Position numbers and translations under genes: made by a program
Assembly (NCBI GenBank): GCA_030280995.1
Contig: JASXTE010000001.1
Span: forward strand, 32,421,700 to 32,485,699
DNA: 64,000 nt
Direction: 5' to 3'
Source of the DNA: Hemileia vastatrix
Taxonomy: Eukaryota > Basidiomycota > Pucciniomycetes > Pucciniales > Zaghouaniaceae
In this document: in pieces, positions 1-64,000 of the stretch
Layout of the letters: every line of letters begins with the position of its first letter
How positions within the stretch are numbered: the first letter of the stretch is position 1
The notes under the pieces: generated by a model
Told to the model about the DNA's origin: nothing
Databases searched by the model: none
What the model saw: only the letters and a program-made list of their open reading frames with translations

Positions 1-2040
1 CAAGGTGCCTTCCCATCCGTAAACCTTCAGCGCCTCTCTGCCATTCTCTCGTCCCTTCCCATCCCACATAACCTCTCCAACCTCATCTCCGACTCTCTCC
101 AAAACAGATGCACCAGCATCTCATTCTCATCTTATGAATCCCCTTGCGTATTCCAACCTAAAGGGCTCCCTCAGGGGTCCCCCCTCTCCCCCATCCTGTA
201 CATCACGTACAACTCCCACCTCCTATCCCTCCCCTCAATGAACGCCAACTGCCTGGCCCTTGGTTACATTGACGACGTCATCCTTCTTGCGGCCAACCGT
301 GATCCAACATGGGTCTCCAACATGCTCTCTACTCTTGGCTCTGAAGCCCTCTCATGGGGTGTTAAACACGCCGCAGTGTTTGACAGAAACAAAACTAAGT
401 TCTTCTTCCTCACCAAAAAGCGCCACTTATTAAAAAACCCTCCTCTTCTTCTTTTTGACCAACACAGCATCGCCCCCTCCCCCACCCTCAAATGGCTGGG
501 CACCATGCTTGACCCCTCCCTCTCCTTCAAAGCCAACAGCACCATCCTATCGGCGACTGGCCTCCAAGCTGCCGCCAACATCCACCAGCTGGCCTCTTCT
601 GGCTGGGGGATACCCATTCATCAATACAAAACCCTGATCACCTCCCTCATTCACTCCCGAACTGACTATGCCGCTATAGTTTGGCACAGCCCCCAAAAAC
701 ATTCCAGAACCACCCGTATGCTTCAAGTCGTTGACAACAGAGCATTGAGACGGGCTCTTGGATGCTTTCGGACTACTCCAGTATGTACTTTGCTACATGA
801 CTCAGCCTCTCTCTCCTCAGTGCAGCGTCTAGACCAGGTGGTATACAAAGCCTGGCTCCGGCTTTTGTCTATCCCCCTCACCAACCCAATGGCCAGACTA
901 GCCAGGGAACTCCTCTCCGTCCCCCCCAAACTACACCGCAATCAACTCCACCTCCTTTCCTCCAACCACCCCTTCCCTATTAATCTTATCAGCAAACTTG
1001 ACACCAAATTCCCATACCCCCTTCCCCCTTGGTCTCCCCCCCTCTTCTCCCACCATATCGCCCACGACAAAGTCTCTGCCATTAGAGAAGTCTCTCATCT
1101 CATTTCTTCCTCTCCCCTATCTGACCACCTCATATACACAGATGGCTCCAAATCATCTTCAGGCACGTTTGCTGCCGCCCTAGATTCTATTCTCCCCCTC
1201 CCCTATGTCGTACACCTTGGAGATCCCAGCCTCTACTCGGTATATGAAGCTGAGTTGATTGCTATCTCCCTGGGTCTCCACCTCTTTCTCACCAATCCCC
1301 TCCTCCCCCATATAAAATCATTGATTATTTTAGTTGATAACCAAGCCTCCATCAGAACCCTCTCTGCCCCCTCCCCATTGACACGCAACGTTGCCACACT
1401 TCAAACCATCACCAGATCAATCTCAGACATAAGATGCCTCAACCCCAAAATCAAACTAATCCTTCAGTGGTGCCCCGGCCACTCAGGCATCCTAGGGAAC
1501 GAGCTGGTTGATAAACTAGCCAACGGATCTCACCCCCTCGCCCTCTCAGCAGCTGAGGCCATACGCTTCTCACCTCCCCCACCTTCAGCCTCCTCAGCTA
1601 AAACCTTTCTCAAAGCCCGCAACAAATCTCATCTCCTCACCCCACCTCCCCCCCACATTCTCCGCAAACTAAGGGGAAGATTCTCCCCACTCATCATGTT
1701 CAACCACCTCTCCCATCTCACCCGTCCTCAAGCCACAGCCTTTGCTCAGTGCCGCTCAGGTCACTGCCCCCTTAACAATTATCTGTACCGCTTTAATGCC
1801 ACACCCTCACCCATCTGCCCTTCATGCGACCTCCACAGCAAGGAGACCCCAGAACACCTACTACTTCTCTGTCCAGCTCACTCGGAACCACGAACTGCGC
1901 TCATCAATGCAGCAAGAAAACATAATGTCCCTCTCAACACCTCTTCTCTCCTCTCACCATCCCCAATCATGGCGGTTGTCGCCAATTTTCTTATTAACAC
2001 CAAGAGATTCATAAATAATTTGCCTCTTACTCCTGTGTAA
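1..2040 (+). CDS. LINE ORF2 fragment: reverse transcriptase - RNase H - zinc-finger-like tail
   Basis: The frame is open from base 1 (679 codons, no N-terminus), so the first ATG at 238 is internal. It would copy element RNA at a nicked target in the nucleus. RT motifs are visible: GLPQGSPLSP near 160-190 and the catalytic YIDD box at about 265-276. An RNase H domain follows with its acidic residues in order: IYTDGS (Asp codon at 1141), YEAEL (about 1246-1260), LVDNQA (about 1333) and GNELVDKLA (about 1495-1525). The C-terminus has a CPSC-x9-H-x4-C cluster (about 1819-1875), typical of LINE ORF2 tails. No stop or frameshift is present in the visible part, so this copy may be young. The upstream endonuclease lies outside the window. 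Confidence 0.92.
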   Translation, partial: QGAFPSVNLQRLSAILSSLPIPHNLSNLISDSLQNRCTSISFSSYESPCVFQPKGLPQGSPLSPILYITYNSHLLSLPSMNANCLALGYIDDVILLAANRDPTWVSNMLSTLGSEALSWGVKHAAVFDRNKTKFFFLTKKRHLLKNPPLLLFDQHSIAPSPTLKWLGTMLDPSLSFKANSTILSATGLQAAANIHQLASSGWGIPIHQYKTLITSLIHSRTDYAAIVWHSPQKHSRTTRMLQVVDNRALRRALGCFRTTPVCTLLHDSASLSSVQRLDQVVYKAWLRLLSIPLTNPMARLARELLSVPPKLHRNQLHLLSSNHPFPINLISKLDTKFPYPLPPWSPPLFSHHIAHDKVSAIREVSHLISSSPLSDHLIYTDGSKSSSGTFAAALDSILPLPYVVHLGDPSLYSVYEAELIAISLGLHLFLTNPLLPHIKSLIILVDNQASIRTLSAPSPLTRNVATLQTITRSISDIRCLNPKIKLILQWCPGHSGILGNELVDKLANGSHPLALSAAEAIRFSPPPPSASSAKTFLKARNKSHLLTPPPPHILRKLRGRFSPLIMFNHLSHLTRPQATAFAQCRSGHCPLNNYLYRFNATPSPICPSCDLHSKETPEHLLLLCPAHSEPRTALINAARKHNVPLNTSSLLSPSPIMAVVANFLINTKRFINNLPLTPV

Positions 2041-2187
2041 CCCTTTCCCCCATTACTTCCTATCATTGCCCTGTTTACCTCTACAACTTGATTTTAACAC
2101 ATGTAGTTACTTCTATGTTTGAGAACTCCCTTCATGCCCCTAGTTGGGTGAGATTGTAAGAATTTTTAAAAAAAAAAAAAAAAAAAA
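1..2187 (+). mobile_element. LINE (non-LTR) retrotransposon, 3' part
   Basis: The element enters from the left edge. It comprises the C-terminal reverse transcriptase and RNase H of ORF2, a short 3' UTR (2041-2167) and a terminal A-run at 2168-2187. A single ORF ending shortly before a poly-A tail, with no LTR, is the hallmark of a LINE. The RNase H domain after the RT fits the I/Tad1-like lineages common in fungi. The coding strand is strikingly C-rich and unlike the AT-rich surroundings. The 5' end and any target-site duplication are outside the window or not visible. Confidence 0.9.
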
Positions 2188-2332
2188 CACCCGCCCCATC
2201 GACAAGACGCAGACACCACCCATGTACTTCAACTATCTACAATTGTTACAAAATATAATATTTTAATAGGAAATAAGGTAGGAAGGAAATCGGATTGAAA
2301 TATTATTTAACTCCCAGACTGGCACACCCTTT
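2188..2332. other. junction between LINE poly-A and copia 3' end
   Basis: There is no gene here. Directly after the LINE A-run comes 145 bp that would be the 3' end of the minus-strand copia element. Read on the minus strand, an A/G-rich tract (about 2327-2333) precedes a sequence beginning TGTGCC, the place expected for a polypurine tract and the start of a 3' LTR. No matching copy of this sequence was found on the other side of the copia element, so the LTR reading is unproven. Confidence 0.4.
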
Positions 2333-3781
2333 TTAATGTAGTTGTTTGTTTAGTTGTTTCGTCATAATATCTGCGAGTTGCTCTGAAGTTGGTATCCAAG
2401 TTATTGTTGCCTTTCTTTTGTGTAGTTGTTTGTTAATGAAGAAAAATTCCCTGTCACTGTGTCTTGTCCTCTTATTGGAGCTCTCGTCATTTGAAACCTT
2501 GATAGATGCTTGATTGTCACATTTGAGTTGAATAGGGCCTGTAAAGTCAACTAGGTCGTTTAAGAGATTTTGAATCCATAAGCCCATCCTCGTTGCACTT
2601 CCTAGAGCCATGTATTCCGCATGGCATGTGGATGTTGCTACAGAAGGCATTCGTTTAGATGACCAAAATATGATAGATTTTTGCATATTTATTATCATAC
2701 CCCCTGTTGATCTGGAGTATTCCCCGCCCCAGTTTGCATCTGAGAAAACCTCTAGGATTATATTGTCAAAGTGTTTTTCTGGGTAGAGGTTGAGTTTTTT
2801 GTCTGCCGTATGTTGTAAATAGCCGAGTAGATGTCGTAGTGCTCTCCAGTGTTCTTCTGTTGGTGATTTTGAATGTCTTGCTAGTTGATTTACCGTGAAG
2901 CTGAGGTCAGGTCTTTTTGCTGTTGTAATGTAAGTGAGAGAGCCTATAATTGATAAGTAGGTCTTGGGATTGATTGGTGTATGATTTTGCTTTGCTGAGG
3001 AAAGGTCAATGTTAGTCGGTAATGGTTGGTGATGGGGTAATTGAGTTGGGTGATGTGTAGATAGAATTTTGTTTATTAAATCTAGTTGGTTGAGTTGGAA
3101 TCCATGAATTTTTCGTTCAATCTTTATGCCCACAATAGCATCGAGTTTGTCTTGCCATTTGATAGTAAGTGTTTGGCTGAGGTCTTTCTCAAGTTGTCTT
3201 AGCACGTCATCGCTGTTGCCTGTTACAATACCGTCATCTACATGAACCCAAAGCATTGCTTTGGTGACATTGTTTCTTAGAAAATAAACACTGTTATCAT
3301 AGGATGACATTTCATGGCCTATGTTTTTTAGTTGTTGACCAAAATGTTGCCACCAACACCTTGCCGCTTGACATGTGCCATACAAAGCTTTAAGAAGTTT
3401 AAAAACTTTACCATCTTTAATTTCAAAACCAGGAGGATCCTTTACCCAAACATCTTCATCTATTGGGCTATGAAGATATGCCGCTGTGACATCAAAAGCA
3501 TGTACAGGCCACTCATACATTGCCGCAATTGTAAGGATTATTCTTTGGGCTGTAAACGATGCTGTGGGAGCAAAAGTAGATGAGTAGTCAATACCTTTTA
3601 CCTGTTTAAAGCCTTTTGCTATGTATTGTGCTTTTAATTTTGTGTTGCCTGTTGTAGTGTCTTTCTTTTCTGAGAAAACCCATCTGGCATCAAGTATCCT
3701 GGCTCCAATAGGCGGTGTATCTCTTTTCCAAACTTTCATATTTGTTAGGTTTTCTATTTCTTTTTGCACGCAGACTTCCAT
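2333..3781 (-). pseudogene. copia Pol, second part: reverse transcriptase and RNase H
   Basis: This has the typical copia (RVT_2) reverse transcriptase: the ARWVFSEK opening, FAPTASF, the DVTAAYLHSP block, and a catalytic motif read as WVHVDDG near 3230. A copia RNase H follows with SDANWGG, the HAEYMAL block and CDNQASI. It ends with the family signature LADIMTKQL before a normal stop. The listed start overlaps the end of the protease-integrase frame by 28 bases and is not a true initiator. The product would be made only by frameshifting or if the break at about 3770 is a sequencing or mutational single-base loss. Confidence 0.85.
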
Positions 3782-5532
3782 TCTTCTTTTCTCATCAATT
3801 TGATTGCTTCGGCGTATGATTTCGGGACTTGAGTGATAAAGTATTCACAGTTTTTTTGAATATCGTCAACTAACTTTTCCTGTTCCAACATTGTTTCCTC
3901 CAGTTCAAAATTACCAAGTGTCAGTTTATCATTATTTTTAGATTCAGCAAAATTTGTAAAGAAACCTATGGACATCTTATTTTCGGTGTCCTTTGACCCT
4001 TCTCCAAAAGTTGCCCATGCTGATACTATTGTTTTCTTTTCTGTTGGATCCCAAAAGATCCATCCCTTCATTCCCATAGGGAAACCAATGACTATGCACT
4101 TTTTGGCTCTAATATCTAACTTTTTTTGTTTTTCTTCTGGAATGTGTACATATGCAGTGTCGCCAAATTTTCTTATGATATCTAATTGTGGTTTTATCTT
4201 AAAAAGTGCTTCGTATGGTGTGCATTTGTTGGAAATAGTGTTTGGTATTCTGTTTAAAAGGTAAGATGCCCATCTAAATGCAAAGCTCCAGAACGACTTA
4301 CCTAGTTGGCTGTCAAATAATATCTTTCTTCCCATTTCTGTTAAAGTACGGTTGTATCTTTCTATGTTGCCATTTTGCTTATGAAAGTAAGGTAAAGATT
4401 TTTCGTGTACTATACCTTTGTTGAGTGTAAATATGTCCATTGCTCTATTGTTAAATTCCCCACCATTGTCAGATCTTATGATTTTTACTTTTAACCCTGT
4501 TTGAGTTTCTAGTCTTGTAATGATTTCAGTAATTGTTTTTGTTGAGTCTGACTTTTTTTTTATTATATGGCATTCACTGTATGTTGTAGCTAAATCTCTA
4601 AATGTTAGTGCATATAAACCCCCATCAATTGATTCCTCCTCAATAGGGCCTATTAAATCAGTAGTCACAATCTCCAGTCGATCCAGTTCCCTACCTGTTG
4701 ATTCCAGGAAGCGTTGCCTTCTAATTTTGCACATTTGGCAGGAGTCGCATATGATGTTACCATTTGGAAGTTGATCAGGAAGACCCTTTACCATTTTTTC
4801 TTTGCACATTTTTCTAATCTGTCTTAAACTTGCATGTCCTAGAAGGCAGTGCCAGGTATATAAAGTTTCTTCATTTTTACTTCTTTTCCTAGCTTCAGGG
4901 TGCTTAGATGGTATCTCAAGGTTAAAAACTTTTGGTTTTAAATTGTCTATGACTTTCATTTCATTGCATAGAATAACGTTTGGAGATAAAGATGTAGATA
5001 CAACATGATTCCCACAGCTAAAACCCTTCATCATAGGTTGGTTAAGCGTCCATTTCCTGTTGATAAACATTGCTGACAAGATCGGAATTCCTTTGTAACT
5101 GATTAGAAAGTCATTGAAATTTACGCATGAGAAAGTAGCACCACTTTTTAATAGGGATGCTGGTGATATCAGCGTACTTCTAGCATCTTCACAGTAATAG
5201 ATTGGCTTAATACTGATAAGCTCCCCATTGAGTCCATGGAAGCAAATCGTCCCTTTGCCTGTGATTTGTGGGGAGGAACCGTTAGTCGCTACTTTTAAAG
5301 CAATGGTAGTAACAAGAGGTGTAAAGTCTACCAACTCATTCATATTCCCTGACAGATGATGAGTCGCACCTGTATCGAAGATTGGATTGGGAGAGTAAGG
5401 TTCTTTTTCAGAAAGCTGCATTCTCAAGAAAGCTGCCGCCGAGGCTTCTGGCGAGTCATCTGTTAGTTCAACTATTTGTTGTGAAATGGCTTTTTCATTA
5501 TGTTGTGTTACTTGATTATTACGATTTGTTTG
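3754..5532 (-). pseudogene. copia Pol, first part: protease and integrase
   Basis: The frame is open from directly after the gag TGA down to a stop at 3754-3756. The protease active site FDTGATHHL is at about 5370, preceded by a linker rich in Asp, Glu and Ala. The integrase zinc-binding domain shows HCLLGH and CDSCQMC (about 4720-4850). The catalytic core has the TTDLIGP, RSDNGGEF and NGNIERYNR blocks that carry its D, D and E. It cleaves Gag-Pol and inserts the cDNA. The frame ends in the spacer before RT, where the next part lies in the -1 frame; the break falls at an A5 tract (about 3761-3767). It is listed as a pseudogene because of that break and the upstream TGA, although either could be recoded. 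Confidence 0.8.
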
Positions 5533-6756
5533 TCATTGAGGGTAAATTGGTTGGTATGAATCCATCTTTTGTGGTATAGGTTTTTGTTGATTTGAATTGC
5601 TTATGGGGTTGGTACGTATGGGAATGGAGTTATTGGGTATGATTGTTGGTTGAATAATCGATGGCGGAACAACCATTGGATAATGAGCGTTGTAACCTGG
5701 CTGTCTGTTGGTGATGAAGGGCAGAGGGTTGAATTTTTGATTCATGGGTTTTTTCGGGCAGTTAGCTTGTAAGTGATGCGGTGAGTTACATATGAAACAA
5801 TTCCCATGAGATCTTTGTGCGGCATTTGATTGATATGTATTTGATAAGTCAGGTATGGAACTGGATTCCGTGGAGTTTATTGTAATTGTTTCATTGGTTT
5901 CTGTGTTGATTAATGAAGAAGAATTGGCTGTTGTTGTTGGATTAGATTTGTTGAGTTTTTCATTGTGTTTCATTCTTTCCCACGTGGTGCATATGATTCT
6001 GTTGAGGATGGCTACTGTAATTGTTTTATTGTCCGTTTTGCAAATGGTTTCTGTTTCTTTCAATACCTCTGAGCTAAAACGGGGATCGTCACGAAGCATT
6101 CTTTGGCATAAGCAACCAATGATATATTTTTCTGTGAGCCCTTGAGCCCATAGTCTGGCACAAGCATCCCGAAATCGATTCATTAGTTCTATAGGGCTTT
6201 CAAAATCTCGTGATCGTAGATTGAGAAGATCTTCGATAGCATTGAGTTGTGCAGCTCGGGAAACAGTATTGAAAACAGTTTTGATGTGTTTAAAGGCGGT
6301 GGTACTTGGAGCCACATCGATGATTTGAGATCTCAGTTCAGGCCCTACTGAGTTGACCAATATCGCACGACCTATGCGTTCTTTGATTGATGTTTTAGAT
6401 GCCCCTCGTCTTTCAAGGAAATTAGGTTCACCTGTGAAATCGCAAATGATTCTCTTTATTTCACGTAGCCAATCTTGATAGTTTGACCCATTGTCTTTAA
6501 GGATGTGTGGCCAGTCCTTTAGAAGCATTCTAGCCTTGACGATGCTATCTCTAATGTATGAGTCTTCTTGTAGTCGCAGTAAAACTCTCGGGTTTGGTGC
6601 TTCTTCAACATCGGAGGTAACATCTTCTTCAACATTCAGTGTTTCTGATTCTTGTGGGTTAGTTTCCTGTTGTGTCTGTTGATGTCGTTGAGGAATTGGA
6701 GCCGTTGGACGTGATGTCGGAGTTTCGAATTCTTGAGGGGTTGGTTGTTGAGGCAT
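5533..6756 (-). CDS. copia Gag (nucleocapsid/capsid protein)
   Basis: This is a 407-codon ORF with an ATG at 6754-6756. The product would form the virus-like particle that packages the element RNA. The N-terminal 60 residues are Pro/Gln/Glu-rich. A gag domain follows in the middle (about residues 70-250, alpha-helical, with the LLNLRSRDFESP segment). A CX2CX4HX4C zinc knuckle (CFICNSPHHLQANC) sits at about residues 325-340, and the tail is rich in Asn, Pro and Gln. It ends at a TGA in the context CAA TGA CAA. The protease frame follows in the same reading frame without another stop, so Gag and Pol are separated only by this codon. Confidence 0.85.
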   Translation of the reverse strand: MPQQPTPQEFETPTSRPTAPIPQRHQQTQQETNPQESETLNVEEDVTSDVEEAPNPRVLLRLQEDSYIRDSIVKARMLLKDWPHILKDNGSNYQDWLREIKRIICDFTGEPNFLERRGASKTSIKERIGRAILVNSVGPELRSQIIDVAPSTTAFKHIKTVFNTVSRAAQLNAIEDLLNLRSRDFESPIELMNRFRDACARLWAQGLTEKYIIGCLCQRMLRDDPRFSSEVLKETETICKTDNKTITVAILNRIICTTWERMKHNEKLNKSNPTTTANSSSLINTETNETITINSTESSSIPDLSNTYQSNAAQRSHGNCFICNSPHHLQANCPKKPMNQKFNPLPFITNRQPGYNAHYPMVVPPSIIQPTIIPNNSIPIRTNPISNSNQQKPIPQKMDSYQPIYPQ

Positions 6757-7897
6757 TTTTAATAATATGAGAAGTTAATGAAGATTTAAAATTGGAAAGA
6801 AATAAAGAGAGAAGAAAAAAAAATATTTATTATTAAAGTTTCTTTTTTTTTTTTAAAAAATATTAATTAATTTAAAGGTAAAGCTAAAAAAAGAAGAAAA
6901 AAAGGAAACAATAAGGTAGATAAAAGGAGAAAGAAGAGAAAAAATATTTTAATTTATTTAATTTATTATTTTTTTAATTTTTTGCTTTCGGAGTGATAGG
7001 GCCACTATCACACTTTGATGCTTGGCGAGAGCACCAACCTAATCGCTTATATTTTGTTTTGTTGATAATGTTTAAGAAAGAGAAAAAAAAGGAGAAAAAA
7101 TAGAAAAGAAATAAAGAAGAAAGAAAGAAAGAAGGAAAAAAAATTTAGGAAGAGAAAAAAAAAAAATTAAATTGTAAGGTTGACTAGACCACTACATTCA
7201 ATTGAGATCCAGAGAGTTGACGGAGTTGTTGGGATTGGTAGAAAAAAAACGATGATATTGGTTGATGAGGCCATAGTATAAATCAAAAGATAGATGAGGG
7301 GAGAAAGATAGAGAAATGAAAAAAAAATATTATGCGCAAGTGCCCATAACCTATTGGCCCAGCAGTGTTGGACTTAGATTAAAAAGGGATTATTTTATTA
7401 CTGTGACATCTACATCTATATATATATTATGCTGCGGCGTAGTCGAGACCTAACAAATGTGAGGTGTAAATGACACAGTGCCGGAATATGCATCAAAAAG
7501 TAATAGTTAAGTATGCATGAAGTGGGGTGTTACCAACACAGTGGTAGATGCCATAATAATAATAATCACTTTCTCCTCTAATAAGTTATGGTCCCTTAAA
7601 CGCTACCCAACTACAACAACATATCCAGTTTCTGTTGGATCACATCTTGTTTAACTTAACAAACTAACACTACCATGAAAATATCATCTAGTTTCTTCTG
7701 GTCAGATCACCTGTTCAATAAAATATCCTGTTTCATTCTTGAATCACCTTTTTCTCTGACAATTTTTTTTTTTTTAATACTATATGTTTAAATACAAATC
7801 TAATAGGATGAATGGGTGTTTCTTTTTTCTTAAAAGACTCTTTTTTTTTTTTTTTTGGTTTGATGGAGATGTCCAGGTTATCCATTAGCTTATATAA

Positions 7898-7934
<37 letters not shown>

Positions 7935-8440
7935 GAATAAAAAAAAAAAAGAAAAAAAAAAAAAAAAGAAAACAAATTTTTAGTATAAAAATGACACCCT
8001 CAAACCCAAGCAAACCTTCCACTTCAACTCCATAACCAACCCAACCACTAGAAACTCATCAACTCCCACCTCACATGTCTCATACAAAAAAAATAAGTAA
8101 ATAAATAAACAACAAACCACATCATCTCCTAGAACTGAAGATTCTACCCCTGAAATAGACAACCAACATGTGCATGAAGAACACAAAGAAACAAAACACT
8201 TGCTCTGACTTGCAAAACATCAAAACTGAACTCAGAAATATCAGCCTCCAATTTTGATAAAAAAAAAAAAAAAAAAAAAAAACAGATGTAATTAACTTCC
8301 AATCATGGCTTCCAAGAAATTAAATTCCGACTCCTCAAATATATTAACAACAACAAAAAATAATAATCATAATTTTTTTTGTTTGTTTGCTTCAAACTTT
8401 CTAGAGGCTCTAATTGAGTAAAAAAAATGGCAGTACTATA
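6757..8440. other. copia leader and low-complexity AT-rich DNA
   Basis: No gene is supported. The stretch 6757-7036 is the copia 5' leader and contains a perfect hairpin at 6993-7011 (7-bp stem GTGATAG/CTATCAC). Between about 7060 and 7538 lies sequence whose ends read TGTTG and CAACA on the minus strand, a possible 5' LTR, but no partner copy was found. The stretch 7760-7975 is dominated by long T and A runs, and a further A-run is at 8261-8282. ORFs here are homopolymer artefacts. Confidence 0.5.
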
Positions 8441-8469
8441 CTTCTAAACTCTGTCAGTCTTGACCTTTT

Positions 8470-9091
8470 CAAACAGCTACTAGAGAAATGACTGACCACT
8501 CTTTCTTTTTCTTATCTACAAAATCTATTTGGAGCCACATCAAAAGCATCTCAACTAAACCTTATAGAAAAAATTTATCAACTTCACCTTAGCAATGTTC
8601 AAGATCCTATTCTCCTTCACTCCAACCTCTGCATCCTAATTGATGATCTAAAAGATTAAGGGTATTGCTTTAAAGAAGGTGAATTTTTCTCTATTATGCT
8701 GCATCACACTGTTGACCATAGATCCAACATCAAAAGCAAAGCTTTACAAGAGGCCAACTTAAATATGCAAGAAAATGGTGTTGCTCCCAACAGCACCAAT
8801 ATGAACAAAATTATAGTAACAACATATGAATGATGCAAACTATATGGATCCAAACCACTAAACTACACAATGCTTCCAACTTCCAATGTCCTAAAAACAA
8901 CTCAAACAAATGACCCAACTATTATTAATCACAAAGCAAACACACATGGACCAGTGCTATGTGGAAACTATGATTCCTCAAGACATCTACACAAAAACTG
9001 CCACCATCCACTGACTTGTTGGACATCAACCAAGTCAAAACTTACAATTACCTATAACTCATGCTACTCATTGTGGTCAAAAACTGTATGA
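8470..9091 (+). pseudogene. decayed copia-type gag with zinc knuckle
   Basis: One reading frame from about 8520 to 9091 reads as a UBN2/copia-like gag. It contains IEKIYQLHLSNVQDP, LIDDLKD, KEGEFFSIMLHHTVDHRS, a helical stretch, then a degenerate zinc knuckle CGNYDSSRHLHKNC whose second cysteine is a tyrosine. The frame has in-frame stops at 8657-8659 (TAA) and 8831-8833 (TGA), with further stops upstream of 8520, so it is a relic. Nothing like a protease or polymerase follows. It is unrelated in sequence to the copia Gag at 5533-6756. The family assignment rests on pattern resemblance only. Confidence 0.45.
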
Positions 9092-10139
9092 CACCAGGAT
9101 ATCCTACAACTAACTTCCAAATGTCCTTTCAAAGTAGACCTCTTATATCAAACTTAAATTGTCTTATCCCTTCCTCCATTACCTGGAATATCTCAACCTG
9201 CTCTTAAGATGGATTCATACAGACCCACCTACCCATCTAGAACAAATTGTTAACAAAGGAGTAATTAATGTCCTAAACCACACACCACACAATATTTGGG
9301 GGAGAGAGGGGGGGGATAACTTGAAGTCAGATGAAAGTAAGACTGAACTCATACTGGGCTTTACTTTGAACTCATCTTGAGCTCTTTACCAAGGATGGAT
9401 AATTTTTTTTTGCTAAAAGGATTGTGAGATTTTAATGCAAAATTAATATAAAGATGGTAAGGAGAACTTAATAATCTGATTATATCAAAGTATTTTATTT
9501 TTATTTTTATAAAACCTAATTCAATGTTAGTTTTGAATTGAACATGATCAAGAAAAGGGTTATAAATTTATCTTCTTCATTTCAAACCTCTCATTTTAAA
9601 CCTGCTTAATTATTTCATTCATTTTTTTATTTATTTTTATTTATTTTTTATTTTTGGAAAACAAATAAAAGACAATCAGTGACTCTTTTTGTCAGTGTGT
9701 GCTAGTATCTAAGTATGATTTAATAGTAAAGTTTAATGGTCCAACTACTTATTGATAAATGATTTAGTGATTAAACCTCAGGGGAAGACTAGCAAAATAG
9801 TTATTCTCAATATAAACTCACAATACTTGGATTCTTTTGCATGCTAGTGGTGGAAAATAGATCAATAAAATATAGTTATAGCTTATATAAAGATAATATC
9901 AATTTATAAATGCTTTATAATATGTTTATATATGATAATAATTGTTTTATAATCACTACGCAATATAGGGGGTGGACTTGCTAGCAAGTCCACAACCTGA
10001 ACTCAGACAGAACTCAGATGGGACTCAGACTGAACTCATACTGAAACCATACTGAACTCTACTTGAACACCCACCTAAAACTGTTCTGTTGAGTGGTTTT
10101 CATCCATGATTGTATGGTTCCGTTGTCAATAGCTTAATA
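9092..10139. other. intergenic AT-rich DNA with a palindrome
   Basis: No gene is seen. The notable items are a perfect 22-bp palindrome at 9972-9993 (core GGACTTGCTAGCAAGTCC), followed at 9997-10070 by several short repeats of the type GAACTCAGACTGA. A related ACTGAACTCATACTG string lies at 9341-9355. The 5-bp string TAATA at 10135-10139 is the left target-site duplication of the next element. Confidence 0.5.
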
Positions 10140-10170
10140 GGGGGTGTCAGTTCTGGCAAATCCGCACTTA
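10140..10170 (+). repeat. left terminal inverted repeat
   Basis: These 31 bp match the reverse complement of 13820-13850 without a mismatch. Just inside, partial repeats of the tip occur at about 10238 (GGGTGTCAGTTATGACC) and 10457 (GGGTGTCAGTTCTGACC), each followed by AATCAGCACTTTTTT, so the end is built from staggered copies. Confidence 0.95.
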
Positions 10171-11761
10171 ACTTAAGTGTGGATTTCAAACCAAATCAGC
10201 ACTTAAATTTTGCAAAAAAGTCACTTATTTCAAAAAAGGGTGTCAGTTATGACCACAAATCAGCACTTTTTTCCTGTTTTTTTTCACAACCACATTTTGG
10301 CCACAAAACATCCCTGTCACATGTGACACACTGACCCTCCTCGCTACCTACCCATCAATCCTCGGCACACACCCCTTCCTGAAATTTTCAATATTTTGAC
10401 CAGGCATGTTTACATTCTTTTTTACATATTTCTTCTACTTCTTAATCTTTTTTCTATGGGTGTCAGTTCTGACCTCTAATCAGCACTTTTTTAGTGATTT
10501 TTTTTTTCAAAACCACATGTTGGCCACATCATCCCTTTCTTTCCCATACCATTTTGTAGTCTCCAAATGTCCTCTTTGTATACTTCATTCACTTGGGTTG
10601 GTATTTTGGTTTGTTGCATATTCATTTTTTTTGGAATTTACGGTGAAATTTTTTTTTTTTGGATGGCTCATTGGTTTTCTTTCACCAGCTCAACATGAAA
10701 TCGCATATTTTGTCAGTGATTTTTTTTTTCATTCATCCCTCATATCCTTTTCCTATTCTCCTCCAACATCCCTCAAACAATTTGGTTTCATTCATTTTGT
10801 CATCTCATCTCTCCAGGTAAGTCACTTTATTCTTTTTTTTTGATTTTTTGATTACTAATTATAATTTTTTTTGTTTTTTTCTGTTTAGTTTATTTTTTTA
10901 TCTAAATTTTTTTTGTAAGTGGTTATTTTGGATTTCAATGATATAATTAACCTTTTTTTTCTCTCCCTCTTTACTTTCTTTTTTAGCTCCATCACCCTAC
11001 TCTTCATCCCTCCTTGGCATGGTCATTATCCCCCCTTTCCCTTATTTCACTTTTTTTGGCTCCATTTCATTGAAACACATACATTGCACATTCTTTATGC
11101 ATTTCACTTACTCCATATTCAATTTCCCCACAATTCCAACATCAATCTTTCTCACTCTATTTTTCCTACTTTTCAATCAAGGTAAGTTTCATCTCCTTTT
11201 TTTCATGCCTATATGATATCTCATTCCTTTTATGAAAATTTCATACTTAAATATATGTATGACTCTTATCTGGATAACAGTGAACTTATAAAACTCCTTT
11301 TGATCTCATCTTCATTACCACTTTTCAAGTTTTTGTAAAATTTTGAAAATCAGACTCGGAATTAGGGTTAGGTTTATTCAAATCTAATGTTCTTTTTACT
11401 GAAGATTCTCCTGAAGGCTACCTTTCATTTCCCACAAACAGATTTGAATTTGATTCAGTGGTTGCTGAGATATTGACCGTTAAAGTTGAGCCTTTTTTTT
11501 CCCAATTTAAATTTTTATTTCATTTTTTTATGTAACAAATTAGGGTTAGGTTTATTTAAATCACATTTACTTTAACTGAAGATTCTACTAAAGAATATCT
11601 TTCATTTCCCACAAACAGGTTTGAATTAGGTTCAGTGGTTGCTGAGATTTTGACCTTTGAAGTTGAGCCTTTTTTCCAAATTTCACTTGTCTTATTTCAC
11701 ATTTTTATATTGCATATTTAGAGGATAAGGATTCTGAAACTCTTATATGATTATTATCTAG
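10171..11761. other. left interior of the DNA transposon, probable 5' region of the oxygenase gene
   Basis: This is pyrimidine-rich, T-tract-laden DNA with long Phe-rich frames that look like composition artefacts. GTAAGT donor-like sites occur at about 10816 and 11181 on the plus strand, and AG acceptors lie just before 11762, so noncoding or short 5' exons of the downstream oxygenase gene may be here. No protein similarity was recognised. A diverged tandem duplication occupies 11360-11678. Confidence 0.4.
11360..11678 (+). repeat. diverged tandem duplication, about 145 bp copies, period 178
   Basis: The two copies begin AATTAGGGTTAGGTTTATT at 11360 and 11538 and run to a common AGTTGAGCCTTTTTT end near 11500 and 11675. 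They share blocks such as CTTTCATTTCCCACAAACAG and GGTTGCTGAGAT, with roughly one difference in six bases. They lie in what would be an intron or upstream region of the oxygenase gene. Confidence 0.8.
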
Positions 11762-12407
11762 GCATTTCAATTATATAGGCATATATTTGTTGCTCAAGAA
11801 TATCACTAAAGCTCAAAAAGATGAAGATTTTTGCTTATGGGACACTCTACCTTCCTTTAACTCTTTTCTTGCTCTTCGACTCAAAAAGCACTGTAATAAA
11901 GCATTTGAAAAAAATCATGAACTTGAAACCAAAGTTGGAATACCGAATTGGTGTGACTCCAAATGGGAAGATATCAGCCACGAATATCTTTTATTTTCTA
12001 ATGTTATTATCACTCATTCTGGATTTCACAATAAAATTCACACTGATACCAAGGACACCAATTTTCTTACTTTTGGTATATTCTCATATATCAAACCGAT
12101 TACTGGCCAACCAATACCATCTCCAGCTAAAATCAAATTACATGGTTTATATTTATCAGACCACCGGTGCATCATTGATTTTGGTTTGGGAAATGGTATC
12201 ATCGAAACTATTTGGAATTCTTCTAAGGATAATCATCAAACGACCAAAGCTCCTCCTAGTTTGGAATCCTGTCAAGATTTAACACATTTTGGTTGCTCAT
12301 TTCAAATCAGTCATAAGTTGATTCAAAGAATCAATAAGGTAATGAAAGAAGGTAAAGTTAATCGATTTAAAAAAACTTTATTTAGATCCAAAAAGTATGG
12401 GGATTAG
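11762..12407 (+). CDS. Tet/JBP-like 2-oxoglutarate/Fe(II) dioxygenase, C-terminal exon
   Basis: The frame is open from 11751 and ends at TAG 12405-12407. An AG acceptor near 11762 or 11778 probably opens the exon, and the N-terminal exons were not resolved. Numbering from the TTG at 11787, residues 72-105 (NVIITHSGFHNKIHTD, then FGIFSYI) match fungal Tet-like oxygenases. The iron ligands are His85-x-Asp87 with a distal His at 150 (NHQTTKAP), and the closing strand is HFGCSFQISHKL. Such enzymes oxidise methyl groups on DNA bases (5-methylcytosine to hydroxymethylcytosine) in the nucleus; this role is known for the family and inferred here. The ORF has no internal stop. It lies inside the terminal repeats of a Harbinger-like element, so it is cargo or a captured gene. 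The N-terminus is missing from the call, so activity is uncertain. Confidence 0.65.
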
Positions 12408-12847
12408 AGTTGTCATTGAAAATTTTATATTTTTTCGTAAATTTTTAATAAATATTTTTTATGTATCAATTTCCTCAACTAAAGTAATGGGCCCACGACC
12501 TTGTGTTGTATAAATGGTAATCATGATAACATTTATTTGTTTCATGGGGTTCCTCTAGCCTATACCTGTGGAAAGTCCCAAACTTTTGTTTCTAGATTTG
12601 ATCTGCATTTTGGCTTAAGGGATTGTCATTACTTTAAACTAGGGAAATTGATATATATTAGATATTTATTTAATAATTTACGTAATTATATTAAATTTAG
12701 ATGACTTCCACCACTTACTTCAATAAAATGCAGGGGGGGGTATTGCCAAATTTTCAAATCTGACATGTGAAATTGATGACTTAGAAAAATTTTGGTGATA
12801 TCCACCCCTTGCTTCAATAAAATGCAGGGGAGAGTATTGCCAATTTT
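12408..12847. other. interior spacer with short duplication
   Basis: No gene is supported; a 67-codon frame at 12501-12704 is not recognised. Two near-identical segments (TTCAATAAAATGCAGGGG followed by a run ending GTATTGCCAA) lie at about 12719-12751 and 12811-12846. They mark the spacer between the converging oxygenase and transposase genes. Confidence 0.5.
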
Positions 12848-13543
12848 TTAAAACAGATATAGAATTTTTTTTGACTTGTAAATATTTTGGTGAAAATTTT
12901 TGACGAGAATGTGAAAGTAATTGTTTCCACCTTGAGCAGGTTTCTGGCTCAAAGGAATAGCAGTACCGTCAACAAAACCAATACATCCTGGGAAGCCCTC
13001 TGCTTGCATAACCTGAAATGATTCAAGTCGCTCTTCTTTTGTTGGCCAGGTGAGAAGTTGAGATTACAAGGAGTTGATGGCAGTGATACATTGTTTGGTA
13101 TAAGTGTTAACTGAACCATACCCTAAATCAAAGACATTTTCTAAACGTTTCAAAGCGGCTCCATTACCATTTGAACCCAAATGACATAGTGTGATGGCCA
13201 ATTGAATTGAAGGATGTTGTTGTTCTTTTTGAGAATTATTGTGAAATATGGGATGATCCTGAATAAGCTCAAGCAATTTAAGGAAAAATTCCTGAGAAGT
13301 CCTGAACAGCTCTCTAAAACTGGGTGTAGATAGTTTAAGAAGTGTTTGGATGGTGTACTTGGGGGTATGAAGTACTTGAGGCTTTTTGGGAAGAAGGTAA
13401 CGTTTCGTGGCCATTTTTGATAAAAAGACAAAATCTTCTTCTAGATCAGAATCAGAATCGCAATCAGAGTCCAAGAGCAGTTCAAGAGCCATGAAAGTCA
13501 TTGCTTTATGTAATTTATCACGATTTGAAAGTGAGGAAGGCAT
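12848..13543 (-). pseudogene. HARBI1-like (PIF/Harbinger) transposase, truncated
   Basis: The ATG is at 13541-13543. The N-terminus is acidic (DSDCDSDSDLEEDF), followed by the helical DDE_Tnp_4 front part. That part includes FRELFRTSQEFFLKLLELI (about residues 75-95) and the LCHLGSNGNGAALKRL block typical of Harbinger transposases. A TAA at 13064-13066 interrupts the frame. The same frame then continues with LTWPTKEER and GFPGCIGFVDGTAIPLSQKP, whose Asp in VDGT is the first catalytic acid. Homology ends soon afterwards, at about 12910, and the frame stops at 12848-12850. The second Asp and the Glu/Asp of the catalytic triad are absent, so the protein cannot catalyse transposition. Confidence 0.8.
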
Positions 13544-13819
13544 AACTCTTATATGATATGATATGAAGATGTAAGTGATGTACGATGTTTTTAGTTATGA
13601 AGTGTTATGCTGCGGAGTGCTGCGTATGAATGGGATGATGCTGACAAATCAGTGAAATGGGACTTGATGGTGAAATCAGCACTTTTGGTTGAGAAAGTGC
13701 GGATTTGAGTGAAATAAGTGACTTATTTCAATTTGAAATCCACCAGTATTGGGGCTAGTGTGTTTTGGAAATCCGCACTTATTTAAGTGCGGATTTGGTC
13801 AAATTTAAGTGCGGATTTG

Positions 13820-13850
13820 TAAGTGCGGATTTGCCAGAACTGACACCCCC
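13820..13850 (-). repeat. right terminal inverted repeat
   Basis: This is the exact inverted partner of 10140-10170. On its inner side, four alternating copies of AAGTGCGGATTT or its complement lie between about 13690 and 13820. They form a subterminal array that could bind the transposase. Confidence 0.95.
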
Positions 13851-15101
13851 TAATAAAGTCTTTTTACTTTTCATTTGAGTAATATCTTATAAAGAAATAA
13901 AAATGTACAACTTTTGAAATCTTGACTCTTCCTTCACTTTTCATCACCATTGGACCACCGAAAAAATCCCCTAGACCCAAAGCACCCCTTGACACATTGT
14001 CTTCCTTTATTTTCCTGTTTTTATTAGTGTCTTGTTATTTTACTTTGTGTTTAGGTTTATTGTTTTGCTTGCCGGAACCAATTGGTATGATTAATTGCTT
14101 GGGTGACTAATTCATTCAATGCTTGTTGCCCATGACTTGAGTTATACACATTTGTAAGATGGAGTTTGAGTACTTATATTGCATATTCTAAATGCGAGTT
14201 GGGCAACATTCATAGGGGAAAAATTGTGTCCCATTTCATTGCGGGACAGTATTCACCCCAAATGAAAACAGGACACAATTTTGGCCCTAGTGATTTCATG
14301 TAATATTACTGGGTAGATTGAAGGAATGGACTTACCATCCGTGCGAACTGCGGGGAGTTAATTTGCGAAATCCCGAGGATTTCCAATTTCATCTTCTCCA
14401 GGAGAGGGGGGTGAAAAATCTTAAACAATTTTCACAAGTTGATAGTAAACTGCAACAGAACAATGATTCACTTTTTTCATCTCGTAAACATCCAAGTACT
14501 TCAGCGTGATTATTTTGTTATTTTCCCATACCCTTCACCCTTTTTTGCTGCTTTTTCAGCCCTTTCAAAGATTCAATTGAGAATTACTTTTCTATATTCT
14601 TGGTATGTAACTAAAACAATCTTGCTTGCGGCTTGTTAACTAACATTTTCAAGTTTTCAGGTAGAGAACTTGACATTTGACAACAATCTTATCCAACCTT
14701 GATGGATGCAAGCTGATCTTGCCATTATAAGTGAAGTTTTTCGTCAAATCAGTTCAATTTTTTAGTTTTAGGAACATGCCACAAGCTTAATAGGTTACCT
14801 GTAAAGATTATGGGTTAAAAAATATTTTTTCCACCCCATGACTTGCTGATAAAATGATGTTTTAATCTTCTTTGTAACTATTATAAGGTGTAAATTTTAA
14901 TCATCACTTCACTACTCCGCAGTTATTATAGGTGATGTCACGTATAACACCTTAATCTTCTGGCTCCGGGAGAAATAATAAGTTTGGCAGACATTTTGAA
15001 CTCCCACTGTGGGATTTGAAGGAATTCTTTTCGGTTTTACGTCATTGTAAATTATATTTTTATTCTGATTTTTATTTGAATTTCAATCACCATCATTAGC
15101 A
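13851..15101. other. upstream region of the MATE gene
   Basis: No coding gene is supported; short frames at 13922-14110 and 14318-14509 are not recognised. The region holds the right TAATA duplication (13851-13855), a MITE-like inverted repeat (14211-14291), and a smaller TAAGGTGT/ACACCTTA inverted repeat bounding 14884-14954. The last few hundred bases before 15102 should contain the promoter and 5' UTR of the transporter gene. Confidence 0.5.
14211..14291. repeat. short MITE-like inverted repeat (TA-flanked)
   Basis: The two arms of about 29 bp face each other: GGGGAAAAATTGTGTCC on the left and GGACACAATTTTGGCCC on the right. They include a 12-bp perfect core (AAAATTGTGTCC) and an inner CATT/AATG continuation. 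TA dinucleotides sit at both outer ends, as expected for Tc1/mariner-derived MITEs. It would fold into a hairpin about 0.8 kb upstream of the transporter start. Confidence 0.6.
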
Positions 15102-17665
15102 ATGTCTTCCCCTAGCCACCATTCTACCCGTCATCCCGATAACAGCTGCTATAACTCACCAACCCATTCTTATGCTATCTCTTCTTCATCTCTTCATTCT
15201 GATGCTCATTCTTCAATTCAATCTAAAAATCATCTCATCAATCCCTCATTGCTTTGGGGCCCTTCCAATGATATTAGTCCACTCATAGACATCCCAGCTT
15301 CTTCAGCAATGCGCCCCCGTACTTTTAGCCTGGCTTCTCAGTCTTTGGCTTCAATCAGATCGTCTTGCTTGTTACCCCCTTCAATTCAGCAACCCTTTAT
15401 TCCTGGCACTATCGATGAGTCAACTCCCCTCTTGCCAAATGAAATTCAATCTCAAATTCAAGAATTTGATTCTCAACCTACTACTTGGAAAGATTATTTT
15501 GATGAACTAAGATTGCTGTTAAGATACAGTCTCCCTATTGCTGGTAAGGACTGCTTTATATGATCCTCTCTCACTCTTTGTCTCTTTTCCTGTACTTACA
15601 ATTTTTAGTTGATGTATTATTTTCCCCTGAAAACTTACTTGTTGCTTGATTTATGCAATGCGTGTTCTCCACCTTCACGCTAGGGACTCACACCTTGGAA
15701 CATTCACTATTTATCACCACCGTTATTTCAGTAGGACATATTGGCACAATAGAATTAGCAGCTGCAAGTTTGGCCAACTTAACTGCAAATTGTGGCGGAT
15801 TGAGCATCATTGTTAGCTTTGTTTCCGCTCTCGATACGCTTTGTCCTCAAGCGTATACTTCACCACAACCTAAAACAGCATCCCTCTATGCCCTTCGAAC
15901 ATCTTTAATAGTTTTAATCCTTTTTATTCCTCATACCTTAATCTTTCAAAACTCGAAATATCTATTTTTGCTACTACGACAAGACCCAGGTGTTGCTGAG
16001 AAAGCTTCACAATACTTGAAAATTGTTAATTTTGGATTGCCAGGTTACGCTACGTTTGAAATTACGCGAAGATGGCTACAAGCCCAAGGCCTTATGCTTC
16101 CTCCTACAATAGTGGTTGCAATTATTGCACCGGTTAACATCTTGCTCAACTATCTTCTGGTTTGGGGGCCTGACTCTATCAGGGTAGGATTTTTAGGGGC
16201 GCCAATCTCGTCGATGATTTCATTCAATTTGATGGGTTTGCTGTGGTAAGCCACTGAACTAGAGTCAGGCTGAAAACAATGGAAGATTTTGAATCATCGT
16301 CACCGGATATGTTCATCTGTGGCTCCCTTTTTAATGGATCACACAGTCAAATCTGTCGGATGACATAAATTCAAAATCTTTCGCTGTTTGTAAGCTGTAT
16401 GAGCTACATCCTAAGATACTCAGATGATCATACATTCAACCTTATTTTTTTTCTATCCGTTTCTCGCCTTTCTTTTTATCATGATATCTTTCATCTGCAA
16501 TAGTCTTTATATTTGATACACTGACCTTCTGATTTTTCTTTTTCGCCAATTTAAATATTTAATTCAAATTGAAACATGACAGCTTGTTTTATTGTATTTT
16601 TTTCGCTCCAAGAGAAGGTTGGGGAGGACTCAGCATGGCGATTTTTAGCAATCTGGGACCTAACTTGAGACTAGGGTTAGCAAGTCTGGCCATGATTGCA
16701 TCAGAATGGTGGTGTTGGGAATTAGTGGGACTGGCGTCCTCCTTTTTGGGCCCTACAAATTTGGCAGCCCAGTCGGTTCTGCTGACCATCTCAGCTTTTA
16801 TATATCAAGTTCCTAGTGCTGTGGGCGCTGCTGCGGCCGTTCGATGCGGGAACCTGCTAGGAGCTGGCTTCACTAATCATGCAAAATTAGCAACCAGAAG
16901 TGCATTGTGCGCAGCGCTTATTGTGGGACTGTCAAATGGCGCAATAATTGTACTTTTTAAAAATTATTTGGGAGAGGTTTTCAGCTCATCGAAAGAAGTC
17001 ATTGAAATTGTAGCAAATGTAGTAAGTAAAAATTCTTAAAATAAGACGTTACTTTCAATCGGAATTCGAAGCTTAGGGTCAAGTATAAGCGGTTTGATAA
17101 TTAAAATTGGGGTTGTATTTGATTTTTATAGCTCCCATTGGTAGCTTTTTTTCAAGTATCTGATTGTAAGTTGATTCATTTATTTTAAATAAAGAAAAAA
17201 TATTGTCTCAGGACCTTACATGCCAAAATGATACATTAATATTTGGCAATAATCCTTCTTTGTGGTTATGATGGTGCAATATTCAGGTTGTGCAAGCATA
17301 GTGGGAGGCGTACTGAGAGGGGTAGGAATACCAGCCGTTGGAGCAGTCATTAATATCATCGGTTATTACGTGATCGGGTTGCCTGTTGGATTTGCTTTGA
17401 CATTTTCTAGCCTACATCTAGGGGTAAGTAATTCTGAACCTCCATTCGTTGAGTACAGAGAAGTCTAGTAAGTAGAGTAATGATTTAATTTTTTCGATTT
17501 TTTCACTTTATAAAAATTACTGGATTATGATAGATTTACGGACTATGGGCAGGTATGGCTTTGGCTCTTAGTTGTACATCTGGAGCATGTGCCATTTATT
17601 TATTTAGAATAAATTATGAGAAAATTGGAGAAAGATGTCGTGAGAGACTGATCAGCTCAAACTAG
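15102..17665 (+). CDS. MATE family (multidrug and toxin extrusion) transporter, six exons
   Basis: My exon model is 15102-15543, 15684-16245, 16583-17021, 17132-17165, 17287-17423 and 17534-17665. That is 1746 nt or 581 aa, and all introns are GT-AG with GTAAG donors and lengths 110-337 nt. The protein starts MSSPSHHSTRH with a Ser-rich cytosolic tail of about 130 aa. Twelve membrane segments in the MatE pattern follow. Landmarks are SLPIAG-THTLEHS, ALDTLCPQAYTS (the conserved L-x-T-x-x-x-Q-A-x-G region), the ASEWWCWE segment opening the second half, and VRCGNLLGAG, which repeats the pattern. Such proteins export organic cations or drugs in exchange for protons or sodium across the plasma or vacuolar membrane; the substrate cannot be told. 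Exon 4 is only 34 nt. No stops or frame breaks occur, so it is probably functional. It is the only clear cellular gene in the window. Confidence 0.93.
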
Positions 17666-17676
17666 ATCAATCAAAT

Positions 17677-17846
17677 GAATTTTAGAAGGTGGGGTTTTTA
17701 TTTGATTGAGTACAAAAGGGCTTTGCGCAAAATTGTTGTTTTCAATCTTTACGTTGTTAGAAAGTTTTAAAAGTTGGGTTGTTTATTTGATTGAGTACAA
17801 AAGGGGTTTGTATAAGATTGTGGTTTTCAATCTTTACGTTTTTAGA
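17677..17846 (+). repeat. tandem duplication, two 85-bp units, downstream of the MATE gene
   Basis: Two units of period 85 share TTTGATTGAGTACAAAAGGG (17701 and 17786) and TTTTCAATCTTTACGTT. They start a few bases after the MATE stop codon, so they are probably in its 3' UTR. The short ORF across them (17706-17939) is a by-product of the repeat. Confidence 0.85.
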
Positions 17847-18051
17847 AACGCATACAGAGTTTATCAGTTTAACTCTTTCTGCTGCTATTCTGAGCTCTGG
17901 AACCCATGTAAATTATTTCTTAATAATAGTTTAAAATGATAGCTAGTTCATTTCAAAAATTGGTAGATTGGACAATAATTGTCAACAGTCAGCTATGAGA
18001 GAGACCTAATGACAAACCGATAAATAAATTTAATTAAAAAGGAAAAAAAGG

Positions 18052-18446
18052 GGGCAGTGATCCGGCGACAACCTAACTTTATAAAAATGGTAATTACCTG
18101 CATATTTTTCAACTATGTATTAAATTGCTTCAACAACAGACTAGCTTATGAAATCATTTTACTTACGACTACTAACTATCTAACACTAACATTTACAATC
18201 AAAAATAATGGCATTCTAACCCTAAATTTGATTAGGAATAACAATGAGTGAATGCTAACCCTAACTTTTTTAAGGGAATGATACTGCTAACTTGTGTGAT
18301 GGGACAATACTGCCAACTTGCTTGAATGAATAGGTTGTCGCTCAATCAATTTATAAATACATAGTGTGTTGTGCGCGACAGAAGCTGGTATAATATGCAA
18401 GTAATTACTGTTTTTAAAATACTAGGTTGTCGCTGGATCACTACCC
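18052..18446. mobile_element. MITE-like element, 395 bp, 24-bp terminal inverted repeats
   Basis: The left end GGGCAGTGATCCGGCGACAA and the right end, read in reverse (GGGTAGTGATCCAGCGACAA), match at 22 of 24 positions including the following CCTA. An A-rich string borders both ends and may contain the target duplication. An additional partial copy of the right tip (TAGGTTGTCGCT) lies inside at about 18330-18341. There is no coding capacity. The CAGTG start is reminiscent of hAT elements, but the superfamily is not certain. Confidence 0.75.
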
Positions 18447-20202
18447 AAAAAAATCAATAAAATAATAAGGGATGTCAAACATAGAAAGTAAAGCATTAAA
18501 AAATCTTTTTTTTTGTCTCAATCAAATAAATAACTAATAAAATTCCAATTATTACATATATATATATATATTTACTCCTAAAAGTCCTTCTTTTAATGAC
18601 TCAAAATGGATAGAATTCTTATTTTTTTATGACTAGAAATGAATTTAATGTATTTTCATCTTTGTCATCTTTGATGACCCCTAATAATGATAAATACAAA
18701 CATCTTTTATATCATCTGAGACAAGACACATTAATCCCTTTTGTAGAACACATCAGACAACAGCAGGCACTTCCAACACTGTTTGTTACGCCACCAGACG
18801 GAACAAATGCATAATAGTTGTGTAAGGGCATCTCCACTCATTTCAGTAAACCCCGCAACATCACTCATTCCATTAAGACCCATTGGTAAGAACTCATTTC
18901 AGCAATTTGTTGATAAGCATCAGGAATATTACTGGACACTACTGCTTGTGGATCATTAACTCAACCTCTCACCAACCAAAAAATTTCACATCTCATCTTG
19001 GTTGCCAATTACACGGATGTGTCTGAAGGTTACCAGGTTTTTTATTTCTCCATTACACAACACTATTTTGACTTCATATCACTATTTATTAAAATATTTT
19101 GGTACTACAGACAACTATATAAACCTTCCCACTAAGAAAAACTGCAATATTTCATCTGATTCAAATAAAAAATGATTGCCTAACTGGAACCCACATTAAG
19201 AAGAGAAGCTTGCCTTGTCATGGATAAGCATCATTGAATAACCCAAATATGCAACACATCAAACTGGGGAAGACTTTTACAAAAAAATAAAGACACATTT
19301 TAATCAGTATGTCAAGGTCCATTACAGAGATTATGAACAAATAAAAATAAGGTAACCACCCATTCCTTCTTACTCACATCAAATTTTAACAATTCAATCA
19401 ATCTTCTTTTTGCCTTGTATGTCAGATGGCAAGCCTTAAATAAATCAAGTCTTAAATTTAGTTCGATTTATCACTCAATTGAGCAAAACCAACCTAGTGG
19501 AAGTAACCCAAGTAAATGGCTCCAAAATGGCTCTTGCTGTCTATCAAGAACAAAACACGTCAGCTTTCAAAACTTCAATTGAGATGTGGAATGTGTGGAA
19601 GGTTGCATTGTGTTGAAAGAAGATTTACTGTCTTAAAAAAAACACAAGTGATGAATATTTTGAAAATATTGAGTTAATTGACATTTACTTAATATCACTG
19701 GGGTTTCATGCAGATCAGTAATCAAAGACTCAGTAATATGCATATATAGTTACTGATAATTTGATTCAACAAGTGGAGATTCTCTAATAGTTGCACAATA
19801 AATACATAAAAATCTTTATGTCCCATAGAAATCAACAATAATTGTTACATATTTGATACAGAGCTATTAAAGCATCTCCAGACGTGTTAGAAATTTTTTG
19901 GTAAGAATATGTAATTAAAAGTGGTACACAGAAAACTTTTGTTACCCTACTAAGAATCCACCCAGCCATGACTCTTTTAGTCACACTTATGTGACAGTAA
20001 CTAATTTCCCTCAGCCATTAGACTCTGTAAATGCCATTTAGTCATGATTCTTCTCATGTCACATCTCACTTCCCTTTGCTATTTTGATGACCTGAAGAGC
20101 TTTGATGAATATTATGAGCTGTTTTTTACACTCTTAGAACCTCATCACTCAAGACATTCATATAAAAAAAGAGGTAATTAATTGTAACCATGTACAAGGC
20201 AA
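18447..20202. other. AT-rich intergenic DNA, no gene recognised
   Basis: A TA microsatellite lies at about 18557-18571. A 61-codon frame at 18629-18814, ending LPTLFVTPPDGTNA, looks more protein-like than its surroundings but matches nothing I recognise. A GGGCATCTCCACTC string at 18828 resembles tips of Harbinger-type MITEs, and AAGCATCTCCAGACGTG occurs at 19870, but no paired end was found. The rest shows no feature. Confidence 0.4.
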
Positions 20203-20735
20203 TCAAAATCTCTTTATTATATCATCAAAGTGAGCATTATGAGACTCATTGTGAGAGTCATCATAAGGGATATCAATAGATTTAGAAGGTGTTTTGTTGG
20301 TCTCCATGCACCACTTGGGTGCATGCTTGATTTTCTCCCATGCAGAAAGATTTTTGAATGCTGCTTTGTTTTGCTCATGATAAAGAAGAATAGTTGATCT
20401 GTTCAAGTCACTTGGGGAGTTTTCAATTGGTGGGTTACACTATATTTAATAATTAATTGCACAAAAATTCAGAGTTTCAGTATTTAAAGCAATCCATCTA
20501 AGGTAAGAAAAAAAAATTGAATTTAAAAGAACTTCTGGAAAACAAAAAGGATGACACACCTATTTCAAATTTTCTCATAATCCCTCTAGTGAGTTTTTCT
20601 ATGTAGATTGAAGTGTTTTTTAATTTTTTTAAAGAAAGTTCTTCCTGATTAATATGTTGAGTATTCAGGTTTCTCACTGACAGTATCCCAATAAATTAAA
20701 AGCTGTTCTTCTTTATGTGGACTCCAATTGGGGTA
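20203..20735 (-). pseudogene. Myb/SANT - NAM-associated protein relic (Harbinger accessory type)
   Basis: On the minus strand, exon 1 reads YPNWSPHKEEQLLIYWDTVSE, then SGRTFFKKIKKHFN, then RDYEKI and NR. This is a SANT/Myb-like DNA-binding domain of the kind paired with PIF/Harbinger transposases. A 62-nt intron with a GTGTGT donor and TTAG acceptor (20498-20559) restores the conserved NRW. Exon 2 carries the NAM-associated helical region (LYHEQNKAAFKNLSAWEKIKH, then APKW) and an acidic tail ending in a stop at 20203. Three in-frame stops (20649-20651 TAA, 20586-20588 TAG, 20565-20567 TGA) and further ones early in exon 2 make it a pseudogene. No transposase was found beside it. The family assignment is from pattern. 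Confidence 0.6.
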
Positions 20736-23700
20736 TCATTCTTTCTTAGGATCACTAGAGATCAGAATTATAAAATGAAGTAGGTAGAAGTGTAATGAGG
20801 AGTGATAAGATGTATTACAAAAAATGGTCTGTTTTCAAAGAGATGAACAGATTGCAACCAGTTTCAGTTGCATTTGGATGAAAAAAGGCACAGGCTGGAA
20901 CAATTTTAAGAGGGGGGATCCACAAGGTCTTGTAAAGTTAGGAGAACAGACAGGATACTTTAAAAGATCTTTTCTTAAAAAGGGCTTAAAAGAGCCTGGA
21001 TGGGTAGATTTTGCTCAAAACTTGGTAAATTATGCATAACAAGTCAATTTACCTAGATGGCTGGAAATGTTCTAACACAATAGTTATTCTGTGTGATGTA
21101 ACAAAAAGACTTGGCAGTGAGAGAAATATTAAATAATTATGATGTTGGAAGAATAATTAAAAATAATTAGTTAAACAAAAAGAAGAATATATTAAACAGA
21201 ATAATTATAAAATGATAATTAAAATTAGATAAAATGAAATAGAAGAAAAATAAGCAATAGGACTACACAGAGAAAGTGAAAATAGAATTAAAAAATATTG
21301 TAAAAATATTACTGGTTGAATTTGCAAGACAATTTTCAATTATACTCATAAAAGGAAAATTAACACAGGTTAATATGAATAAAAATACACAAAGCATATT
21401 TAATCCTCCATAACTTTTTTTTTAAAAAAAAATAAAATAAAAAATCTTACTTGTAAAACAGACTTTTTCATAATTCTTGTAACTTTATACACATGCTACT
21501 GACAACAAAAGAGAACAAAAGATGTTTTGTGCCTTTTTCAACCTGATTTTTTAAAATTTCAGTGAAGAAATCTATCATTTATTGGCTTGAGAAACTTCAA
21601 ACAAATTTTATTTTGCCTACAACAGGTCAAAAGTCTTTTCCATCTTGGGGGTTTTCTTTTTTCAATCTATACTGTTTTTAACATAATGTAATCACCTCTC
21701 CTAAACAAAAAAAATTGGTATATCAAGTGAGAAAATACTTGTTGCCACAATCTACAATGAAATGTGTTTTAAAAATTTGTTTTCTTCATTCCTTTTTTTG
21801 GTTCTTCTACAAAAAATATCACATATCCATTATTTGAAATACTGCCTGACACAAGTACAGGCTGGATATTTGCTTTTTACTTGAAGTTCAGCCTGGTAAA
21901 ACTAAAAAAAACTGGTGTGTTCAATGAAAAAGAAAAATTGCAGTAATTGGTCTCCCAAGAAAAAAAAATTAAATAATTTTTAGTAGAAGCAGGAGAGCTT
22001 TTGTGTTGTGTACCCAAAAAAAAACTTCCAATTTTAACTGGTTGGAGAAAAAAATACAGGTTGAATAGTATATAGAAGGGTGAAAAAATAACAAATAATG
22101 ATAAATGGTGTTTAGTTACAAATTGTTAGTTAGGTTTTTGTTATGGTAAAGGCGTTTAAATTATGGTAAAAAGCAGTACAAATTTAAAAAAAAGAAAAAA
22201 AACCAAGATGGAAAAGATAGATGACCTTTCAGAGGAAAAATGAAAGTCATTTGAAATTTATCAGGCCAATAAATGGAAGATTTCTTGAATGAAAGGCCAA
22301 AGGATTTAGTGAAAAAAAGCACAAGACATCATCAATTCTCTTGTAGTGTGATAAACACCCAACCTGAAAACAAATAAATCATAATAAGTGTTTTCAGAGA
22401 AACCCTCTAACCACAAGAGCTTGAATTTACAAATCCTAAAAAATTTACTACCACCTGCATGTAATTTTGAACTCAAGTTTACTAAAAATTTACCACCTAA
22501 TGGATTTCTTTTTTACTTTTTAATTTTTTTTCCTCCTTCAAGGTAAAGCATTTTTTCTTCTTCTAGAGTTCTAAATCATACTCTCAATTTTAATAGCTAT
22601 TTGTCTTTAATTTCTATCATCAGCTACAATTTCATTTTTTATACATTAAAATTATCCTAAAAAAATTTCACTATGAAGGACAGACTTGTATTTACTTCAC
22701 AGCTTCATTTTCCACCTAATTAATTTTGAAAAAAATAAAATTCAATCCAAAACCAGAAAAAAATGTGAGCATCTGATAACAGGTTCAAATCCCTATCTTT
22801 AATTTGATTCAGTTCTAGATCAGCTATAATTCTTCTGGGAATCCTGTGTAATGAAAAATGAATATGTCAGATCATGTGGCATAAAATTTGAGCTTTTTTT
22901 GAGTTACAAATTGAATGAGGGTTTGGCACCTGCTAGAAGGTGCCAGGGGGATTTTTGGGGTGTAACTAACTTGAAATTTCTATCCAGTCTCTTACTCCTC
23001 TCAATATAGAAATGATGGCCATGCCAATCCACCTCTGTGATTATAACTACAGAGTTCTTTCTCTCAATCCAAAGGGTGAACTCAAAAAAATGTCTAAAAA
23101 TATTTAATAGTAAAAAAAAAGTAGTATAATGGGTCTGAGTGGAGGTTATAAAAGAAATATTTTTTTTAAAATAAATGGAAAGATCCTTTTGAAACCTCAT
23201 AGAGAAATTCTTCATAATTTTCTTCAAATTATTCTTTTGGTTTTTGTTTTTTTAATACCTAATAATAAGAGATCACTGGATTTTAAAACATATATTAGGA
23301 GGTATCAAATTTAGAATTGTTCCAACTCAAAATACCTCTTTTTTCCACTAAATCAGCCATTAATTTTTTTAAAAAATATGCCATATTGTGCCTCCAAACA
23401 TCTTTTTATTGAGAATTAATGTCAAGCTTTTGGATTTCTATTTTATTGTGAAATACCTTTTAAAGAATTACAAATTTCGACCTTTTATACCCCCAATTAT
23501 TATTAATTTTTCAATTAATTTAAAAGGATTTACAAAAATCCTGAATCTTCTGGGCTCCATTCCTTATCCTTATAAGAGATGAATATACTTAATTTTTGTT
23601 TTTTAGTATTACAGTTTAGTATCACAAAGTAATCCACATCAGTCAGATTATTCTTCTTGTTTTTTTAAGTTAAGTGCACTGCAACAGGCTCTGGTGACCT

Positions 23701-24195
23701 TTTTGTCTACATATGAGCCTCAATAAAAAAATAGATTTATTACAGGTCCTCATATCAAATTGTAAAAATTCTAAATATACAGATTAGGGTGTCTCAAATT
23801 TATAAAGTCAGCCATTACTTACCAACCTCTAGTTATTTAAAAATAGGGCTATTTAAAAAAATGAAAAAAATTTTTTGTGGAAAAGAAGTGGTTTGAGTAA
23901 AAACATCAAGTCAAGTAGTTTTTAAAAATAAACCAGTGCTTTTGCCCATGTTTGTTAAAAAAATTACATTAATTATGTTCTGATTTTATCAAAATTATTT
24001 TCTGATGTCTTAACCTTGACACTCCCTATAATTTTTATAAGGATGGAAATTGCATTAACTAAGCTTCTTCTTTTTTAATATAACATTTTTTAAAAAAAAA
24101 CTTAGGAAAAATTTGAGAGAAAGAAATATTTTGAGGTGAGAGTGACACAATTAGAAAGCAAGAAAGAGATAATGATTATTTGAGACCATCAATGT
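20736..24195. other. long AT-rich stretch without recognisable genes
   Basis: Only short frames are present, for example 71 codons at 20824-21039, and none is recognisable. The DNA is A/T-tract-rich with few CpG, as expected of old decayed repeats. One clear structure is a perfect inverted repeat GGCACCTGCTAGAAGGTGCC at 22925-22944 (7-bp arms). Its core resembles the palindrome at 9972-9993. I see nothing else. Confidence 0.5.
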
Positions 24196-24246
24196 CAGGC
24201 TGAGTTCAAGTACAGAGAGATGAATGGCTTGATAGGTCAGTTTTCT
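24196..24246 (-). repeat. fragment of an older LTR (family of Element 5), left piece
   Basis: The sequence from TGTCAGGCTGAGTTCAAG onward resembles the inner end of the Element 5 LTR (TGTTGGACTGAGTTCAAG at 61539). It continues on the other side of Element 1 at 32896-32969 (GAGGATGTTGATGGTC, then ATATGAATA-like and TTAGTATTAAAAT blocks also present at about 61575-61650). Element 1 therefore landed in an older, diverged LTR of that family. Confidence 0.55.
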
Positions 24247-24999
24247 TGTCAGCCAGCTGATTTGAAAGTATTAGTAAATATGATAATAAAAACTAAGTAA
24301 AGGACATCAGTAACTTACAGAGGATTTTTCAGTAGTGACAATGCCCAAAAGAGGGCGTGAACCAATGTCCCAATTACCCTCCAAAGTGGGAAAATCCTGG
24401 AGTGGGAATTAATTCTAATCATTAAAATTAGTATATATTTCTTTCTCACCTGACATGGGTTTTTCCCTGGGAAAATACATCACATGAGATGTATTGTTCT
24501 TTTCTTTTCTATCTTTTTATTTCTTTTTTCTCTGGAAACTTTATATTTGTTTCTCTTGTCATTTTTAGTCTCTTTATTTCCACGTCTTTGTTCTTTCTCT
24601 TTTGCCCCTGATGGGAATTATTTTATGTATCTAGTCTTTCTTGGGTCTATATAAGGGGGGGAAGATTTGGTGGAAATATCATTCCTTTTTACACACATTT
24701 ATCCAGTTACCAACGTTGCCATCATTTTTATTACTTTATAAGGTGTTACATTTACATCCTATTATTAGTTATAATTTAAAAAGGCCTAAGTTCAAATATT
24801 TAATTACCGTGTTGTAAGGGTTTCAACAAATAAAATAAAATCTTCTAATTTAAAATCCCCATTACTTTAGAAGTCACTACCTCTCAAATAACTATTACAC
24901 TCTAAATTCTCTATTGATTAGTTATATCACCTTTATATTAACTAATATCTTGTTCAGGGTTACTGTCAAATTACTATACCTCTAGTCCACACCCTGACA
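24247..24999 (+). repeat. Element 1 5' LTR
   Basis: It starts TGTCAGCCAGCTGATTTG and ends CACCCTGACA. A TATATAAG box lies at 24648-24655, so the transcript probably starts around 24670-24690. The sequence directly after it (ATTGGGGGTCTTTTCC) occupies the primer-binding position but does not begin with TGG as tRNA-primed sites do. Confidence 0.95.
24648..24655 (+). promoter_or_regulatory. TATA box of the Element 1 LTR promoter
   Basis: TATATAAG followed by a G-run, conserved in the 3' LTR at 32539-32546. Other families have the same box at equivalent places: 33443-33450 (Element 3) and TATAAAAG at 50850-50857 and 58882-58889 (Element 4). Confidence 0.7.
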
Positions 25000-25983
25000 A
25001 TTGGGGGTCTTTTCCTAAATCTTTGATAATTGTTCTCTTCCTTCATCGCCAGTGGATTCCAGTGGATTTTGCGCTCCATCCCTTCAACGCCGGAGGATCC
25101 TGAACTATAAAGCCATTATCCTCAACACCGACAGTTGCCTGAAGTCGTTTGGTTGCCGGCCTAGGTCCTTTGGAAAATCGTCATCGTTGTGACGTGGGAG
25201 GTGCTCACTTGCAAGTGTTGGAGCTTCCCTCAGGGTTCTTGACAATTGTACCTGGATAAGAGACAAGAAAAGAATAAAAAAAGAAAAGAAACGTGAGTTA
25301 ATATTTTATTTTTTTGGTTAGGAGGGTGCTTTAACGGGGAAAGGATTTTCTTACCCTGTTGAACCATGTATCCAAGTCTCCTTACGAACCTTGAGGTTGT
25401 AGGAGCCGATCATGCAAAACCTTTTACGGGAGTAGCTGATTGTTTCTTTTTGACACCTGTAGGGAGTAACCAGCAGAGGGAATTACTTACAATTGATCCC
25501 TGGGTTTGGACATCGAAGTGGAGGTTTTTTGAAATAAGCCATCTATTCGTAAGTCCCTTCCTTTCTTCTAAACCACGCCGTTGCTAATTACGGTAATACA
25601 CACTCTATCTTGGCTAGCCTATTGCAGAAAAGTAGAAACAGTATAAAGTGGTAAGCTGTTCAGGGGAAATCAACTAAAAAGTAAGATACCTCCTTCTTTT
25701 ATACTAAAAGTGTGCTCTTACTGACGCAGTGTTATATTTTATTTTGCTTTACATAGTAAAATAAATTACTGTGATTTCAATAGAGAGTAATATAGTGCTA
25801 CCTGGTGATAACTTTAAGGAGATACTAGGGATACTAAGACTTGAAAAAAGTTATATAATTTTTAATCGTGAACAATACATTACAACAGTAAGGTGTTCTT
25901 CATTGCTTTGATAAAAAATACAAGTATTAAAAATATATATATATTTTTTTTAACAATTTAAATCAATTTATTCTAGTATTAAC
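25000..25983 (+). other. Element 1 leader (5' UTR)
   Basis: This is noncoding sequence between the LTR and the first ATG. It is more GC-rich near 25040-25250. An inverted repeat (TATTTTA with TAAAATA, about 25726-25755) could form a hairpin. It lacks the CAGTTGAC/GTCCTG hairpin array seen in Elements 2 and 3. Short frames here (for example 25366-25587) are not recognised. Confidence 0.6.
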
Positions 25984-26650
25984 ATGGCTGATGCTGGCAG
26001 TCCTGACATTGAAATTGATTATGATGAGGGTTCAGTAAGTCCCAAATCAAGCCTTGATAATGATGGGTTTTCTGATAAACATTTTATAGGACATTCTTAT
26101 GGAGGAGAATGTGGACCTTCTGGATTGGACAGGAGAGCAGGAGAAGGTGAAAGTAGAGCCCCAAGTAGGACCTCCGCCCACAGCAGAGCCTCCAAAGCCC
26201 CTTTTTCCCCAAGAAGACCTTCCCAAAGGCTTCAAGATAAAAAAGCTCCCCTTAGAGGTACAAGTTCAAAATTTATCTCATCAGTTAAAGACAATTAAGG
26301 GGGAGTTAAACAAGGTAATCAAATTACAAGAGAGAGTCATAAAAGTAGAAAAGATGTGCCAGGATGCATTTCAAAGACGACTCAGAAAGCCCCTGCCAAA
26401 TCTACCAGTAAAGCAGCCTCCTCCTCAAAGCACCTTGCCTCCAAAACAACAGTTGCCCCCACCTCCACCTCCACCACCACCTGCTCCAGAAAACATGGTG
26501 GTACCGAGATGGCAGTGGGAATGGTACCAAACAAATTACCAACAAAGACAAGAAGGTCCTTCAAGACCACCTCTGCAACAGCACAATCTTCACCCTCATC
26601 CTTACCACAAGAAGAAGAAAGGGAAGCAAGTAGCCCAGAGGCCTTGGTGA
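25984..26650 (+). CDS. Element 1 accessory ORF (ORF-1), spliced, about 203 aa
   Basis: Exon 1 is 25984-26034 (17 codons, ending in the acidic IEIDYDEGS) with a GTAAGT donor. The intron is 26035-26089 (55 nt, TATAG acceptor; in-phase AGs also exist just downstream). Exon 2 is 26090-26650. Exon 2 carries PKGFKIKKLPLE, a coiled-coil heptad region (about 26255-26370), a run of prolines (about 26455-26490), the WQWEW motif and a basic tail ending RPW. The function is unknown: it resembles neither Gag nor Env and could be an RNA/DNA-binding accessory or assembly factor. The same gene plan with the intron at the same place is kept in four other copies in this window, which is the main support. An alternative reading is a gag leader disrupted by frameshifts, but five independent agreements argue against that. 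Confidence 0.7.
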
Positions 26651-28464
26651 GTGGCAATGATCATATTATTTTTTCTACTCCTACTAATGTGTGTAATATA
26701 GGTGATGCCAGTGATATGACTGAAAAACCATTAGTACAGAGTCCGGTGAAATTAGTATTTGATCCTGAGAATATATTACATCAAGTTTCTTTAAATGATA
26801 ATATTAGTCTAACTTCTGTTTCGGAAATTAATCCTTATGTTATTGATTTAAAAGAGTATGATGTGAGTTTTGAGTTATATTCAGTGCTTGAAAAATTAGC
26901 CTCAAGAATCTTGAAAAATCCTGTAAAACTTGATCACTTAAATAATCCTGAGTTAACAGTAGTAATTAAAGATGTTGTCAATAGATTCAATAACCTACAG
27001 TTGAATACTAGTTTAGCTGTGAGAGCTCAAGATTCAGCTCATTTGGAATTAAAAGACAAAGTTATTGAATTAATGAATACAACTATTGAGTTGAAACAAG
27101 AAAACCAATCATTGAGAGATAAGTCTGCTAATTTGACAGCTTTAGTGGCAGAAATTCAACCACGGATTAGTGACACTTTTCTTAAAAATATGGAATCTTT
27201 GAATGATGAACTTGTTTCATTAAAATCTGAAGTGAGAGGTTTATCAAATAAATTAATTACTTGTGAGTCTAGAAATAAGTTATCTTTGTCAACTTTCAAT
27301 AGTAAGATATCTGAGATTGAAGATCTGAGATTGCAAGTGTCCCACTTGGAGAATGAGTTACTCCAGCTACAAGTAAACCGGACCTTACCTTCAGAACCAG
27401 TGGTACCTGGCCCCTCTTCATGTAAACAACAGGGCACCCAGGTGAATCACTCTGAGAAGATATTTATGAAAGGAAAACAAAGAGCTGTCAGCCCAGTAGA
27501 CAATTTGAGTAATGCTGGCTCCTCTTCTTTCCATCATGAATTATCTGATCATTTATTAAAACTACAGGACATGTTGAAAATGGAGAAATTATGTCCCAAA
27601 AATGAGCCTTCCTCCAACCAGAAACATTGGCCAAAGATTGAGAGATACCCAACCTTTGATGGAGAAACAAATTCAGATTGGCAACATTTTATTCAGAGAA
27701 TTGATAACCTAAAGAATAGTTATAAACTCCCTGATGAGGAAATTACTTCAAAATTGATTTCTTTATTTGAAAATGTTGCTTTAATGTGGTATGAGTCTGT
27801 ATTATTGGATGGGATTAATCATACTTGGGAAGAATGGAAAGCACTCATTGCTGCCCAGTTTGGGGGATCCACATTTAGATTGGCTCAGAAAAGACTTTAT
27901 GAGGAGTGTAAATATTCCTATGCAGAAAAACGGATTGCTTTCTTAATGAAACTGTCAAAAATATTGAGAGAAATTGATCCAAAAATGGACTATGATTTAT
28001 GGAGGGAAAGAATCCTTTATAAATTACCGAGTTCCTTGAGGGATTTAGTAGTGGCAAGGACTGAGAATGTGAGGGAAAATTCATCTTTTATTTCAAGATG
28101 TAATGAGATATTACTCAACAATAAATTTCAGCCTAGGCACTACCCTCAAAGAGGGGTGGAATCCCCAAAACCTACAGGATAGAAGCCACCTGTTGAGAAG
28201 CCTGGAAAACCTTCTGCACCAGTTGCCCCAAGGAAATACCCAAGTAATACTTGTGTAAAGTGTGGAAAAGCATGGCAGAAGGGTCATGTTTGTGAGAAAA
28301 GAATAAATCTTATTGAACAAGATGAGCCAGAAGACAGTCATCATGAGGAAGAAGACTCCTCTAGTGATTGTGACAGTAATATTTCTTATGGTGACAAAAA
28401 CTCCAATGAAGTTTATATGTTGGAAAATGATGTACATTTACTTGAACAGAATGCTGACATATAA
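26299..28464 (+). pseudogene. Element 1 Gag (capsid and zinc knuckle), with stops
   Basis: The frame is the same as exon 1 of ORF-1 when the intron is retained. From the ATG at 25984 it has only three stops: TAA 26296-26298, TAG 28180-28182 and TAA 28462-28464. The N-terminal part overlaps ORF-1 in another frame. A helical, coiled-coil region follows (about 26880-27380). The capsid-like domain has YPTFDGETNSDWQHFIQRID near 27650 and WYESVLLDG near 27790. The zinc knuckle CVKCGKAWQKGHVC at about 28252-28295 lies after the TAG. In Element 2 the same zinc-knuckle to protease region is one unbroken frame, so Gag and Pol were fused and these stops are lesions. Confidence 0.8.
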
Positions 28465-31400
28465 AATGTGGATTTAATTGGTGTTGAAGATGCTGACGTA
28501 ATAAGGGATATTGAGAAGGATTCTATAGTCATTACTCCAATCAAAGCTCCTGTTATAATAAATGGGAAGAAATTGGACATTATCTTGGATACTGGTGCTG
28601 GAGGCAGTGTGGTATCCTCAGCAGCCTTGGCTGCCATTGATAATGACTATGAAAAGAAGCTATTACCTATGGCAAATACATATTGGAAAGGATATGGGTA
28701 TTTTTTATGCCCTAAAAGAAAATATAAGACAACTGTATTTTTTAAGTATAGCCTTGGGTATGTAAGAGCTGAATGTGATTTTGTTGTCATGGATGGTGAC
28801 AACTTGAGCAATTGGTTTATCATGGGGAATGATATTATTACAAAGTTTGGTATCAAATTGGACCCTGCTAATCAATGCTTCACTATGGGGATGAATGGGA
28901 AGAAAAAATTTAAAATTACTTCCTCCAGAAAATGTTCAGCTCCCATGGTAAAAACATGTTTTTCCCTTGATCAATACAAGGGCAGACCTTCTGCAGAACA
29001 TGAAGCTTTGTCTTATGAAATCCTAAAAGCTTCATTTGGTGAACAGCTCAGTACTGCAGAAAAGGATGAGGTAATTAAATTAATCACATCATTCCCTATG
29101 GCCTTTGCACATGGAAAACATGAGTTGGGACTGGTTGTGGACCATGAAATGAAAGTCTCATTATCATGTAAATTAGATGATATACCACCCAGTCTAAAGA
29201 AAAAACCTTATCCTGCATCCCCTTCTAAGAGAAAGGATATTGAGGATAATATTACCACCTTGTTAAATATGAAAATTATAGAGAAAGTGGGTGTAACACC
29301 TAAATATTGTGTAATCTCACCAGTCTTAATTTCTTATGAAAAGGACAAGGCTAGGTTGTGTGGTGATTATAGAGCCCTTAATACCCACACAATTGGTGAT
29401 ATTTATCCTCTACCAAGAATAAACTCAATACATTCTACCTTACAGGGAGCCAAGTATATCAGTTGCTTGGATGGGAATAAGGGATACCACCAAATACCTG
29501 TTGAGAAGGACTCACAAAATTATTTAATGATTGCAACTCACTTGGGTATTTACAAATACATTAGGATGCCTTTTGGCCCTAAGAATGCCCCTTCAGTGTT
29601 TCAAAAAGTGATGGACAATACTTTTCATCAAGAAATTATGGAGGGATGGATGATGGTGTACATTGATGACATCATTATTTTTTCAAAAACCTTTGAAGAT
29701 CATTTGGTTCACCTGAGTAAAGTGTTCCAGAAAATGGATGCCATCAATATGACCTTAGCCTTAAAGAAATGTAAATTTGGATTCCACTCCTTAAAGGTTT
29801 TGGGGCATGTTGTATCAGGTTTTCAAATATGTGTTGACCAAAATAAGGTGGCAGCCATACAGCATGTCAATGCACCTACCACTGTAAAAGAAGTGCAGAG
29901 TTTTTTGGGGATGTGTGGTTATTACAGGCAATATATAAAAAATTTTCAGGTAATAGCAGCCCCTCTGACACAATTGATCAGAAAAGAAGTGGCTTTTGTC
30001 TGGACAAATGAGAGACAAAGAGCCTTTGATGCCTTAAAACAATGTTTGGTTTCTGCTCCAATCTTGGGCCTACCAGATTTTAACCAGCCATTTGTTTTAT
30101 ACACTGATGCTAGTTTTGTTGGACTAGGAGCTGCTCTCCACCAAAAACAAGTCATCAATGAGAAAATCTCTGAAGTAGTAATCTGTTATATTTCAAGAAC
30201 CTTGAGAAACAGTGAATTGAAATATGGAGCCACACAACTGGAATGTTTGGCAGTTGTGTGGGCCCTGGATAAATTACATTACTATTTGGAGGACCATAAA
30301 TTTGAGCTGGTCACTGATTGTAGTGCAGTGAAGTCATTGTTGAACATGAAGACTCCTAACAGAAACATGTTTAGATGGCAGCTGGCAGTACAAGAATACA
30401 GAGGGAGGATGACAATTATCCATAGATCTGGAAATATGCATTCCAATGTGGATATGCTATCAAGATTACCCTTACCAAACAATGATTCCAATCCTGCATA
30501 TGTCCAAGAAGATGAGGTGACACACATATTTGGGGTATATATTGTGGATATGGAAGAGGAATTTATGCAATTAATTTTGGCTTCATATGAGGAAAATGCT
30601 GAGTTACAAAAACTCTGTACTATCTTAAATGATCCAAAAAATGCCTCTATTCAGCCCTTAATTAAGACATTGCCACTGAAATACCAGAATGCTCTTAACA
30701 AAGGAAAATTCTCCATTGAAGATGAGTATTTATATTACAGGAGGAAGCTCAGCAATGTAATTGTAATAGCCCCTTCAATGAAAGAGACAATTTTAAAACT
30801 TTGCCATGATGACATATTAGCAGGTCACTTTGACTATGAAAAGACACTAATCAGACTGAAGAATACAGCCTGGTGGATGAATATGTCTGAAGATGCAAAG
30901 ACATATGTTGAAACCTGTGATGCCTGCAAAAAATCTAAGAGAATGACAAGTAAGAGAGCAGGTTTGATGCAACATATTGAGAAGGAAGGAAAAACTTGGC
31001 AGATTGTTAACATGGATTTTGTCACTGGCCTTCCACCAGCAGGAAAAGAAAGTTTCAATTCTTGTTGGGTGATTGTGGATAGATTTACCAAAATGTGTAA
31101 ATTCATCCCTACTCATAAAGAGGTTTCCACAAAAGAATTAGCTTTCCTGTGGTGGTTACATATGTTCAACACTGCAGGTTTTCCCAAAGCTATTATTTCT
31201 GATAGGGATCCAAAATTGACTTCTGAATTCTGGATGTCCTTGATGGATATTTGTGGGTGTGAATTGAAATTGTCCACTGCTCACCATCCTCAAACTGATG
31301 GATTGGCTGAGAGAATGATTCAAACATTAGAAGACATGATTAGAAGATATTGTGCTTTTGGTCTTGAATATAAGGATAATGAAAGGTTTACACATGACTG

Positions 31401-32097
31401 GGTCACTTTATTGCCTGGCTTTGAATTTGCCTACAATAGTACTGTCCACTCAGTTACTGAAAGAAAGCCTTTTGAACTATGGCTGGGATATGTACCAAAT
31501 ACTCCTGCTCATTTACTCAATAATAACTTACCAAAAATTGACATTCACCCTGGTGCTAAATCTTTCCTCCAAATGCAACAATTATGTAGAAAACATGCTA
31601 ATAATTGTGTGGAGAAAGCTTTTGAATATGAGAAGAAAAGATGGGATAAATCCCATAAAGATTGCACTTTTAATGAGGGGGATGAAATTTTGATTTCAAC
31701 AGTACATTTTAACTTACAAGGTAATAATAAATTGAAGGATCCATTCATTGGGCCATTTATTGTTAAAAGAATGATAGGGACAAATGCAGTAGAAGTGATA
31801 CTGTATGCACCATATGATAGGAAACATCCTGTTTTTCCTATATCATTGATACAGCCTTACAAGTCAAATGATGACTTATTTCCAAAGAGAAGAGGGAGAC
31901 CTAAGAAAACTCCTTTGGAAATAGAAAATACTGCTGAAATAGAGAAAATCCTGAATGAAAGAACCCTTACAAAAGAGAAGGGTGTTGAGTATTTATTGAG
32001 ATATAAAGGCAAGTCCACTGAACATGACAGATGGATACCTGGAAAGGAGATAAGCAATTTGGCAACTCTTCTCAAAAAATTCAAAAAGAAAAAATGA
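28465..32097 (+). CDS. Element 1 Pol: protease, RT, RNase H, integrase, chromodomain
   Basis: The frame is open for 1210 codons without interruption. Residues counted from 28468 are: protease Asp41-Thr-Gly; reverse transcriptase with KARLCGDYRALN, MPFGPKNAPSVFQ and catalytic YIDD at 398-401; RNase H with YTDAS (Asp547) and the ATQLECLAVVWAL block. The integrase has an HHCC zinc domain (the CDAC pair at about 30917-30930) and catalytic Asp850, Asp912 and Glu948 (D-62-D-35-E). The C-terminus has the GPF-like IGPFIVKRM block, KRRGRPKK at about 1138-1147 resembling an AT-hook, and a chromodomain (AEIEKILNER, then GVEYLLRYKGK and WIP). A lysine run closes it. All active-site residues are present. 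It has no ATG of its own and must be made as a Gag-Pol fusion, which this copy cannot do because of the upstream stops. Confidence 0.95.
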   Translation, partial: NVDLIGVEDADVIRDIEKDSIVITPIKAPVIINGKKLDIILDTGAGGSVVSSAALAAIDNDYEKKLLPMANTYWKGYGYFLCPKRKYKTTVFFKYSLGYVRAECDFVVMDGDNLSNWFIMGNDIITKFGIKLDPANQCFTMGMNGKKKFKITSSRKCSAPMVKTCFSLDQYKGRPSAEHEALSYEILKASFGEQLSTAEKDEVIKLITSFPMAFAHGKHELGLVVDHEMKVSLSCKLDDIPPSLKKKPYPASPSKRKDIEDNITTLLNMKIIEKVGVTPKYCVISPVLISYEKDKARLCGDYRALNTHTIGDIYPLPRINSIHSTLQGAKYISCLDGNKGYHQIPVEKDSQNYLMIATHLGIYKYIRMPFGPKNAPSVFQKVMDNTFHQEIMEGWMMVYIDDIIIFSKTFEDHLVHLSKVFQKMDAINMTLALKKCKFGFHSLKVLGHVVSGFQICVDQNKVAAIQHVNAPTTVKEVQSFLGMCGYYRQYIKNFQVIAAPLTQLIRKEVAFVWTNERQRAFDALKQCLVSAPILGLPDFNQPFVLYTDASFVGLGAALHQKQVINEKISEVVICYISRTLRNSELKYGATQLECLAVVWALDKLHYYLEDHKFELVTDCSAVKSLLNMKTPNRNMFRWQLAVQEYRGRMTIIHRSGNMHSNVDMLSRLPLPNNDSNPAYVQEDEVTHIFGVYIVDMEEEFMQLILASYEENAELQKLCTILNDPKNASIQPLIKTLPLKYQNALNKGKFSIEDEYLYYRRKLSNVIVIAPSMKETILKLCHDDILAGHFDYEKTLIRLKNTAWWMNMSEDAKTYVETCDACKKSKRMTSKRAGLMQHIEKEGKTWQIVNMDFVTGLPPAGKESFNSCWVIVDRFTKMCKFIPTHKEVSTKELAFLWWLHMFNTAGFPKAIISDRDPKLTSEFWMSLMDICGCELKLSTAHHPQTDGLAERMIQTLEDMIRRYCAFGLEYKDNERFTHDWVTLLPGFEFAYNSTVHSVTERKPFELWLGYVPNTPAHLLNNNLPKIDIHPGAKSFLQMQQLCRKHANNCVEKAFEYEKKRWDKSHKDCTFNEGDEILISTVHFNLQGNNKLKDPFIGPFIVKRMIGTNAVEVILYAPYDRKHPVFPISLIQPYKSNDDLFPKRRGRPKKTPLEIENTAEIEKILNERTLTKEKGVEYLLRYKGKSTEHDRWIPGKEISNLATLLKKFKKKK

Positions 32098-32137
32098 AAC
32101 AGCATTTTTTTTATTGTTTTTTTTTTAGGTGAGGGAG

Positions 32138-32890
32138 TGTCAGCTAGCTGATTTGAAAGTATTAGTAAATATGATAATAAAAACTAAGTAAAGGACATCA
32201 GTAACTTACAGAGGATTGTTCAGTAGTGAAAATGCCCAAAAGAGGGCGTGAACCAATGTCCCAATTACCCTCCAAAGTGGGAAAATCCTGGAGTGGGAAT
32301 AAATTCTAATCATTAAAATTAGTATATATTTCTTTCTCACCTGACATGGGTTTTTCCCTGGGAAAATACATCACATGAGATGTATTGTTCTTTTCTTTTC
32401 TATCTTTTTATTTCTTTTTTCTCTGGAAACTTTATATTTGTTTCTCTTGTCATTTTTAGTCTCTTTATTTCCACGTTTTTGTTCTTTCTCTTTTGCCCCT
32501 GATGGGAATTATTTTATTTATCTAGTCTTTCTTGGGTCTATATAAGGGGGGGAAGATTTGGTGGAAATATCATTCCTATTTACACACATTTATCCAGTTA
32601 CCAACGTTGCCATCTTTTTTATTACTTTATAAGGTGTTACATTTACATCCTATTATTAGTTATAATTTAAAAAGGCCTAAGTTCAAATATTTAATTACCG
32701 TGTTGTAAGGGTTTCAACAAATAAAATAAAATCTTCTAATTTAAAATCCCCATTACTTTAGAAGTCACTACCTCTCAAATAACTATTACAATCTAAATTC
32801 TCTATTGATTAGTTATATCACCTTTATATTAACTAATATCTTGTTCAGGGTTACTGTCAAATTACTATACCTCTAGTCAACACCCTGACA
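32138..32890 (+). repeat. Element 1 3' LTR
   Basis: This 753-bp copy is preceded by the purine-rich tract AGGTGAGGGAG, the likely polypurine tract for plus-strand priming. It differs from the 5' LTR at about ten positions, for example the second CAGC being TAGC. Confidence 0.95.
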
Positions 32891-32895
32891 TTTCT

Positions 32896-32969
32896 AGAGG
32901 ATGTTGATGGTCTGGTATGAATATTGTTATTCAAATCAAATTTAGTATTAAAATATAGTTCAATATAAT
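32896..32969 (-). repeat. fragment of an older LTR (family of Element 5), right piece
   Basis: This is the continuation of 24196-24246 after the Element 1 target duplication. It ends where the Element 3 LTR begins (TGTCATCCAGGCTG at 32970), so Element 3 also inserted in this old LTR. Confidence 0.5.
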
Positions 32970-33731
32970 TGTCATCCAGGCTGCTACGCTTATCCAGTAA
33001 AATAATTAATCATTTAATGGGATGAAGCCACACCTTTTTTATTTCTTATTTTTTTATTAATTATAGTATATTTAATTTAAAATTACTTGTAATAAATAAA
33101 CAAATTACAATAAGTAAATTTATTAAATATTTAAAATTAATATAAATGTCCCTTATATTTTTTTTATTTTCTAACACCTTGATAAATGACAGGTTAAAAG
33201 GAAATAAAAATTAATACTAAAATAAAATAAATAAAAAAAAAATTCAAATAATTTATTTAAAAGTGAAATTTACAGAACTTTGTAATAAATTAAATAATTT
33301 GGCATATACAGTAAATAAATTATATTAATACACTCTTTATAAAACAGCCTTAATATTTGCAATATTTTATTCTGGAATTTTCTTTTTCTCTCATACTCCT
33401 GTATATAGCATTATTAGCTCTGTGGTTTCTCTCCCTTCTGCATATATAAGGCATCCAAGTTTGGTTTTTTTAAAGCATCTTTACTTACACAGAAATCTAT
33501 TTAATTACTAACAATAATATCTTTATTACTACTACTTATTGCTTTAGTATTTACATCTGCATAGTTCTAATCCATCTAGCTATAATAATAATAATAATTT
33601 TACCTTTTTATTGAATTAAAAAATAAAAAGATAATCCTCTATGTACCTTTACTTTGAAATCCTAGAATATCCACCTATCACTGCCCTTGGATATCAGTTA
33701 AAATTTTCTAGACCATAAACACCCCTTGACA
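32970..33731 (+). repeat. Element 3 5' LTR
   Basis: The 762 bp run from TGTCATCCAGGCTGCTACG to ACCCCTTGACA. The tip is shared with the LTR of Element 2 (TGTCAGCCAGGCTGCTAG). The TATA box TATATAAG is at 33443-33450. The post-LTR sequence GTTGTGAGACTTTCC parallels those of the other elements. The partner LTR is outside the window, so the right boundary rests on family comparison. Confidence 0.75.
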
Positions 33732-34559
33732 GTTGTGAGACTTTCCGAATGGTTGTCAATACACTATGAACTTGAAGCCGGCAACAGTAGGACCATTGAC
33801 TACAAAGACCAATAAGGACTTGTGGACAACTAAAAATGACAAACATCATCAGGCACATGAATTACTTTTTTTTTGCAGTGAGAGGGAATCAAAACTTGCT
33901 CCAAATCTAAGGTTTATATATTGACAATTGCCATATATATTTGTGGTGAATATACTGGTTACTATCTGTGGGTCTCACTTTGCATATTTCAAAGTTTATG
34001 TATATCTTTTTTACTAAGAACTCTATAGAGGCATTAATTTACTCAAATTAAACGGTGAGGTGCCTGGTAAATAATTTTTTTTTTCCTAGTTGACCAAGAA
34101 AGAATTATTTTGTTCTTAGTCCTAGAGGTAATATAAATTAAATTAAATATATTATATATATATATTTTTAATTATTTCAGTTGACCTTTTGTCTTGATAA
34201 TTAAAACATTATATTATTGTTTCAGTTGTGCTCTGGCAGTAAAATAATAGATATATAAAATTAATTGAATTAATTATATTAAATTATTTCAGTTGAAATT
34301 AGGTCCTGGTAATTATCAACATATATATTATTAATTAATTGAGAATTGTGTTAATGATTCCAGTTGACTCTTTGTCCTGATAAATAATAATTTATCTTAT
34401 TATTTCAGTTGATTTTTTTTAAATCCTGGCAATAAAATAAAAATATCTTAATTTAATAAATAAAAGTTGTGATTATTTTTTCAGTTGATTTTTTGTCCTG
34501 ATAAAGATTATATTTTCATTATTCCAGTTTATTAAAAAATCCTGATAATTGATTATATA
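33732..34559 (+). repeat. Element 3 leader with tandem hairpin array
   Basis: The leader is noncoding. From about 34086 to 34545 it holds seven to eight imperfect repeats with the form CAGTTGAC, T-rich loop, GTCCTG, spaced 45-75 bp and separated by AT-only spacers. CAG pairs with CTG and GAC with GTC around a TT bulge, so each is a small hairpin. In one unit GATTT faces AAATC, keeping pairing while the sequence differs. The likely setting is the genomic RNA leader (packaging, translation or splicing control); this role is inferred. Confidence 0.6.
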
Positions 34560-35348
34560 CATCAAGGAGTCTATTATGTCTAGAAGGTTTTTAACGGTGG
34601 TCCAACGGTTGTGATAGGGGGTTTTTGGGATTTTAAAGTTAAGTATGTATGTTTATCTTTTATTTGCTTTACTCAAGTTTAAAGAGGTAAAAAATTTAAT
34701 AAATATTATAATTAATGATTTAGAATTATTGTAAGTAATTACTAAAAACAATAAATTGTAATAAATACATTGATGTAATAAGTTGGTATAATAAAGTAAT
34801 AAGTAAGTAAGTGATCCAAAAACAACCAAAAAGGAAGGCCTTATATAGGCAAAGGAGAGACAAAGCACGGTGCTAAAATCCTAAATACAGTAGTCTGAGA
34901 GAAGAAAGGAATATTGCAGAAAAAAAATTTGAATTAATAAGGTTGTTCCAAGGAGAAGGTGTCAGAAAAGTCTATTTACTGTATATGACAGAAATAAATT
35001 AATGTATTTAAAATTTACTGTAAATTTCAATTTTAAATAAGTCATTTGAACTTATTGTAGGTAGTTAATTTTTTTTGAATATTAAATTTTTATTTTAATT
35101 TATTTTAATATTAATTTCTATTTCTTTTAACCTGTCATTGAGCTTGGTGTTAGAAAATAGAACTATCAGGGAAATTTTAATATAAATTTTAATTATTCAC
35201 TAGCTTTACCATTTTGTAACTAGTTAATTTGTTATAGGTAAATTTAATGTAAATAAATTATAATTAATAAAATTAAAATAATAAGGCATGTATTCATCCA
35301 GTAAATAACTATTTATTTTACTGAGTAAGTCTAGCAGCCTGGCTGACA
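34560..35348 (-). repeat. Element 2 3' LTR
   Basis: It begins (minus strand) TGTCAGCCAGGCTGCTAG at 35348 after the purine tract GAGTGAGGTAG. Its outer tip, CATCAAGG on the plus strand, should be TGTCAAGG as in the other LTR, so the terminal dinucleotide has mutated. The TATA box on the minus strand is CTATATAAGG. Confidence 0.92.
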
Positions 35349-35380
35349 CTACCTCACTCTAAAAAATACAATAAAAAATG

Positions 35381-38300
35381 CTATAATTTATTCTTTTTAT
35401 ATTTCTTTAGCAGAGTAGGAAGATTAGATATCTCCTTCCTAGGTTTCCAAGAATCATATTCAGAAGATTTATTCTTGAATCTCAATAAGTATTCTGCACC
35501 TTTTTCAGAAGTAACTATTCTGTCATTTAGAATCTTATCAATTTCTGCTGCCTCAGTGATTTCATTAGGGGTCTTTTTTGGTCTTCCCCTCCTTTTGGAA
35601 ATAAATCACTATTGGATGTGTAAGGTTTCAATAGAGATATTGTAAACACAGGATGTTTCTGTCATATGGAGAATACAAAATAACTTCAAATGCATTATCA
35701 ACAACCATTCTTCTGACAAAAAATGGACCAAAAAATGGGTCTTTCAATTTGTTATTACCTTGTAGATTGAAGTGGACTGTAGAAATAGACACTTCATCAC
35801 CCTTTTTAAAAGTGTATTCTTTATGGGATTTGTCCCATCTCTTCTTCTCATATTCAAAGAATTTTTCAATACATTTTTGAGCATGACTTCTGCAAATTTG
35901 TTGCATTTGAAGAAAAGATTTAAACCATGATGTAAATCCAATTTAGGTATTTTATTATTGAGAATTTGGGCAGGAGTATTTGAAAAATATCCAAGCCAGA
36001 GCTCAAAAGGCTTTCTTTGAGTAACAGAATGAACAGTGATATTATAAGCAAATTCCAACCCAGGCAGTAAGGTAACCCAATCATGAGTGAATCTATCATT
36101 GTCTTTATACTCAAGGCAAAAGCCACAACACCTTCTTATCATGTCCTCTAAAGTCTGAATCATTATTTCAGCTAATCCATCAGTCTGAGGATGATGAGCA
36201 GTAGAAAGTTTAAGATCACAACCCTAAACATCCATCAGAGACATCCAAAATTCAGAAGTAAATTTAGGGTCCCTGTCAGAGATTATGGCCTTGGGAAAAC
36301 CTGCAGTATTAAACATATGAGACCACCATAAGAAGGCTAATTCTCTAGTGGAAACATACTTGTGGGTAGGGATAAATTTACACATTTTTGTGAATCTGTC
36401 CACAATAACCCAACAAGAGTTATAACTTTCTTTACCTGCAATGGGTAATCTTGTTACAAAATCAATGTTTATTATCTTCCATGGTGCATCAGGAGGTTCA
36501 ATATGTTGCATTAATCCAGCTCTCTTACCAGTCAATCTTTTTGATGTTTGGCAAGAATCACAAGATTCAACATATAGTATAGTGTCTTCAGACATATTAA
36601 CCCACAAAGCAGAGTTTTTAACTCTGATCATTGTTTTTTCAAGATCAAAATGTCCAGCTAATATGTCATCATGACAAATTTTCAAGATGATTTCTTTCAT
36701 AGAAGGAGGAATAACAATGACATTACTCAACTTTCTTCTATAATATAGATATCCTTCATCAATTGAAAATTTACCTTTTTCCAAAGCCTTTTGGTAGTTT
36801 GGTGGAAGGGTTTTAATTAATGCTTGCATTGAAGCATTCTTTGGATCATTTAATATAGTGCATAACTTTTTTAAGTCAATGTCTTTATCATATGAATCCA
36901 GAATAAGCTGTAATATCTCTTCCCCCATATCAATCACATATATCCCAAGAATATGAATAATTTCATCCTCAGGATCATAAGCAGGATTAAAGTCATCATT
37001 TGGTAAATAAAACCTTGATAACATATCCATATTTGAGTGAACAATACCATCCCTATGAATAATCGTCATTCTCCCTCTGTATTCCTGAACAGCTAACTGC
37101 CATCTGAACATATTTCTGTTAGGTGTTTTCAAGTTTAAAAGGGATTTAACTGCACTGCAGTCAGTTACAAGTTCAAATTTCTGGTCATCTAGGTAATAAT
37201 GTAGCTTTTCTAGAGCCCACACTGCGGCTAAACATTCAAGCTGAGTGGCACCATATTTCAATTCACTATTTCTCAGGGTTCTTGAAATATAACAAATTAC
37301 TAATTCTGATACTTTATCATTCATCACTTGTATTTAATGGAGGAAAGCACCAAGACCAATAAAGCTGGAATCAGTGTACAAAACAAATGGTTGATTAAAG
37401 TCAGGTAAAGCAAGAATTGGTGCTGACATCAAACAGTGTTTCATAGTGTCAAAAACTCTCTGTCTTTCACTATTCCAGACAAAAGCAACATCCTTTCTAG
37501 TCAATTGTGTAAGGGGTAAAGCTATTACTTGGTAATTTTTAATATACTGTCTATAGTATCCACACATTTCAAAAAAACTATGGAGCTCTCTAAATGTGGT
37601 AGGAGCCTTCACCTGTTGTATGGCTTCCACTTTGTTTTGGTCAACACATATCTGTAACCCTTAAAGAACATGACCAAGTACTTTTAAAGAATGAAAATCC
37701 AAATTTACATTTCTTCAAAGCAAGTGTCATATTTATTTCATCCATTTTGTGGAACACTTTACACAGGTGGTTAAGATGATCCTCAAATTTTTTTGAGAGT
37801 ATGATGATATCATCAATTTAAACCATCGGCCATCCTTCAATTATCTCTTGATGGAATGTGTTATCCATAACTTTTTGAAAACTGAAGGGGCATTTTTAGG
37901 GCTAAATGGAATCTTAACATACTTATAAATAACCATATGAGTAGCAATCATCAGAAAATTCTGAGAATTTTTCTAAACAGGTACTTGGTGATATCCCTTG
38001 TTACCATCCAGACAGCTGATATATTTAGCACCTTGTAAGGTAGCATGTATAGAGCTAATTCTAGGTAAAGGATAGATATCATCAACAGTATAAGTATTTA
38101 ATGCTCTATAATCACCACATAACCTGGCTTTATCTTTCTCATAAGAAATTAGGACAGGTGAGATAACACAATATTTAGGTGTTTCAACTACCTTTTCAAT
38201 AATATTCATTTTTAAAAGGGTAGAGATATTGTCTTCAATATCTTTTCTCTTTGTGGGAGAAGTAGCATAAGGCTTCTTTGTTAAACTAGGTGGTATGTCA

Positions 38301-40802
38301 GTTAGTGGACAAGATGATGAAAGTTTCATTTCTTCTTTAACTAATCTTAGTTCATGTGACCCATGAGAAAAGGCCATATGAAAAGATTTTATCAATTCAA
38401 TGATGGAATCTTTACTCCCACCAGAAGGTTGTTCTCCAAAAGAAGCATTGTCAATTTCAGACATAAGGGCATACATTTCTTTTGTAGATCTTCCTTTATG
38501 TTGAACCACAGAATTACATGTGTTCAATTCTGGTTTTAAAAACTTTTTGGGGGAGGAAAATTAATATTTTCTCTTCCCATTCATCCCCATTGTGAAACCT
38601 TGGTTTTAAGGATCCAATTTGATGCCATACTTGGTTAAAATATCATTTCCTATAATAAACCAACTGCTTATGTTATCCTTTTTCATGACAACAAAATCAC
38701 AAATAGCTCTTACAAAACCATGGTTATATTTAAAAAACACTGTGGCTTTGTATTTACCAATGGGGGACAAAACAGAGCCATAACCTCTCCAATTTTCAGA
38801 AATGATAGGCATAAGTTTTGATTTATAGTCTTGATCCACTGAAGTAAGTGCTTTTTCAGATACTACACTTCCTCCAGCTCCAGAATCCAGAACAACTTTA
38901 ATGCTGGCTCCATTGATCAAGACTGGTGCTTTGAGAGGGGCAATAACAATTGAGCTATCCTCATTGTTCTTTATGATCTCAGCATCCTCAACTGTAGATA
39001 AATCATTATTATCAATATCAATAGTATTTAAATAATGAATATTGTCTTCCAGCATCAAGATTTCTTGTTGAGATTCATATGAAATGTTTCTGGCACAATC
39101 ACTTGAAGTATCATCCAGTGCTATTGTGTCATCAGAATTCTCCTCAGTTTGTTCAACAAGATTTATCTTCTTGTCACAAAAATGGCCTTTCTGACAAGGC
39201 TTGTTGCACTTGAAGCAAGTGGTTGTTGCATAATTTTTAGTTGCAACAGGGGCAGAAGGTTTACCAACCTTTTCCAGAGGTTTCTGTTGGTAAGTGGAGG
39301 GTTTCTCCAAAGGGGTTCTAGGAATGAATCTTCTGGCATCATACTTGTTGTTTAGAAGGATCTCATTACAAGTATTAATGAAAGTAGAAGGTGCTCTGGA
39401 GAACTCAGTCCTAGCCACTATAAAGTCTCTCAAAGACATTGGTAATTTATAAAGGATCCTATCCCTCCATAACTCAAACTCCATATTTGGGTCCATTGCC
39501 CTCAAGATTTTAACAAATTTCATTAAGAACTCAATAGTTTTATCAGTAGAAGAGCTATATCTAGTTTCCTCATACTTCCTTTGTTGAGCCATCCTAAACT
39601 TGGAGTAACCAAGTTGTGCTTTAATAAATTTCTTCCAATCTTCCCAGGAGTAGTCATTCCTATCCAAGAGAACAGATTCATACCACATTAGGGCTACATT
39701 GGTAAACAAAGAAATTAACTTAGACACAATTTCCTCATCTGGGCGTTTGTAAGAATTTTTTAGATTATCAATTCTTCAAATGAATTGCTGCCAATCAGAA
39801 GAAGAATAACCATCAAATGTTGGATACTGGTCAAGTTTTGGCCGATTCTTTTGATTTGAACTATTCTCCTTATTACAAGCTTGTTTCTGAGTGAGAAGGA
39901 GTTTTAACTTCTCCAATTGGGCAGTAATTTCATTGTTTAATCCTTATGTGGATGATCCAGGTACATCATCAATTTTTGATGGAAACTCAGTGATATCAAC
40001 AGGTATTTCTGAAACTAATTTTTCTTTGGATGAACTAGGAACAGGTAAAATTGGGGTATCCTGCTCAACAGGTTCTTTCAAAGAAATGTCAGAAAACTTT
40101 TGATTATATAAAAATTAATTCACTTTCTCCTCAATGGTTGTTAACCTAGTTTTTACTCTTGAAACACTAGATAAATTCTCATTGATGGTTGCAAAATATA
40201 ATTGATTCTTATTTCGTGAAGATGAATAATGGTTACTCAATCTTTCTAAGTTCATCTGGTGTCCCTCTAGCTCCTGGAAAACAGATGGACACAGTATCTT
40301 TTAATTTAGACAAATCATTCTTGATATTTCTCCATAAAGAAAATTTCTTTTCATGAGTAAATTTGTAATGAAACAAATCATCAGAAACTCTCTGTAACTC
40401 ACTCCTCAATGCTTGATAACCCTGTTCAGTTAACAAACTATTATATTTCTGAGTCAATTGCATGTTGTTCATTTTATGATTTTGTTTAGCAATAATATCT
40501 CTCAAATATTCATCATTAATGTTTGCTACATGTGGAGTTTTTATCAATAGTGAAACAGAATAACTTTCCAGATTCTCATAAAACTCAGGATCAAGTGTCT
40601 CATCAATAATAGCCATATTCCGATTTATCATTGAAGTAGCAATTAAAACCAAAGGATTAGATAAATTAGAATATTGAGCAATTTGTAAACTGTTCTCAGC
40701 CTCTACTGGCCTCACAGTCTCATCTCCTCTTCCAGAATTACCTGAAGGAACTGAATCAGTTACAAGAAATGGTACTTGAGATTAAATAGAGGGGCTTACC
40801 AT
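35381..40802 (-). pseudogene. Element 2 Gag-Pol, single ancestral frame, now broken
   Basis: It reads from the ATG at 40800-40802 (in the MVSPSI context, stop TAA at 40782-40784). Gag segments lie at 40715-40233 and 39727 onward. The stretch 39727-38606 runs through capsid, zinc knuckle (CFKCNKPCQKGHFC) and protease (VVLDSGAGGS) in one frame, showing that Gag and protease are fused in this family. RT pieces are at 38527-37973 and 37630-37334. RNase H and the integrase front are at 37327-36224 (YGATQLECLAAVWAL, CDSCQTSKR, IINIDFVTRL). The integrase end is at 36163-35628. The tail carries the RRGRPKK-like patch and a chromodomain, ending at TAG 35381-35383. Multiple frameshifts and stops make it non-functional. 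Confidence 0.9.
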
Positions 40803-41423
40803 GGCTTGGGTGAGACTTGGATGTTGTTGTTTTTTCTCCTTCTTCCTCCTTGGTAGGGATGAGGAGGTGTTGGGTTGAGCTGATTTGTTCTTGAAGGAAC
40901 TGCCTGAGGTACTTGTTTCTGTTGCTGTTGCTGTTGGGACAGATAATCCCACTGGGTTTTCAGCCAATCCCACTTCCACTTTGAGACTTCCACCTTTTCT
41001 TGTTGCTGGGGGGCCAGTTGTGGAAGGGCTTTTGGAGGAGGAGGTTTCTTCTTCTCTTGAAGAAAAGACTCTATGTTTCTTCCCTTGTCTTCTAGACAGT
41101 CTATTCTTGACCTCAGCTTGAGGTTTTCTGTCCTCAACTCCTTGATGTGAGTGGAGAGATTTTTTACCTTCTGATTAAAGGGCATCTTTTTTATCTTGAA
41201 GCCTTTGGGAAACTCTTCTGGGGGGTTGATAGAAGGCTTTTGTTCCTGAGCAGTTGTCTCCACTAATCTTTCCCTCTCCTGCATTTCTACATCCTGATTG
41301 GTCCAGTACTTGATTAATTTGAGCCAGTTTTGTAGTCAAAGGAGAACTTACAGAAGAAGCTTCATCATAATCAATCAAATCTAGTTCCTCATCATGGCCA
41401 GCAGAAGCACCTTGATCAGTCAT
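40796..41423 (-). CDS. Element 2 accessory ORF (ORF-1), spliced, about 189 aa
   Basis: Exon 1 is 41423-41352 (24 codons, ending DLIDYDEASS). The donor is GTAAGT, the intron is 41351-41294 (58 nt, ending CAATCAG), and exon 2 is 41293-40796. Exon 2 has PKGFKIKKMPFN, a coiled coil (LSTHIKELRTENLKLRSRID), a Pro/Lys-rich part, the WKWDWLKTQ motif, a Gln-rich part and a basic tail ending KPW before TAA. The stop codon overlaps the ATG of the Gag segment (CCATGGTAA). Both exons join in phase 0. The intron-retained frame is also open except for one TAA at 41175-41177. The function is unknown. Confidence 0.7.
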
Positions 41424-42368
41424 AGTTGCAATTAACCTGAACTGAGAGAAAAGAAATATTTAATTTGTTATTATTTTTACTTTAATTAAAGAAAAATAAG
41501 AAAAAAAATATATTATATAAGTAATTATCAGGACCTTGTAATCAACTTGAATAATTAAAATATAATGTTTACCAGGACAAAAAATCACCTGAAATAATAA
41601 TCACAATTTTTATTAATTTTTAAGGTAATTTTATAACCAGTATTTTAGAATAAATCAACTGAAATAATAAAATAATTTAATAATTAATAATATTTTGATA
41701 ATTATCAGGACTAGAAGTCAAATGAAGAATTTAATTACTAGGACTTATTGTCAACTGAAATAATTTTTAATTACCAGGACTTATTGTCAACTGAAATAAT
41801 TTTAATTACCAGGACTTATTGTCAACTGAAATAATTTGATATAATTAATTTAATTAATTTACTGCCAAGAAAATTTGTCAACTGAAACAATCATATAAAT
41901 TTCTAATTATCAGAACAAAAGTCAACTGAAATTATTAAAAAAATAATATAATTAATTTAACTTTTATATCACTTCTAGGACAAAGAACAATATAGTTCTA
42001 TCTTGGTCAACTAGGAAATTTTATATTTTATTTTTCCAGACACCTCCCCCTGTAAAATGAGCAAGTTAATGCCACTTTACAGGGTGCTGAGTAATAAAAA
42101 GATGTACATGTACAATGAAATGTGTAAAATGACCCACAAATATTAATCAAATAATTACCCCAAATATATATGACTTTTGTCAATATATGAACCTAATTTT
42201 TGGAGCGCGGTTCGATTTCCGGTCACAGCAATAAAGTAATTCACATGGCTGATGACATTTGTTGTCTTTGTTGTATACTTGTCCTATTGGCACCTTGTCG
42301 TCGATGGTCCCTCAGTTGCCGGCTTCAAGATATTGATGTGCTGTCAACTATTTGGAAAGGGCCTCAAT
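41424..42368 (-). repeat. Element 2 leader with tandem hairpin array
   Basis: The leader is read leftwards. From about 42011 down to 41529 it carries about nine units of CAGTTGAC, loop, GTCCTG (as read on the minus strand). Three of them are nearly identical tandem copies of a 34-36 bp unit (41738-41830) containing CAGTTGACAATAAGTCCTG. The stretch 42040-42368 next to the LTR has no repeat and begins, after the LTR, with ATTGAGGCCCTTTCC. Confidence 0.65.
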
Positions 42369-43157
42369 TGTCAAGGGGTCTTTTATGTCTAGAAGGTTTT
42401 TAACGGCAGTCAAACGGTTGTGATAGGGTGTTTTGGATTAAAATAGTTAAGTACGTATGTTTATCTTTTATTTGCTTTACTCAAGTTTAAAGAGGTAAAA
42501 AATTTAATAAATATTATAATTAATGATTTAGAATTATTATTTTAAATAAATACTAAAAATAATAAATAGTAATAAATACATTGATGTAATAAGTTGGTAT
42601 AATAAAATAATAAGTAAGTAAGTGATCCAAAAACAACAGAAAGGAAGGCCTTTTATAGGCAAAGGAGAGACAAAGAATGTTCTTAAAATCCTAAATAAAG
42701 TAGTCTGAGAGAAGAAAGGAATATTCCAGAAAAAATTTCCAATTAATAAGGTTGTTCCAAAGAGAAGAGGTCAGAAAAGTGTATTAACTGTATATGACAG
42801 AAATGAATTAATGTATTTAAAATTTACTGTAAATGTAAATTTTAAATAAGTAATTTGAATTTTTTGTAGGTAGTTAATTTTATTTGAATATTTAATTTTT
42901 ATTTTTATTTATTTTAATATTAATTTCTATTTCTTTTAACCTGTCATTGAGCTCGGTGTTAGAAAATAGAACTATCAGGGAAATTTTAATATTAATTTTA
43001 ATTATTCACTAACTTTAACATTATTTTATTAGTTAATTTGTTATAGGTAAATTTAATGTAAATAAATTATAATTAATAAAATTAAAATAATAAGGCATGG
43101 ATTCATCCAGTAAATAATTAATTATTTTACTGGGTAAGTCTAGCAGCCTGACTGACA
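42369..43157 (-). repeat. Element 2 5' LTR
   Basis: This 789-bp partner of 34560-35348 ends (minus strand) GACCCCTTGACA. On the minus strand the TATA box reads CTATAAAAGG. The distal tip is TGTCAGTCAGGCTG. Confidence 0.92.
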
Positions 43158-43264
43158 ATATACTTGAAATATTTTGAAATTTTTCTCTTATTTTTACAAC
43201 AAAGTAAAATAATAACTGATTAAATTTTAATATTTCTTTCTCTCAGTTCAGGTTGTCTACAACA

Positions 43265-43718
43265 ATGACTGATCAAAGTGCTTCTGCTGCCCATGATGTG
43301 GAACTAGACTTGATTGATTATGATGAGACTTCTGTAAGCTCTCCTTTGACTTAAAAACTTTTTCAAATTAATAAATTATTGGACCAATCAGGATGTGGAA
43401 ATTCAAGAAATAGAAATAATAGTGGAAAAAACTGCTCTCAATCAGATGCCTTTGGTGAACCCCCCAGAAGAGCTTCCAAAAGGATTAAAGATAAAAAAGA
43501 TGCCCTTGCAACAGAAAGTCAGAAACCTCTCAGCTCACATCAAGGGGTTGAAGGCAGAGAGTCTCAAACTAAGATCAAAAGCAGAAATTCTAGAAGAAAA
43601 GGTAAGAAACATAGAATCCTTTCTTCAAGAGAAGAGGAAACCTCCTCCAGCACTAAAAGCCCTTCCACCATTGGCCCCTCAACATCAGCGAAAGATGGAA
43701 GTTTCAAAATGGCAATAG
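43265..43718 (+). pseudogene. Element 3 accessory ORF (ORF-1), spliced, truncated by a stop
   Basis: Exon 1 is 43265-43333 (23 codons, ending DLIDYDETS), the donor is GTAAGC, and the intron is 43334-43391 (58 nt, ending CAATCAG). Exon 2 is open to 43718. Exon 2 contains PKGLKIKKMPLQ and the coiled coil (LSAHIKGLKAESLKLRSKAE). It stops at a TAG directly after SKWQ, where Element 2 has WKWDW, so the C-terminal part of ORF-1 is lost. The start codon and splice sites match those of Element 2. Confidence 0.65.
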
Positions 43719-44346
43719 GACTGGCTAAACACCCAGTGGGACTAACTCCAGGCCCAACAACAACAACAACAACAACAGCAAGCACCTCAGGCAGGTCCTT
43801 CCTGAACTTATCAGTTCAACCCATCACCTCCTCACCCCTACCAAGGAGGAAGAAAGAAGAAGAACAATCACATTCAAATTTTGCCAAAACCATGGCAAGC
43901 CCCTCTATTGAATCCCAAGTACCTTTTCTTTTTACTGATTCAGTTCCTTCAGGTAACTCTGGAAGAGAAGATGATACTTTGAGAACAGTAGAGACTGACT
44001 GTAGTAAGCAGATTGCTCATTATTCTAATAAAACTAGCCCTTTGGTATTAATTACTACTTCAATGATAAATTCTGATATGGCTATTATTGATGAAAAACT
44101 TGATCCTGAAATTTATGAGAATCTGAAAAATTATTCTGTTTCCTTATTAAGAATTACTACAGATGTAGGTACCATTAATGATTAATATTTAAGGGATATT
44201 ATTGCTAAAAAAAATCATATAATGAACAACATGAAATTGACTCAGAAATTTAATAGTTTGTTAACTGAACAAGGTTATCAATCAGTGAGAAGTGAGTTAC
44301 AGAGAGTCACTGATGATATATTTCATTACAAAGTAACTTATGAAAA
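43355..44346 (+). pseudogene. Element 3 Gag, N-terminal part, overlapping ORF-1
   Basis: With the intron retained, the frame from ATG 43265 has a TAA at 43352-43354 and is then open to 44183. It spans the whole ORF-1 region in a second frame and runs into Gag without a break (MASPSIESQVPFLF, then LVLITTSMINSDMAIIDEKL). After a TAA at 44183-44185 homology continues (LTEQGYQSVRSELQRVTDD) to 44346, where Element 5 LTR sequence begins. A CAA microsatellite at about 43756-43780 lies inside. It is the best example here of one frame reading through the overlap into Gag. Confidence 0.75.
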
Positions 44347-45625
44347 GATTGAAATAATTTATAAGTACTATTGATATGTATTGTAATTTTATTGGTTATA
44401 TGTTTAATTTTAATGATGAAGAATGTAGAAAATAAGACCAAAAAACCTCTCCTTTTATACACAATTGCTTCCCCAATGACTCCCTTGATTTACCAGGTCT
44501 ATACCCAGTTGATGACGCCTCATTCCAGCTAATAGACATTTACAGAAAAAAAAAGAGTGACCAGTAACATAATTAGAATGATATCACCTGCCAAAATCCT
44601 GTAGTAATAGGGATAATCCATCAAAATTGAAGAATAAGCAAAAAAGAGAGTATATGCATATTATACATTAAAATAAAAAACTAAAAAAAGGAAAATTAAG
44701 ACTAATTATTACTTAAAAATAAGGGGGATTAACAGTAGAAATTTTGGGGCTAATCATCACATTATACTATGTGAAATCCCCATTCAAAAATAACCAAAAT
44801 TGACAGAGAAACCACCAAAAAACCCAAAAAAGGGTGTGAGATGCAGGGTAACTACATGCAGTTCTTGGAAGGCGCTTTCATGAGTAAATCCTTGTCTAAT
44901 TTAGGAGAATTTAAGCGTGGTAATAAATTAAAGCACCAAGAATGAGGTTATTAATGAAATTAGTACATATAAAGAGGGTCAATGCATTTATAATTAGGCT
45001 AGGACACTAAATAAGCACCTGTTGCCTATTTTAGTGTGTTTCCCCACAGTGGGCGTAGAATTTGGAGTAAATATAGTGTGAAAAAGATAAATTTGCTAAA
45101 AATGAAGCTATTCATATGGGAAAAATGCAGGCAGTATGTGGCGAGTACACAGAAGCCATTTCTGGCATAAAAACACTAAATTTGAAAAGTGTTATTTTTA
45201 TGCATTTTAGTAGCCAAATAAATAGCACTAATTAAAAAAATTGTTTTGTCAAAGCCCATTTTTAATATTATTAAATTTATAGCGCATATAATCAACTTTT
45301 AAGTGATTTAAAGCACATTTCTTGGTTTTTACATAAAAAAATGAAAACAACTGCTTTAAGTCTACTTAAAAATTATGTAGCCTTATATTTAAGGATCTTA
45401 AGATTACCCTAACATATTGCAACTTAATATTAAGTACATAATACTTATAAAAAGTGGATATATGCATGTATATAAGGTGTTATAATGGCATATTTTGTAT
45501 ATTATCATAAATTTACTTATGTATACTATTTGTGTACTCTAATTTATTGCTCCCATGTATAGTCCATGTGTTTATCATAACTTATAAGTACCTTTTACTC
45601 AGTCCTGGGGATATCCAGGCTGAAA
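44347..45625 (-). repeat. Element 5 3' LTR, truncated at its outer end
   Basis: It matches 61768-63030 closely over about 1.26 kb but lacks the last 220 or so bp present at 61539-61760. It begins (minus strand) TTTCAGCCTGG at 45625, where the other LTR has TGTCAGCCTGG. The purine tract GGGTGGGAAAG precedes it. Confidence 0.85.
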
Positions 45626-45803
45626 CTTTCCCACCCAAAAAAAACATTAAAAAAATGATAAGTTATGCACTTTTTTATTTCATATTTTTTTTCAGGTATT
45701 CAGAAAATTCTGTAGCATTAAAGATTAATTCTTTAAAGAAATAAAACATAACAAAATATTATGAGTACTGGTTTTTTAACCCCTCAGATGGATGAACAGT
45801 AAT

Positions 45804-48800
45804 TTATTTCTGTTTAAATTTTTTAAGAAGGGAGGATAGATTTGAAATTTCTTTTTCAGGTATCCATTTATCAAATTCATTTGATTTCCCCTTAAATCTT
45901 AATAAATACTCAGTTCCTTTCTCTTTAGTAAGAATTATTTTCTGGAGTTATTTCTCAATCTCTTCCTTTTCCACAATTTCTTCAGGTTTCTTTTTAGGCC
46001 TTTCTCTTTTTTCTTGGAAATAAGTCAAGATCATTTGAATGGTAAGGTTTTAATAATGAGATAGGCAAAACTGGATGTTTCCTATCATATGGGGCATATA
46101 ATATGACTTCCTCAGCTTTATTACCAATTATTTAGCTTACTAAAAAAGGTCCTACAAAAGGATCCTTCAATTTAACATTACCTTGTAAGTTAAAATGTAG
46201 TGTTGAAATTAGGACTTCATCTCCTTTTTTGAATTCAAATTCTTTATTAGATTTATCCCACCTTTTCTTTCCACATTCAAATGCTTTTTGGATGCATTCT
46301 TCTGCATTCTTTCTACACATTTCTTGCATATGAATAAAGAATTTACTACCAGGGTGTATATCTAACCTTGGTAATTTATTTATATGATTTACTGGGGTAT
46401 TTGGTACATATCCCAGCCAGAGTCTAAATGGTTTTTTCTCTGTTACAGAATGAGTTGTTCTATTTTAAACAAATTCAAGGCCAGGAATTAATTTTACCCA
46501 GTAATGTGTGAATTTCTAATTGTCTTTGTATTCCAATCCAATGGCACAATATCTTTTGATCATATCTTCTAGAGTATGTATCATTCTCCCAGCCAGCCCA
46601 TCAGTTTGTGGATGGTGTGCTGTAGACAATTTCAATTGACAACCTGATACTTCCATCAATGATTTCTAGAACTCTGAAGTAAATTTAGGGTCTCTCTCAG
46701 AGATTATGGCTTTGTGGAAACCAGCAGTATTTATCATTTGAGTCCACCATAGTAATGCCAAGTCTTTTCAAGATACCTCTTTATGGGTAGGAATAAATTT
46801 ACAAATTTTTATTAATCTATCTACAATTACCCATCAAGAATTGAAACTTTCTTTTCCTGCTAATGGAAAGCCAGTGACAAAATCATTGTTTAAAATTTTC
46901 CATGGAGATTTTGGCTGCTCTATTTGTTGTAATAACCCAGCTCTCTTCCCAGTTAATCTTTTAGATTTCTGACAAGAGTCACATGTTTCAATGTATTTTT
47001 GTACATCTTCTTTCATTTTTATCTACCAGGCTTTATTTTTAACTCTGGTTAATGTTTTGTTAAAATCAAAATGACCAGCTAAGATGTCATCATGAAAAAT
47101 ACTCAACATTAAATATTTCATAGAAGGTGGTATAACTATTACATTACTTAGCTTTTTTCTGTAATATATATATATCCATCTTCAACTGAAAGTTTACTTT
47201 TTCCAACACATTTTTATACTTTGGTGGTAAGGTTTTAATTAATGCACTCATAGAGGCATTAGTTGGATCATTTAAAATGGTAGATAATTTATCCAAATCT
47301 TAATCAGATGAATAGTTTTCCAATATAGTTTGCATAAACTCTTCCTCTAAATCCACTATATAAATCCCAAATATATGTATAACCTCATTTTCAGGTACAT
47401 AAGCTGGGTTGTCAGCATCATTTGGAAAAGGGCTTCTGGATAATAAATCCACATTAGAATAAAATTTTCCTGCTCTATGAGTGATTGTCATTCTTCATCT
47501 GTACTATTGCACAGCTAGTTGCCAACTAAACATGTGCCTATTAGGTGTTTTCATGTTTAGTAATGATTTTACTGCACTGAAATATGTTATTAATTCAAAC
47601 TTCTGGTCCTCCAGATGGTAATGAAGTCTCTCCAAGGCCCACAAAATGGCTAAACATTCCAGTTGGGTGGCACCATACCTTAGTTCTGTCTTTCTTAAGG
47701 CTCTGGATATATAGACAATAACTAATTCAGATAACTTTCCATTTATTATCTGTTTTTGCTGTAAGGCAGCACCTAACCATGTGAAGCTTGCATCAGTATA
47801 CAAGATAAAAGGAAGGTTAAAATCTAGCAGTCCCAATATTGGAGATGACATTAAACACTCCTTCAATTTATCAAAGGCATGTTGTCTTTCATTATTCCAA
47901 ATTAAAGCTTCATTCTTCCTGATTAATGTTGTTAAAGGGGCTGCAATTGATTGGTAGTTTTTTATATACTACCTATAATATCCACACATACCTAAAAAAC
48001 TTTGAACATCTTTCACATTCTTAGGTATACTAATGTTTCTTATTGCTGCCACTTTTTTCTGGTAAACACAAATTTGTAACCCAGATACAACATGTCCAAG
48101 TACTTTCAAGGATTAAAGCCCAAAATTACATTTCTTTGATGCAATTGCCATCTTAATTTCATCCATATTTTGAAATACTCTTTTCAGGTAATTTAAATTT
48201 TCATCACATGTTTTTGAGAACACTATTATGCCATCAATAAAAACTAAAATACATCCTTCAATCAATTCCTGATGAAAAATACTATCCATCAATTTTTGGA
48301 AGTCTTAAAGCGCATTTTTTGGGCCAAAAGGCATTCTCACATATTTATATATCCCCATGTGTGTGGTTATGAGTAAGAAATTCTGAGAATTCTTTTCCAC
48401 AGGAATCTGGTGGTAACCTTTGTTTCCATCCAGAAAGGAAATATATTTTGCTCCTTGTAAGGTAGCATGGATAAAAGCTATCCTTTGTAGAGGGTAAATA
48501 TCATCTATTGTGTATGTATTCAGAGCTCTATAATCGCCGCATAATCTTGCCTTATCTTTTTCATAAGAGATAAATACTGGTGAAATGACACAATACTTAG
48601 GTGTTGTGTCCACTTTTTCAACAATACCCATTTATAACAACATTTTTATATTGTCTTCAATATCTTTCCTTTTTGCAGGAGATTCTAGGTAAGGTTTATT
48701 TTTCAAGCTTCCAGGAATATTATCCAGATCACAACTTAAAGATATTTTCATCTCATGGTCTTTGACCAATCATAGTTCATTTGAACCATAAGCAAATTCC

Positions 48801-50087
48801 ATAGGATAAGATTTTATCAATCTCAAAAAATTTTTTCTTCAATTTTTGAGAGTTGAGGACTGAAAGAGGCTTTTTGGATTTCATTTTCCAATTCTACCAC
48901 TTCAGAGGTGGCTCTTCAAGCTTGGAGTCACTCTTCTTTAGGAGAAATGGAATAAACTGAATTTTCAGAGAAAATCTTGAATTTTCTTTTCCCATTCACG
49001 CCTGTAGTGAAGCAACTATTTGCAGGATCTAGTTTGATGCCAAACTTGGTCAATAAGTCATTACCAATAATAAACCAATCACTACAATTATTATTATCCA
49101 TTACCACAAATTCACACACTGCTCTTACATATCCATTATGATATTTAAAGCACACAGCATTTTTGTATTTGCCAATTGGATTTAATACTGAACCAAAACC
49201 CCTCCAGTTCATTTTCTGTACAGGATCTAGTTTTTCCTTATACTTACTATCTAGTTACATTAAAGTGTTAATAGAAACTACACTACCTGCAGCCCCAGTG
49301 TCAAAAATGGAATTCATTTCTTTTCCACATATAATAACAGGCTCTCTAATTGGTGTTATTTTGTAAGTATCACAAGATACATCTTTGATAATTTCAGCTT
49401 CTTCAATGGAAGTTAAAGATGTATCTGTATGATGTATTTCATCATTCAGGAACATAATATCCTGTTCTAATACATATATCTCATTTTAATCATAACTGTA
49501 AGAAAATTTACTTTTAAAAATCCTCACTAGACTCTTACTTTTTATCTTCATTATTACTTTGTTCAGAATCTTGTGAGTTTTCAATAACATTTATTCTTTT
49601 CTTACAAGTATGACCTTTAGCCCAAGGTTCATTACATTTGTAGCAAGTGTTATTTTCTTGTCTTTTAGGGACAAGGGGAGCTGAAAGTTTTTTCTTCTCC
49701 ACTGGTAACCTATTTGTAGTAGGTTTTACTATCTCAACACTTTGCTTGTAATTATTATACCTGGTTTCATAGTTGTGGTTCAATAATTTGTAATTGCATA
49801 TATTAATAAACCCAGAAGTATCTCCAATGGTTTTGGTTCTAGCTAAAATAATGTCTCTGAATGATATAGGAAATTTATATATTATTTTTTCTTTCCACTC
49901 ATCATAATCTATTTTTGGATCCATGGCTTTCATGATTTTTATTAAATTAATTAAAAATACCATTGGTTCGTCTCCAGAATTTGGATTATATCTGGCTTTC
50001 TCATACAATTGTTTTTGAGTGATTCTAAATTTTGGGCCACCAAATTTCCTTTCAATTAGTGCCTTCCATTAATTCCAGGAGTATTTA
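45804..50087 (-). pseudogene. Element 5 gag end and Pol, heavily broken
   Basis: From right to left: gag segment with MDPKIDYDEWKEKIIYKFP and zinc knuckle CYKCNEPWAKGHTC (50008-49535); protease region (49455-49255, with the FDTGAAGSVVS block); protease end (49212-48928); RT (48631-48305, KARLCGDYRALNTYTIDDIY); RNase H (47866-47504); tether (47491-47300); integrase (47016-46834, 46329-46132). A chromodomain tail follows, ending at 45804. Many stops and frameshifts separate these pieces. All domains are in normal chromovirus order. Confidence 0.88.
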
Positions 50088-51230
50088 TGTCAGCCAGGCT
50101 ATTCCAGGAGTCCAGTAAATGATATGTTATCTTATAAGACCTGAAAGAGGGCGTAAGAATTGTATTTAATGTATATAAATTAATATTTTACTGCAAAATA
50201 AAATTATATAAGTATCTTATTACATATAAGTGTTATATTAATTTTATTGTTTATATAAATTTTTTATACATATAAATTAAACATAATACATATTATATTC
50301 TACAAATAATGGCGCATTTTTATGTATTTAATAATTATAAATTTATATTTAATTAATTGAAAAACATATATTATAATTATAAGTGTAAAATTGACTTATA
50401 ATATAATTAAATTAATTATTTAAATTTATATATTAAATAATACCTTTCATATAATACTAAACAATAATTAATGACACTTCTTTTGACCCTTAATTGTGTC
50501 AGGAAAAACCATTTAATTAATTTATACTAAATTGAGATTAATTACATGTTTTGTTGCGTCAAAGTATTTTTTGTTTCACTTAAAATATCCTTAAATCAGA
50601 CTGTACCATCTGTTTGGAATTATTTTTCTCATAGTTCCTATGTTCCAGTCTTGTTTAGTTATTCACTATTTTTACTTATTGATTTGGGAATTAATGGCGG
50701 GAAAATTGGATTCTAAATTGGGGTTTTAATTATTTGTTTCATATTTTTCTCTACATTGTTATGTTTCACTTACTCTTTGATATACTTGTTTTATTCTATT
50801 ATAATTATTGTATTTACAAATATAGTGGCGCTTCAGAGGACCCATTGCCTATAAAAGGGCCTTGGATAATCCCCTGTAGCCTCATCACTTATTATACACT
50901 CAACAAATTAAATACACTTTTTATATTACGTTTATATTCTTTTTATTAGTAATAAAATTCTAATTAAAATTCTATATAACAAATTAAAGGTTGCTTTAAG
51001 TCTGATAGTGATCATAGTGTCTGCTGTGCATAGCCCTTACATCATAATAATATTATTAATTAATAATAACCTCATATTTGTCACCTCTCAAGAAAACCGT
51101 CTTTGATTCCTCTCAATAAATTAAATAATTTTACTAAATTTTATTTCTCTTATTACCCATACTCCTTTTCTCCTTCTCCTCCTCTCATTTCTTCCCTCTT
51201 TTCTTATCTCTTCTAGATGACTGACCGACA
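50088..51230 (+). repeat. Element 4 5' LTR
   Basis: It runs from TGTCAGCCAGGCTATTCC to GACTGACCGACA. The TATA box TATAAAAG is at 50850-50857. The short ORF at 50734-50949 recurs in the other LTR only because the LTR is duplicated. Confidence 0.95.
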
Positions 51231-51921
51231 ACTGAGGGCCTTTCCAAACGACGACGACAATCAAGCCTGGCGACAAACCACAAACGCATGGACCACCTAG
51301 CAAAAAAAAAAAAATTTGCCGCGACTGTGTTTTGAACTTGGGTTCGATTTCTTAGGTTTATATTATATTAATTCTTATATTATTTTGAAGTGATTTTTCG
51401 ATCACTATAGTAAGTTCACCTTTGCACCTCTCACTCATATTACTATATTTTTACTGCAATAACAGTGATTGTGGCTTAACTGCTGATTCACTGAGTGTAA
51501 GTGTTCAATTATTAAAATTTTTTATTCCTAGTTGACCATTATAGAGTGTTAAATCCTCTTAGTCCTAGAAGAATTGACATTTTTTATTAATACAAATTGA
51601 ATTATTAATTTAATTTTTTATTATTATTAATTATTGTTAATTTTGGTTGACTTAAAAATACTTTGTGATTAGTCCCAAATATATTTCCATATTTAATATT
51701 GGTAATTAATTGGTTGAATTAACTTGATTGTTTATTCCCAATTTAACCTTGCAATCCATTTTTTAAAAATTAATTTTTTTATAATTATTACTTTATATTG
51801 AAATTTTTTTTTCTATAATTTAATTAATAAATTTTTTTTTTTATTATTTGGAGCAATTATTAACTAACTTTTATTATTTTTTTTTAAAAAATAAGAAGTA
51901 AATTAAAATCTTCCCACTATT
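51231..51921 (+). other. Element 4 leader
   Basis: It starts ACTGAGGGCCTTTCC directly after the LTR. It carries an A13 run at 51301-51313. It has one long version of the leader hairpin (CCTAGTTGACCATTATAG to TTAGTCCTAG, about 51527-51571), in which CTAG faces CTAG and GAC faces GTC. A GGTTGACTT to AGTCCC relative is at about 51646-51684. The rest is AT-rich without features. Confidence 0.55.
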
Positions 51922-52603
51922 ATGTCCAACAATTTGGCTGAAAAAATGGATAACATGCAAGTGGATGAAATTGAAATTGACTATGATGCTGACACTGTAA
52001 GTTCTTCTAAAGTTGGACATAAAAAATCTTATGCTAACACAAAGAATTCACATGCTGCAGGATGTGGAAATGACTGGAAATGTAAACAAAACAAACCCCC
52101 TTCCCCCAGCACCACAGAAGGAAGTAAAGCCTCTAGTACCTCAAGAAAGTCTTCTAAAAGGATTCAAAATAAAAAAGCTTCCTCTGCCACAACTAATCAG
52201 CAACCTGTCCAGTCATATAAAAGAGTTGAAAACAGAAAATATGACGTACAAAGCAAAAGTAGACACATTGTGGGATCAGGTCCAAGAACTCAGGAACCAG
52301 ATTCAGGCCCAGGACCCTCCTCAGTTGCCTCCCAATCAGCCTCAGTTTCAGGCTCAACCTTCACAGCCACCCAGCTCAACCATCCAAAATCCAAATACTA
52401 TGGAAGTAGAGCAATGGAAATGGGATTATATAATGAGTCACTACCAACAGAATGTGCAACACCCTCCTCATAATCAGCCTGGCCCATCCAGAACACCCAA
52501 TTTCCATCCACCTCCTCATCCCTACCAACAAGGCAGGAGAAAGAAGGCCCAAGCACAATCCCAAACCCAGTCCCAGGGGAGGTTTCCTCCTCTTCCATGC
52601 TAA
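51922..52603 (+). CDS. Element 4 accessory ORF (ORF-1), spliced, about 205 aa
   Basis: Exon 1 is 51922-51996 (25 codons, ending EIEIDYDADT) with a GTAAGT donor. The intron is 51997-52060 (64 nt), with a CTAAC branch-point-like sequence at 52034-52038 and a TGCAG acceptor. Exon 2 is 52061-52603, both in phase 0. The product has DVEMTGNVNKTNP, KGFKIKKLPLPQ, a coiled coil (about 52180-52280), a Pro/Gln-rich middle, QWKWDY and a basic tail. Its TAA overlaps the first ATG of the Gag segment (ATGCTAA at 52597). The intron-retained frame is open over the same stretch apart from TAA 52471-52473. This is the most complete example of the shared ORF-1 plan. Confidence 0.75.
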
Positions 52604-55600
52604 GTAATTTGGTTGATAGTCACTTGGGTATGTTTTCTAATAAATCTTCTTCTGCAGGTAATATTATTGAACATGGTGAAAGAACAGTTAAACCTGTTAA
52701 AAGACAGCTTCCTGTAACTAGTAGCCCTATTGATGTAATTAGCGAATTGTCATTTGATGAACCTTTACATTTAACTTCTACTTCTTTAATTAATCCTTCT
52801 CTTGCAATTAAAAATGATTCTGTTCCCCCTGAAATCTATACCTTAATTGAAAAAACTTCTGAGGAAATATTGAAAGATACCCTTGATTTTAATGTTGTGA
52901 AAGACAAACATGTGAGAGAAGTGTTAATCCATGAAAATGATAGATTAAATAATTTACACTTGCAATGTAAAGTGAGTTCTTCTGTACAAGATACAGCTTA
53001 TTTAAAAATCAAAGAAACCTTAAATATTGTTCTTAGTCAACAAAAGCAAATAAGAAGTGACCATAGAGCTATCTCAGATAGAAATATCAGTCTACATAAG
53101 ACCTTGAGTGAATTGAAACCCCTTATTGAAAAAAATTATTCATTCAAAAATGAAATAAAATCTCTGCAAAATGAGTTTAAAAAGCTAAGAAATGATTTCC
53201 ATGCACTAAGTACCAAACACTCAGTTTCTGAGGACAGAAATGTTCTATCTCTTGCAAAGGTAAATGACCAGATGTCTGAAATTCCAAGAATAAGAAACTA
53301 TGTGTCTAACCTGCAGGAAAAGTTCTCAACCTTAACCATAAATAATGAATTAAATGAGATTGCTGTCAATAAGCTGCTTAATAATAAAGGGAAAAAACCT
53401 GAGCAAAGTTCATCCTTTCTTCCTCATATTTCAACCATTAAACAAACTGACAATGAGTCTGTAAAATCTTTTGCTACCAGCAAAAAATCTTGTGATGGTC
53501 ATGCACCAGCTGTTTCTGTAAATAATGAAATTTCTGAACACCTGGCTAAACTTCAGGAATTATTAATAATGAATAATTCAAACCAAAAAGTGGACCATCC
53601 CAGTAGTCAGAAAAATTGGCCTAAGTTAGACCAATATCCTACCTTTGATGGTGATTCTTCCTCTGATTGGCAACACTTTATCCAAAGAATTGATAATTTA
53701 AAGAGATCTTATAAACTACCTGATGAGGAAATTGTTTCTAAGCTAATTTCTTTATTTTCCAATGTAGCCTTGATGTGGTATGAATCTGTTCTTTTAGATA
53801 ACAATCATTATACATGGAATGATTGGAAATCCTTGATTGAGAATCAGTTTGGTGGTTCAAAATTCAGGTTAGCTCAACAGAGACTGTATGAAAATACTAG
53901 ATATGTATCCTCCTCTGTTGAAAAGCCCATTGTTTTTCTGATGAAAATAACAAAAATCCTTAGAGCAATTGATCCAAGGATGGATTATGATATTTGGAGA
54001 GATAAAATCTTGTATAAATTACCAAATTCTCTTAGGGATTTTATTGTGGCTAGAACTGAGCATGTAAGGGAAAATTCTTCTTTCATTAATATCTGTAATG
54101 AAGTACTGCTCAACCATAGATATGAACCAAAGAATTACCTTGGTAAATCATATAATGATCAGAATAAACCTTCTACAAAGTTCCCAGAGAAATCTGGTAA
54201 ACCCTCTGCCCCAGTTGCACCTAAAAAATATGCAACAAATACTTGTTATAAATGTAACAAACTGTGGCAGAAGGGTCATGTTTGTGACAAGAAAATTCAT
54301 CTTGTTGAACAAAATGAAGACACTGATTAAGTTGAACTTGATGTCAATTATTCTTCCAGTGACTGTGAAAGTAATATCTCCTATGACAATGAATCTGTTA
54401 AAGATGTTTTAATGTTGGAATATGATGTCCATTATTTAAATAATATATCTGAAGATTGTGTATTGAATTTATCTTCAGTAGAAAATGCTGAGATAATTAA
54501 AGATATTACTAACAATTCTATTCCTATATCCCCTTTAAAGGCACCTGTATCATTAATGGTAAAAATGTTGATGTAGTTCTTGATTCTGGTGCTGGAGGAA
54601 GTGTAGTATCTGAAAAAGCTTTGGCTTCAGTGGATAAGGAATATTTGAGTAAATTATTACCTATAACTTCTGAAAAATGGAGAGGGTACGGTTCTACCTT
54701 ATTTCCTATTTGCAAATACAAAACCTCTGTTTTCTTCAAATATAATAATGGTTTTGTCAGAGCTATTTGTGAGTTTGTTGTCATGAAAAATGATAATTTG
54801 AGCAATTGGTTTATTATGGGAAATGATATTTTAACCATGTTTGGTGTGAAACTGGACCCAGCAAATAATTGCTTTACCTTAGGAATGAATGGAAAAGAAA
54901 ATTCAAAATTTCCTCTCCTAGAACTTCTGGGCATTTATTGAAATCTTGTAACTCACTGATCCAGTGTAAAGGTAGAACAACAACTGAAATGGATGATTTA
55001 TTACATGAAATAAATACCGCTTCTTTTGGTGATCAGTTGACTAGTGAACAAAAGGATTCTATTGTTGCCTCTATTACCTCTTTCCCTATGGCTTTTGCTC
55101 ATGGTTCTCATGTCTTGGGAATTGTTCAGGAAGAAATGAAAATTACCTTATCCTGTAATTTGAGTGATATTCCTCCTACCCTTAAGAAAAAACCATATCC
55201 TGCTTCTCCATCAAAAAGAAAAGATATTGAAGATAATATTGAAAAATTATTGAAAATGAATATCATTGAGAAAGTGGATGTCACCCCCAAATATTGTGTC
55301 ATCTCCCCAGTCTTGATTTCTTATGAAAAAGATAAAGCTAGATTATGTGGAGATTACAGAGCTTTAAATACTTATAATGTTGATGATATTTATCTTTAAC
55401 CAGAATTAATTAAATACATGCTACCTTGCAAGGTGCAAAATTCATTAGTTGTCTGGATGGTAATAAGGGTTATCATCAAGTTCCAGTTGAGAAAAATTCT
55501 CAAAATTTTTTGCTTATTTCTACTCACATGGGAATATATAAGTATGTTAGGATGCCATTTGGCCGTAAAAATGCTCCTTCAGTTTTCCAGAAGGTTATGG

Positions 55601-58086
55601 ATAACACTTTTCATCAAGAAATTATTGAAGGTTGGCTCATGGTTTATATTGATGATATTATTGTTTTTTCTAAAACTTTTGATGAACATATGATTCACTT
55701 GAATAGAGTTTTCCAAAAAATGGATGAAATCAATATGACCTTATCTTTAAAAAAGTGTAAATTTGGTTTTCAATCTTTGAAAGTCCTTGGCCATGTTGTG
55801 TCAGGCTTACAAATTTGTGTAGACCATAATAAAGTTTCTGCCATTCAAAATGTGAAAGCACCAACTTCTGTAAGAGAAATCCAAAGTTTTTTTGGTATGT
55901 GTGGCTATTATAGACAATATATTAAAAATTATCAGGTCATAGCCTTGCCTCTTACAAAACTGACCAGAAAAGATGTTGCTTTTCTCTGGAATAATGACTG
56001 TCAAAAAGCTTTTGATACATTAAAAATTTGCTTAATGAAAGCCCCTATATTGGCTCTTCCAGATTTTAACAAGCCATTTGTCCTTTATACAGATGCTAGC
56101 TTTATTGGTCTGGGTGCTGCCCATCACCAAAAGCAAATTATTAATGATAAATCCTCAGAGGTTGTAATTTGTTATATTTCAAGAACCTTAAGAAATAGTG
56201 AATTGAAATATGGTGCCACTCAATTGGAGTGCTTAGCAGTTGTTTGGGCTCTTGAGAAACTTCATTACTATTTGGATGACCAAAAATTTGAGTTGGTAAC
56301 TGACTGTAGTGCTGTGAAGTCTCTCTTAAACCTAAAGACACCTAACAGACATATGTTCAGGTGGCAACTTGCTGTTCAAGAATACAGAGGAAGGATGAAA
56401 ATTATCCATAGAGCTGTAAATGTTCACTCTAATGTTGATATGCTCTCCAGATTGCCTCTGCCAAATAATGACTCAAATCCTGCTTATGTACCTGAAGATG
56501 ATACTGTTCATATCCATGGTATATTTATAGTTGATATGGAAGAGGAGTTATTACAGTTAATACTGGATTCATATGATAAAGATTCTGATTTAAATAAATA
56601 GGTTACTATCTTAAATGATCCTAAGAATGCTTCAATTCAAGCATTAATAAAAACTCTTCCTGAAAAGTACCAAAATGCTTTAAATAAAGGAAAGTTCTCT
56701 ATTCAAGATGGTTATATATATTATAGAAGGAAGCTTACCAATGTAATTGTAATTCCTCCTTCAATGAAAGAAACTATCCTTAAACTTTGTCATGATGACA
56801 TATTAGCTGGTCATTTTGATCTTGAAAAAACATTGATTAGAATCAAAAACACTGCATGGTGGGCTAATATGTCTGAAGACACAAAATTATATGTTGAATC
56901 TTGTGATTCCTGCCAAAAATCTAAAAGTTTAACTGGTAAGAGAGCAGGGTTATTACAACATATTGAAGCACCTAGTGCTCCCTGGCAAATCATTAATATG
57001 GATTTTGTCACTGGTCTTCCTGTTGCAGGTAAAGACAGCTTTAACTATTGTTGGGTAATAGTGGATAGATTCACAAAAATTTGCAAATTTATTCCAACCC
57101 ACAAAGATGTATCCACCAAAGAATTAGCTTTCTTATGGTGGTCTTACATGTTTAATATTATTGGTTTTCCAAAAGCCATTATCTCTGATAGGGATCTAAA
57201 ATTCACTTCTGAGTTTTGGACCTCTTTGATGGATATTTGTGGCTGTGAGTTAAAATTGTCTACAGCTCACCATCCTCAGACTGATGGTCTAGCTGAAAGA
57301 ATGATTCAAACTCTTGAAGATATGATTAGAAGGTATTGTGCCTTTGGTTTAGAATATAAAGACAATGACAGATTTACTCATGATTGGGTCACTCTTTTGC
57401 CTGGTCTTGAATTTGCATATAATAGCACTGTTCATTCTGTCACTGAGAAAAAGCCTTTTGAGCTTTGGTTAGGCTATGTCCCAAACACTCCTGCTCAGAT
57501 TCTCAATAATAAATTACCTAAGTTGGAACTACACCCTGGTGTAAAATCTTTTATGCAAATGCAACAGCTATGCAGAAAACATGCTCAGAGTTGTATTGAT
57601 AAAGCATTTGAATATGAAAAGAAAAGATGGGATAAATCCCATAAAGAATACACATTTAACAAGGGTGATGAAGTGTTGATCTCTACTGTCCATTTCAATT
57701 TACAAGGTAACCACAAATTAAAAGATCCTTTTGTAGGACCATTTGTTGTTAAAAGAATGGTTGGTGATAATGCAGTAGAAGTTGTATTGTATTCTCCATA
57801 TGATAGGAAGCATCCTGTCTTTCCCATTTCTTTGCTTAAACCTTATACTTCCAACAGTGACTTATTTCCAAAAAGAAGAGGAAGACCTAAGAAGAACCCT
57901 CATGAAGTCACAGAAACAGCAGAAATTGATAAAATTCTCAATGATAGAATTATCACTTCTGAAAGAGGTACTGAATATTTATTGAGATATAAGAACAAAT
58001 CATCTGAACATGATGCATGGATACCAGGCAAGGAGATTTCAAATCTCCCTACTCTGTTGAAAAAATACAAAAAGAAAAAATCTTAG
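52597..58086 (+). pseudogene. Element 4 Gag-Pol, nearly intact
   Basis: Gag runs from 52597 to 54330, with a long helical N-terminal half, the capsid block YPTFDGDSSSDWQHF and zinc knuckle CYKCNKLWQKGHVC. A TAA at 54328-54330 interrupts the Gag-Pol frame. One-base deletions near 54550 (just before protease DSGAGGS), 54896 and 55392 shift the frame three times and together restore the original frame. RT (VYIDDI near 55650), RNase H and tether are then open from 55400 to a TAG at 56599-56601. The same frame continues through the integrase (CDSCQKSKS, INMDFVTGL, HHPQTDGLAERM), the RRGRPKK patch and the chromodomain to 58086. The catalytic motifs are present, so the copy is only slightly damaged or the deletions are assembly errors. 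Confidence 0.9.
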
Positions 58087-58119
58087 CATTTTTTTTATTG
58101 TTTTTTTAGAGTGAGGGAG

Positions 58120-59262
58120 TGTCAGCCAGGCTATTCCAGGAGTCCAGTAAATGATATGTTATCTTATAAGACCTGAAAGAGGGCGTAAGAATGGTATTTA
58201 ATGTATATAAATTAATATTTTACTGCATAATAAAATTATATAAGTATCTTATTACATATAAGTGTTATATTAATTTTATTGTTTATATAAATTTTTTATA
58301 CATATAAATTAAACATAATACATATTATATTCTACAAATAATGGCACATTTTTATGTATTTAATAATTATAAATTTATATTTAATTAATTGAAAAACATA
58401 TATTATAATTATAAGTGTAAAATTGACTTATAATATAATTAAATTAATTTTTTAAATTTATATATTAAATAATACCTTTCATATAATACTAAACAATAAT
58501 TAATGATGCTTCTTTTGACCCTTAATTGTGTCAGGAAAAACCAATTAATTAATTTATACCAAATTGAGATTAATTACATGTTTTGTTGCGTCAAAGTATT
58601 TTTTGTTTCACTTAAAATATCCTTAAATCAGACTGTACCATCTGTTTGGAATTATTTTTCTCATAGTTCCTATGTTCCAGTCTTGTTTAGTTATTCACTA
58701 TTTTTACTTATTGATTTGGGAATTAATGGCGGGAAAATTGGATTCTTAATTGGGGTTTTAATTATTTGTTTCATATTTTTCTCTAAATTGTTATGTTTCA
58801 CTTACTCTTTGATATACTTGTTTTATTCTATTATAATTATTGTATTTACAAATATAGTGGCGCTTCAGAGGACCCATTGCCTATAAAAGGGCCTTGGATA
58901 ATTCCCTGTAGCCTCATCACTTATTATACACTCAACAAATTAAATACACTTTTTATATTACGTTTATATTCTTTTTATTAGTAATAAAATTCTAATTAAA
59001 ATTCTATATAACAAATTAAAGGTTGCTTTAAGTCTGATAGTGATCATAGTGTCTGCTGCGCATAGCCCTTACATCATAATAATATTATTAATTAATAATA
59101 ACCTCATTTTTGTCACCTCTCAAGAAAACCGTCGTTGATTCCTCTCAATAAATTAAATAATTTTATTAAATTTTATTTCTCTTATTACCCATACTCCTTT
59201 TCTCCTTCTCCTCCTCTCATTTCTTCCCTCTTTTCTTATCTCTTCTAGACAACTGACCGACA
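58120..59262 (+). repeat. Element 4 3' LTR
   Basis: This 1143-bp copy is preceded by the purine tract AGAGTGAGGGAG. The TATA box TATAAAAG is at 58882-58889. It is followed by the target duplication ATTTA and then Element 5 gag. Confidence 0.95.
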
Positions 59263-60823
59263 ATTTAATTCCCTCACTCAATACAGATTCAAACCATAAT
59301 AAGGCCACATCTGAAAATAAAGATATTAATTTGGATGTAATTTCTTCATCAGGTAATTTGTATGAAAATTTTAAGTTATCAATTTGTTGAATCAATTGTT
59401 GCCAATCAGATTTTGAATCCCTGTCAAAATAAGGGTACTGATCTAACTTAGGCCAGTTCTTTTGGTTAATTTTTGCGTCCCTAACCTGAGGAATATTAAG
59501 TAATTCAATTACTTTAGAAAGATGATCATTTATGTCATCTTTTACTGATTTTATATTCTCAGAGCCCATGACACCATGTTCATGTTTGATCATTGGTTTA
59601 TCATATGAGTGTTTCATAAAAACTAGTACTCTTTCCACATAAGAGGTATTATCTTTTATTTTATCAGTATTTCTCAGAATGTTAGCTATTTCAATTTCTA
59701 CTCTTTGTAACCTATATTTTATTACAGGTACATGAGTTAAGGCATCATTCACATTTGAAAAAGACAATTTTACATGTCCCACTTTGGTAGCCATAATATT
59801 CTGTGAATGTTCCACTTTATTTTCTAAATTTTTAATCTCAGAGTTTAATCTTTTTTTTTCATTGATCAATTCATTATTTGAATTCTCAATAATTTTTAAC
59901 CTATTGGCTGTTGTATTCAATGATTATGTGAGTTTAATAATACACTTTCTGTATTATTCTTTGACTCTCTAGAGAATTTGTCCAATTTTTCAATTCATAA
60001 TAATAATTTGCTAATTATTTCTGATGCCATTGGATTTTCTTTTAGAAAATATTCATTTTTTTCTGTGTCCAATTCAGAAGAATCATCATCAGGTTCAAGA
60101 TTTAATTCATTTGGTTCCATTTTTATATTAATAGCATTATCCTGGTGGCCCATAAAACTATGTACATTGTCCTCATTTAAAGACAAGTTTAACATGTTAT
60201 TTTCAAATGAATAATTTTTTAAATCCTTATCAATTATATCCAATAACTCTATCAATTTCATTACCTATAATTAATTCATTGTTAGGATTATATAATTGAT
60301 CCTGAGAAGATGGATGAATTACCAAGGTCTTATTCCATTTCCCCTGCCTCTCCTTGTCTTTTCCCTGTAAGGGTGACTGCTGGAGCCCTGCTGTTGATGG
60401 TTGTTGTAGTTTTGGGCATACCAGTCCCACTTCCATTTGCTTAAAGTAAGTTTTTGGTCCTCCTCTTGGGCTGGAGGAGTGGCTCTGGGACTGTTGGATG
60501 CAACTGTTGTTGGTTGAGCCTTTATTTCCACCAGAGCTTGATTGACTTCTATGAAACCCTGAGCTGCTCTTTTCTCCAGATTGTTTATCTGGTATACTAT
60601 GTTGTTTACTCTTATTGTTAAGGCGTTCAGTAGAGTGGATAGGGATTGAATTTGTTCTTTTAAGGTATTTCTTGTTTTCTTTATTGATACCTGTTTTAAC
60701 AGTTTTTCCCTTTCCTCCAGAGACATTTGTGGAGTGTTGCTGTTTGTGGGGGAATCCTGGCCCTCTATTTGAATGTTCTGTAACAGGTCTTTCAGCTCTA
60801 GGTCTTAAGCTATAAGATTTTGC
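59263..60823 (-). pseudogene. Element 5 Gag, first part
   Basis: The intron-retained frame from the ORF-1 start has a TAG at 60824-60826. It is then open for 197 codons (60823-60233), overlapping the whole of ORF-1 exon 2 in a second frame. A TAA at 60230-60232 and a frame change follow (59995-60261 in another frame, with an acidic DDDSSELDTEKNE block). The capsid segment QYPYFDRDSKSDWQQLIQQI lies in the original frame near 59420. Homology ends at 59263, where Element 4 interrupts codon-level continuity with 50087. The rest of Gag is on the other side of that insertion. Confidence 0.8.
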
Positions 60824-60856
60824 CTAATTACTCACAATATCATTGATGTCACACAT
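60319..60856 (-). CDS. Element 5 accessory ORF (ORF-1), spliced, about 153 aa
   Basis: Exon 1 is 60856-60836 (seven codons, MCDINDI), the donor is GTGAGT, the intron is 60835-60757 (79 nt, ending GGCCAG), and exon 2 is 60756-60319. Exon 2 has a helical N-terminal part with heptads (about 60600-60690), Pro/Ala-rich linkers, the WKWDWYAQNY motif, a Gln/Ser stretch and an Arg-rich tail ending RPW before TAA. It lacks the PKGFKIKK block seen in the other copies and has a much shorter exon 1, so it is the most divergent member, yet it keeps phase 0 splicing and the W motif. The start is inferred from splicing. Confidence 0.55.
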
Positions 60857-61538
60857 TTTTATGTGAAATTTAATCAAAGAATTGAAATTTGAGATCTTAA
60901 AACTTCAAAAAGAGTTTTATCAATATTTATAAATACAAATGAAGACAATTTTATTGCTTACTTGTAGGTATTAATTGAATTTATAAATGCCAGAAGTCAA
61001 ATATGCTTTTATGTGGTCACTTGATTTGACTTCTCTACAATATGTAGCCGTGTTTTTATACTTAAAAAAGAAAATCTGTCAGTAAGATTCATTCAAAATA
61101 TTAAATGAATTTTACAAACCAATAAAAAGGGATTAAGAGTCTTGTTAATAGAAAAAAATTAATCAGTTTTTATTAACTGGTTTATTATCTGAAAAGATCA
61201 CAAACTTAATTGGTCTATTGACAGACTCCCACTAATAACAATTTTATGTTAAATTAGTGGTAAAAATTTTTATCTGCAAACATCACAAAATTTATTGGTC
61301 TATTGACAGACTCCCACTAATAAAAATTTTATGTTAAATTAGTGGTAAAATTGTTGATTCAATATCACAATTTTATTATATAAAAGGGCTTCTTTTTCTG
61401 AAATAACTATACAAGTGACCCCAACCTGTTGTAATTATCCAAATATTTCTATAGGGATTTTATTTACTTGTAGCCACTTTTTTGAATTTTTACTTACTGG
61501 AAGATAACCAACAGAATTCTTGAGGAAAGGTCCCCAAT
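60857..61538 (-). repeat. Element 5 leader with duplicated hairpin
   Basis: This is noncoding. A tandem duplication of period 85 (about 61190-61375) contains in each unit the perfect 8-bp inverted repeat CCACTAAT/ATTAGTGG (61229-61236 with 61253-61260; 61314-61321 with 61338-61345) and the common string TATTGACAGACTCCCACTAA. Next to the LTR the leader begins, on the minus strand, ATTGGGGACCTTTCC. Confidence 0.65.
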
Positions 61539-63030
61539 TGTTGGACTGAGTTCAAGTAAAGAGATGTGAGCTAATTTGAATGGTCAGTTGTCTAGAAGAT
61601 TTTAATGGTCCTATATGAATACTGTAGTACAAAATCCAATTAGTATTAAAATGTAACTCATTATAAGGATCTCAGTAATTTTAATCTCACTAATTATATA
61701 TGGTTTACAATCTTATAGTTTGTAGAGAGATTGATTTAATAGATTCAGATACTAATCAAAGACTTTATAAGTACTATTGATATGTATTTTAGTTGTATTG
61801 ATTATATGTTTAATTGTAATGATAAAGAATATAGAAAATAAGACCAAAAACCCCCTCCTTTTAAACACAATTACTTCCCCAATGACTCCCTTGATTTACC
61901 AGCTCTATAACCAGTTGATTACACCTCATTCCAACTAATAGAAATTTCCAGAAACAAAAATAGTGACCAGTAACATAATTAGAATGATATCACCTGTCAA
62001 AATCCTGTAGTAACAGGGATAATCCATCAAAATTAAAGAATAAGCAAAAAAGAGAGTATATGCGTATTATACATTAAAATAAAAGACTAAAAAGGGAAAA
62101 TTAAGACTAATTATTACTTAAAAGTAAGGGCGATTAACAGTAGAAATTTCGGGGCTAATCATCACATTATACTATGTGAAATCCCCATTCAAAAATAACC
62201 AAAATTGACTGAGAAACCACCAAAAAACCCAAAAAAGGGTGTGAGATGCAGGGTAACTACATGCAGTTCTTGGAAGGCGCTTTCATGAGTAAATCCTTGT
62301 CTAATTTAGGAGAATTTAAGCGTGGTAATAAATTAAAGCACCAAGAATGAGGTTATTAATGAAATTAGTACATATAAAGAGGGTCAATGCATTTATAATT
62401 AGGCTAGGACACTAAATAAGCACCTGTTGCCTATTTTAGTGTGTTTCCCCACAGTGGGCGTAGAATTTGGAGTAAATATAGTGTGAAAAAGATAAATTTG
62501 CTAAAAATGAAGCTATTCATATGGGAAAAATGCAGGCAGTATGTGGCGAGTACACAGAAGCCATTTCTGGCATAAAAACACTAAATTTGAAAAGTGTTAT
62601 TTTTATGCATTTTAGTAGCCAAATAAATAGCACTAATTAAAAAAATTGTTTTGTCAAAGCCCATTTTTAATATTATTAAATTTATAGCGCATATAATCAA
62701 CTTTTAAGTGATTTAAAGCACATTTCTTGGTTTTTACATAAAAAAATGAAAACAACTGCTTTAAGTCTACTTAAAAATTATGTAGCCTTATATTTAAGGA
62801 TCTTAAGATTACCCTAACATATTGCAACTTAATATTAAGTACATAATACTTATAAAAAGTGGATATATGCATGTATATAAGGTGTTATAATGGCATATTT
62901 TGTATATTATCATAAATTTACTTATGTATACTATTTGTGTACTCTAATTTATTGCTCCCATGTATAGTCCATGTGTTTATCATAACTTATAAGTACCTTT
63001 TACTCAGTCCAGGGGATAACCAGGCTGACA
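61539..63030 (-). repeat. Element 5 5' LTR
   Basis: The 1492 bp begin (minus strand) TGTCAGCCTGGTTATCC and end CTCAGTCCAACA. The inner half repeats at 44347-45625. The inner 100 bp resemble the old LTR pieces flanking Element 1. Probable TATA-like TTTAAAAGG lies on the minus strand near 61855, where the truncated copy has TATAAAAGG. Confidence 0.85.
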
Positions 63031-64000
63031 GGAAAGGTAGCTGAAACATCTAAACATTGTGTTATCTCACCTATCCTAATTTCTTATGAGAAAGATAAAG
63101 CCAGGTTATGTGGTGATTAAAGAGCATTAAACACTTATACTGTTAATGATATCTATCCTTTACCCAAAATTAGCTCCAAAAATGCTACCTTACAAGGTGC
63201 TAAATATATCAGCTGTTTAGATGGTAATAAAGGATATCAACAGGTACCTGTTGAGGAGAATTCTCAGAATTTTCTGATGATTGCCACTCATAAGGGTATT
63301 TATAAGTATGTTTGGATGCCATTTGGCCCCAAAAATGCCCCTTAGGTTTTTCAAAAAGTTATGGAAAACACATTTCATCAGGAAATATTTACAGCATGGC
63401 TGATGGTTCACATTGATTATATCATCATATTCTCTAAAACATTTGAGGACCATCTTTACCACCTGTGTAAAGTGTTGCATAAGATGGATGATATAAATAT
63501 GACACTTGCCTTGAAAAAACACCAATTTGGTTTTCATTTCTTAAAAGTGCTTGGTCATGTTGTATCAGGTTTTCAGATATGTGTTGACCAAAACAAAGTG
63601 GCAGCCATACAACAGGTGAAAGCTCCTACCACAGTTTGAGATCTCCAGAGTTTTTTGGGAATGTGTGAATACTATAGAAATTATATTAAAAATTATTAGG
63701 TCATGACATTACCCATTACATAATTAACTAGGAAAGATTTTACTTTTGTCTGGAACAGTGAAAGACAAAGAGCTTTTGACACTATAAAACATTGTTTGAT
63801 GTCAGAACCTATTCTTACTTTGCCTGACTTTAATCGACCATTTGTTTTATACACTGATGCCAGTTTTATTGGTCTTGATGCTGCTCTCCATCAAAAACAA
63901 GTTATGAATGATGAAGTATCAGAAGTATTATTTTGTTATAATTCAAGACCCTTGAGATATAGTGAATTGAAATATGGTTCCACTCAACTGGAAAGTTTAG
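63031..64000 (+). pseudogene. Element 3 reverse transcriptase and RNase H start (runs off the window)
   Basis: It opens in the middle of RT at a sequence equivalent to KYCVISPILISYEKDKARL. Recognisable blocks are KYISCLDGNKGYQQ, YVWMPFGPKNAP, a catalytic box degraded to HIDY, VLGHVVSGFQICVDQNK and the RNase H opening VLYTDASFIGL. In-frame stops occur, for example in place of the Tyr of GDYRAL (63118-63120) and at 63343 and 63637, so it is dead. It is most similar to Element 2. Confidence 0.85.

Follow-up and report, generated by a model that had tools for sequence, protein, structure and literature searches.

The window, i.e., the whole 64,000-nt stretch of DNA that was analyzed, is AT-rich and dense with retroelements. 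Its comparison with itself revealed a nest of Ty3/Gypsy chromoviruses over positions 24247-64000 which, as read from the coordinates, would be three levels deep: element D hosts elements C and E, element E hosts element B, and element A lies beside D. The same comparison identified LTR pairs for A, B, C, and E and no second LTR for D within the window. The elements and the Pol region of A are as follows:

24247..32893, plus strand: element A, LTRs at 24247-25002 and 32138-32893, 98.5% identical
28465..32097, plus strand: Pol of copy A, with reverse transcriptase, RNase H, integrase zinc domain, and chromodomain above the Pfam cut-off, integrase core and protease below it
start near 32950-32970, plus strand: element D, split by C and by E, probably continuing at 63033
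34562-43160, minus strand: element C, LTR pair 92.1% identical, interrupting D
44352-63028, minus strand: element E, LTR pair 97.2% identical, interrupted by B
50088..59263, plus strand: element B, LTRs at 50088-51231 and 58120-59263, 98.5% identical, within E by its coordinates

The Pfam order RVT_1, RNaseH, Integrase_H2C2, rve, Chromo is found in one open reading frame (ORF) in A and in two in B, with rve below the cut-off in both, and the best match of A Pol among solved structures (PDB) is Ty3-G Gag-Pol (2.3e-127). Judged by this domain order and the C-terminal chromodomain, elements A and B are Ty3/Gypsy chromoviruses. Gag is less readily recognized, with a weak profile match to the Arc2 capsid (E 0.082), a Retrotran_gag_2 match under the cut-off in B (0.011), a knuckle-like CYKC...GHVC seen by eye in B, and a poor structure model (pLDDT 39.6). 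No relatives of the Pol pieces were found in viral contigs, bacterial and archaeal genome contigs, or phage records, a result of little weight given that these collections are viral or prokaryotic, and an Rfam scan returned nothing at gathering scores. Elsewhere in the window lie genes for a Tet-like 2OG oxygenase and a MatE transporter, Ty1/copia remnants on the minus strand at 2333-6774 (RVT_2, SH3_retrovirus, gag_pre-integrs), and, at 1-2000, a region of 52% GC with strong skew that by eye resembles a non-LTR reverse transcriptase.

The 5' ends of the five copies share one layout, starting at 25984 (A, plus strand), 51922 (B, plus), 41423 (C, minus), 43265 (D, plus), and 60856 (E, minus). 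In all of them, a short in-frame exon 1 with a length divisible by 3 is followed by a GTRAGY donor, an intron-like stretch, and an AG acceptor. The donors start at 26035, 51997, 41351, 43334, and 60835 in A to E and read GTAAGT, GTAAGT, GTAAGT, GTAAGC, and GTGAGT; the intron-like stretches measure 55, 64, 58, 58, and 79 nt, each 1 modulo 3 and in phase 0, and the chosen acceptor is AG|GA in every copy. The initial annotation had reported precisely these donors, spacings, and phases, and its coordinates proved right in all five copies. The acceptor of E is the weakest of the five, since it was picked among several AGs because ORF-1 opens there. All between-copy comparisons below concern these five copies, all within one window.

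25984..26034, plus strand: exon 1 of copy A
26035..26089, plus strand: candidate intron 1 of copy A, 55 nt
26090..26650, plus strand: ORF-1 exon 2 of copy A, 186 codons plus stop
25984..28182, plus strand: R frame of copy A into Gag, stops at 26296 and 28180
51922..51996, plus strand: exon 1 of copy B, common start of R-Gag and ORF-1; MSNNLAEKMDNMQVDEIEIDYDADT
51997..52060, plus strand: candidate intron 1 of copy B, GTAAGT..GCAG, 64 nt, with a CTAAC branch-like site
52061..52603, plus strand: ORF-1 exon 2 of copy B, 180 codons plus stop, with a coiled coil, a WKWDY motif, and HPY plus a basic tail
51922..54330, plus strand: R frame of copy B into Gag, stop at 52471, then open up to a stop at 54328
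41352..41423, minus strand: exon 1 of copy C
41294..41351, minus strand: candidate intron 1 of copy C, 58 nt
40796..41293, minus strand: ORF-1 exon 2 of copy C, 165 codons plus stop
43265..43333, plus strand: exon 1 of copy D
43334..43391, plus strand: candidate intron 1 of copy D, 58 nt, containing the R stop at 43352
43392..43895, plus strand: remnant of ORF-1 exon 2 of copy D, three internal stops
60836..60856, minus strand: exon 1 of copy E, 7 codons
60757..60835, minus strand: candidate intron 1 of copy E, 79 nt, containing the R stop at 60826
60319..60756, minus strand: ORF-1 exon 2 of copy E, 145 codons plus stop

Past the acceptor, the frame of the separate ORF-1 protein that had been proposed to follow intron removal runs without a stop over 186, 180, 165, and 145 codons in A, B, C, and E; this part of the proposal holds in these four copies and failed in D, with its three internal stops. 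The intron-retained frame, hereafter R, was said to flow into Gag-Pol with a single stop per copy. Counted from the start codon, this holds up to the point at which the overlap with ORF-1 ends, and the stops (first base 26296, 52471, 41177, 43352, and 60826 in A to E) all lie at different places, the positions 41175 and 60824 given earlier being the last bases of the codons at 41177 and 60826. The stops of D and E fall within the intron-like stretch, outside the overlap. Past the overlap, further stops occur at 28180 in A, 54328 in B, and 40784 in C, and E shows stops and frame breaks from 60232 on. Around this region of E (60330-59700), an open run of 89 codons in the ORF-1 frame directly follows the second acceptor-like site and the R/Gag frame returns further on, a pattern that may reflect either two indels or real processing. 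The third frame over ORF-1 exon 2 contains 12, 14, 10, 13, and 13 stops in A to E (first 117 codons in D).

The splice sites are conserved across the copies, as judged from the sequence, and splicing of intron 1 itself is inferred from these signals. GTRAGY is found at 6 sites in 16,883 nt of Gag-Pol but close to the start codon in each of the five copies; a depletion of GTRAGY in Gag-Pol was considered and is not significant (4 versus 7.6, P = 0.094). The intron 1 donors are good. Among the branch-like sites, that of B is of fair quality (CTAAC, 23 nt before the 3' end), those of A, C, and D are weaker, and intron 1 of E has no match to the branch-site pattern used. A second intron-like stretch, of 55 to 58 nt and again 1 modulo 3, surrounds the ORF-1 stop in all five copies:

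26647..26701, plus strand: candidate intron 2 of copy A, GTGAGT..ATAG, 55 nt, containing the ORF-1 stop codon
52600..52657, plus strand: second intron-like stretch of copy B, 58 nt, around the ORF-1 stop
40742..40799, minus strand: candidate intron 2 of copy C, GTAAGC..TCAG, 58 nt
43895-43952, plus strand: second intron-like stretch of copy D, 58 nt
60265..60322, minus strand: candidate intron 2 of copy E, GTAATT..ATAG, 58 nt

Its donors read GTGAGT, CTAAGT, GTAAGC, GCAAGC, and GTAATT in A to E, i.e., GTRAGY in A and C only and degenerate in B, D, and E, and the CT of copy B makes this stretch probably not spliceable there. In each copy, a CTRAY site (by eye) precedes AG|GTRA. Gag-Pol has 3 instances of this 3' site pattern in 16,883 nt, a rarity that is inflated because the pattern was drawn from these same copies; the pattern could partly be conserved Gag residues, and the donor likeness could partly be the conserved PW-stop. 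In A, C, and E, the predicted ORF-1 end is PW-stop with or without removal of intron 2; upon removal, B would lose its PC-stop end and D, without a stop there, would gain one. We regard this candidate second intron around the ORF-1 stop as no more than a lead. A fully spliced Gag was rejected, as the required frame in exon 2 is full of stops.

The leaders upstream of exon 1 measure 690 to 981 nt and are depleted in ATG, with 2, 1, 4, 3, and 6 in A, B, C, E, and D versus 13.5, 10.5, 17.2, 14.6, and 19.3 expected from dinucleotide shuffles; LTR ends were taken from the window self-comparison and the D leader was joined across its insertion. Their 3' ends are free of ATG over 233 to 631 nt. Thus, the exon 1 AUG would be the natural start for unspliced RNA. 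In copy B, this region is as follows:

51232..51921, plus strand: leader of copy B, 1 ATG versus 10.5 expected, final 631 nt free of ATG

GTRAGY sites are present in the leaders of A (25003-25983), B (51232-51921), and E (60857-61757) and absent from those of C and D, and in A, C, and D the ATG directly follows AG tracts, which are pyrimidine-rich in C and D. These signals would allow for an intron in the leader.

A further result concerns the openness of R. Since R codons start at the ORF-1 wobble base, an R stop arises wherever an ORF-1 codon ending in T is followed by AA, AG, or GA. When synonymous codons were shuffled inside each ORF-1 with the protein and the codon counts fixed (first 117 codons of D), 9.1, 7.2, 7.2, 5.1, and 6.6 R stops were expected in the overlap of A to E versus 1, 1, 1, 0, and 0 observed, a deficit with P ≤ 0.0004 in each copy. 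Moreover, T occupies the ORF-1 wobble position in 3 of 167 stop-making contexts versus 157 of 386 other contexts (P = 6e-26, five copies pooled), an avoidance with P below 1e-4 in every single copy; in a control drawn from the Gag-Pol of A and B (five segments), the corresponding counts (421/778 versus 839/1652) do not differ significantly. R is therefore under strong selection for openness in each of the five copies. The decayed copy D was kept in the R tests, with 117 codons first and 168 later, and left out of alignment A3, which holds four of the five copies. Inside intron 1, A, B, and C lack R stops, which is no significant departure from chance (P = 0.34, 0.23, and 0.32), and D and E hold one each. 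The single R stop per copy, present even in A and B with their LTR identities of 98.5%, fits decay and may exceed expectation for young copies.

ORF-1 is likewise conserved beyond what R imposes, according to comparisons among the copies. In each of the 10 copy pairs, its similarity is above that of any of the 500 R-preserving shuffles, a test that favors ORF-1 because the alignment was built on ORF-1, and pairwise identity of exon 2 ranges from 23 to 70%. C and D differ at 22, 24, and 59 sites at ORF-1 codon positions 1, 2, and 3. Permutation of R codons yields more ORF-1 stops than observed in A, B, C, and E (P ≤ 0.0084) with the exception of D (P = 0.002, 0.005, 0.008, 0.18, and 0.002 for A to E), and synonymous shuffles of R make ORF-1 openness significant only in A and E (P = 0.014, 0.14, 0.08, 0.56, and 0.017). 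Given use of the proposed junction, the ORF-1 protein would have ~150 to 205 residues. It displays an acidic IDYD in exon 1 of A, B, C, and D that is absent from E, and then IKK (all five copies), a W-K/Q-W-D/E motif (four of five, interrupted by a stop in D), HPY with a basic stretch after it (all five), and PW near the end (four of five, PC in B). A helix at residues 42-83 of exon 2 is predicted as a block with pLDDT 90 to 96, the remainder being poorly predicted. No Pfam family scored above the cut-off in the ORF-1 frames of A, B, and C; the matches below it are coiled-coil look-alikes in B and C, and A had none.

The initial annotation held both frames to be under selection. This is borne out for the openness of R and the conservation of ORF-1, and it was overstated for the amino acids of R, on which selection appears weak or undemonstrated. 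Under a null that also forbids new R stops, P falls below 0.05 in 6 of 10 copy pairs by BLOSUM score and in 4 of 10 by identity, and C-D, one of the significant pairs, is confounded by recent ancestry. Among the 25 clean synonymous wobble differences between C and D, none creates an R stop where 1.1 are expected (P = 0.28), and mild R changes are not favored either (P = 0.32). R may mainly be an open spacer.

Altogether, the sequences show two maintained frames and an intron-like stretch that the five copies have conserved. We propose a model, to which we give a probability of about 0.75, of an overprinted chromovirus 5' end in which R-Gag is made from unspliced RNA and ORF-1 from intron-1-spliced RNA, with a shared AUG. 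Unspliced RNA would serve both as genome and as R-Gag-Pol mRNA, read from the first usable AUG, and R would form an N-terminal region continuous with Gag. Removal of intron 1 would lead from the same AUG into the other frame and hence to ORF-1, whose product would combine the shared N terminus (acidic in A to D), a coiled coil, a Trp-rich motif, and a basic tail. The second intron, if real, would make the ORF-1 mRNA multiply spliced and bar it from Gag synthesis.

In complex retroviruses, spliced RNA encodes small regulators, Rev and Rex, that act on intron-containing RNA and carry oligomerizing helices and an arginine-rich motif. An LTR element with a comparable arrangement is described in the accessible text of PMC10309623, which contradicts the earlier statement that none was known. 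In Cer1, a Gypsy/Ty3 element of Caenorhabditis elegans, a spliced mRNA sharing the Gag start gives rise to CERV, an RNA-export factor required for export of Cer1 genomic RNA (PMC10309623). According to that text, CERV has five exons, of which four are in the polyprotein frame and one is in another frame, the last of the five lying in the env position, with exons 1 to 3 of cerv in the gag frame and exon 4 in the other frame; a potential leucine zipper and a candidate basic nuclear localization signal are also reported (PMC10309623). Compared by description, Cer1 makes, and the present elements would make, Gag-Pol from unspliced RNA and, from a spliced mRNA, a second protein with a Gag-frame start and an other-frame exon. 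Here, given use of the proposed junction, exon 1 is in frame with both Gag and ORF-1, the other-frame exon inside gag corresponds to ORF-1 exon 2 (145 to 186 codons in four of five copies), and the coiled coil and basic tail of ORF-1 resemble, in descriptive terms, the zipper and nuclear localization signal of CERV. In contrast to Cer1, most of the second protein is overprinted here, and there is no env-position exon in A, the copy considered on this point, where Pol ends at 32097 and the 3' LTR starts at 32138.

Introns are also described as setting the products of other LTR elements. The facultative GT-AG intron of BARE1, a barley Ty1/copia element, divides translation between RNA pools, and its splicing closes the frame directly after Gag so that Gag alone is made (PMC3735527); it would share with our elements the apportioning of products between RNA pools, but the account gives BARE1 no new overlapping protein. 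In EVD of Arabidopsis, a spliced, prematurely terminated RNA yields short Gag, and the Ogre intron is mentioned as generating a subgenomic RNA, with no dual coding described for either in the accessible text of these sources (PMC8892269, PMC12786077). In our elements, intron 1 precedes Gag, and a transcript that lost it would lead into ORF-1 rather than to Gag without Pol, as made from the spliced RNAs of BARE1 and EVD. Nothing like the present arrangement appears in the accessible text of a fungal chromovirus survey (PMC2864245), a rotifer paper (PMC5408684), or a fission yeast genome paper (PMC10085805), and a keyword literature search that covered few subscription papers showed, among the matches listed, no fungal or chromovirus spliced, overprinted protein of this size.

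Several other explanations of the two open frames have to be weighed. That only ORF-1 is coding and that R is open through chance, codon bias, or dinucleotide avoidance would agree with the weak amino-acid selection on R and with the one R stop in each copy, but it is hardly tenable and already largely excluded by the R stop deficit in synonymous shuffles and by a wobble-T avoidance that is specific to stops. Within TpA contexts, wobble T is found in 3 of 131 stop-making cases versus 9 of 48 others and, within TpG contexts, in 0 of 36 versus 15 of 46, so that dinucleotide avoidance is not the cause of R openness. Alternatively, ORF-1 could be the true Gag N terminus, made from spliced RNA and joined to Gag by a -1 frameshift, upstream R then being untranslated. 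The Gag frame is indeed -1 to ORF-1, and an A-AAA-AAG heptamer common to A-D lies in the ORF-1 frame at the conserved IKK (exon 2 codons ~34-52), although a heptamer pinned by both protein frames could be a by-product. E has no heptamer, and the frameshift would make Gag the minor product, which is unusual. Wobble T is avoided upstream of the heptamer too (0 of 42 stop-making versus 36 of 78 other contexts, with E cut at a quarter of its length), so that R is more than the frame into which a -1 frameshift would lead. Stop counts in this upstream part are too low for significance in four of the five copies, and the per-copy shuffle test is weak (P = 0.038, 0.093, 0.051, 0.063, and 0.139 for A to E). 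We thus reject the frameshift as the origin of R openness and consider the whole explanation very unlikely; the overlap is most likely translated in the R frame from its very beginning.

It is improbable, though less so, that both frames are translated from unspliced RNA, with ORF-1 reached via leaky scanning or reinitiation at an internal AUG after the supposed acceptor. Such an AUG is the fourth exon 2 codon in A, B, and C (DILM, DVEM, and DVEM), and a short ATGATG minicistron in exon 1 of A to D that ends at a TAA within the donor (by eye) could feed reinitiation. However, the first ORF-1-frame AUG is codon 19 in D and codon 11 in E, and this route has no need of the GTRAGY donor, the AG|GA acceptor, phase 0, and the 1-modulo-3 length, all kept in the five copies. 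A different matter is what ORF-1 does within the proposed architecture. By analogy with CERV or Rev/Rex, we tentatively suggest that it regulates unspliced RNA, e.g., its nuclear export, a role that stays doubtful; the predicted helix at 42-83 and the basic tail would fit it and are no proof. The main alternative is a particle or RNA-binding role in the same architecture (particle assembly, nucleic-acid chaperone, or antisilencing), which is a serious possibility, short of even odds, and overlaps in its odds with the model proposed above. A coiled coil, disorder, and a basic tail suit many roles, and the ORF-1 frames of A, B, and C fall into no Pfam family above the cut-off; on the other side, and without being decisive, the Cer1 regulator CERV is described as made from a spliced mRNA unable to make Gag (PMC10309623).

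The best reading of the arrangement in these chromoviruses, i.e., R-Gag from unspliced and ORF-1 from spliced RNA, is a variant of the Cer1/CERV-type spliced second protein that is mostly overprinted here. A bolder version, which we think rather unlikely, would have a fungal LTR lineage evolve, independently of retroviruses and of Cer1, a two-intron switch whose multiply spliced mRNA yields a Rev/CERV-like regulator overprinted almost wholly on the Gag N terminus, the ORF-1 stop of A, C, and E lying in the second 5' splice site and being re-formed by the 3' exon. The gene families of the window and the short introns point to a fungal host. If this is right and the proposed model is true, splice-controlled second proteins, long regarded as a hallmark of complex retroviruses and lately described in a worm element, have arisen in chromoviruses of fungi as well, by overprinting. 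Overlaps of about 440 to 560 nt in several diverged copies would be good material on the origin of overprinted proteins, which annotation that allows one frame per region will overlook.
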